Assembly: GCA_028388995.1 (NCBI GenBank)
Contig: JAOEQC010000016.1
Span: 1-37,590, forward strand
Length of the DNA stretch: 37,590 bases
Direction: 5' to 3'
From: Ascidiaceihabitans sp.
GTDB lineage: Bacteria > Pseudomonadota > Alphaproteobacteria > Rhodobacterales > Rhodobacteraceae
Position numbers and translations under genes: made by a program. Positions 1-37,590 of this stretch are shown here, piece after piece (the stretch's first letter is position 1; each line of letters begins with the position of its first letter). The notes under the pieces were generated by a model. It was given only the letters and a program-made list of their open reading frames with translations. It was not told where the DNA came from and did no database searches.

Positions 1-318
1 CATGCGCTCTGCCGTTCGATGACAATCAAACAACATGTAACGGTATAGCTCCTTATACTTGGATGTGCTAATAAAGACATCGCCAAGATCATTAACATTG
101 GCGAGAACACGGTGAAGCTGCACGTCCGCGCAGTCTGCAAAAAAGTAGGATGCAAGACGTGAGGCCAAGCTGCCCTAGTCATGTCCGAAATTCTGACGCG
201 CATGGACCCATCAGAATACGAACGATCAAGCGGCGGCCTACCTGTAGACTGGGCATCAAACTTGTCGGACCACAGCACAGACAAGTACGCTGCGCTCTAC
301 AGAACGGTGGATAAATAA
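1..318 (+). pseudogene. LuxR-family response regulator remnant (GerE HTH domain, two in-frame stops)
   Basis: Read in frame 1 from the first base, the sequence gives an almost complete LuxR/GerE helix-turn-helix: MTIKQHVTV, stop, LLILGCANKDIA, then INIGENTVKLHVRAVCKKVG, KT, stop, GQAALVMSEIL. This follows the family pattern LTPRQREVLRLLAxGxSNKEIA...ISENTVKVHV...NRTQAAL without any gap. A TAG (46-48) and a TGA (160-162) each sit where the family has an ordinary residue, so two nonsense changes inactivated one gene. The frame stays open to TAA at 316-318; that stretch contains a 45-codon ORF starting at ATG 181, probably the old C-terminal tail. Its stop overlaps the integrase start by one base (TAATG). 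The receiver domain would lie left of the window. Confidence 0.72.
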
Positions 319-1328
319 TGCCACTGTTCACAATCAAGAAAAGAAGTGGAGGGAATGTCTATCAAGCGGTCGGCGTTTTCAACAAGACGCGCGTACGTCA
401 TTCCCTTGGAACCTCAGACTACGCTATGGCGCGTAAGCTCTGCGTAGATTTCGAGGCGGGTGTCTTGAGCGGGTCAATAAAGCTGGGCGCAACAAGAAGC
501 CTGTCTTCTCAGAACAAGTTCAAGTCATTAGCTACGCGCTACCTAAAGTCACCGATGACAGGAACATCTAAGTCCATACGCGACTACGTGCTGCGCTTGT
601 CCGATTACTTTGGCGACTACCAGATCAACAGCATCGACCTTAACGATGTGGAGGAATACGTAGAGGAGAAGCATGTCAATCGCGGCAACTCTAACTCAAC
701 TATCCGCCGTGATCTGACACAACTGCAAAGCATCCTCAGCTACGCACACAGTCTGGGGCTGCGCGATCCAATCAAGATACGCAAACCAGTCGAGGGCGCA
801 CACAAAACGGAGACGTTCAATGACGAAGAGATTGAGGCTATCTTTTCTGAACTATCTCCAGACGTGCGCCGTATCTGCACCTTCCTACTCCACACGGGTG
901 CGAGGCCAGTCGAAGCTATGACGTTGCAGTACGATGCAGTTGATTGGTCAAACAACACATGCGTCTTGGGCTGCTACAAAGTTAAGGGTGGCATCTTGCG
1001 CGAACGCCGTATGCCTCTGAACGAACAGGCCCAAGATACTATCCCGCGCTCGAACCCACCACCCTCGACCCACGTTTTTCTGAACGGTGGTCGGGCATTC
1101 GAAAGCAACAAGCAGATTGGTTATCATTGGCGTAAGGTAACTGACAAATTGGGCATCAAGAAAAGCCCCTACACATTACGCCACACGTTCGCTACGCGCC
1201 TCGCGCGTAACGGAATACCACCCAAAGTAATCGCTGATCTGATGGGTCACTCCGACCTCAAAATGGTGATGCGATACATGAACACAACATACGAAGACCA
1301 CAAAGCAGCAGTCATGTCGCTCCAATAG
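318..1328 (+). CDS. Tyrosine-type site-specific recombinase (phage/island integrase)
   Basis: A 336-residue tyrosine recombinase that cuts and rejoins DNA at attachment sites. The N-terminal part (about 1-60) is an arm-type DNA-binding region rich in basic residues. A core-binding SAM-like domain follows (about 65-155), then the catalytic domain. Visible catalytic residues are Arg in HTGARPVEAMTL, the YTLRHTFATRL box (Tyr in place of the usual first His), His in LMGHSD and the nucleophile Tyr in MVMRYMNTT. Length is normal for the family. GGTGG upstream can serve as ribosome binding site. The gene points at tRNA-Ser about 100 bases downstream, a common integrase-tRNA neighbourhood. No other phage or conjugation gene is visible, so this is probably the remnant or edge of a mobile element. 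Confidence 0.93.
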   Translation: MPLFTIKKRSGGNVYQAVGVFNKTRVRHSLGTSDYAMARKLCVDFEAGVLSGSIKLGATRSLSSQNKFKSLATRYLKSPMTGTSKSIRDYVLRLSDYFGDYQINSIDLNDVEEYVEEKHVNRGNSNSTIRRDLTQLQSILSYAHSLGLRDPIKIRKPVEGAHKTETFNDEEIEAIFSELSPDVRRICTFLLHTGARPVEAMTLQYDAVDWSNNTCVLGCYKVKGGILRERRMPLNEQAQDTIPRSNPPPSTHVFLNGGRAFESNKQIGYHWRKVTDKLGIKKSPYTLRHTFATRLARNGIPPKVIADLMGHSDLKMVMRYMNTTYEDHKAAVMSLQ

Positions 1329-1426
1329 CGTGACTGCCACACAACTAAACCAGACGACGAAAGTTATGTACGAAGAAATGAAAATAAGCGTTGCCAATCA
1401 CAAGGTTCTCAACTACTCCGCTCCTC

Positions 1427-1516
1427 AGAGACGTGGCCGAGTGGTCGAAGGCGCTCCCCTGCTAAGGGAGTAGGCCCGTGAGGGTCTCGAGGGTTCGAAT
1501 CCCTTCGTCTCTGCCA
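1427..1516 (+). tRNA. tRNA-Ser (anticodon GCU)
   Basis: A 90-base class II tRNA. The 7-bp acceptor stem AGAGACG pairs perfectly with CGTCTCT, followed by G and an encoded CCA. The anticodon stem CTCCC/GGGAG encloses loop CTGCTAA, giving anticodon GCT at 1461-1463 (reads AGC/AGU serine codons). A long variable arm (GGCCCGTGAGGGTCT) and the T arm GGGTTCGAATCCC are present. It is a typical integration target and lies just after an integrase gene. Confidence 0.96.
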
Positions 1517-1829
1517 CCCACCCAGTATAAGTGTATATCACATATAAATAAGGGGTTTGATGGCTAGCGTAGAATGGCCTTACCCACACGCCGCACCCAC
1601 ACGTTATCAACATTTCAATCGAGACTTTGTTTCCGACCTAGGTCCAAAAAGCAATTTCGTCGAAGCACTAAAGTGGCAATGTATCAAATGTCCTAATAAT
1701 TACGACCTAAGCATAGTACGATAAAGGTTCGTCATGGTTGCGGGTCTCACATGGCTACAAAGGGTGTCACTCTTGCTTTGATCTCGCCTAGCATCGGACG
1801 ACCGTGGCCGTCACGAAGATATTGGCAGC
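1517..1829. other. Non-coding stretch after tRNA-Ser
   Basis: About 313 bases between tRNA-Ser and the end of the ADP-ribosylglycohydrolase-family gene. I see no ORF with family resemblance, no second copy of the tRNA 3' end and no clear terminator. The ORF-track entry that runs through the tRNA is only its reverse-strand shadow. Confidence 0.5.
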
Positions 1830-2999
1830 TTAACCAAACAGTTTGGACAAAATCGCATCGATCTCAGTACGCGCACCCAAACGGTCAATCCAAGCTTGCG
1901 GAATTCCCGCGTCGCCATCAACCTCGTAGACCGCCCCAGCCAAAGCACCCACAAGGATCGCACGACCACAGTTGTCGCCGCCTGCATAAATATTGTTGCG
2001 AATTGCCGTCGTGTAATCGGACGTGGTTGCAAGGTTGTGAACAGCGCTTGGCACACCCGATTTCAGATCACAGGCCATGCCAAAGTGCTTGGTCACTTCT
2101 GTATTGGCCTGGTCGATCATCGAAAGGGCCTTTGCCAATTCTGCATCAATTTCGGGGTTCGCAACGGCACGTCCCGCTTCAATAACTTGCGTCATGTCCG
2201 CACCATTGATGGCCGCCTGCATCATATTTGCGCTCACCACGCCGTAGGCCATCGACTGTGGGTGATCACTGGTTGTGCGCACGGCGGATTCAACGGACAG
2301 CATCAGCGTTGCATCATCAACAGTCGCAACAGTTTGCGCCCCCACCAATGCAGGCAGCTTAGAAATGGCAGGCAATTGTTGATCAACAGCGCCGTAAACG
2401 GGCGACATGCCCATCACCATGTCCAGCACTTGGAAACCGTAAGCGACCACTGCGTCATCATCGGCCATAATTCGCACAGCTTTTTCAAAGCTCGCACGCA
2501 CAGCGTCCCCGCTGCTTTGCTGTATGGCAATATTTGCCTTGTTCATCATGGCAAGACCAAAGCGGGGATCACCATCAAATGGGATCGCGTTGACCTTGAT
2601 CAGCATCGTATCCTTAGAACGGCGAAAATTGTCCAAGGTATCGCGGGTCGCATGGTCGATATAACCAACGTATTTCCCACCATAACCAAAGTGTGAACGG
2701 AACTGGTTTGCATACACTGACGCATCATATGCACCACCGCTCTCAGCAAGGGCGCGGGCCATAACCATTGTTTGCTCGCCGTATTGCGATTGTGCACCCG
2801 ATCGGCGGCCCGCATGCGCAAAGAAGGCTGGCACGTTTTCAAAGTGCATAGGATCGGGCCCAACGAACTCCGGGGTTTTCGGTGCAACGGCAGCGATGCG
2901 ATCTTGATCATACAGCCAATGAAGCCCCATCGCTGCGGCATCTGCCACCAGCGCACCAAGAACAAGATTGCGGGCGCGCGTATTAACGCTGGTGGTCAT
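1830..2999 (-). CDS. ADP-ribosylglycohydrolase (DraG/ARH) superfamily protein
   Basis: A 389-residue cytoplasmic protein of the DraG/ARH fold, which in characterised members binds Mg2+ or Mn2+ and removes ADP-ribose from proteins or small molecules. The N-terminal ALVADAAAMGLHWLYD corresponds to the family's opening helix (usually GxxxGDALG), and the C-terminal YAGGDNCGRAILVGALAGA to the metal-binding GGDxDTxxxxAGALAGA motif. The second half of the usual D-x-D is altered (DNCG), so it belongs to a divergent branch and may act on another substrate. The start fits AGGAATCCCTATG. It is transcribed alone, divergent from the bactofilin gene. Confidence 0.8.
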   Translation of the reverse strand: MTTSVNTRARNLVLGALVADAAAMGLHWLYDQDRIAAVAPKTPEFVGPDPMHFENVPAFFAHAGRRSGAQSQYGEQTMVMARALAESGGAYDASVYANQFRSHFGYGGKYVGYIDHATRDTLDNFRRSKDTMLIKVNAIPFDGDPRFGLAMMNKANIAIQQSSGDAVRASFEKAVRIMADDDAVVAYGFQVLDMVMGMSPVYGAVDQQLPAISKLPALVGAQTVATVDDATLMLSVESAVRTTSDHPQSMAYGVVSANMMQAAINGADMTQVIEAGRAVANPEIDAELAKALSMIDQANTEVTKHFGMACDLKSGVPSAVHNLATTSDYTTAIRNNIYAGGDNCGRAILVGALAGAVYEVDGDAGIPQAWIDRLGARTEIDAILSKLFG

Positions 3000-3127
3000 A
3001 GGGATTCCTAACGATGAAGGGCGTGGGTTTGAGGGAAACCTAAGAATGGATGTCCTTTAATGCAATGCTGCCACCAGTTGACCACATGCTTATCGGCAAA
3101 ATTCAGGGGCGATTATCTGGTGCTGTA

Positions 3128-3146
3128 GGGGAGTATTTAACTCCCG
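3128..3146 (+). repeat. Small hairpin directly before the bactofilin start
   Basis: GGGAGT, five bases, ACTCCC (3129-3134 and 3140-3145) form a perfect 6-bp stem seven bases before ATG 3153. It occupies the place where a Shine-Dalgarno sequence should be. It may influence translation, or be chance. Confidence 0.35.
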
Positions 3147-3152
3147 ACCTTA

Positions 3153-3476
3153 ATGCGCTTTACCACTGAGATACTACAGCTTGTCCGTCGTCAGGGTGAT
3201 TGGAAGAGCGAGGGCATTGTTGAATTCGGTGGTGCAATTATTGGTGATCTGACTGTGGACGTTTTGATACTCAAAGGCACTGGTACGATTGAAGGAAATG
3301 TAAGGGCTAGGTCTGTAACGGTCGAGGGGCAATTGAATGGCACCATCGCTGCTATCGATGTTGTCTTAGCTTCAACGGCAACCTTTAAAGGTGAAATAGT
3401 TGCTGAAAGTATTAGGATAGACTTTGGAGCGATTGTAGAGGGTGATTTGCACACGGTAGGCAAGAAACAGGGCTAA
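3153..3476 (+). CDS. Bactofilin (polymer-forming cytoskeletal protein, DUF583)
   Basis: A 107-residue bactofilin. Bactofilins polymerise without nucleotide into filaments that organise envelope growth or local protein clusters. From about residue 22 it shows the beta-helix repeat pattern: GGAIIGDLTVDVLILKGTGTIEGNVRARSVTVEGQLNGTI, with a glycine about every 12-18 residues and alternating hydrophobic positions. The short N-terminal tail lacks a membrane segment, and length is at the lower end for the family. No clear ribosome binding site precedes ATG 3153; a short hairpin is there instead. Bactofilins often sit beside an M23 peptidase gene, which is absent here. Confidence 0.88.
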   Translation: MRFTTEILQLVRRQGDWKSEGIVEFGGAIIGDLTVDVLILKGTGTIEGNVRARSVTVEGQLNGTIAAIDVVLASTATFKGEIVAESIRIDFGAIVEGDLHTVGKKQG

Positions 3477-3531
3477 GCCACTTGGATGTGTAAAAAAACC
3501 TCCGTAAGTGTAGAAAGTACTAATCGCCTAA

Positions 3532-4047
3532 GTGTTTGCGTGCCAATGGGCGCGCTCGGAGGGCAACACTTTAATTGGAACTGCAGGAACAGATGAAAAA
3601 TGCCAGCTCGCGGAGGATCATGGAGCAACCCATTGCCTGAACTACCGCAGTAGTGATTGGGTTACGCAAGTGCGCAACTTGACAGGTGGAAAGGGCGTCG
3701 ATGTAGTTATGGACGCCGTGGGTAAAGATACCTTTGACGGCTCGCTCAATTCGTTAAAATAGCTAGGTATGATGATATCTTTTGGAAATGCTTCGGGGGC
3801 GGTTCCTCCTTTTGATGGAGGCATTTTGGGAAAAAAGGGATCGCTGAAAATAACACGCCCAACGCTGTTTACGCATATTGCCGATCATGAAACATGTCAG
3901 GAAATGGCGAAAAACCTTGCCAATAAAGTACTGTTAGAGGATGTGAAGATTAACATTGGCCAGCGGTTTGCTTTAAGTGATGTGGCAAAAGCTCATGAAG
4001 CTCTAGAGGCGCGTAAAACAACAGGCTGTACCGTGCTGGAAATCTAA
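3532..4047 (+). pseudogene. Quinone oxidoreductase (zinc-independent MDR) remnant
   Basis: The C-terminal half of an NADPH:quinone oxidoreductase of the medium-chain dehydrogenase superfamily. Two ORF-track entries (3532-3762 and 3769-4047) are in one frame, split by a TAG at 3760-3762 in the middle of a conserved run: DGSLNSLK, stop, LGMMISFGNASGAVPPF. CQWARSEGNTLIGTAGTDEKCQLAEDHGA is the usual NADPH-binding helix-strand region, and ALSDVAKAHEALEARKTTGCTVL is the usual C-terminus. The N-terminal 150 or so residues, including the GGVG nucleotide loop, are missing, and a TAA lies directly before position 3532. About 172 codons of an expected 320 or so remain. Confidence 0.85.
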
Positions 4048-4471
4048 ATTTAATTTTGGATCGTCGCATCGTTTGTATCTCTTGATTGTAAGTACTGAGC
4101 GCAAAAAATTTGTTACTGACGCTTTGGGGGAATATTGAAGAGGACATTAACCGCAACCTTTGTCAGCTATAGGCGCAGCATGTGCTGGATTTGGAGATAG
4201 GTTGAATGTGTAGGTGGCTTAGAGATGCTACTCCTGCACAACTCAACGGCAAGTGGAAAAATGCAGCTGATCTGTCCACTCTCTGTTGCCCAAAATATAC
4301 GTAATTAACACGAATGCTGAGTGAGGCAGAGATATGCTTGGCGATATGGTAACGCTTATAAGTGTAAGTTGATCCAACTGACAAGATCCTGTGACGCAGC
4401 GTGCCGCTTGTACTGTCTTTCAGCTGCGATAGCCTGCCTGCATGTAAAAGAAAAAACAAAGGAAGGCTACC
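4048..4471. other. Non-coding stretch before the CurA-type gene
   Basis: About 424 bases with no ORF I can assign. The entries on the track here (4163-4459 minus, 4321-4506 plus) have no recognisable motif. The last bases carry the AAAGGAAGG ribosome binding site of the next gene, so its promoter should lie in this stretch. Confidence 0.45.
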
Positions 4472-5512
4472 ATGTCAGAGACAATGAAACAGATCGTCCT
4501 CGCTAGCCGCCCCAACGGCATACCCACTCCCGCCAATTTCCGCCTTGAAGAAGCACTGCTCCCAATACCAGCCGAAGGCGAAGTACTCGTACGCGTCGAG
4601 TACATGTCTCTTGACCCATATATGCGCGGCCGCATGGATGATGCAAAATCCTACGCTGCCAACATCCCTGTGGATAGCAAAATGGAAGGTGGCTCGGTAG
4701 GCAAGATCATCGCTTCCAACGCAGACGGCTTTGAAATTGGCGATTTTGTGATGGGCAACTTTGGCTGGGCCACACACTCAGTTGCCACTGCCGTAGGCCT
4801 CGCTAAAATTGACCCCCACGCCGCCCCTATTACTTACTCACTGGGCGTCCTTGGCATGCCTGGTTTTACAGGTTGGTACGGCCTCTCAGAGCTTGGCAAA
4901 CCAAAGTGTGGCGAAACCCTTGTTGTAGCAGCAGCCACTGGCCCAGTAGGTTCTATGGTTGGCCAATTGGCTAAGTCGCGTGGCTTGCACACCGTCGGCA
5001 TCGCAGGTGGTCCCACCAAATGTAAAATGGCCGTCGAGCATTTTGGCTTTGACGTCTGTCTTGACCACCAAGCTTACGCTACAGCTTCCGAACTGCGCAA
5101 AGCCATTAAAGAAGCAGCTCCCCAGGGCATTGATATCTACTTTGAAAACGTCGGCGGCAAAGTTCTTGAGGCCGTTATGCCCCTGATGAACCAACATGGT
5201 CGCATCCCTGTCTGTGGCATGATCTCATGGTATAATGAGGGTGGCCTTGGTGCTGATGCTGTAGCGAAAACCCTCACAGGCCCTAAAATTTGGCGTACTA
5301 TTTTGGTAAATTTCTTGAGCGTGAACGGCTTTATCATCTCAAACCACTGGAACCGCATGGGTGATTTCCACAAAGAAATCGGCCCAATGATTACAAACGG
5401 CACCGTCAAAGTCCAAGAAGACATCACTATTGGCCTAGAGAACGCTCCCGACGCCTTCATCAAACTCTTGACAGGTGGTAATATAGGCAAAGCCATCATA
5501 AAAGTTATCTAA
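4472..5512 (+). CDS. NADP-dependent oxidoreductase, CurA / 2-alkenal reductase type (MDR superfamily)
   Basis: A 346-residue zinc-independent medium-chain reductase of the leukotriene B4 dehydrogenase / curcumin reductase group, which uses NADPH to reduce activated double bonds such as those of reactive alkenals. SLDPYMRGRM near residue 50 is a hallmark. The nucleotide loop AATGPVGSMVGQLAK (about 152-166) shows the AxxGxxG pattern, and FENVGG and GRIPVCGMISWYN near 225-265 are also typical. There are no zinc-binding cysteines. AAAGGAAGGCTACCATG is a strong ribosome binding site. It seems to be monocistronic and lies beside a decayed member of the same superfamily, though the two are too different to be a recent duplication. 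Confidence 0.93.
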   Translation: MSETMKQIVLASRPNGIPTPANFRLEEALLPIPAEGEVLVRVEYMSLDPYMRGRMDDAKSYAANIPVDSKMEGGSVGKIIASNADGFEIGDFVMGNFGWATHSVATAVGLAKIDPHAAPITYSLGVLGMPGFTGWYGLSELGKPKCGETLVVAAATGPVGSMVGQLAKSRGLHTVGIAGGPTKCKMAVEHFGFDVCLDHQAYATASELRKAIKEAAPQGIDIYFENVGGKVLEAVMPLMNQHGRIPVCGMISWYNEGGLGADAVAKTLTGPKIWRTILVNFLSVNGFIISNHWNRMGDFHKEIGPMITNGTVKVQEDITIGLENAPDAFIKLLTGGNIGKAIIKVI

Positions 5513-5967
5513 CATAACTTCAGGCGTATAACCTCGCGCAGCTGTGCCTATAAAATCTACACCTAGGGCCAATCACCCCCGTCTGGCAACTTTGTCACGC
5601 AAAAGGCACTGCGGGGGTTGAGTGTGTGGGGCGGCAGAAGCTGTGATAAATGTGTTGGACAAGTAGGCGTAGTTCACTAGTTCGGTTTTATGGACAACTA
5701 CCTGCACCCAGCCAATGCGCACAAACAACGTTGCCCTAGGTGTCAGTCCTCACTGGACAGATTGTGGTTCATGGTCATGAGCAGTGTGTAGTCTGCCGGT
5801 TTAACATCTTCGAGTGCTGTTCAGGCGACACCTGTGAGACAGATCATAACTTGGCTGTTGGTTACAAGCGGGGTTAGGGATGAGGAGCGCGGTGCTGATC
5901 GAAATGGTTATCCTTTACTGATGCTTCGCTAAACTATTTGGTATGATCAATGCGATATCTCCATGCT
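5513..5967. other. Non-coding stretch between two convergent genes
   Basis: About 455 bases between the CurA-type gene and the nitroreductase-fold gene, which converge here. I see no assignable ORF. A CCCCC run near 5576 and GGGGG near 5614 could pair weakly but have neither a good stem nor a U-tract, so I do not call a terminator. Confidence 0.45.
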
Positions 5968-6693
5968 TTAATCGAAAACTGACATGATTTGGTCTAATGG
6001 TTTTTTCATTTTTGCAACGCTCGGAACGGTTGCCTCAGGTGCAGGATGTCCAACAGCCAGGATCATCACCGGTTTTTCAGAACCAGGCCGCCCCAAAAGC
6101 CTATTGAGAAATTTCATTGGATTAGGTGTATGAGTGAGGCAGGTCAAACCTGCGTGATGTAGCGCAGAAATCAGAAAACCCGTTGCGATGCCAACGCTTT
6201 CAGGCACGTAGTAGTTTTTGTAGCGCGTACCGTCTGCAAATTCGCCCCAGCGCTGCGCGAAGATGATGATTAACCAAGGCGCTAAATCAAGATGAGGCTT
6301 GCTGGCATCTGTTCCAATCGGCTCTAGCGCTTTGATCCATTCATCGCCGGCTCCACCCGCATAGAACTTTTTTTCTTCTTCCTCAGCCGCGAGACGGATT
6401 TGGTGTTTCATATCCGCGCTTGAGATAGCCACAAAGTGCCAAGGCTGATGGTTCGCACCCGATGGAGCCGATCCCGCGGCCTTAATCGCTGCGTCAATCA
6501 CAGCCTGAGGTACAGGCGTCGGGACAAAATCGCGCACCGAATGACGTTTGCGCATAAACTCCAGATGCGCTTCGGCCGATTTAACGCTGTCATTTGCATT
6601 CATCTCGACCCGGTCGGGCAATTGGACAGCGCTGTAATCTAATTTTTCTTTGGCGAACACGTTAAGTTCCTCTTGCTCAAAGTTGTTTTCCAC
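5968..6693 (-). CDS. Nitroreductase-fold flavoprotein, iodotyrosine-deiodinase-like
   Basis: A 241-residue FMN protein. RKRHSVRDF (48-56) and SAPSGANHQPWHF (75-87) are the FMN-binding segments of the nitroreductase fold. The middle resembles iodotyrosine deiodinase more than ordinary nitroreductases: an EEEEKKFY lid, DLAPWLIIIF, the run LLGRPGSEKPVMILAVGHPAPEATVP, and the end KPLDQIM. The deiodinase triad that binds the halotyrosine zwitterion (human Glu157, Tyr161, Lys182) aligns exactly with Glu107, Tyr111 and Lys132, with identical spacing. Such enzymes reductively remove halogen from iodo- or bromotyrosine. The annotated start is GTG with a poor ribosome site; ATG at residue 31 is an alternative. 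Single gene, no obvious partner. Confidence 0.88.
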   Translation of the reverse strand: MENNFEQEELNVFAKEKLDYSAVQLPDRVEMNANDSVKSAEAHLEFMRKRHSVRDFVPTPVPQAVIDAAIKAAGSAPSGANHQPWHFVAISSADMKHQIRLAAEEEEKKFYAGGAGDEWIKALEPIGTDASKPHLDLAPWLIIIFAQRWGEFADGTRYKNYYVPESVGIATGFLISALHHAGLTCLTHTPNPMKFLNRLLGRPGSEKPVMILAVGHPAPEATVPSVAKMKKPLDQIMSVFD

Positions 6694-7065
6694 AACTGTT
6701 TGTTGAGGTGTGGCATTTTAGTACCCGAAAGCGCGAGCATATTCCAGATGAAGGCGTACCCAGGGCGTGTTCCTATCCTGTCACAGATTAGTTATGCTGC
6801 AGTCTCGCAAAACAGCAACCAGCGTATTTAAGCTCAAAACCAGCGCCATTCCCTCCAGTCTGCCACCCGTGTCAGCTAGAGGCGCTAACTCGGCTGAGGG
6901 TGGGGTTGTATTGGTTTTGTGGTGGGCGTTGGAAGCGCTATCTCTCTTCACGCATCAATTTCAAGCTGAACCGTGCCGCTGTTCTTGCTGAATGGCGTCA
7001 ATTATTGGGCGCATAGATTTAGGCTGTGCCAGCAATCCAATTTTTGGTATTATTTGTACGATTAT
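6694..7065. other. Non-coding stretch
   Basis: About 372 bases between the deiodinase-like gene and the MscS-type gene. It should contain the promoter of the former. The one plus-strand ORF (6767-6991) has no family motif and no good start, and I see no repeat or RNA structure. Confidence 0.45.
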
Positions 7066-7878
7066 TTAATCCGAATTGATTATTGTTGTAGTTGGGAAAG
7101 GTATATCGATTCCACCCTTATCAAAAGCTTCTTTTACTGAACGCGTCATGTCAAATTTGATGGGCCAATAATCGCTACGATCGCACCAAACTCTTACGGT
7201 AAAGTCGACTGAGCTGTTGTTGAGGTTACCAACTTTTATCAACGGTTCAGGAGTGGTGTGGATGCGCTTATCATCGGAGATTAAACTCATTAATATGTCT
7301 TCAGCAACGTTAAGATTACTTCCGTAAGAAATGCCAAAAACAAAATCTACCCGACGAGTTTCATAGGCAGAGTAGTTAGTGATCGACGACCCCCAAATTT
7401 GTCCATTTGGTACTATCACTTGGATATTATCAGGTGTCGCTAACTCAGTAGTGAAAATTGATATTTCTTCAACTGTACCGGAACTCCCACCTACAGAAAC
7501 GTAATCACCCTTCTGAAACGGACGAAACGCAATCAGCATTATGCCTGCAGCAAAGTTTGAAAGAGTACCCTGCAGGGCCAATCCAACAGCTAAACTTGCT
7601 GCTCCAAGTAAAGCAATTATGGAAGTCGTCTGTACTCCAAATTTATTTAAAATCACTGTGCCACCGAAGACAATCATTAAAACCTGCACTACTTTGCTTA
7701 AAAAAAGAAAAAGTGTGTCATCTAATTTTTCATATTTGTACCCAATGTGAATAATCCGATTTTTTATTAACGTCGAACACCACAAGGTGAGAAAAAGAAT
7801 AGCTACAGCGGCCGCAATATTGGTCACTGTATTTGCTAGCCATTCTGAGGAGAAAACGCTTTCTACCAAAATGTTCAT
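7066..7878 (-). CDS. Small mechanosensitive ion channel, MscS family
   Basis: A 270-residue inner-membrane channel that opens under membrane tension and releases solutes after osmotic downshock. Three membrane helices precede the soluble part: about 18-38, 62-82 and 90-120. The pore helix TM3 with the small-residue pattern GAASLAVGLALQGTLSNFAAG is plain, followed by FRPFQKGDYVSVGG (beta domain) and a C-terminal alpha/beta domain ending IPFPTTTI. Length and layout match E. coli MscS (286 residues). ATG 7878 follows AAAAGGTAAT. It is monocistronic. Its base composition looks more AT-rich than neighbouring genes by eye, which may hint at separate origin. Confidence 0.93.
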   Translation of the reverse strand: MNILVESVFSSEWLANTVTNIAAAVAILFLTLWCSTLIKNRIIHIGYKYEKLDDTLFLFLSKVVQVLMIVFGGTVILNKFGVQTTSIIALLGAASLAVGLALQGTLSNFAAGIMLIAFRPFQKGDYVSVGGSSGTVEEISIFTTELATPDNIQVIVPNGQIWGSSITNYSAYETRRVDFVFGISYGSNLNVAEDILMSLISDDKRIHTTPEPLIKVGNLNNSSVDFTVRVWCDRSDYWPIKFDMTRSVKEAFDKGGIDIPFPTTTIINSD

Positions 7879-8309
7879 ATTATTACCTTTTCTGTATCTG
7901 AGGCGAACTTCTGGGGTTACAGTAACCTCTCGAAGAGAGCTTCGTAAGGGGGTTGCTCATTGTGTGCGCTTTGTTACCGCATTGCGTAGAGGGTGACGAC
8001 GGACGATAAAATGTCGTTGTAGTCTGCTATTAAATTGAAGCATGGGTTTGATTTGGCTGCGTGGGGGCGCTTGAAGCGCAATATAAAAAATTTACATATT
8101 TTGAGCCAACCCGGACATCCCGGCACCCCTGTAGGGGTGTGTCTGTGTCTATCCGGTCTAGGTATGTCGGCGGACGTGTCGGCCATGTCCGCTATTTGTC
8201 CAGTCCCAATAGGTCCTGCTCATGTGATCCTCCATTTGAGATTATAAAATGGGGCCTTTTCCTCTCAACTTGTCAAATCTATTTTGAATAATATTTTTTC
8301 TTAAACGAC
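7879..8309. other. Non-coding stretch with one short hairpin
   Basis: About 431 bases between the MscS-type gene and the end of the agl operon. ORFs on the track here are unassignable. CACCCC-TGTA-GGGGTG at 8124-8139 is a perfect 6-bp hairpin, but without a T-run on either side, so it is not a convincing terminator. No other structure is seen. Confidence 0.45.
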
Positions 8310-9635
8310 TTATTTAATCTTTTGACGCAAGGCTTCAGAAAAGTACTTCATTGAGTTCTTAGGTGTTCTCACTTGCGTCTCAAAATCAACATGGACTAAT
8401 CCAAAACGCTTTTCGTAGCCCAAAGCCCATTCGTAGTTATCCATCAACGACCAAACGTAATATCCGGCCAATGGAGCACCTGCAGCAATGGCAATTTTTG
8501 CTGCATCAAAGTGGGATTCCAAATAGGCTATCCGTGCTGCATCATTTACCTCGCCGTTTGCCACAACATCCGCATTCGACATGCCATTTTCGGTGACATA
8601 GATTGGAATGCCTTTTGTATATTCGTTGTGCATTCTCATGATAAACTCGTACAAACCTTCAGGATAAATTTCCCAGCCCATTTGTGTCTTATCAAGCGGT
8701 CCTTCGACCGTATCAAGGTTTGGCCATGCACCCTTAGCGGCGCGGATGTTTGAGCGGGTGTAATAGTTGATGCCGCACCAATCGACGGGTGTGCCAATAA
8801 CGTCAAAGTCATCTTGCCAACCTTTTGGCAGGTGCTGTTCTAATCCTTCTAAAACCAAATCAGGGTATTTTTTATGAAATATTCCACCCATAAAAAATCG
8901 ATTGTAGATTGCGTCATACCGCGCGGCTGCTGCAACATTTTCAGGGGTTTCATCGGTTGGGTTTGAAAACTCGAAATTACAGACTGCACCAAGGTTTTTT
9001 AAACCCATGTCGCGCATTCTATTGACCGCAGTTCCGTGTGCACAAAGGATGTGGTGCATGGCACGTGCTGTCGCTCGTATGTCACGCAAGCCGGGAGCAT
9101 GCGCACCCAAAAAATGCGATAACCATCCTACACACCATGGCTCGTTGATTGTGGCGACTGAGAACATGCGATCACCAATACGATTCATTATGACTTCGGC
9201 ATAGTCACCAAACCATTTGGCGATGTCTGGATTGCGCCAACCACCTAGATCATCCAATGCAGAAGGGAGTTCCCAATGGTATAGGGTTGCAGCGGGTTTC
9301 AAACCGCGCTCCAGCATCGCATCGGTTAGGCGATCATAGTAATCTAAACCATCTTGGTTCACGGCTCCGAATCCATCAGGAATCACACGTGCCCAGCTGA
9401 TTGAAAACCGATAGGTATCAAAACCTGCAGCGGCAATCAGATCGAAGTCGGCTTCATAGTTGTGGTAGTGATTACAAGCCAGTTGGCCATGCTCTGCGCG
9501 GACAACATTTCCGGGTGTAGCAGCAAAGGTATCCCAATGGGTTGAGCCCGCACCACCAAATTTATGTCCTTCGATCTGATATGCAGAAGTGGCGACACCA
9601 AAAAGAAAATCATCGGGGAACTGGCTTCTATTCAT
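8310..9635 (-). CDS. Beta-glucosidase, glycoside hydrolase family 1
   Basis: A 441-residue cytoplasmic GH1 enzyme that releases glucose from beta-glucosides by a retaining mechanism. The N-terminal FLFGVATSAYQIEG is the family signature. The acid/base Glu165 lies in TINEPW and the nucleophile Glu349 in IYVTENG (numbers from the ATG at 9635). WSLMDNYEWALGYEKRFGL near the C-terminus is the aglycone-site region. The track starts one codon earlier at TTG; ATG 9635 is more likely and overlaps the aglK stop by one base (TGATG), implying translational coupling. It is the last gene of the agl operon. No signal peptide, so its substrate must be imported, possibly by AglEFGK. Confidence 0.95.
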   Translation of the reverse strand: MNRSQFPDDFLFGVATSAYQIEGHKFGGAGSTHWDTFAATPGNVVRAEHGQLACNHYHNYEADFDLIAAAGFDTYRFSISWARVIPDGFGAVNQDGLDYYDRLTDAMLERGLKPAATLYHWELPSALDDLGGWRNPDIAKWFGDYAEVIMNRIGDRMFSVATINEPWCVGWLSHFLGAHAPGLRDIRATARAMHHILCAHGTAVNRMRDMGLKNLGAVCNFEFSNPTDETPENVAAAARYDAIYNRFFMGGIFHKKYPDLVLEGLEQHLPKGWQDDFDVIGTPVDWCGINYYTRSNIRAAKGAWPNLDTVEGPLDKTQMGWEIYPEGLYEFIMRMHNEYTKGIPIYVTENGMSNADVVANGEVNDAARIAYLESHFDAAKIAIAAGAPLAGYYVWSLMDNYEWALGYEKRFGLVHVDFETQVRTPKNSMKYFSEALRQKIK

Positions 9636-10693
9636 CAAAACAAATGCGCCTTTCCAGTTTCAAAACCAAATTTAACCGTTTGTCCAACTTCTAGATTGGA
9701 CCCTTCGGACGATGCGAACCGAAATAGTGTTCCATCTGTTGCATTAAGCTCGATGATTGTTTCTGTTCCCAGACACTCAATAATCGTCACGGTTCCCTCG
9801 ATCGTTCCGTTCGGATCGATATAAAAGTTTTGAGGACGAATTCCGATGCGAACATTGTCGCCTATGGCCTTGTCTGTCGACACTAAACGGATACTGTTTG
9901 TTTTGAAGTCAGCGCCTTGGAAGCCAGCCGTTGATTGATCTTTGGCGATGTCCGTCATCGTCCCTTCAAAGAAGTTCATTTTTGGAGAGCCCAAGAAACC
10001 AGCAACGAATTCGTTTGCAGGCATGTTGAACAGGTCCATCGGTGCACCAACTTGCATGACTTCACCGTCTTTCAGAACCACGATCTTATCTGCAAGCGTC
10101 ATTGCTTCGACTTGGTCGTGTGTAACATAGATTGTGGTCGCACCTAGTTGGTTGTGAAGGCGCGCAATTTCGACACGTGTATCATGACGCAACGCGGCAT
10201 CTAGATTGGAAAGGGGTTCATCAAACAAGAACACATCAGGGTTACGCACGATGGCACGCCCAATGGCGACACGTTGGCGTTGCCCACCAGACAGGGCTGC
10301 TGGGCGTCGATCTAGTAACTCTTCCATCTGAAGGATCTTGGCGGCTGCTTCGACACGTTCCTTGATCTCTTTTTTAGAAAAGCCCTGAAGGTCCAAGGAA
10401 AACGCCATATTGTGATATACTGTCATGTGTGGATAAAGCGCATAGGATTGGAAGACCATCGCGATACCACGTTTGGATGGGGGCAGGTCGCTTACAGCTT
10501 TGTCAGCGATGACGATATCGCCTTCGCTGAGCGTTTCCAAACCAGCAATTAGGCGCAACAAAGTAGATTTACCGCAACCCGACGGACCGACAAAAACGAC
10601 AAATTCACCTTTGTTGATTTCCAATTCGACGTTACGGATAACTTCTGTTTTTCCAAAGGATTTGCAAACCCCACGTAGTTCGACTTGAGCCAT
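9635..10693 (-). CDS. aglK: Alpha-glucoside ABC transporter ATP-binding protein AglK (MalK/UgpC type)
   Basis: A 352-residue ATPase that drives sugar import with permeases AglF and AglG. Walker [10 protein letters not shown] (36-44), Q-loop in [11 protein letters not shown], signature [15 protein letters not shown], Walker [13 protein letters not shown] and the switch His in YVTHDQ are all intact. The C-terminal 120 or so residues form the TOBE/MalK regulatory domain ([10 protein letters not shown]). The start follows the aglA stop with no gap (TAAATG), and the stop overlaps the beta-glucosidase start. Order and identity match the aglEFGAK operon of Sinorhizobium meliloti, hence the symbol. 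Confidence 0.95.
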
Positions 10694-12241
10694 TTAGATC
10701 TCCATAAACGATGCAGTTAAGTCATTAAAATCAAAACAACATCGCAGTGTTTGATTATCCGAAATCCGGTTGAAAACGATCTGTTCTGGACCGCTTTCAA
10801 CCAATTCAATTGTGTTGGCATCCATCATGGCAGATTGGCCTTTGCGCCATTTTAGGAAAGCCCGAAGTTCATTGTAAACCGACCCTGTTTTGGTTGCTTG
10901 ATCTAAGGCGGCCCGTTCCAAATGCAGTTGGGAAATAGGTAACCATGTGTCATTGGCATCTGAAAACCCGCCAGATGGCGCGTCACGCTGCCAAACCATT
11001 GGCGTGCGACAGGTATCGCGGCCTAAGAATATGGGGGAAAACTCAATGCCCCATGGATCCTGCATCTTATCGAGTGGAATGTCTTGGACATCACCTAAAG
11101 CAAGTTCTTCGCCCTGATAAATGCAAGTTGAGCCAATCAAACTGGTCTCTAACTTAAGAAGCATCAGCTGAAGTGCTTCTTGGCTGTCTTCACTCAAGTC
11201 TAGCGGAGCCAACTGACGCGTCGCGGAACGTGGAACATCATGGTTCGAAAATGCGAATGTGAGTTTTCCAGTGCCGTTAAAGGCCTCTACAGCTGATGAA
11301 ATTGCTTGCTTAAGTCCCGCGACATCTAAGCCAGCCCACTCTAGCAAGTTGAAGTTATAAGTTGCATGTAAACGCCCCGGAGCAGTGAAGGTTGTGCTAG
11401 CCAAAACAGGGTCATCGCCGTGTAATTCACCCATTAAGAAGCGATCACCATCGTAGCAGTCTGCGACTTTACGAAAGCTTTCGATGAATTTTTGAATCTC
11501 AGGTTGATTGAGTTGGCCAGTGTCATGCAGTTGACGAAAGAACGGTTGTTGCTGTTGGGGAAGATCGCCAACTACGAAATCTGGTTTTGGTTTGTTGTTT
11601 TGGTATGGCGCAACGCTGCCGTTAACCGTGTGGACAGCATCCATGCGAAACCCGTCAACGCCACGGTCGAACCAAAACCGTGCGATATCTTCAAAGGCTT
11701 CGATAACATCAGGTTTTGCGTGGTTTAGGTTTGGCTGGCTGGCCAAGAAATTGTGCAGATAGTATTGTTGTCTGCGAGGTTCCCAAGACCACGCATTCCC
11801 TCCAAAGAACGACAACCAGTTTGTTGGTACGGAACCATCAGGCATTGGATCAACCCAGTGAAACCAATCTGCTTTTGGATTTGTTCTGGATTGGCGACTT
11901 TCTTCGAACCAAGCGTGCTGATCTGAGCAATGCGCAGGGACTATATCAATCATGAGCTTAAGGTTGAGACAATGAGCTTTTTTAATCAGTTCGTCAAAGT
12001 CAGTGAGTGTTCCATAATCAGTGTTGATGCCGCAGTAATCTGAAACGTCATACCCGAAGTCTTTTTGGGGTGATTTGAAGAATGGGCTTATCCAGATAGC
12101 ATCCACACCCAAGGCCGCAATATACTCCAGCCGTGAAGTAATCCCTTTCAAATCGCCAATTCCGTCAGAATTAGAGTCCTGAAATGAGCGGGGATAGATC
12201 TGATAAATTACAGCGGTTTCCCACCATTTTAAATTGCTCAT
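10694..12241 (-). CDS. aglA: Alpha-glucosidase AglA, glycoside hydrolase family 13
   Basis: A 515-residue GH13 enzyme that hydrolyses imported alpha-glucosides (sucrose, maltose, trehalose-type sugars in the S. meliloti system) in the cytoplasm. YQIYPRSFQDSNSDGIGDLKGI opens the (beta/alpha)8 barrel. The nucleophile Asp201 is in GFRMDAV, the acid/base Glu272 in LMGELHGD, and the transition-state stabiliser Asp335 in FSNHDVPR. Region I reads DIVPAHCSDQHAWF, with Ala where Asn is usual. No signal peptide. It sits between the permease and ATPase genes of the operon, two bases after aglG and flush with aglK. Confidence 0.95.
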   Translation of the reverse strand: MSNLKWWETAVIYQIYPRSFQDSNSDGIGDLKGITSRLEYIAALGVDAIWISPFFKSPQKDFGYDVSDYCGINTDYGTLTDFDELIKKAHCLNLKLMIDIVPAHCSDQHAWFEESRQSRTNPKADWFHWVDPMPDGSVPTNWLSFFGGNAWSWEPRRQQYYLHNFLASQPNLNHAKPDVIEAFEDIARFWFDRGVDGFRMDAVHTVNGSVAPYQNNKPKPDFVVGDLPQQQQPFFRQLHDTGQLNQPEIQKFIESFRKVADCYDGDRFLMGELHGDDPVLASTTFTAPGRLHATYNFNLLEWAGLDVAGLKQAISSAVEAFNGTGKLTFAFSNHDVPRSATRQLAPLDLSEDSQEALQLMLLKLETSLIGSTCIYQGEELALGDVQDIPLDKMQDPWGIEFSPIFLGRDTCRTPMVWQRDAPSGGFSDANDTWLPISQLHLERAALDQATKTGSVYNELRAFLKWRKGQSAMMDANTIELVESGPEQIVFNRISDNQTLRCCFDFNDLTASFMEI

Positions 12242-12243
12242 TT

Positions 12244-13473
12244 TTAGCCCCCTTTGACCGAACCAGCCAAAAGGCCACGGATAAAGTAACGTTGCATGGA
12301 CAAGAAGACGAGAACTGGAACGATCATGGAAATAACCGCGGAGGCGTTCAATAAGTGAAGCTGATCCTTAAACGTTCCAAGTTGTTTTTGAAGTCGTATT
12401 GGGAACACTAAATCATCCGCATTGTTTGGGCCGATATACAAAGCAACGATAAGATCATTCCAAACCCACAGAAATTGGAAAATACTGAACGATGCAAGGG
12501 CAGGGACCGAAAGCGGAATAATGATCTTAGTGAAGATTTGTAGGTGGCTTGCGCCATCGATCCGAGCACTTTGCAGCAGTTCCTTAGGCAGGCCAACGAT
12601 GTAGTTGCGCAAAAGGTAAATCGCTAGCGGCAGACCGAATGCGGTGTGTGTAATCCATAGACTTGCAAAGGATTTTGATGCAACCTGACATGTGTCGGTC
12701 AGTTCGCAGTCCGTTAACCATTGGTTCAATGATGTTGCCCAAGAGGCGATGCCGCTGAAGCCTTGTAGAATAGGTAGAAATGCGAGTTGTGTTGGAACCA
12801 CCATCAACGACACAACAATCACGAACAGCCAGTCGCGCCCAGGAAACTGCATCCATGCAAATGCATAAGCAGCAAAGGCTGCAATCGTAATCGGAATGAT
12901 CGTTGCTGGTATGGTAACGATGAAAGACGAAATTAGCGCGTTTGGTACGTTTTTGTTATCAAACAGGACTTCAATGTATGCATCAGTGCCAAATACCGGA
13001 TCTTGATTGATGAAGACATCCAAGTTCTTTGGCTTTGGAGTGGCCGGTTGTTCAAAAGTCCAAGTAAAGTCTCCGCTTGTTTGGAAGACAAAGTCTCCGC
13101 CACGTACGTCCATCACTTCGCCGGCAGGAACCAGCTTGCGGACAAGTTTTGTCTTCTCTGGATTTTCAGGATCAGGGATGCGTGTTTTGATTAGGATGGA
13201 TTGGACATCGCCTGTAACGGGGAAACCAGAGGCCTCGTTGTTTAAACGTGCAAGGATGTTGCCAGCCATAGTTAGAATTTCGGTGTCATCGTCCTTGTCG
13301 TGGGTGCTAAAACGGTGACCCAGCTCAGTCGGCGTAAACGCAGTCCAAAAGCCTGCTGTTTTTGCTTCTGTTTCAGATCTTAGAGACGTTGAAACAAGCG
13401 CGACAAATGGGACAACCCAAATGACAACGATCAACGCCAAAACAGAATGACTTAATGTACGGGTGATCATCAT
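12244..13473 (-). CDS. aglG: Alpha-glucoside ABC transporter permease AglG
   Basis: A 409-residue inner-membrane permease of the MalG type. One membrane helix lies near residues 10-30. A long periplasmic insertion follows (about 31-170), which distinguishes AglG from ordinary MalG proteins. Five further helices come after that. The EAA loop that docks to the ATPase is visible as ELLQSARIDGASHLQIFTKIIIP. ATG ATG occurs at the start; AAGGAACACAG upstream fits either. It begins nine bases after aglF ends. Confidence 0.93.
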   Translation of the reverse strand: MMITRTLSHSVLALIVVIWVVPFVALVSTSLRSETEAKTAGFWTAFTPTELGHRFSTHDKDDDTEILTMAGNILARLNNEASGFPVTGDVQSILIKTRIPDPENPEKTKLVRKLVPAGEVMDVRGGDFVFQTSGDFTWTFEQPATPKPKNLDVFINQDPVFGTDAYIEVLFDNKNVPNALISSFIVTIPATIIPITIAAFAAYAFAWMQFPGRDWLFVIVVSLMVVPTQLAFLPILQGFSGIASWATSLNQWLTDCELTDTCQVASKSFASLWITHTAFGLPLAIYLLRNYIVGLPKELLQSARIDGASHLQIFTKIIIPLSVPALASFSIFQFLWVWNDLIVALYIGPNNADDLVFPIRLQKQLGTFKDQLHLLNASAVISMIVPVLVFLSMQRYFIRGLLAGSVKGG

Positions 13474-13482
13474 CTGTGTTCC

Positions 13483-14736
13483 TTAATGTCCAACTTCTTT
13501 TTGCTCGCGACGGATGCGCCAGCCATTGAAAATCATGTTTGGAACAACAGTCAGCATTAACATGACCGCGATTGCAGCAAACAAATTGTCTACATTGTCT
13601 CCGCCGATCGACCAGTTGTTCCGTGCGTTTTCCATCATTGTTGCCAGCAATAATTTGTCATCATCGTTTGCAGAAAGCGCATAGGGGATATCGAAAACCT
13701 TTAGCACTAAGATCACCAAAGTCGTCCAAACCACTAACACTGTTGAATAAATTTGGGGTAGCTTGATGCGGAAGAACATCTGGAAAGGATTTGCCCCATC
13801 AATAGTTGCGGCCTCTATCGTATCCTCCGGTACGCCGCGCAAAGCAGCGGAAAAGATCACCATCGCGAAACCGGTTTGAACCCAAACCAAGATCCACATG
13901 AGGAAGAAGTTCCCCCAGAATTTCAGGCTGTAAAGAGGTTCGTTATATTCCGCGGTATGACCCAACAACGATTTCATTAAGCCAATCTGGTAAGAGGGTG
14001 TAACGCCGTTGATTGTCTGCAGCGGCTCGATGCCGCCACCCGCAAAAATGTTACGCCAAATCACAGCTGCGCCAACGAAAGAAATGGCCAGTGGGATGAA
14101 GATGAAGGTTTTGGCGATAACGCCCCATCGAACGGAGTCAGCTAGAACAGCGATCAAAAGGCCAAAGATGATACATACAGTCGGTACCAAAATCAGCCAT
14201 AGTAAGCTGTTACGCATAGCCAGACGGAACTGCAGGTAGCCTAGCGCATCCCGGTCCCAAAGAAAGGCGTAATTACGTAGTGAAGGGGTGCCATCTGATT
14301 CCTGAAAAGACAGGCCAAGCGTCGAAAGTGCGGGGACCAAAAGAAATAGCAATAGCAATACAAGGGTAGGGCCCACGAATATCCAAGGCTGAATTGCTTC
14401 AATGATTCGAGATTGACGTCCGGCCGCATCGCGCTCACGGTGACGTGCCAAACTCATGTTGAGCCAGTTTGTAATACCGAAATACATGAATGAGATACCA
14501 ACAGCGATGATAACTGAGCGTATGGCAAACCCAATTTTAGAAAACCTTTCAATGGTGTCCATTTCTGGAAATGACCACTTAAAGGCGCTGTGCATCCACA
14601 ATCCGAAGTTTGCCATTGCATCATCCAATGGGCCCGACACAACGAAAGCAACGATTGCCGTGATCGGAAGCAAAAAAACAATTGTCAGAAAAATTGCGAG
14701 ACTGTTACTTGCTATTGCAAGTTTTAAAGAGCGCAT
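13483..14736 (-). CDS. aglF: Alpha-glucoside ABC transporter permease AglF
   Basis: A 417-residue inner-membrane permease of the MalF type. Hydrophobic segments at about 10-32, 70-90, 117-140 and four or five more after 170 form the channel. The EAA loop reads EDTIEAATIDGANPFQMFFRIKLP. The N-terminus resembles AglF rather than MalF in having an extra helix pair and a short cytoplasmic linker (ARHRERDAAGRQ). It follows aglE after an 89-base gap that contains a strong hairpin, so its expression may be set lower than that of the binding protein. Confidence 0.93.
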   Translation of the reverse strand: MRSLKLAIASNSLAIFLTIVFLLPITAIVAFVVSGPLDDAMANFGLWMHSAFKWSFPEMDTIERFSKIGFAIRSVIIAVGISFMYFGITNWLNMSLARHRERDAAGRQSRIIEAIQPWIFVGPTLVLLLLFLLVPALSTLGLSFQESDGTPSLRNYAFLWDRDALGYLQFRLAMRNSLLWLILVPTVCIIFGLLIAVLADSVRWGVIAKTFIFIPLAISFVGAAVIWRNIFAGGGIEPLQTINGVTPSYQIGLMKSLLGHTAEYNEPLYSLKFWGNFFLMWILVWVQTGFAMVIFSAALRGVPEDTIEAATIDGANPFQMFFRIKLPQIYSTVLVVWTTLVILVLKVFDIPYALSANDDDKLLLATMMENARNNWSIGGDNVDNLFAAIAVMLMLTVVPNMIFNGWRIRREQKEVGH

Positions 14737-14783
14737 ATCGATGTCCAGAATTTAAGGGGCGTGGCAGCTAGGGAGCTTGAGGC

Positions 14784-14815
14784 GATATAGAGCGCAGAAA
14801 GTTGCGCTCTATATC
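14784..14815 (-). promoter_or_regulatory. Perfect 13-bp intercistronic hairpin between aglE and aglF
   Basis: GATATAGAGCGCA, six bases, TGCGCTCTATATC. The stem is perfect over 13 pairs and is not followed by a T-run in the minus-strand sense, so it is not a classical terminator. Stem-loops after binding-protein genes are known to protect the upstream mRNA from 3' exonucleases (as in malE-malF), which would raise AglE above the permeases. That role is inferred. Confidence 0.8.
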
Positions 14816-14825
14816 AATGGTTTAC

Positions 14826-16166
14826 TTATTTGATCGCATCCCAAGCAGCCTGGATGTTATCACCAGTTGTTTGAGCGTCTTGACCGTTCGCAAATGCAGT
14901 CATTTCTGACCAGAACGCACCAGCACCAATTGCGCCAGGCATCAGGTCAGATGCGTCAAAGCGGAAGGTTGTTGCTGTTGAGAGGATCTCGCCTTGCTTG
15001 CGCAATGCCGGTGTTGCGTATGCGTCCAAGCTTGCACCTTTGTGCGCAGTCAAGAACGTACCCTGACCCATCCAAGCTTCGTGAGCAGATGCTTCTGTCA
15101 TGAACTCAAAGAATGCGCGTGTTGCAGGAGAGTCTTTTGTCATCGTCCACAATGTACCAGCACCCAAAACAGGGTTGCCTAGGTTTGCTGACTCATATGG
15201 TGGGAAGTAGAAGAAGTCTGCTTCGCCATTCGCAACTTCTTCGCCTTTTTTCGGGAAGAACGCTGGAATGAATGACGCTTGACGGTGCATTAGGCAGCTA
15301 ACTGGTGAAGAGAACAGACCTTTTGGCGCATCGCCAAAGAATGTTGTCGCAACAGATGAAGCTCCGCCGGCTACATAGTCGTCATTGCGTGAGAACTGAC
15401 CATAAACTTCCATGGCGTTGATTACTTCAGGGCTATTAAATGCAAGCTCATTAGAGACCCACTTGTCATAGTTCTCTGGTGATGTCGTGCGCAACATCAG
15501 ATCTTCCATCCAGTCAGTCGCCGTCCAACCAGTTGCGTTGCCTGATTCGACACCGATACACCAAGGTGTATTGCCGTCAGCAACCATTTGGTCTGACAGT
15601 GCGATTAGGCCTTCCATTGTTGTCGGAATATCATAGCCGTTGTCTTCGAACTGCTCAGGTGAGTACCAAACTAGTGATTTAAGGTCCATTTTGTATGCGA
15701 AGCCGTAGAAGTCTTTTTTGCCATCTGCGTCTGCATATGTGCCCAAATCAACCCAAGACGAGCCAGCGCCATAGTTTTCAGTCATCCATGATGCCAAGTC
15801 GTCGCCAAGTGGAACCAAATGACCTTCTTTAGCCATATCACCAGCAAGGCCGGGCTGCGGGAAGATCGAGATGTTTGGCGCGTTGTTTGAACGTAAATCA
15901 GCAACGATCAAAGCAGCAAAGTCGCGAGAACCGGAGTATTTCACAGTCGCGCCAGTGGCCTTCTCAAAGCAGCTCACTGTGTTTAGCAACATCTTTTCAT
16001 CCTGGCCTTCCATCGAGCCTGCGACGGTGATGACTTCACCTTCAAAACTGCCCAAATCGCCAAGTTTAGACGGTGTATCGCAAACGTCTGCCTGTGCAGT
16101 ACCTACGAATGTGAATGAAGCTGCAACTAGTGCGCTTGCACCCAATGTTTTTTTAGTAATTTGCAT
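14826..16166 (-). CDS. aglE: Alpha-glucoside ABC transporter substrate-binding protein AglE
   Basis: A 446-residue periplasmic sugar-binding protein of the MalE/family 1 type that delivers alpha-glucosides to AglFG. The ORF track starts 39 codons too early. The ATG at 16166 gives a clean signal peptide (MQITKKTLGASALVAASFTFVGTAQA, cut before DVC) and follows GGGAG by seven bases. The mature part has the usual two-lobed pattern with GSMEGQDEKMLLNTVSCFEKATG near the start and KGLFSSPVSCLMHRQ in the middle, plus several cysteines typical of AglE. First gene of the operon. The usual regulator aglR is not in the window. Confidence 0.95.
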   Translation of the reverse strand: MQITKKTLGASALVAASFTFVGTAQADVCDTPSKLGDLGSFEGEVITVAGSMEGQDEKMLLNTVSCFEKATGATVKYSGSRDFAALIVADLRSNNAPNISIFPQPGLAGDMAKEGHLVPLGDDLASWMTENYGAGSSWVDLGTYADADGKKDFYGFAYKMDLKSLVWYSPEQFEDNGYDIPTTMEGLIALSDQMVADGNTPWCIGVESGNATGWTATDWMEDLMLRTTSPENYDKWVSNELAFNSPEVINAMEVYGQFSRNDDYVAGGASSVATTFFGDAPKGLFSSPVSCLMHRQASFIPAFFPKKGEEVANGEADFFYFPPYESANLGNPVLGAGTLWTMTKDSPATRAFFEFMTEASAHEAWMGQGTFLTAHKGASLDAYATPALRKQGEILSTATTFRFDASDLMPGAIGAGAFWSEMTAFANGQDAQTTGDNIQAAWDAIK

Positions 16167-16432
16167 CCATTTTCTCCCAGAAGTTGTGTCGGAGTTGTTC
16201 AAAACAAGTGGTCTAAAACATAGTTTTAGATTTTCTCGTCGACCTCCCAGATGAATAGTGCACTGTGATTTTGGATAGAGCAAGTGGAACGGATATTAAA
16301 TTCGTAAGTTGAACTTAGTGAGCCGTGATAACGTCACTATAGCATTTGAGGCTCGGAAAATTTGTGTGCCGGGGCGCTAGGTTTTGAATTTTGAGATAGT
16401 TAGGTTCAAGAAAGCCAGGCAGATGAAACGGG
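16167..16432 (-). promoter_or_regulatory. Probable agl promoter region
   Basis: The 266 bases upstream of aglE must contain the operon promoter. GTGATAACGTCAC at 16325-16337 is a short dyad (GTGA/TCAC around TAACG) of the kind LacI-family regulators such as AglR could bind. The match is weak and there is no second copy, so this is only a pointer. Confidence 0.3.
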
Positions 16433-16968
16433 TTATGGGTCGATCTCTGCCGCCATGATTGCAATGGCTTTCTGACAAACGATAGCAGCATTTCTCTGCT
16501 GAATGGCTCTGTAATTTCGTTGGTCTATTTTGAACGCTTTGCCACGCTTCCAGCTTTTTCCTGTTAAGAAGTTTGCAGTTGAGGCCAGTGGATCGGCTAA
16601 ATTGTGGAAATTAAATTTTTCGTCACCATTAGCGTCAACGCCGTTTCTAGGGGCTTTGCTTGGCAAGAATTGCATATGGCCCAATTTGCCGTGCTTCGCG
16701 CCCTTTGTTGAAGTGTTGATTGCGCCCTTGTCCACTAATTTCAATCGGCAAATCGCATGAGGTTCGAAAACGCGGAGTAGGGGCAGTTATATGTTAGTTT
16801 TGTAATTGCAGAGACAGCGGCGCTATCGCCAATGAAACTTTCTAATTCGACCTTCATACTTTGGATTGCTTGTATTTCTCTAGCGGGGACACCATTTTTT
16901 TCGAGAGAGGCAAACAAGGCGGCAATGGAAGCCTTCGTCTTTGGGAGGAGGTGGTGGTTCAACCGCAC
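16433..16968 (-). pseudogene. Lytic murein transglycosylase (MltB/SltB type), frameshifted and truncated
   Basis: Two overlapping minus-strand ORFs make one broken gene. The upstream part (16741-16968) has EKNGVPAREIQAIQSMKVEL and AVSAITKLTYN, matching the family's ...RYGVPxxIxxAIWGMETxxG...ALATLAYD. The downstream part (16433-16744, other frame) has GKLGHMQFLPS, GVDANGDEKFNFHN and DPLASTANFL, matching ...GAMGHTQFMPS...AVDxDGDG...DALASTANYL. The frame changes near 16741-16744, exactly where a continuous protein would need it. The catalytic Glu of the first part (usually METNxG) is lost in SMKVELESF. About 100 N-terminal residues are missing. A dead peptidoglycan-cleaving enzyme. Confidence 0.8.
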
Positions 16969-17169
16969 GCCCGCATAGATTTCCTAGATATATTTAAACG
17001 ATTTTTGATTGCGCTGGAAGGGGTGCGATTGCAATGATGGCAGAGACTATGGATGGTTTTGGAGCGTCTAAAAATACAGGGCTCAATATAATTTAGGAGA
17101 AGGTGAACGACTTTGGAGGGAAGAGTAAAGGCTGAGATATTCAGGTTCGAGATATTGTAATTTCCAACT
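16969..17169. other. Non-coding stretch after glnA
   Basis: About 200 bases between the glnA terminator and the transglycosylase remnant. I found no trace of the missing transglycosylase N-terminus on the minus strand. Confidence 0.4.
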
Positions 17170-17195
17170 AAAAAAGGCGCCCCAAATGGGGCACC
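17170..17195 (-). terminator. Rho-independent terminator of the glnBA operon
   Basis: In the minus-strand sense: GGTGCCCC, loop ATTT, GGGGCGCC, then TTTTTT. The stem has eight pairs with one G-T wobble and sits about 45 bases after the glnA stop. It is the clearest terminator in the window. Confidence 0.93.
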
Positions 17196-17237
17196 TTCGT
17201 TTTAATTTAAATCATTAAGTCCAGAAGGATTTAGAGA

Positions 17238-18641
17238 TTAGCAGGAATAGTACATTGCGTACTCAACTGGGTGAGGTGTGTGTTCGTAACGTTCAACCTC
17301 TTCCATTTTAAGCGCTATGTAGGCCTCGATTTGGTCTTTTGTGAACACGTCACCAGCCAGTAAGAAATCCATGCCGCTGCGCAATTCGTCCAAAGCTTCG
17401 CGCAAGGAACCACAAACTGTTGGGATCGCTGCCAGCTCTTCTGCTGGCAGGTCATATAGGTTTTTGTCCATGGCTTCGCCTGGGTCGATCTTGTTTTGGA
17501 TGCCGTCTAGGCCGGCCATCAACAAGGCAGAGAAGCAAAGGTACGGGTTTGCAGATGGATCTGGGAAGCGCGCTTCGACGCGTTTTGCTTTGGGGGACTC
17601 AGTCCATGGAATACGAACGCAGCCAGAGCGGTTGCTTGCAGAATATGCGCGCAGAACTGGTGCTTCAAACCCCGGGATCAGGCGCTTGTAGCTGTTTGTA
17701 CCAGGGTTTGTGAAGGCGTTTAAGGCTTTTGCATGGTGTAGAATGCCGCCAATAAAGTATAGTGCCTCTTGGGACAGGTCAGCGTATTTGTCGCCTGCGA
17801 ACAATGGCTTGCCATCTTTCCAGATGGACATGTTCACGTGCATACCAGTGCCGTTATCACCAGCGATTGGCTTTGGCATAAAGGTCGCTGATTTACCGTA
17901 TGCGTGCGCCACGTTGTGAACAACATATTTGTATTTTTGCAACTCATCGGCTTGTTTTGTAAGTGAGCCAAAAATCAAGCCTAGCTCGTGTTGGCAAGAT
18001 GCAACCTCGTGGTGGTGCTTGTCAACTTTCATGCCCAAACGCTTCATCGTAGAAAGCATTTCGCCGCGTAGATCATGTGCATCATCAATTGGGTTTACTG
18101 GGAAGTAACCACCCTTGATGCCAGGGCGGTGGCCCATATTACCCATTTCGTATTCGGTGTCGGTGTTCCAAGACGCATCCGTAGCATCAACTTCGTAAGA
18201 CACTTTATTGATTGTGTTGGAGTAACGCACGTCGTCAAACAGAAAGAACTCGGCTTCTGGACCCATGTAAGCAACGTCACCAATACCTGAAGAGATCAGA
18301 TAAGCCTCGGCCTTTTGCGCTGTGCCGCGCGGGTCACGTGTGTAGGCTTCGCCCGTGTCTGGCTCAACAACAGAACAGTGAACGCAGATTGTTTTTTCTG
18401 CATAGAATGGGTCAACATATGCGCTGTCAACATCCATCATTAATTTCATGTCTGATGCTTCGATTGATTTCCAGCCTTCGATAGAAGAGCCGTCAAACAT
18501 AAAGCCCTCAGCGATCAAGTCTTCGTCGACTTGGTCAGCGCACAATGTAACGTGCTGTAGTTTACCGCGTGGATCTGTGAAGCGCACGTCGACGTAGTCG
18601 GCTGCTTCATCTTTGATCATATCAAGAAGTAGGTTGCTCAT
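17238..18641 (-). CDS. glnA: Glutamine synthetase type I
   Basis: A 467-residue cytoplasmic dodecameric enzyme: glutamate + NH4+ + ATP to glutamine. The beta-grasp N-domain holds FMFDGSSIEGW. The catalytic domain shows MGPEAEFFLFD, the metal ligands around HHHEVASCQHELG, the ATP site KPIAGDNGTGMHVNMS and the glutamate loop NPGTNSYKRLIPGFEAP. Tyr396 in KNLYDLP is the conserved adenylylation site, so activity is probably controlled by GlnE. Length is typical (468-470). AAGGATCACGAAATG supplies the start. It follows glnB by 41 bases and ends before a strong terminator. Confidence 0.98.
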   Translation of the reverse strand: MSNLLLDMIKDEAADYVDVRFTDPRGKLQHVTLCADQVDEDLIAEGFMFDGSSIEGWKSIEASDMKLMMDVDSAYVDPFYAEKTICVHCSVVEPDTGEAYTRDPRGTAQKAEAYLISSGIGDVAYMGPEAEFFLFDDVRYSNTINKVSYEVDATDASWNTDTEYEMGNMGHRPGIKGGYFPVNPIDDAHDLRGEMLSTMKRLGMKVDKHHHEVASCQHELGLIFGSLTKQADELQKYKYVVHNVAHAYGKSATFMPKPIAGDNGTGMHVNMSIWKDGKPLFAGDKYADLSQEALYFIGGILHHAKALNAFTNPGTNSYKRLIPGFEAPVLRAYSASNRSGCVRIPWTESPKAKRVEARFPDPSANPYLCFSALLMAGLDGIQNKIDPGEAMDKNLYDLPAEELAAIPTVCGSLREALDELRSGMDFLLAGDVFTKDQIEAYIALKMEEVERYEHTPHPVEYAMYYSC

Positions 18642-18682
18642 TTCGTGATCCTTCGTGTTCGTATGTTCTACTGTGATGGTTA

Positions 18683-19057
<375 letters not shown>

Positions 19058-19127
19058 TCACTTAATGACGTGGAGGTCCAGATTGGAGAGGGGAAGTGAT
19101 GTGGGTGGGGGAGAGGTTTTGCCTGGC

Positions 19128-19144
19128 TGCATTATTTTAGTGCG
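19128..19144 (-). promoter_or_regulatory. Possible NtrC binding site upstream of glnB
   Basis: In the glnB sense the bases read CGCACTAAAATAATGCA. This resembles the enteric NtrC site TGCACTATATTGGTGCA in the outer GCAC and TGCA blocks with correct spacing (GCA, nine bases, TGC). It lies about 107 bases before the glnB start. The inner GG is missing, so affinity would be reduced; a single imperfect site is not proof. Confidence 0.45.
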
Positions 19145-19270
19145 AGTTGATTAAAAAGTAGGCAAAGTTGAATCTGTCATTTTCGTCATCAGGTAGCGTA
19201 TTTATGTCTGAGTTCAGTAAAAATACGTAACCTCCGATTGGGGTTATGCGTTATTATTTAGAAGGCTAGC

Positions 19271-19774
19271 CTAGGCCGCGATAGCAGCCATAGCTTTTGC
19301 CAGTTGTACTGAAATTTCCAAACCGTCGGCATAGATGACGTGCTGTCTGTCGAAAGTAAGATGCACCAGTTGCAAATCGCGCGTTCCTAGATCGGTGATG
19401 AATCCACCATCGATCAAATCACCGGCCTCTACAACAGTCTGGGCTTTTCCAAACATTGATTGTTCGCGCCAGTGGCGCACCAATATATGTTGTATTGCAG
19501 TGATAATGACATCATGGTCGGGGCAGGTGTACCCCAGCGAACCAGCTTTGATAGCAACAGCCGCAGCTGAAGTGCGGCGAGCGAATGTATCCAGCATTGT
19601 AACCATCCCTGAATTGCGTGTGACGACTTTGTCGCAAGGCAATAGATATTTTACAGGGATTTCGCCCTCTGCTGTAAAGATTATGCTGTCAGCAACAATG
19701 CCAGCTTGCATGGGGTATGCGCGTGTTTGCGAATCTTGTTCGCTTTGGGCGCGCCTGACCGTTTTCGGTTTCAT
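19271..19774 (-). CDS. Hint-domain (Hedgehog/intein-like) protein
   Basis: A 167-residue protein made almost wholly of one Hint_2-type domain, common and multi-copy in roseobacters. Visible blocks are GEIPVKYLLPCDKVVTRNSG (usually GEVPVExLxPGDxVxTxDxG), AVAIKAGSLGYTCPDHDVIITAIQHILV (usually IRAGALGxxxPxRDLxVSPQHRVLL), then VEAGDLIDGG and VHLTFDRQHVIYADGLEIS. The first-position Cys or Ser/Thr nucleophile motif is not clear: DSIIFTAEG stands where CFxxGTxI is expected, so self-processing is doubtful. No signal peptide. Role unknown. Single gene between glnB and tRNA-Leu. Confidence 0.82.
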   Translation of the reverse strand: MKPKTVRRAQSEQDSQTRAYPMQAGIVADSIIFTAEGEIPVKYLLPCDKVVTRNSGMVTMLDTFARRTSAAAVAIKAGSLGYTCPDHDVIITAIQHILVRHWREQSMFGKAQTVVEAGDLIDGGFITDLGTRDLQLVHLTFDRQHVIYADGLEISVQLAKAMAAIAA

Positions 19775-19946
19775 TGGCGTCTTTTTTTATTGCAACCTGC
19801 CTCTAGGTTAATTTCAATCTATGATGGATTCGACCAAATACGCCAATTTTTTTAGCCATTTAAAATAGTTGTGGTTTTTGCGCATTTGCTCTTTCATCCC
19901 GCGCAAACCTTTGCTAACCCCTCAATTGTCCAAATAGGGCATGTGT

Positions 19947-20030
19947 GCGGGTGTGGCGGAATTGGTAGACGCACTTGGTTTAGGTCCAAGCGCCTATGGC
20001 GTGGGGGTTCGAGTCCCTTCACCCGTACCA
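19947..20030 (+). tRNA. tRNA-Leu (anticodon UAG)
   Basis: An 84-base class II tRNA with encoded CCA. Acceptor stem GCGGGTG pairs with CACCCGT (first pair G-T). Anticodon stem CTTGG/CCAAG with loop TTTAGGT gives TAG at 19981-19983. A short variable arm (CGCCTATGGCG) and T arm GGGGGTTCGAGTCCCTT are present. It marks the left edge of the sugar-acid region, although no integrase or repeated att site is seen. Confidence 0.95.
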
Positions 20031-20291
20031 CTACTTTAAAATAACTTACTGTAATTTCTCTGATTTTAATCATTGAGGACTTACCCGTGTCAAACATCCA
20101 TTACACAATCTGTCTTTAAGGCACTTATTATTATAAACGCCGTGTGCGCAAACAAGTAATCGCAGCGTACGGTCCTTTCATAAGGCATGCTCTGTCGAGT
20201 GATTTTTAGGAAGCATCTGCATATGCTGAGCGTCTGACTAGTGTCCTCGACGGGGCTTGGGCCGCCAAAGTGAAGATTATACCCGTTGATA
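20031..20291. other. Non-coding stretch after tRNA-Leu
   Basis: About 260 bases without an assignable ORF. No second copy of the tRNA-Leu 3' end is visible. The remaining stretch to 20429 holds the small decayed ORF listed next. Confidence 0.4.
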
Positions 20292-20433
20292 TCAGCCAAG
20301 CTGTGATCCATTCAACAAGACCCCAATAGTACCACAACGCTTGCATTTCGCACGTTGTCGAATTTCGTGTGTGGTGACCTCAGGGCCAATAACCGAAGTT
20401 GGTTTGCAATCGAGTAGCAAAATATGTTGTCAT
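20292..20433 (-). pseudogene. Small decayed ORF with a zinc-ribbon-like KCKRCG motif
   Basis: An ATG at 20433 overlaps the stop of the upstream dehydrogenase (ATGA) and has the ribosome site CAGGAGATCGCACC, so a real gene once began here. That frame stops after 17 codons (MTTYFATRLQTNFGYWP). One frame over, an open run of 42 codons ends at 20292 and reads VIGPEVTTHEIRQRAKCKRCG then TIGVLLNGSQLG, similar in style to small one-knuckle zinc proteins. A single frameshift would join the two. Family not recognised. Confidence 0.35.
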
Positions 20434-21281
20434 GGTGCGATCTCCTGTTTTGCACCGTTGAAAAATTCCATAACGGCTGCTTGATCTTCGCCACCCAAAC
20501 CGGCGGATGTCAGCATGCGGTGAATTTCAGCACACAACGCGGTCATAGGCATGGAAGTGTCTGTCTGGCGTGCGAGATCATTTACAGCATTGAGGTCTTT
20601 GACCATGTTGTCGATCCGGCCCGTACGCCGGTAATCCTTGCTTGCAGAGCGCGGTAGGTATTCTTGTAGCAAAGCGCTGTCAGCCCGTCCGCCTTTCAGC
20701 GCTTGGGGTATCTTGGCTGCATCGACGCCGGCGTCCAACGCGAGTTGTGTGGCTTCAGCCACGGCAAGAAACCCAAGACCACACAGCACCTGATTGATCA
20801 GCTTTGTTGTTTGCCCAGCACCAGATGGCCCCATGTGGGTGTAGTTTGAGGCCACATGTTGCAGGACTTGATGGGCCCGCGCGACGTCATTTTCCTCACC
20901 GCCAGCCATCAAAGTCAGCTCGCCAATCAGCGCTTTAGGCGCACCACCTGAAAGAGGGCTATCAACCCAAGCCATCCCATTTTCCTTTGCCATCTGCGCA
21001 AATTTTCGGGTGAAATCAGGGGCAATCGACGACATGTCGATGATCACCGTGCCTGAGCGCGCTCCCTCAATGATACCGTCTTTGCCAAAGGCAGCAATCT
21101 CAACGATATGCGATGCATTCAGGCTGGTGATCACAAAATCCACATCGCTGCTGGCCTGCGCTGCTGAGGTAGTAGCGGTAGCGCCAAGTTTCGTAAGTTT
21201 GGCTATTTTTACCAGGTCCAGATCAAAAACCGTCAGGCTGTTACCTGTTTCCAAAAGGCGTGTTCCAATCGCACCTCCCAT
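20430..21281 (-). CDS. NAD(P)-dependent beta-hydroxyacid dehydrogenase (3-hydroxyisobutyrate dehydrogenase family)
   Basis: An oxidoreductase of the tartronate-semialdehyde reductase / 3-hydroxyisobutyrate dehydrogenase family. DSPLSGGAPKA is the substrate-binding SGG motif and QTTKLINQ carries the catalytic Lys. The family's Rossmann start IALIGAGAMGG lies upstream of the first in-frame Met, and no ATG, GTG or TTG precedes it in frame. An ATG at 21311-21313 is in the other frame; one extra A in ATGAGAAAATTGCG would give M-R-K-I-A-L-I-G. Otherwise an ATT start at 21315-21317 would be needed. The coordinates given start at the internal Met; the real protein probably has about ten more residues or is frameshifted. 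It follows the idnO-like gene. Confidence 0.8.
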   Translation of the reverse strand: MGGAIGTRLLETGNSLTVFDLDLVKIAKLTKLGATATTSAAQASSDVDFVITSLNASHIVEIAAFGKDGIIEGARSGTVIIDMSSIAPDFTRKFAQMAKENGMAWVDSPLSGGAPKALIGELTLMAGGEENDVARAHQVLQHVASNYTHMGPSGAGQTTKLINQVLCGLGFLAVAEATQLALDAGVDAAKIPQALKGGRADSALLQEYLPRSASKDYRRTGRIDNMVKDLNAVNDLARQTDTSMPMTALCAEIHRMLTSAGLGGEDQAAVMEFFNGAKQEIAP

Positions 21282-21344
21282 GGCTCCAGCCCCGATAAGC
21301 GCAATTTTCTCATTAATCGCAAAATTTTCTTTCTGTAGATTGCT

Positions 21345-22100
21345 TTATAAAGACGCAGTGATGCCGCCGTCTACGTAAAGCGTATGGCCATTTACAAAGC
21401 TGGACGCTTTTGAGGATAGGAACACACAGGCCCCAACCAATTCATCCACATTGCCCCAACGGCCCGCAGGTGTGCGTTTCTCTAACCAAGCAGAGAATTC
21501 AGGATCAGCAACAAGTGCCGCGTTGAGTGGTGTATCGAAGTAGCCAGGGGCAATCGAATTACATTGCAACCCGTGTTGGGCCCAATCTGTAGCCATACCC
21601 TTGGTTAAATTGCCAACAGCACCCTTTGTCGCTGTGTAGGGCGCAATTCCAGGCCGCGCCAAAGCGGTTTGAACAGACGCGATGTTGATTATCTTTCCAG
21701 CACCGCGGGCAATCATATGGCGCGCCACGGCTTGGCCAACATGAAAAACGCTGGCCACATTGGTTTGCAGCAGCTTTTCGAACATCTCGGGGGGGAAATT
21801 TTCTAGCTCAGTACGGTGCTGCATGCCTGCGTTATTGATCAAGATGTCGATGGCTCCGTGCTCTGCCTCAAACCCGTCAATGGCAGCACGTACAGCCACA
21901 TGATCTGTTGCATCAAAAGCCAGTGTCTTTACCGACGCTCCAATCTCAACGGCGGCGGCCTCTAACTTCTCTACATTACGACCATTCAAGACAACCTCTG
22001 CTCCCGCCTCGATCAGCCCTTTTGCAAGCGCAAATCCAATACCCTGTGATGAACCCGTGATGAGGGCGCGGCGGCCTTTGAGCGAAAATAGATCTGACAT
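21345..22100 (-). CDS. idnO: Gluconate 5-dehydrogenase / 5-ketogluconate reductase (SDR, IdnO-like)
   Basis: A 251-residue short-chain dehydrogenase. TGSSQGIG (15-22) binds NAD(P); the catalytic residues are Ser142, Tyr155 and Lys159 in ASVQTALARPGIAPYTATKG. The end KRTPAGRWGNVDELVGACVFLSSKAS, FVNGHTLYVDGG and the start MSDLFSLKG closely follow E. coli IdnO, which interconverts 5-keto-D-gluconate and D-gluconate. AAGGATAAAATATG gives a good start. It is divergent from idnD, whose product makes 5-ketogluconate, so the two form an L-idonate to gluconate route. The symbol is by resemblance. Confidence 0.85.
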   Translation of the reverse strand: MSDLFSLKGRRALITGSSQGIGFALAKGLIEAGAEVVLNGRNVEKLEAAAVEIGASVKTLAFDATDHVAVRAAIDGFEAEHGAIDILINNAGMQHRTELENFPPEMFEKLLQTNVASVFHVGQAVARHMIARGAGKIINIASVQTALARPGIAPYTATKGAVGNLTKGMATDWAQHGLQCNSIAPGYFDTPLNAALVADPEFSAWLEKRTPAGRWGNVDELVGACVFLSSKASSFVNGHTLYVDGGITASL

Positions 22101-22121
22101 ATTTTATCCTTGTTGGCTGGC

Positions 22122-22151
22122 TTGACTTAGTCAAATTGTTACCGATAACTT
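22122..22151 (+). promoter_or_regulatory. Two adjacent dyads in the idnO-idnD intergenic region (candidate operators)
   Basis: TTGAC-TTA-GTCAA (22122-22134) is a perfect 5-bp dyad, and directly after it TTGTTACCGATAACTT (22136-22151) matches the enteric gluconate/idonate operator ATGTTACCGGTAACAT (GntR/IdnR, LacI family) at 13 of 16 positions. Both lie 22-51 bases before the idnO start, where a repressor could also block the divergent idnD promoter. No LacI-type regulator gene is in the window. Confidence 0.5.
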
Positions 22152-22296
22152 GTTGTTGATACCATAGGGTGTCAAGTGAGATTTTAGTTGAAAAACCACA
22201 GATATATGACATTTTTAACCGCCCCAGATCATGATTAAGTTCAAAACGCGAAAAGCAAAAGGTAGCCTGTTAGTTAGGATCCTGAAGGCCTGTTTT

Positions 22297-22312
22297 GCAG
22301 GTCCAGACCTGC
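22297..22312 (+). promoter_or_regulatory. 16-bp perfect dyad upstream of idnD
   Basis: GCAGGTC-CA-GACCTGC is a perfect 7-bp inverted repeat with a two-base centre, 32 bases before the idnD start. It could be an operator or a leader hairpin. A two-base loop is too small for a good RNA stem-loop, so protein binding is more likely. Confidence 0.4.
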
Positions 22313-22343
22313 CGAAACCAATATTGTAAGGACGAGACGAGAT

Positions 22344-23378
22344 ATGAAGGCCATCGTTGCGCACGCAGCTAAGGATCTGCGGTTGGAAGAGCAGGACATA
22401 CCACCTATCGGTTCGCAACAGGTTCGCATCCGCTTGCAGTCGGGTGGTATCTGTGGGTCTGATTTGCATTACTATAATCACGGTGGATTTGGTGCGGTGC
22501 GGCTGAAGCAACCCATGACACTGGGGCATGAAGTGTCTGGTTTGATTGAAGCAGTTGGCACAGATGTGGATACTCATGAAATAGGTCAATTGGTAGCAAT
22601 ATCACCATCGCGTCCGTGTAAAACCTGTGATTTTTGTCAAGAAGGCAAACAAAACCACTGCATCAATATGCAATTTTATGGCTCTGCAATGCCGTTTCCT
22701 CATATTCAGGGGGCTTTCCGTGAAATTCTAGTAGCTGATGCGGAGCAATGTGCAGTGGCTGATGGTCTAAGCGCCGGTGAAGCTGCCATGGCAGAGCCGT
22801 TGTCCGTTGTATTACATGCCGCCAAACAGGCCGGTGATTTGATGGGCAAGCGGGTGCTTGTCACGGGATGTGGCCCGATAGGATTGCTTGCGGTAATTGT
22901 CGCGCGCGCTGCAGGTGCCTTGCAAATAGTGGCGACTGACATCACATCTTATACCACAAAAATGGCGCTAAGCGTCGGTGCAGACGCCGCGCATAACGTG
23001 GCGCAAAATCCTGCTGCTCTCTCTAAATACACTGCGGATAAGGGCACTTTTGACGTGTTGTTCGAATGTACTGGTGTTGCGCCTGTCGTTGCGTCCACTG
23101 TGCCGGCATTGCGCCCCGGTGCCACAATGATCCAGCTTGGCTTGGGAGGCGATATGACCTTGCCAATTCAGGCCATGACCGCAAAAGAATTGATCCTAAT
23201 AGGCTCGTTTCGTTTTCACGCTGAGTTCTTTGATGCGGTCGAATTAATGCGCGGTGGCCAGATTGATGTGAAACCGTTGATTACTCACACAATACTGCTG
23301 TCGGATTTCGTAGATGCGTTTGAATTGGCTTCAGATCGCCATAAAGCGGTTAAAGTCCAGATACAATTTGCGGATTAG
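22344..23378 (+). CDS. idnD: L-idonate 5-dehydrogenase
   Basis: A 344-residue zinc-dependent medium-chain dehydrogenase oxidising L-idonate to 5-keto-D-gluconate. Catalytic zinc ligands Cys37 (GGICGSD) and His62/Glu63 (LGHEV) and the structural-zinc cysteines 92, 95, 98 and 106 are present. TGCGPIGLLA binds NAD. CGSDLHYYNHGGFGAVRLKQPM is the run that marks IdnD within the family (sorbitol and threonine dehydrogenases differ there). AAGGACGAGACGAGATATG supplies the start. Divergent from the idnO-like gene and convergent with the long dct operon, whose end it meets at a broken kdgK. Confidence 0.92.
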   Translation: MKAIVAHAAKDLRLEEQDIPPIGSQQVRIRLQSGGICGSDLHYYNHGGFGAVRLKQPMTLGHEVSGLIEAVGTDVDTHEIGQLVAISPSRPCKTCDFCQEGKQNHCINMQFYGSAMPFPHIQGAFREILVADAEQCAVADGLSAGEAAMAEPLSVVLHAAKQAGDLMGKRVLVTGCGPIGLLAVIVARAAGALQIVATDITSYTTKMALSVGADAAHNVAQNPAALSKYTADKGTFDVLFECTGVAPVVASTVPALRPGATMIQLGLGGDMTLPIQAMTAKELILIGSFRFHAEFFDAVELMRGGQIDVKPLITHTILLSDFVDAFELASDRHKAVKVQIQFAD

Positions 23379-23396
23379 CCTTAGTTTTTAGATCTG

Positions 23397-23468
23397 TCAG
23401 GCGTTCTGCGCGTTGTTCTCAACAAAAGACAGCTCAATCATCGCTTCGCCAATACATGCAACAGACAT
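23397..23468 (-). pseudogene. Stump of 2-keto-3-deoxygluconate kinase (kdgK 5' end)
   Basis: Too short for the ORF track. The ATG overlaps the stop of the EamA gene and the reading is MSVACIGEAMIELSFVENN, AQNA, stop. This equals the first strand and helix of PfkB-type KDG kinases (family form: xIACIGEAMIELS; E. coli KdgK xIAVIGECMIELS). After 23 codons the similarity ends and the convergent idnD gene begins within 20 bases, so about 280 codons have been deleted. It shows that the operon once ended in a kinase that makes KDPG from 2-keto-3-deoxygluconate. Confidence 0.75.
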
Positions 23469-24349
23469 CATCTCTGTTCTCTTTTCCAGATTATGAGACC
23501 CGCGCACATGATAACTATTGCACCTATCATTGTCCAAAAGTCAGGGATGGTACCGAAGAATAAATAGCCCCAGATCGCAACATAGATCAGGAAGGAATAG
23601 GTAAAGGGCATCAGTTGGTTTGCCGTGCCGAAGCGATGCGCATTGGTTAGCAATTGATGACCAGCCCAGCCGAATATACCCAGCGCAATGAGGACAAGCA
23701 TGCCAAAGGAGGTCTCAGGCTGCACCCAAGTCCAAATAGCAAAAGGCAGCATTAACAACGTACCGACCAGCCCCATGTAAAACTGCATGGTTTCCACAGC
23801 AACGATGCCTGACAGTTTGCGAGTCATCATCGAATAAAACGCCAGTGCTGTGGCATTATAAACGATCATCAAAACGGCTGGATGAAACGTGGTGCCAAAA
23901 GGTCGGACCACGATCAACACGCCGATGAACCCCAAAAGGATAGCACCCCAGCGCCAAGGGCCAACGCGTTCTCCCAGCATATATATAGACAGGAAACAGA
24001 CGATCACAGGGCTCGAAAAAACAATGGCAGAAACGACTGTAAGGGGTAGGAATTGCAATGCGTAAAAGTTGGAGAGTGTCGCAGTAACCAGTAAAACTGC
24101 ACGGCTGACAACTGCCCACAGGTGATCGGTCTTAAACCGATCTGCTGTGATGCCACCGCGCGCAATCATGGCTATGGAAATACCAAAATGCCCCGCATAG
24201 CGCATAAACGCCAATTGAAACGCAGGGATGCCTGCCACCGCCAACCATTTCGCACCCGTGTCTACAAATGAAAATATGAACCACGCCACAAGCATCATTA
24301 GGATACCTAAGCGTGGCAAATCAGCGTTTGATTGTGCAATGACAGCCAT
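23468..24349 (-). CDS. EamA-type drug/metabolite transporter (DMT superfamily)
   Basis: A 293-residue inner-membrane protein with about ten hydrophobic helices in two EamA halves (roughly 12-145 and 155-288). Typical points are WFIFSFVDTGAKWLA at the start, LPLTVVSAIVFSSPVIVCFLS with its conserved Pro in the first half, and FGTANQLMPFTYSFLIYVAIWGYLFFG in the second. Members export or import small metabolites; substrate cannot be told. It lies two bases after the upstream dehydrogenase gene in the sugar-acid operon, so it may export an end product or an excess intermediate. Confidence 0.88.
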   Translation of the reverse strand: MAVIAQSNADLPRLGILMMLVAWFIFSFVDTGAKWLAVAGIPAFQLAFMRYAGHFGISIAMIARGGITADRFKTDHLWAVVSRAVLLVTATLSNFYALQFLPLTVVSAIVFSSPVIVCFLSIYMLGERVGPWRWGAILLGFIGVLIVVRPFGTTFHPAVLMIVYNATALAFYSMMTRKLSGIVAVETMQFYMGLVGTLLMLPFAIWTWVQPETSFGMLVLIALGIFGWAGHQLLTNAHRFGTANQLMPFTYSFLIYVAIWGYLFFGTIPDFWTMIGAIVIMCAGLIIWKREQR

Positions 24350-24351
24350 TT

Positions 24352-25242
24352 CTATTTTTTTGCGAAACGTTTGACGTAAAAGTCGACCATCTGGCCGACC
24401 ATATCCTCGCTTTGGCCGCTATCGCGCGCCTGCGTTAAGGCGGTAAGAGTGCCCTCGCTCATTAGGCTGTCAACACCTGCATCTTCGGCCATTTTTGCGT
24501 AATATCCGACGTCTTTTGCGGCGTTCTTGATGGCAAAGGCGATGGCTGAGGGGTCTTTATCAACGCCGTAAGTTTTCACAAAATCCATCATACCTGAATG
24601 CAATGGTCCAGCGGCCATCACTTTATACAGCTCTGCGCGATCGACGCCTGTAACATCGGCCATTGCAAAGGCTTCAGCCATCGCGTTCGCGACAGTCATC
24701 CCAAAGAAGTTGTTGATCAATTTGATTGTGTGACCAGATCCAATTTCGCCAAGGTGAAAGACGTTTTCACCCAAATCTTTCAAGGTGCCTTCAACTTTGT
24801 TAAACGCAACTTTGTCGCCAGCTGCCATAATATTCAGTAAGCCATCAACCGCGTGTTGTGGTGTTCGACCTAGTGGTGCGTCTAGATATGTGCCACCTGC
24901 TGCTGCAACTTCGTCGGCCAGGCTTCGGGTACTGCCCGGCAACGAGGTGCCAAAGTCGATGACTGTTGCACCGGCGCGTAGGCCTGCGATTACGCCATCC
25001 GTGCCGCGCATACGTGCTTCGACGTGCTCGGACGTGCCCATGCAAAGCATCACGACATCGCTCACTTGAGCAACGGCTTTTGCATCTTTTGCTTCAACAG
25101 CGCCACGTGCGATCGCCGCGTCCAGGTAGGTCCGGTCTTGGTTGCCGAGGATGGTTAATTTGTACCCAAGATCTTGAAGGCGGCCAACCATTGCGCCGCC
25201 CATGAGCCCAAGGCCTATGAATCCGATTTCTGGTTTTCTCAT
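24352..25242 (-). CDS. NAD(P)-dependent beta-hydroxyacid dehydrogenase with a GRT substrate motif
   Basis: A 296-residue oxidoreductase of the 3-hydroxyisobutyrate dehydrogenase family. GFIGLGLMGGAM (8-19) is the Rossmann loop and HTIKLINNFFG holds the catalytic Lys. The substrate loop reads DAPLGRTPQHAVDG where most members have DAPVSGG. A GRT loop also occurs in YihU, the 3-sulfolactaldehyde reductase of sulfoquinovose breakdown, as I remember it, so the substrate may carry a strongly charged group; other GRT members act on ordinary hydroxyacids. Gap to the next upstream gene is 28 bases. Confidence 0.88.
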   Translation of the reverse strand: MRKPEIGFIGLGLMGGAMVGRLQDLGYKLTILGNQDRTYLDAAIARGAVEAKDAKAVAQVSDVVMLCMGTSEHVEARMRGTDGVIAGLRAGATVIDFGTSLPGSTRSLADEVAAAGGTYLDAPLGRTPQHAVDGLLNIMAAGDKVAFNKVEGTLKDLGENVFHLGEIGSGHTIKLINNFFGMTVANAMAEAFAMADVTGVDRAELYKVMAAGPLHSGMMDFVKTYGVDKDPSAIAFAIKNAAKDVGYYAKMAEDAGVDSLMSEGTLTALTQARDSGQSEDMVGQMVDFYVKRFAKK

Positions 25243-25270
25243 GTATATATCCCTTGAAATAATTCTTAAA

Positions 25271-26284
25271 TTAGCCCTGCGCTAGGCGTGTGGCAGGGGT
25301 ATTTGATTGTTGGGCCAATTGTGCCTCAATTTCTTGTGCCACAGTGAGTGTACGGGCTGCGTCAGCCACGTCAATCAAAGGGGGCGCGCCGTCCATAACG
25401 TTTATGAAATGGTCAAGTTGTGCATCAAGTGGTGTGCGGATGTTTTGCGCGACGTCTAAGGCAGTTCGTTTTGCAGATGTACCCCAATCAGAGCCATGCC
25501 AAAGGGTCATTGACGGAAAACTGACCGCCCCTTTTGTGCCCGTGATCCACATCATATCTTGGTGTGTGGTTCCAATGTTTGGGTTCTCACCTGTGCCCGC
25601 CTCAAACCCCCAAGGGGAAGGCGAGGTGTCTGCAAAGCTGATCGTACCAGTGGCACCATTTTCGAACATAAGGACGACGGCACCGCTTTCAATCCGGTCG
25701 GTCCCGCGCAAGGACGCACCCCGAAGGGCGGTTGTTTTCACAATTTCACCGACAACAAATCGCAGGGTATCAATGTCATGTACAAGATTTATCATCACAG
25801 GGCTGCCGTCTGCAGCGCGCCAGTTGCCTTCAAAATAGGCATCAGGTTTGCGCATTGCCCAGATAATTGAGGCAGTGACCACGGTGCCGATTGTTCCGTT
25901 GGCGATCAGGGATTTGAGTTGCTGAACGGGCGCGTGATAACGTCGGTGGTGAGCGACCAATGATGTGGTGCCTGTCATCTTCAATGTATTCTCGAGCCGC
26001 TTGGCGTCTCTGATGGTGCCTGTGACGGGCTTTTCAATCAATACATGCCAACCACGTTTCGCGGCCTGAATAGCATGGTCGGCATGCAGATGCGTGGGTG
26101 TGGCAATAATCGCACCGTCAATGTTGTCAGGAGCCTCTGCCATATTGGGAAATCGTGTATGCTCCCCGGCAATCGTCATGTCAGGATCGGCCAAACCGAC
26201 AAGTTCGCATCTGGGATGTGCGACCACGGCTTGGATATGGCGTATCCCAATCAAACCACCACCAACAACAAGAATGCGTTTCAC
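25271..26284 (-). CDS. Gfo/Idh/MocA family oxidoreductase
   Basis: A 337-residue NAD(P)-dependent sugar or sugar-acid dehydrogenase. VVGGGLIGIRHIQAV is the Rossmann loop, and ADHAIQAAKRGWHVLIEKPVTG is the family hallmark with the EKP catalytic Lys. HDIDTLRFVVGE carries the D-x-x-x-(H/D) catalytic region of the C-terminal domain. The ORF track starts at an ATG seven codons earlier; GTG 26284 overlaps the stop of the uxaA-like gene by four bases (GTGA) and gives the normal N-terminus VKRILVVGGG. Either start is possible. Substrate unknown; probably oxidises a hexonate or lactone intermediate. Confidence 0.88.
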   Translation of the reverse strand: MKRILVVGGGLIGIRHIQAVVAHPRCELVGLADPDMTIAGEHTRFPNMAEAPDNIDGAIIATPTHLHADHAIQAAKRGWHVLIEKPVTGTIRDAKRLENTLKMTGTTSLVAHHRRYHAPVQQLKSLIANGTIGTVVTASIIWAMRKPDAYFEGNWRAADGSPVMINLVHDIDTLRFVVGEIVKTTALRGASLRGTDRIESGAVVLMFENGATGTISFADTSPSPWGFEAGTGENPNIGTTHQDMMWITGTKGAVSFPSMTLWHGSDWGTSAKRTALDVAQNIRTPLDAQLDHFINVMDGAPPLIDVADAARTLTVAQEIEAQLAQQSNTPATRLAQG

Positions 26285-27783
26285 ATCACAGCCCCGATTT
26301 GCCATGGGACGAATTCGTAGTCGCCCAATCCTTGTGCTTCTGACTTTGTCACTTCACCTGATGCTACGCGTAAAAACATCTTGTAGATTTCGCGGCCTTT
26401 TTCTTCGATGCTTATGCCTTTTGACAGGACCTCGCCTGCGTCAATGTCCATGTCTTCGCTCATGCGCATCGCCATTTCAGTGTTGGTTGCAATCTTGATT
26501 GTTGGCGCGGGTTTAGAGCCGAAAGCAGAGCCGCGCCCGGTGGTGAAGCACACTAAGTTGCAGCCGCCTGCGATTTGGCCGGTGACGGATGCGGGATCAT
26601 AACCTGGAGAGTCCATAAACGTGAACCCGCGTGTTGTGACGGGTTCTGCATATTTGTAGACGCCAGTAAGGGGGGACGTACCGCCTTTGGCGGCTGCGCC
26701 GAGTGATTTTTCAAGGATCGTGGTAAGGCCACCCTGCTTGTTTCCAGGAGAGGGGTTGTTGTCCATCGAGCCCTTGTTTCGGGTCGTATAATCCTCCCAC
26801 CACTTGATGAGACTGATAAGCTTGTCGCCCGTCGCTTGGTCCACCGCGCGGCGGGTCAGAAGGTGTTCGGCACCGTAAATTTCGGGTGTTTCTGCCAGCA
26901 CGCCTGTGGCCCCTTGGGCTGTGAGCAAATCGCATGCATAGCCAAGTGCAGGGTTCGCTGTGACGCCGGACCAAGCATCAGAGCCACCGCACTGCAGCGC
27001 GACCATCAATTCAGAGGCTGGGCATTTGGTTCGGGTGGCCTTGTCCGCGATGGGCAGCATGGCGGTGACCTTGGCGATACCCATCTCGATCGTGCGGCGC
27101 AAACCTGCAACTTTCTGGATATTCATAGTTTGAAAAGTGGGGCTGTGCTTCAGGCCATATGCCTCAAGGAGCCAGTCGATTTGGTTCATCTCACAGCCAA
27201 GTCCGAGCATTAGCACGCCAGCATGGTTCGGATGTTTCGCGTAGCCCCACATAACACGTTGTAGTGCTTCAAAGCCATCGCCGTTGTCGGCCATGCCGCA
27301 GCCTGTGCCATGCACGAAGGCTGCCACGCCGTCGACGTTGGGAAACTGGCTAAGGATGTCTGGTGTGAAATAGTCCGCGATCATACGCGCGGCGGTTGCC
27401 GAGCAGTTTACTGAGGTTACAATTGCGATATAGTTGCGGGTGCCGACACGCCCGTTTTCACGGCGAAACCCCATGAATGTATCTTGTGTCGTTGCCAGAA
27501 CCACAGGGCGCAAATCAGTTGAGAACTCATAGGCCATATCCGTATTGCGGAACTCAACATTTTGCGTGTGGACGTGATCCCCTGCCTTGATATCGGTTGC
27601 TGCATAGCCAATAAGTTGCGCGTATTTGCGCACTGGGTCACCTTTGGCAATCGCGGCAGTCGCGATTTTGTGGCCAGAGGGGATAAGCGCCGTTGTTTGC
27701 ACCTCTTCAATTACGACGCCAACTTCCAGCGCACGCGTGGCTGTGACAACATTATCTGCGCGGTCCAAACGTACGAAGTTCAA
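26281..27783 (-). CDS. UxaA-family sugar-acid dehydratase (altronate dehydratase / galactarate dehydratase type)
   Basis: A 500-residue dehydratase with both parts of the family: an N-terminal SAF domain (about 1-95, SGHKIATAAIAKGD) and the large catalytic domain with GRVGTRNYIAIVTSVNCSATAA, HGTGCGMA, GLGCEMNQI, ALQCGGSDAWSGVTANPALG and GGCNLVCFTTGRGSAFG. Conserved cysteines in those blocks hold the Fe centre. E. coli UxaA makes 2-keto-3-deoxygluconate from D-altronate; related GarD acts on galactarate. The start is TTG at 27783 after GGAAGGA, and no nearer ATG exists. Its product would be a substrate of KdgK, whose gene is reduced to a stump at the operon end. Confidence 0.92.
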   Translation of the reverse strand: MNFVRLDRADNVVTATRALEVGVVIEEVQTTALIPSGHKIATAAIAKGDPVRKYAQLIGYAATDIKAGDHVHTQNVEFRNTDMAYEFSTDLRPVVLATTQDTFMGFRRENGRVGTRNYIAIVTSVNCSATAARMIADYFTPDILSQFPNVDGVAAFVHGTGCGMADNGDGFEALQRVMWGYAKHPNHAGVLMLGLGCEMNQIDWLLEAYGLKHSPTFQTMNIQKVAGLRRTIEMGIAKVTAMLPIADKATRTKCPASELMVALQCGGSDAWSGVTANPALGYACDLLTAQGATGVLAETPEIYGAEHLLTRRAVDQATGDKLISLIKWWEDYTTRNKGSMDNNPSPGNKQGGLTTILEKSLGAAAKGGTSPLTGVYKYAEPVTTRGFTFMDSPGYDPASVTGQIAGGCNLVCFTTGRGSAFGSKPAPTIKIATNTEMAMRMSEDMDIDAGEVLSKGISIEEKGREIYKMFLRVASGEVTKSEAQGLGDYEFVPWQIGAVM

Positions 27784-27810
27784 TTTTTTTCCTTCCGAAT
27801 TGTAGGGCTA

Positions 27811-28761
27811 TCATGCGCAGTAGGGCGCATCTGATGACCAGCGGTGAATGTCAGTATGAGTCGCATTGGCCAAACGTGATCGGGTGTCTTCCCACATGTT
27901 TTTCCAGACTTGCCAATCATGTAGTTCGGTTTGTGGATGCGCGCGCGAACGAGCGATGAATTCCGGGAAATGGCCGCGCCCTGTGGGCTGGCCGGTTTTG
28001 TTGAAACGTATGTCAAACGACCAGCGAAACCTTTCAGAGTTATTGTTGAGAGAGGCGTGGGGCGTCAGGGGGTGAAACAGCACAGCACTACCAGCTGAGA
28101 CGGGCAGAAGGATTGCACTCATTTCATTGACATAACCATCGGCAATGCCGGTTTGGGTGCGCGGGCAATGGGGCAGGATTGTTTGATCGGGCGTCTTGGG
28201 CTGGACCTGCAAGCACCCGTTGTCGATGGTGGCCTCTGTTATAGCGATCCAGCAAGTAACCATGTCGGTTTCATCAGCGTCTTGCAGCGCTACAGCGCGG
28301 TCCTGATGCCAGTCAGTCGCGGCAATATGAGGCCGCACTTCGTCGGAAGCGAGCACACCGACGGGTGGTTTTAATCGAACGTGCTGGATTGGATTGCTTG
28401 TCAGCTCTGGCCCAATGAGCTGTTCTATAACATCCAAAAGCTGTTCGGCCCTGAGCATGTCAAAGACTGCAGGGCCGAAGTGGAAAGGTGTATCTGCCAA
28501 AATCTGGTTACCTGGGAGTGATATGTCGAGTGGCTGAAAATAGTCACAGCCCTCCTCATAAGCATGTTGCAGTTTGCCCCAAAAATCCAACTGATCGGGC
28601 TGCGTTTTCACCAACCCCTTTGCAAACCAATCGGCGTAAAGCGCGTTCAGCAGTTGCGCGTACTCCATTCGAACACGGCCCAAGAGACCTTCAGGAATAA
28701 GGTCGGGTACAACCACGTATCCTTGTGTGGCGAAGTGCGTAATTTGGTCTTGGGTAAGCAT
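27811..28761 (-). CDS. Phytanoyl-CoA dioxygenase (PhyH) family Fe(II)/2-oxoglutarate oxygenase
   Basis: A 316-residue member of the PhyH family, which uses Fe(II), O2 and 2-oxoglutarate to hydroxylate small molecules. The facial triad is His152 and Asp154 (DWHQD) with distal His235 (LTPHASLNN); Arg246 in RFRWSF is the likely 2-oxoglutarate anchor. The N-terminus FATQGYVVVPDLIPEGLL is typical. It sits between dctM (9 bases) and the uxaA-like gene (27 bases), so it belongs to the sugar-acid operon. The substrate is unknown; an oxygenase here suggests that the imported compound carries a group such as an O-methyl, N-alkyl or sulfonate, or that it acts on a pathway intermediate. Confidence 0.88.
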   Translation of the reverse strand: MLTQDQITHFATQGYVVVPDLIPEGLLGRVRMEYAQLLNALYADWFAKGLVKTQPDQLDFWGKLQHAYEEGCDYFQPLDISLPGNQILADTPFHFGPAVFDMLRAEQLLDVIEQLIGPELTSNPIQHVRLKPPVGVLASDEVRPHIAATDWHQDRAVALQDADETDMVTCWIAITEATIDNGCLQVQPKTPDQTILPHCPRTQTGIADGYVNEMSAILLPVSAGSAVLFHPLTPHASLNNNSERFRWSFDIRFNKTGQPTGRGHFPEFIARSRAHPQTELHDWQVWKNMWEDTRSRLANATHTDIHRWSSDAPYCA

Positions 28762-28770
28762 GGCATATCT

Positions 28771-30393
28771 CTAGAGTAAGAGTGCAATTATGTTTGGCCA
28801 GATGAGCAATACGGACAAAGCCACAAGCTGAATGCCGATAAAGGGCAGGAAGCCTTTAAATATGTCTGTGAGGCTGATGTGTGGCGGAGCTACGGATTTC
28901 AGATAGAACGCCGCTGGACCAAAGGGTGGGGACAGAAAACTGACCTGCATGTTCATGCAGAACACCACACCAAACCAGATCGCCACGTGTGACGGTTCGA
29001 GCTGACCTATAAAGCCAATTTCGTCGATGGGTAGGCGCAGAACGATGGGCAAGAAGACGGGGATGATCAGCAATACAATGCCGACCCAGTCCATGAATGC
29101 GCCCATAAAGAGAAGAATGACCATCATAGTTAAAATGACCATCATGGTTGGCAAATCCTTACCCACGATCAGATCCGCCACGTATTGGGGCCCACCAGCG
29201 ATGGTGTAGGCCCCCGCGAGGGATGCGGCACCAATGGTGACCCAAATGATTGTGCCAGTAGAACGCAACGTGCGCATCAGGCTTTCCCAGATCAACTCAA
29301 ACGAGCCTTCACCACGCAGAATTGCGATGACCAGAACTGCGGCAGCCCCCATGCCTGCGGCTTCTGTAATGCCGGTAATACCACCATAAATGGAACCCAT
29401 GACAACGCCGATGACGACCATTGGAGCAACAAGGCCTTTTCCCATGTCCCAACCAAGTTTAGAGCGGTCTTTGCCAAAGACAAAGTAGATTAGGGTCAAC
29501 GCGCCGATCGTAATCCCTGCAAGCCACGGCATGTGGGCTGCGGTGCCAAGACGCGCAGGATCGCCGTCACTGGCAGCATTTGAACCGGAAAGTTCAAAGA
29601 ACATCGCACGCAAGAACAGGAAGGTGCAGAAACCTGCAATAACGATGGACATAAATGCTGCAAACAGCAGACGCTTTTCTTTGCGTGGTGGATCATTGGG
29701 TTCGGGTTCGGGTAGGGGCGCATCTTCGGGGCGCAAGGTCGTGCGGACAATGATGTAAAGAATGAACATCGAAGCGAGCATGAAGCCTGGAATGAAGGAC
29801 GCCGTAAACAGTGCCTTGATCGACGTTTCCGTAATCAGGCCATAGATGATCAAAACGATTGATGGTGGGATCATCGTCCCCAACGAACCGGACGCACAGA
29901 TCACACCAATAGCGAGGTTTTGATTGTACCCAAGCCGCAGCATCTGGGGCAGGGCAATTAGGCCCAAAAGGACAACTTCACCACCGATAATGCCCGACAT
30001 TGCTGCCATTATCACAGCCATGATTGAAGTAACAATTGCGATGCCACCGCGCGTGCGCGATAGCCATACATTAAGCGATGAATACATGTCTTTGGCAATG
30101 CCAGATCGTTCTAGCAGGGACGCCATGAAGATAAACAGTGGTATGGATATAAGGACATAGTCTGTTAAAAGCCCGTATATTTTCTGTGCGAGAATATAAA
30201 GCGGCCCAGTGCCTGGCCTGCTGGTCAACATACCGTCACCGAAAGTGAATGGGTTCAATATCAAAGCGGGCTCAAACTTCATGACCAGCACTAAAACTGC
30301 GAGGGACGCAGAGGCGAAGCCAAGCGGCATACCGATAGCTAGCAGTGCAATAAGTGCCAGCATCAACACCAGTGAAATCGTTCCAATATCCAT
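28771..30393 (-). CDS. dctM: TRAP transporter large membrane subunit DctM
   Basis: A 540-residue sodium-driven permease that moves substrate delivered by DctP. More than a dozen hydrophobic helices, with the family runs LISIPLFIFMASLLERSGIA, GIIGGEVVLLGLIALP, GSLGTMIPPSIVLIIYG and SPPFGPAAFYLKS. It is longer than common DctM proteins (about 430) because of a middle insertion (about 215-320) with a charged linker RPEDAPLPEPEPNDPPRKEK. That form goes with large DctQ partners. TAATG overlap with dctQ shows coupling. Confidence 0.95.
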   Translation of the reverse strand: MDIGTISLVLMLALIALLAIGMPLGFASASLAVLVLVMKFEPALILNPFTFGDGMLTSRPGTGPLYILAQKIYGLLTDYVLISIPLFIFMASLLERSGIAKDMYSSLNVWLSRTRGGIAIVTSIMAVIMAAMSGIIGGEVVLLGLIALPQMLRLGYNQNLAIGVICASGSLGTMIPPSIVLIIYGLITETSIKALFTASFIPGFMLASMFILYIIVRTTLRPEDAPLPEPEPNDPPRKEKRLLFAAFMSIVIAGFCTFLFLRAMFFELSGSNAASDGDPARLGTAAHMPWLAGITIGALTLIYFVFGKDRSKLGWDMGKGLVAPMVVIGVVMGSIYGGITGITEAAGMGAAAVLVIAILRGEGSFELIWESLMRTLRSTGTIIWVTIGAASLAGAYTIAGGPQYVADLIVGKDLPTMMVILTMMVILLFMGAFMDWVGIVLLIIPVFLPIVLRLPIDEIGFIGQLEPSHVAIWFGVVFCMNMQVSFLSPPFGPAAFYLKSVAPPHISLTDIFKGFLPFIGIQLVALSVLLIWPNIIALLL

Positions 30394-31235
30394 TAGTCTT
30401 GTCCTACTGCGCGTTTGAGCATTTCAATTTCGTCCTGATCCGGCTCATCTGTGTGGATTTCAGGAGTTTTGTTCCAATCTGCGATCAGATTTAGCAACGC
30501 TTGAGTTGCGACCAGCGTGATCATGATCAACACCATTGGTTGCAACGTTGCTGGGATCGGCGGATTAAAGGCAGAGCCGTAGAGCTCCCACTTGTACAGC
30601 TTGTTCAAGAACACCTGCTTGTAGCTGCCGTAGACCAGAAAGAACGCGAACGTGACGATTAGCAGGCACGAGACCGAGTCAAACACCCGTTGAACCCAGC
30701 GTGGCATAATGTCGTAGATCAGGAAAATTCGGATGTGGCAGCGTTGTTGCATTGCGTAAAAACCAGAGATCAGGAATACGAAACTCGCGAACCACAACGT
30801 CATCTCGTTCGCCCACTCAGTCGGTTGTTCCATGATGTAGCGCATGAACACTTCATAAAGCATCACAATTGTCATGGTCGCGATCATCATCATGGTTACA
30901 CGGCCCATAAACAGGGCAATATGGTCAATCTTGCTGGCACCTTCGTATTCCATCCCCGCGGGACGCACCGAACGGGCCCCAAAGAAAACTAAGATTGGAG
31001 TCGCGATTAGCGCTATAATGTCAATAATATCAATGTGACCCCCAAAGATGCCGTTCATATTTGGGGTCACATCTGCGCGGATATAGATAGCCTCAACTTG
31101 CGCGCGCATGCTTTCGGATGTGTAGGGAATCCAGTCGAGCATGAAAGCTGGCAAATGCCAGATGAGCCAGGCAGCCGTGCCCACAAACGCCAGTGGTATC
31201 AGCCACTCTACGATGCCGCCTGATCTTTTCTGCAT
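30393..31235 (-). CDS. dctQ: TRAP transporter small membrane subunit DctQ (large variant)
   Basis: A 280-residue partner of DctM. Common DctQ proteins have about 160-200 residues and four helices. Here an extra N-terminal part (about 1-105) with two helices (12-32 and 68-88) precedes the standard four-helix core, whose mark is QQPTEWANEMTLWFASFVFLISGFYAMQQRCHIRI (here EQPTEWANE). The C-terminal tail is acidic (TDEPDQDEIE). Starts 16 bases after the enolase-superfamily gene and overlaps dctM by one base. Confidence 0.93.
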   Translation of the reverse strand: MQKRSGGIVEWLIPLAFVGTAAWLIWHLPAFMLDWIPYTSESMRAQVEAIYIRADVTPNMNGIFGGHIDIIDIIALIATPILVFFGARSVRPAGMEYEGASKIDHIALFMGRVTMMMIATMTIVMLYEVFMRYIMEQPTEWANEMTLWFASFVFLISGFYAMQQRCHIRIFLIYDIMPRWVQRVFDSVSCLLIVTFAFFLVYGSYKQVFLNKLYKWELYGSAFNPPIPATLQPMVLIMITLVATQALLNLIADWNKTPEIHTDEPDQDEIEMLKRAVGQD

Positions 31236-31251
31236 GAGAGTTCCCTTTGCT

Positions 31252-32421
31252 TTACGCTTTGATTTCGAAGTGTTTTATAAAGTCCATGTCCGGTTCAACG
31301 CTGATGCCTGGACCGGTCGGAATAACCACGCGACCATTGTTTGCTTTGACCTGCCCCTGAATATCCAAAGGTTCTGCTAGCAGCTCATCACGAAATTTGT
31401 TGTCGGTGGTATCGAATTCTAACATTGGCTCCCACGGGTGCAGACCACCGGGCAAGGGGGGCATCGCGCCCAGTAATTGCAGGTTAGTGGCAACCGCAAT
31501 AGCACTGCCCCAGACGTGGTTAATCACGGGTGTGAAATGCGCGTGGCACAACGCTAGAACACGCAGATACTCTGAAACACCACCAAGCGCACAAACTTCG
31601 GGTTGCGCGATGTCGAGGCCGCGATTTTCCAAAATATTACGCCAACCCCAGCGGCTAAATTCGGCTTCCCCGCCCGAGATGTTGATCTTGAGACCTGCGC
31701 GCAGTTCGCGGTAGCCGTCGAGATCCTCAGGTGCAATTGGTTCTTCGAACCAGTAGGCGTCTAACTCTTCTAACGCGCGGCCCACATAAAAAGCGTCCGA
31801 TGTGGTGTAGCAGTGGTTGGCATCGACCATGAATTTAAAGTCATCGCCGACACCACGGCGAACAGCCTCACAGAGCTTCACATCAGGTTTGGGCCCAAAT
31901 CCAGTCTTCATCTTGGCGGCAGTAAAGCCCATGCCTTTGATTGCAGCCGCTTCATCTTCAAACCGCTTGGCTAAATCATCGATCGGTTCATCGCGCAGCA
32001 TCATACCGTAGCCGTAGCATGGTACGTCGACACGGTGCGCACCGCCAATCAGCTTATGCAGCGGGAGGCCCGTAACTTTTCCCGCGATGTCCCATAGTGC
32101 GATGTCTACGCCAGAGAGCGACTGCATCGGCATGCCTTTTTGCCCATGATCTCGCAGAAGGTTATATACCTTGTGCCAAATCACGTCGCGGTCCATCGGG
32201 TCCATCCCAAGAACCATGGGCTGAATAACTTTTTCAACGATGCCTTTGTTGGCTATCGCTATGTTTCCCGGACCAAAACATTCACCCCAACCCGTCACAC
32301 CTTCGTCGGTTTGCACCTCGACCAAATGCGCGGAACGTTTGGCGTAATACTGCTGCGAATACCCCAAAATTTCAGGCATATCATACTGAAGCACATGACT
32401 GATAATGCGGGTGATTTTCAT
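31252..32421 (-). CDS. Enolase-superfamily sugar-acid enzyme, D-galactarolactone cycloisomerase-like
   Basis: A 389-residue protein of the mandelate racemase subgroup, which abstracts a proton next to a carboxylate. The catalytic pair Lys170-x-Lys172 (AAKMKTGFG), metal ligands Asp200 (VDANH), Glu226 (WFEEP) and Glu252 (GGEAE), and His302 (NHVWG) are intact. The partner of that His, normally Asp in QPD, is Glu275 (AQPEVCALGG). WGECFGPGN, LLRDHGQKG and MLEFDTTDNKFRD resemble the Agrobacterium galactarolactone cycloisomerase Gci. It may open a sugar lactone or dehydrate an aldonate. It lies second in the operon, right after the TRAP binding protein, which suggests it handles the imported substrate early. 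Confidence 0.9.
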   Translation of the reverse strand: MKITRIISHVLQYDMPEILGYSQQYYAKRSAHLVEVQTDEGVTGWGECFGPGNIAIANKGIVEKVIQPMVLGMDPMDRDVIWHKVYNLLRDHGQKGMPMQSLSGVDIALWDIAGKVTGLPLHKLIGGAHRVDVPCYGYGMMLRDEPIDDLAKRFEDEAAAIKGMGFTAAKMKTGFGPKPDVKLCEAVRRGVGDDFKFMVDANHCYTTSDAFYVGRALEELDAYWFEEPIAPEDLDGYRELRAGLKINISGGEAEFSRWGWRNILENRGLDIAQPEVCALGGVSEYLRVLALCHAHFTPVINHVWGSAIAVATNLQLLGAMPPLPGGLHPWEPMLEFDTTDNKFRDELLAEPLDIQGQVKANNGRVVIPTGPGISVEPDMDFIKHFEIKA

Positions 32422-32445
32422 GTGGTTCCAACGATTAAAGGTAAG

Positions 32446-32477
32446 TACGGCAAGACCATCAAGACAGCCTTGCCGTA
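32446..32477 (-). promoter_or_regulatory. 9-bp intercistronic hairpin after dctP
   Basis: TACGGCAAG, 14 bases, CTTGCCGTA: a perfect 9-bp stem between the dctP stop and the next gene. In the minus sense no T-run follows. As with the aglE-aglF hairpin it probably stabilises the binding-protein part of the mRNA or reduces read-through. Confidence 0.65.
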
Positions 32478-32502
32478 GATTTGATTCAACACATGGCGTT
32501 GA

Positions 32503-33525
32503 TTACTTCATCGCGCCCATGTCTTTTAGGAATGCGACGTGACTTGCTAGCAGCGCTTTGGCTTCTGGTGTTGTCGCAAACTCGGTCCAACCTTTTTGAA
32601 CCGCAGAACGGTACTTGGCCAGATCTTCTGGTGTCCACTCATAAAGGTTGATACCTTTGGCGCGAAGGGTTTTCGCGGTCTGTTCGTTTTGGACTTCGTT
32701 GATGGTCGCATTGTTCAATGCAAGGCTGTCCATCGCGACTTCCATGATCTTACGGTGGTGTGCTGGCATGCTGTCCCAGACTGTCTTGTTGCACGCAAGG
32801 TGGTCAGCGGGCATTGAGTGGAAGCCCGGATAGTTCGTGTGCTCGGCAATGTCATATAGACCAAGGCCTACGTTGTTGGTGAGGTTTGCCGCGTCTGCAC
32901 CATCGATGATACCAGTTTCAAGTGCGGTAAAGATCTCGTTGAAGTCCATCACGATTGGCGATGCACCCATGGCTGCAAATACCTTTGTTGCAAGGCCAGG
33001 GGGTGAGCGGAATTTCCAATCTTTAAAGTCATCGGCATTGCGTATCGGGCTTGTAGAGGCTAGCGATTCTGGACCAGGGATCCACCAACCAACAAACTCC
33101 ATATCATATGGGTTATACAGATCATTCAAAGCTGCGCGACCATTGCCGTGCAGCAACCATGCCATCTGTTGGTATGGGTTTTGGTAGCCACCCATTAAGT
33201 CGCCCGCAAATTGGAACGCTGGGTTCTTACCAGTTTGGTATGCGCCACCTGTCATATCGCAATCAAGAATACCTGTTGCAGCGGCATCAAACGTTTCAAC
33301 CGATTTAACTACGGATGCGGAATAAAACATCTCAACTGCGATTTCGCCATTGGACATAGTTTGAATGTCATCAACGAATTTCGCAGCCATCTTGCCTGAC
33401 AGTTGCTCGGGCGAGAAGTGTGTCTGAATGCGCAGTTTTGTTGTAGCGTGGCCGTCTGCCATCGCGGTTGTTGCAGCCAGTGCGGCAGTGACGGCCAATG
33501 TGGCCGCTGTTTTCAAAAGTTTCAT
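32503..33525 (-). CDS. dctP: TRAP transporter periplasmic solute-binding protein DctP
   Basis: A 340-residue periplasmic binding protein. The ORF track begins 13 codons early; ATG 33525 follows GGAGG by five bases and gives a clean signal peptide (MKLLKTAATLAVTAALAATTAMA). The conserved core WKFRSPPGLATKVFAAMGASPIVMDFNEIF, followed by TALETGIIDGAD, contains the Arg that clamps the substrate carboxylate, so the ligand is an organic or sugar acid. First gene of the long sugar-acid operon, divergent from the GntR regulator. Confidence 0.95.
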   Translation of the reverse strand: MKLLKTAATLAVTAALAATTAMADGHATTKLRIQTHFSPEQLSGKMAAKFVDDIQTMSNGEIAVEMFYSASVVKSVETFDAAATGILDCDMTGGAYQTGKNPAFQFAGDLMGGYQNPYQQMAWLLHGNGRAALNDLYNPYDMEFVGWWIPGPESLASTSPIRNADDFKDWKFRSPPGLATKVFAAMGASPIVMDFNEIFTALETGIIDGADAANLTNNVGLGLYDIAEHTNYPGFHSMPADHLACNKTVWDSMPAHHRKIMEVAMDSLALNNATINEVQNEQTAKTLRAKGINLYEWTPEDLAKYRSAVQKGWTEFATTPEAKALLASHVAFLKDMGAMK

Positions 33526-33641
33526 GTAGTCCTCCCAGACATTATGCGTTGCGGTACCGGGCATAAGATTACTCCCTTTTCTGTACGCTGGTTAAACGTT
33601 AGGACAGGAATTCGCTAACGACAAGAATAAAGTGAAATTAG

Positions 33642-33661
33642 CTATAATTTCGAGATTATAG
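33642..33661 (+). promoter_or_regulatory. 20-bp dyad with back-to-back -10 boxes between dctP and the GntR gene
   Basis: CTATAAT-TTCGAG-ATTATAG is a 7-bp inverted repeat. Each arm contains a perfect TATAAT, one on each strand (33643-33648 plus; 33655-33660 minus), so it may be two overlapping divergent -10 elements. It is also a natural operator for the GntR protein encoded next to it. Clear -35 boxes at 17 bases are not seen. Confidence 0.55.
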
Positions 33662-33720
33662 TGTATTTGTAAAATAATATGCTCTAGTGTTAGTGCATCT
33701 GGAAAAAGGTATGGTCCGAC

Positions 33721-34371
33721 ATGTTTAATGAAAAAGACATCTACCTAAACCTTCAAGATCGACTTGTAACTGCGGGATTTGAGCACGGAGCAAAGCTGCG
33801 TGCCGAAGTCTTAAGCCGTGAATATAATTGTTCTGCCAGCACTATCCGTGAGGCGCTTTTTCGGCTGTCTACGCTTGGCTTGGTCAAATTCCAGGAACAA
33901 CGGGGGTTTCGGGTCCCTGAAAGGTCGCCGGAAAAAGTTATGGAACTTACCCACATGCGGGTGCTTTTAGAGGGGGAGGGCACAGTGCTTTCGATCCATA
34001 AGGGTGGCGTCGCATGGGAGGCGCGTTTGACTGCTGCGCACCACCAATTGAGCCATATTGAAAAACGCATTCATACCACCGACGACCCTACCGATTTGGT
34101 TCCGATCTGGTTCAATGCAGAACGGGAATTTCACCAAACTTTGATATCAGCATGCGGCTCGGAAACACTAAAAGAGTTACATGCGAGGGTTTATGCGCAG
34201 TTCCGTCAGCAACTGATGGTAGCAGATCGCCAGTTCGATTTCATTTCTGATAACATTCAGCATCACGCAGAAATTCTTGCCGCAGCTGTGTCTGGTGATA
34301 AAGGTTTGACGCGCCAAAATATCCATGATCATCTGGCCCGTCACCTGACCGGAAACACGTTGCAGGTCTAG
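33721..34371 (+). CDS. GntR-family transcriptional regulator, FCD subfamily
   Basis: A 216-residue DNA-binding regulator. Residues 1-70 form the winged helix: LRAEVLSREYNCSASTIREALFRLSTLGLV and the wing FQEQRGFRV. Residues 75-212 form the all-helical FCD ligand domain, with metal/ligand residues in FNAEREFHQTLISACGS, IQHHAEIL and HDHLARHL. FCD regulators commonly sense the sugar acid or keto-acid of the adjacent pathway. AAAAAGG lies about ten bases before ATG. Its stop codon overlaps that of the convergent DenD-like gene (CTAG). It probably represses the dctP operon and perhaps the right-hand genes. Confidence 0.93.
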   Translation: MFNEKDIYLNLQDRLVTAGFEHGAKLRAEVLSREYNCSASTIREALFRLSTLGLVKFQEQRGFRVPERSPEKVMELTHMRVLLEGEGTVLSIHKGGVAWEARLTAAHHQLSHIEKRIHTTDDPTDLVPIWFNAEREFHQTLISACGSETLKELHARVYAQFRQQLMVADRQFDFISDNIQHHAEILAAAVSGDKGLTRQNIHDHLARHLTGNTLQV

Positions 34372-35333
34372 GCTTTTAGATCGTCGTGGATGTAGACTTT
34401 TATTATTTCGTCAAAACTGCTTTCAGCCACAAAACCCAATGCGACAGCTTGTTTGGGGTTGAAATCACGTGGCCATCCGTCGACAATTTGCATGATTGTC
34501 GGGTCAAGTTTTAGCTTGATCAGATCAACAGCATCCTGGCCAGCGGCGTTGCGCAGCGCCTCGATTTGCTCTGCTACTGTGCAGCTTACCCCTGGTAGGT
34601 TCAGCGCACGCCGTCCGTTCAGCAGATCGGTATCAAGCGTTGCAGCATGTGTTAAAAACTGTGCTGCCACGCGTGGGCTGGCGTGCCAATGGCGTACGGT
34701 ATCTGCAACGGGCAAGACTGCTACAATTCCGTTCAGTGGTTCACGGATAATTCCTGAAAAGAACGAAGATGCAGCAGCGTTGGCTTTGCCCGGGCGCACG
34801 CAGATCGTGGGTAGGCGTAAGGAAATCCCGTCGATAAACCCTTTGCGACTAAAATCCGTAATCATCAATTCACAAGCGGCCTTTTGCGCGCCGTAGCTGG
34901 TCAGCGGTGCAGACAGGAATGAATCGTCGATCTTGTCGGGGTAGGGACCGCCATAGACAGCAATGGATGAGGTGAACACCACACGTGGTCGGTACGTGCC
35001 TTCAGATGCGTCATGCTCTGTCTTGATCGCATTAAGCAAATGCCACATCGCCATCATGTTGACGTCCCAGCCTAGATCAAACTTGGTCTCGGCCTCTCCT
35101 GATACAATGGCAGCAAGGTGGAAAATCACATCAGGCCTGCTGGCTGCCAGTGTTTGTGCCATGGTGGCGTCTGCGATATTGCCCATTACTGTTTTTGTGA
35201 TCACGCCGTTTTTGGGAAACGCGCGGTCAAACAGTGTCAGTTCAACGCCGTCAAAAATGTTATGCTCAGTGATGCGTCTGGCCAGTTTCTGCCCGATCAT
35301 ACCGCCGCCGCCAAGGATTAGGATTTTGGTCAT
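34368..35333 (-). CDS. D-erythronate dehydrogenase-like NAD-dependent epimerase/dehydratase family protein (DenD-like)
   Basis: A 321-residue extended SDR. ILGGGGMIGQKLAR binds NAD; FTSSIAVYGG and SYGAQKAACE give the Ser and the YxxxK. HLAAIVSGEAETKFDLGWDVN and RLPTICVRPGKANAAASSFFSGIIREPLNG are runs I associate with DenD, which oxidises D-erythronate to 2-keto-D-erythronate in the four-carbon acid pathway. It overlaps the preceding dehydrogenase by four bases (ATGA), so both are made together. The kinase, isomerase and aldolase of that pathway (OtnK, OtnI, OtnC) are not in the window. Confidence 0.85.
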   Translation of the reverse strand: MTKILILGGGGMIGQKLARRITEHNIFDGVELTLFDRAFPKNGVITKTVMGNIADATMAQTLAASRPDVIFHLAAIVSGEAETKFDLGWDVNMMAMWHLLNAIKTEHDASEGTYRPRVVFTSSIAVYGGPYPDKIDDSFLSAPLTSYGAQKAACELMITDFSRKGFIDGISLRLPTICVRPGKANAAASSFFSGIIREPLNGIVAVLPVADTVRHWHASPRVAAQFLTHAATLDTDLLNGRRALNLPGVSCTVAEQIEALRNAAGQDAVDLIKLKLDPTIMQIVDGWPRDFNPKQAVALGFVAESSFDEIIKVYIHDDLKA

Positions 35334-36214
35334 GTCAGATCATTCCGTTTTTTAAGTTCCAGATACAGGCCAGAGTGATCCAAATCAGCGCCACCCATTT
35401 CTTCACAGAAATGCGCAAAGCGGTTGCGAACCTCTTGGGTTGTGGGGAGGGCAAGGCCCAAACTTGCGGCTTCTGCTAATGTGTTATCAAGGTCTTTCAG
35501 TTGGAATTTTGAAAGTCCTCCGGGGGTGAAATTCCCCTCTGACATCCGTTCGCCATGTTGTTGTAAAACCACGCTGTCTGCAAATCCTCCTTTGAGGGCC
35601 GCGCGAAGGGCCACAGGGTCCGCCCCGCCTTTTTCTGCAAGTAACGTAGCCTCAGCTACGGCGGAGATTGTCACGGCAACAATTGCTTGGTTCGCCAATT
35701 TACATAGCATACCAGACCCGGACGGACCGACATGAACGGGTCGGCCCATCGCCTCAAAGACGAAACGCATGTCCTCAACGATTGCCGCTTCGCCGCCTAC
35801 CATTATAGCAAGGTTACCTGCCTCAGCGCCTTTGGTTCCACCAGAAACGGGCGCATCCAAGTGAGTTACACCTAGGCCAGCCAAAAGGGTGGAATGTGCC
35901 CGCGCATGCTCGGGCTTGGCACTCGACATATCAACCCAGACCATGCCAGCAGTTAGTGCACGCTGCACATCTGGATCTGACAGCAGTTCACCTGTGGCAA
36001 AGCCATCTGAAAGCATTGAGATAACCACCTGCGCACTTGCTATCGACCTGGCAACCGTATCGGCAGTCTTAGCACCTTCCTTAACCAATGGTGCCGCACG
36101 GTGCGCACGGCGATTCCAGACTGTCAGATCATGCCCTGCTGCCATTAGATTGCGGGACATGGGTAGCCCCATTAGCCCAGTACCGATGAGGGTGATTTTG
36201 CGGGTTTGGTTCAT
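35330..36214 (-). CDS. NAD(P)-dependent beta-hydroxyacid dehydrogenase (GarR/LtnD-like)
   Basis: A 294-residue member of the 3-hydroxyisobutyrate dehydrogenase family with the classical motifs: LIGTGLMGLPMSRNL (Rossmann), DAPVSGGTKGAEAGNLAIMVGG (substrate loop) and GSGMLCKLANQAIVAV (catalytic Lys). Candidates are tartronate semialdehyde reductase or L-threonate dehydrogenase; the DenD-like neighbour favours a four-carbon acid. AAGGAC precedes the ATG. First gene of a two-gene minus-strand operon, divergent from the SDR gene. Confidence 0.9.
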   Translation of the reverse strand: MNQTRKITLIGTGLMGLPMSRNLMAAGHDLTVWNRRAHRAAPLVKEGAKTADTVARSIASAQVVISMLSDGFATGELLSDPDVQRALTAGMVWVDMSSAKPEHARAHSTLLAGLGVTHLDAPVSGGTKGAEAGNLAIMVGGEAAIVEDMRFVFEAMGRPVHVGPSGSGMLCKLANQAIVAVTISAVAEATLLAEKGGADPVALRAALKGGFADSVVLQQHGERMSEGNFTPGGLSKFQLKDLDNTLAEAASLGLALPTTQEVRNRFAHFCEEMGGADLDHSGLYLELKKRNDLT

Positions 36215-36337
36215 GTGGCGGCCGTCCTTTTGTTCCCAAACTGTGCAGGGTGCGCCATGTTCGGGTCAGTGGTTATGGTCAAATTGAAACGTCTGTTATA
36301 AGCTACCCTATCAGATCAAAAGGGCCAGAGGGACTTA

Positions 36338-36365
36338 AAGATCATTCATAATTCGAGATGATCTT
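36338..36365 (+). promoter_or_regulatory. 28-bp dyad upstream of the DHRS6-like SDR gene
   Basis: AAGATCAT, 12 bases, ATGATCTT: an 8-bp perfect inverted repeat about 60 bases before the SDR start. Its centre ATAATTCGAGAT is nearly the same as ATAATTTCGAGAT in the dctP-gntR dyad (one base inserted), so the same regulator may bind both. Confidence 0.45.
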
Positions 36366-36423
36366 GCACCCTTTTGGGTACGTAATAGCAGAGTCATATT
36401 GTAAGAATCAGGGCTTAATTTAT

Positions 36424-37185
36424 ATGATAGAACAAAGACTTAGTGGTAAATCTGTATTGGTCACAGCGGCTGGACAAGGTATTGGCCGTGCCAGTGCTAT
36501 AGCGATGGCGCGCGCAGGCGCGCAGGTGTTCGCCACAGACGTAAATATGGAAGTTTTATCCACGATTCGAAGTGAGAATCTCGAAAATATTGAAATTTTC
36601 GAACTTAATGTGCGTGATGATGAAAGTGTGAAAGCAGGCGTTGCGCGGGCCGCACCAGACGTGTTGTTCAACTGCGCAGGTTTTGTCCATCACGGTGCAA
36701 TTTTGGAGACAACAGATGATGATTTTGATTTCGCCATCGACCTGAATGTCCGCTCTATGATCCGCACAATTCGTGCTGCATTGCCGGGCATGTTGGAGCG
36801 TGGAGCCGGCTCGATTATCAACATGTCATCTGCCGCAGGCTCCATTATTGGCGCACCCAATCGCTTTATTTATGGGACAACAAAAGCTGCTGTTGTAGGT
36901 CTTACCAAATCGGTGGCTGTCGACTACATTACCAAAGGCATCCGCTGCAACTGCATCTGTCCTGGTACGGTCGAGTCTCCCAGCTGGCATGACAGGGTTA
37001 CAGCCCTTGGTGAGCAATTGGGCAGCTATGACAGAGCGATGGAACAATTTGTTGCGCGCCAGCCCATGGGTCGTGTAGCGACCGCTGCAGAGATTGCAGC
37101 ACTTGTCGTTTATCTTGCCAGTGACGAAAGTGGTTTTACTACAGGGCACGCACATATCATTGATGGAGGTTGGTCAGGCCAATGA
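36424..37185 (+). CDS. Short-chain dehydrogenase, DHRS6 / 2-keto-3-deoxy-L-fuconate dehydrogenase-like
   Basis: A 253-residue SDR. The ORF track starts 22 codons earlier, but that extension is not family-like; ATG 36424 gives the normal start [21 protein letters not shown]. Ser, Tyr and Lys of the active site lie in [44 protein letters not shown] and [20 protein letters not shown] closely follow human DHRS6 (BDH2) and its bacterial relatives, which oxidise 2-keto-3-deoxy-L-fuconate-type acids. The stop overlaps the next start (ATGA). With the IlvD/Edd dehydratase it would form dehydrate-then-oxidise steps. Confidence 0.88.
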
Positions 37186-37590
37186 CAAAACGCATAAAGA
37201 TAGAGGATTTACGGTCGCGCAAATGGTTCATGAACCCTGACAATCTGGAAATGACAGCGTTGTATCTGGAGCGCTATCTGAATTACGGCCTGACGCGCGA
37301 AGAGCTACAGTCGGGCAAGCCGATCATTGGCATCGCCCAAACCGGCAGTGACTTATCACCTTGTAACCGCCACCACATTGAGCTGACCAAGCGCGTGCGG
37401 GACGGCATCATAGCGGCGGGTGGTACCTGTATCGAAATCCCAGTCCATCCCATTCAGGAAACTGGTAAGCGGCCCACTGCGTCGCTGGATCGAAACCTTG
37501 CGTATTTGTCTTTGGTCGAGACGCTATTTGGCTATCCGCTGGATGGTGTCGTTTTGAATATCGGTTGCGATAAAACCACACCGGCGCTGT
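37182..37590 (+). CDS. IlvD/Edd-family sugar-acid dehydratase, 5' part (runs off the window)
   Basis: 136 codons of a dehydratase that continues beyond the right edge; not on the ORF track because it lacks a stop. [20 protein letters not shown] and [13 protein letters not shown] carry the first two cluster cysteines of the family, which needs an Fe-S cluster and Mg2+ to remove water from dihydroxy acids. The start [26 protein letters not shown] is that of aldonate dehydratases (arabinonate/xylonate/gluconate type) rather than IlvD. Overlap with the SDR stop by four bases shows coupling. Full length would be about 580-600 residues. Confidence 0.92.

Follow-up and report, generated by a model that had tools for sequence, protein, structure and literature searches.

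An Fe(II)/2-oxoglutarate (2OG) oxygenase gene set within a sugar-acid operon raises the question of what such an enzyme does there; among the sugar-acid routes known to us, none contains an oxygenase. The gene was found in a 37,590-nucleotide stretch of DNA from Ascidiaceihabitans sp. (Rhodobacteraceae; assembly GCA_028388995.1, contig JAOEQC010000016.1, positions 1–37,590), which was analyzed as a whole and is hereafter called the window.

Gene Content and Organization of the Window

The oxygenase gene (phyH) belongs to a run of nine genes on the − strand with gaps of no more than 81 bp, in the order dctP, MR/MLE, dctQ, dctM, phyH, dehydratase, Gfo/Idh/MocA, HIBADH-like, and EamA. It starts 9 bp after dctM and ends 27 bp before the dehydratase gene, in agreement with a sequence-only reading of the window, which had placed it between TRAP and dehydratase genes. 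The genes of the run, followed by those on its dctP side, are as follows:

32503–33564, −: TRAP solute-binding protein DctP (PDB relatives: 4pe3, keto-acid/lactate binders)
31252–32421, −: MR/MLE (enolase superfamily) enzyme (closest in the PDB: 4ggb/4hpn, 5olc)
30393–31235, −: TRAP small membrane subunit DctQ
28771–30393, −: TRAP large membrane subunit DctM
27811–28761, −: predicted PhyH-family Fe(II)/2OG oxygenase (Pfam match, metal ligands, 2OG arginine, fold model)
26281–27783, −: GarD/UxaA-type acid-sugar dehydratase (SAF and GD_AH domains)
25271–26305, −: Gfo/Idh/MocA oxidoreductase
24352–25242, −: beta-hydroxyacid dehydrogenase (HIBADH/GarR-like)
23468–24349, −: EamA-family permease, the final gene of the run
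33721–34371, +: GntR/FCD regulator, divergent from dctP
34368–35333, −: D-erythronate dehydrogenase DenD (NF043036; 354 bits, above the cut-off of 325)
35330–36214, −: HIBADH-like dehydrogenase, overlapping denD by 4 bp
36358–37185, +: SDR, possible 2-keto-3-deoxy-aldonate 4-dehydrogenase
37182–37590, +: IlvD/Edd-type aldonate dehydratase, 5′ part, cut by the window end

The PDB entries 4ggb/4hpn represent the Agrobacterium galactarolactone cycloisomerase. The SDR is accompanied in relatives by a FAH-type 2,4-diketo-acid hydrolase. Deducing the substrate from the TRAP binding protein was dropped, as the search output lists no ligand for its nearest PDB relative (4pe3). Elsewhere in the window, genes for a GH1 glycosidase, an alpha-amylase-family enzyme, and an ABC transporter form a cluster for glucoside uptake (8310–14736) that has no bearing on the oxygenase; near the contig end lies a phage-integrase-family gene (318–1328).

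Identity and Predicted Structure of the Oxygenase

The phyH open reading frame is intact, begins with ATG, and encodes 316 a.a. Judged by family, ligands, and modeled fold, the product is a putative PhyH-family Fe(II)/2OG enzyme. It matches the Pfam PhyH family (PF05721) across residues 12–246 at 75.5 bits (cut-off 22), and in 22/22 orthologues of 52–70% identity neither the HxD...H triad (H152, D154, and H235) nor the 2OG arginine (R246) varies, which upholds the earlier description of a PhyH-family enzyme with a complete metal triad. Across these orthologues, 91 of the 316 positions are invariant. The metal/2OG motif pattern was present in 80/81 oxygenase copies (motif check), and a C-terminal P-x-C-A tail, encoded at nt. 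27814–27825 in the window, in 81/81 (script check). This tail, to our knowledge not a published family mark, is also kept in distant relatives from Pantoea (39%) and locus L070 (34%).

An AlphaFold2 model of the oxygenase (pLDDT 82, pTM 0.84), uncertain at loops 156–158 and 199–208 and at the P-x-C-A tail, gave PDB fold matches to ThoJ, human PHYH, PHYHD1, SnoN, SnoK, SyrB2, and EvdO2. The matches to 2a1x, 6zyl, and 3obz, each at probability 1.00, point to a double-stranded beta-helix fold, with modest TM-scores of 0.47–0.61 by query length. Human phytanoyl-CoA 2-hydroxylase PHYH (2a1x) was the top PDB sequence match and a near-best fold match; it differs, however, in its acyl-CoA substrate, its 17% identity in the fold alignment, and its lack of the operon context. 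Ectoine hydroxylase was rejected as the identity of the enzyme, given no match to EctD (TIGR02408) at E ≤ 1e-5.

Distribution and Conserved Neighborhood

Among 298 genomes of the Rhodobacteraceae, 50 contain a match at E ≤ 1e-20, comprising the window's own genome, 48 matches at 52–70% identity, and one 35% relative (G195). Internal stops were absent from all 50, and this number of intact matches puts the gene far beyond chance. Class-wide and phylum-wide samples yielded matches in 3/385 and 6/399 genomes, respectively (both counts include the window's genome), and together only two oxygenase genomes outside the Rhodobacteraceae. A scan of named genomes left 80 loci, most of them again from marine Rhodobacteraceae and a small number from Rhizobiales-like and UBA4588 MAGs. 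The oxygenase is mainly a Rhodobacteraceae feature. One MAG (L154) carries two copies, one of which lies near genes that by eye resemble those for 2-keto-3-deoxygalactonate kinase/aldolase.

Neighboring genes, called with a composition-trained gene caller, were counted for the 60 loci of more than 19 kb by presence in the locus, not adjacency. The dctPQM genes were found in 59/60 and the dehydratase in 54/60, so that the neighborhood on which the sequence-only reading depended is indeed conserved. The HIBADH-like gene (55/60), EamA (54/60), SDR (53/60), and IlvD (46/60) were also frequent, and FAH occurred in 29/60, its protein scoring under the cut-off for 2,4-didehydro-3-deoxy-L-rhamnonate hydrolase (372 of 500). 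Across distant lineages, the position of phyH is near constant, either in the dctM-dehydratase interval or beside a second dehydratase gene (MR22).

The Oxygenase as an Optional Component

Operons without phyH were sampled from the best dehydratase matches downward, and the dehydratase orthologue occurred without the oxygenase in 37/70 sampled loci. On the dehydratase tree, phyH presence required 23 parsimony changes, and well-supported branches make at least 8 of these unavoidable; the total is no fewer than with shuffled labels. DctP proteins from operons without phyH are up to 96% identical to those from operons with it. TRAP genes were commoner in operons with phyH (29/33 versus 22/37, p = 0.014, kinship not corrected). 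The distribution fits an oxygenase that is an optional add-on to a shared TRAP importer and dehydratase hub and would broaden the set of acids that this hub receives, because it is patchy in otherwise intact operons while near-identical DctP stays.

The nearest dehydratase on the tree (L189) likewise belongs to an operon without phyH. Its dctM-dehydratase interval (L189:2993-7383) holds a PGDH_C-domain gene, an OiaK-like DUF1537 kinase, an OiaX-like RuBisCO-like protein, and DenD; the OiaK and OiaX relatives score under their cut-offs and DenD above.

Relation to Tetronate, Altronate, and Galactarate Pathways

Bacterial tetronate catabolism proceeds through LtnD/DenD, OtnI, OtnK, and OtnC, with DUF1537 kinases. 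The window resembles it in the DenD that passes its cut-off. In one relative, G102 (L066/L208), the resemblance extends to a tight run of ltnD-otnK-otnC-otnI directly before phyH-uxaA, with gene ends overlapping or nearly so; LtnD, OtnK, and OtnC are above their cut-offs and OtnI is below. Through this run, the hub is linked to tetronate catabolism. The described tetronate pathways, as far as we know, have neither an oxygenase nor a UxaA-type dehydratase.

In the window's genome, OtnK is present away from the operon. OtnK above its cut-off was found in 33/40 genomes with phyH versus 21/36 without (p = 0.025, no kinship correction). It also occurs within ~25 kb of operons lacking phyH (G039, G057, and G292), so that it was not taken as an oxygenase-specific partner; the tetronate link belongs to the hub and not to the oxygenase as such.

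The altronate and galactarate (UxaA/GarD) pathways share with the window a dehydratase of the same three domains as the neighbor of phyH; they differ in that the window's dehydratase falls under the galactarate dehydratase equivalog cut-off (TIGR03248; 366 of 731 bits). We know of no described altronate or galactarate pathway that contains an oxygenase.

Proposed Role of the Oxygenase

With family, metal ligands, operon conservation, and optional status established, we infer the substrate class, the reaction, and the place in the pathway. On balance, we consider the oxygenase to be probably an optional, peripheral Fe(II)/2OG enzyme of a TRAP-linked sugar-acid hub, which would convert an unusable modified acid to a usable one. 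In this scheme, the TRAP system would import sugar acids, and the GarD/UxaA-, MR/MLE-, and IlvD-type dehydratases would turn them into 2-keto-3-deoxy acids, to be either phosphorylated (KdgK-type kinase) or oxidized and hydrolyzed (SDR and FAH), while tetronates would be routed via DenD/LtnD and OtnK. The oxygenase itself would use O2 and 2-oxoglutarate to form an Fe(IV)=O species, with succinate and CO2 as products, and the Fe(IV)=O would abstract hydrogen from the modified carbon.

The reaction that we prefer, tentatively and by analogy, is the O-demethylation of an O-methyl sugar acid, whose hydroxylated methyl group would depart as formaldehyde. Such a reaction is possible for a PhyH-family enzyme, since FJS and PHYHD1 of this family remove 2′-O-methyl groups from ribose with release of formaldehyde (PMC12709175). 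These enzymes resemble the oxygenase in their PhyH fold (3obz and 2opw are among its best structural matches), HxD...H triad, and 2OG dependence (predicted here), but act in nucleoside catabolism rather than from a TRAP sugar-acid operon, and sequence similarity is weak; close kinship to PHYHD1 was not found (E 9e-5, core only).

No formaldehyde gene adjoins phyH, and FghA was found elsewhere in 22/22 genomes checked (above its cut-off in 21). Formaldehyde could thus be handled by the carriers, and the presence of FghA does not discriminate between reactions. Adjacency was dropped as a test of demethylation because FghA lies away from the operon in every genome checked, which makes it uninformative. 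As for the earlier proposal that the oxygenase strips a substituent such as a methyl or alkyl group from the imported acid, a preparatory step feeding an existing route agrees with patchy phyH in intact operons, while the removal of a methyl or alkyl group drew nothing from genes adjacent to phyH, none of which is for formaldehyde. The further suggestion of a new route was too strong, as the oxygenase seems to add an optional way into a hub that already exists.

A somewhat unlikely alternative is that the enzyme hydroxylates a deoxy or methyl-branched acid (e.g., 2- or 3-deoxytetronate) directly; no methyl would then be removed, and the product would be a tetronate or aldonate on which DenD, LtnD, or the dehydratases could act. 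C-H hydroxylation is the usual reaction of PhyH enzymes (e.g., PHYH and EctD), and the contiguity of phyH with the tetronate genes in G102, denD in the window, and the missing formaldehyde neighbor all speak for it, whereas OtnK near operons without phyH counts against it, since the tetronate link is then not peculiar to the oxygenase. That the enzyme merely shares the operon's regulation while acting on an unrelated compound (a compatible solute, sulfonate, phosphonate, or secondary metabolite) is improbable: its weak matches to methylphosphonate hydroxylase and chlorinating enzymes would suit this, as would the 39.6% Pantoea relative. That relative, which also weighs against our main reading, is not part of a sugar-acid operon; a B12 radical-SAM enzyme and an O-methyltransferase adjoin it in what looks like a natural-product cluster. 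The near-constant position of phyH across distant lineages argues against an unrelated substrate, and the recurring neighbors included no recognized genes for sulfonates, phosphonates, or ectoine. A sulfonate pathway of the SqoD kind was rejected for want of recognizable sulfite or sulfonate genes that recur. It is very improbable that the enzyme modifies the sugar acid without hydroxylating it, e.g., by epimerization or desaturation in the manner of SnoN. The folds nearest to the model do include the SnoN epimerase and SnoK, but the sequence comparison (E ≤ 0.01) gave no match to SnoN, and the operon's dehydrogenases are already able to invert centers.

Returning to the oxygenase as a peripheral enzyme of the hub, it may, as one plausible though tentative generalization, mark a hitherto undescribed way in which marine Rhodobacteraceae catabolize sugar acids: one or two oxygenases of the PhyH type would demethylate or hydroxylate imported aldonates or tetronates and so open a pool of modified acids to the TRAP-fed dehydratase hub.

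Novelty and Implications

Oxygen-dependent demethylation of porphyran 6-O-methylgalactose is performed in marine bacteria by a P450 system (PMC10033563), which is unlike the oxygenase in its enzyme type, neutral sugar substrate, and operons. In the open-licence literature searched, no description was found of a PhyH arrangement with altronate, threonate, TRAP, or sugar acid. Real and conserved, the putative sugar-acid oxygenase comes from a known family but stands in an apparently undescribed context. Its conservation with TRAP genes in ~1/6 of the Rhodobacteraceae genomes sampled suggests that marine bacteria have modified sugar acids as a genuine nutrient, and the carriers include culturable strains of Ruegeria, Roseobacter, and Litoreibacter, type strains among them, that could reveal the substrate. 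Were it a true O-demethylase, PHYHD1-type chemistry would extend from nucleosides to free sugar acids.

A Second PhyH-Family Gene and Distant Relatives

A second, different PhyH-family gene (PHYH2; e.g., L051:7136-8062, − strand) was present in 29/80 named loci, often in the same operon, and in 26/60 long oxygenase loci. Against the EctD model (TIGR02408), PHYH2 of relatives scored below the cut-off (86.7 of 336.5). It occurred in 14/33 operons with phyH versus 6/37 without (p = 0.019); the association was set aside, as independent pairs on the tree failed to reach significance. PHYH2 was also found without the first PhyH gene (L193 and L195). Two adjacent PhyH genes on the Pantoea plasmid pML.8a3 form a comparable pair, and on a Pantoea dispersa plasmid (L158:14068-18395) consecutive genes encode two PhyH proteins, a B12 radical-SAM enzyme, and an O-methyltransferase, an arrangement that resembles a natural-product cluster.
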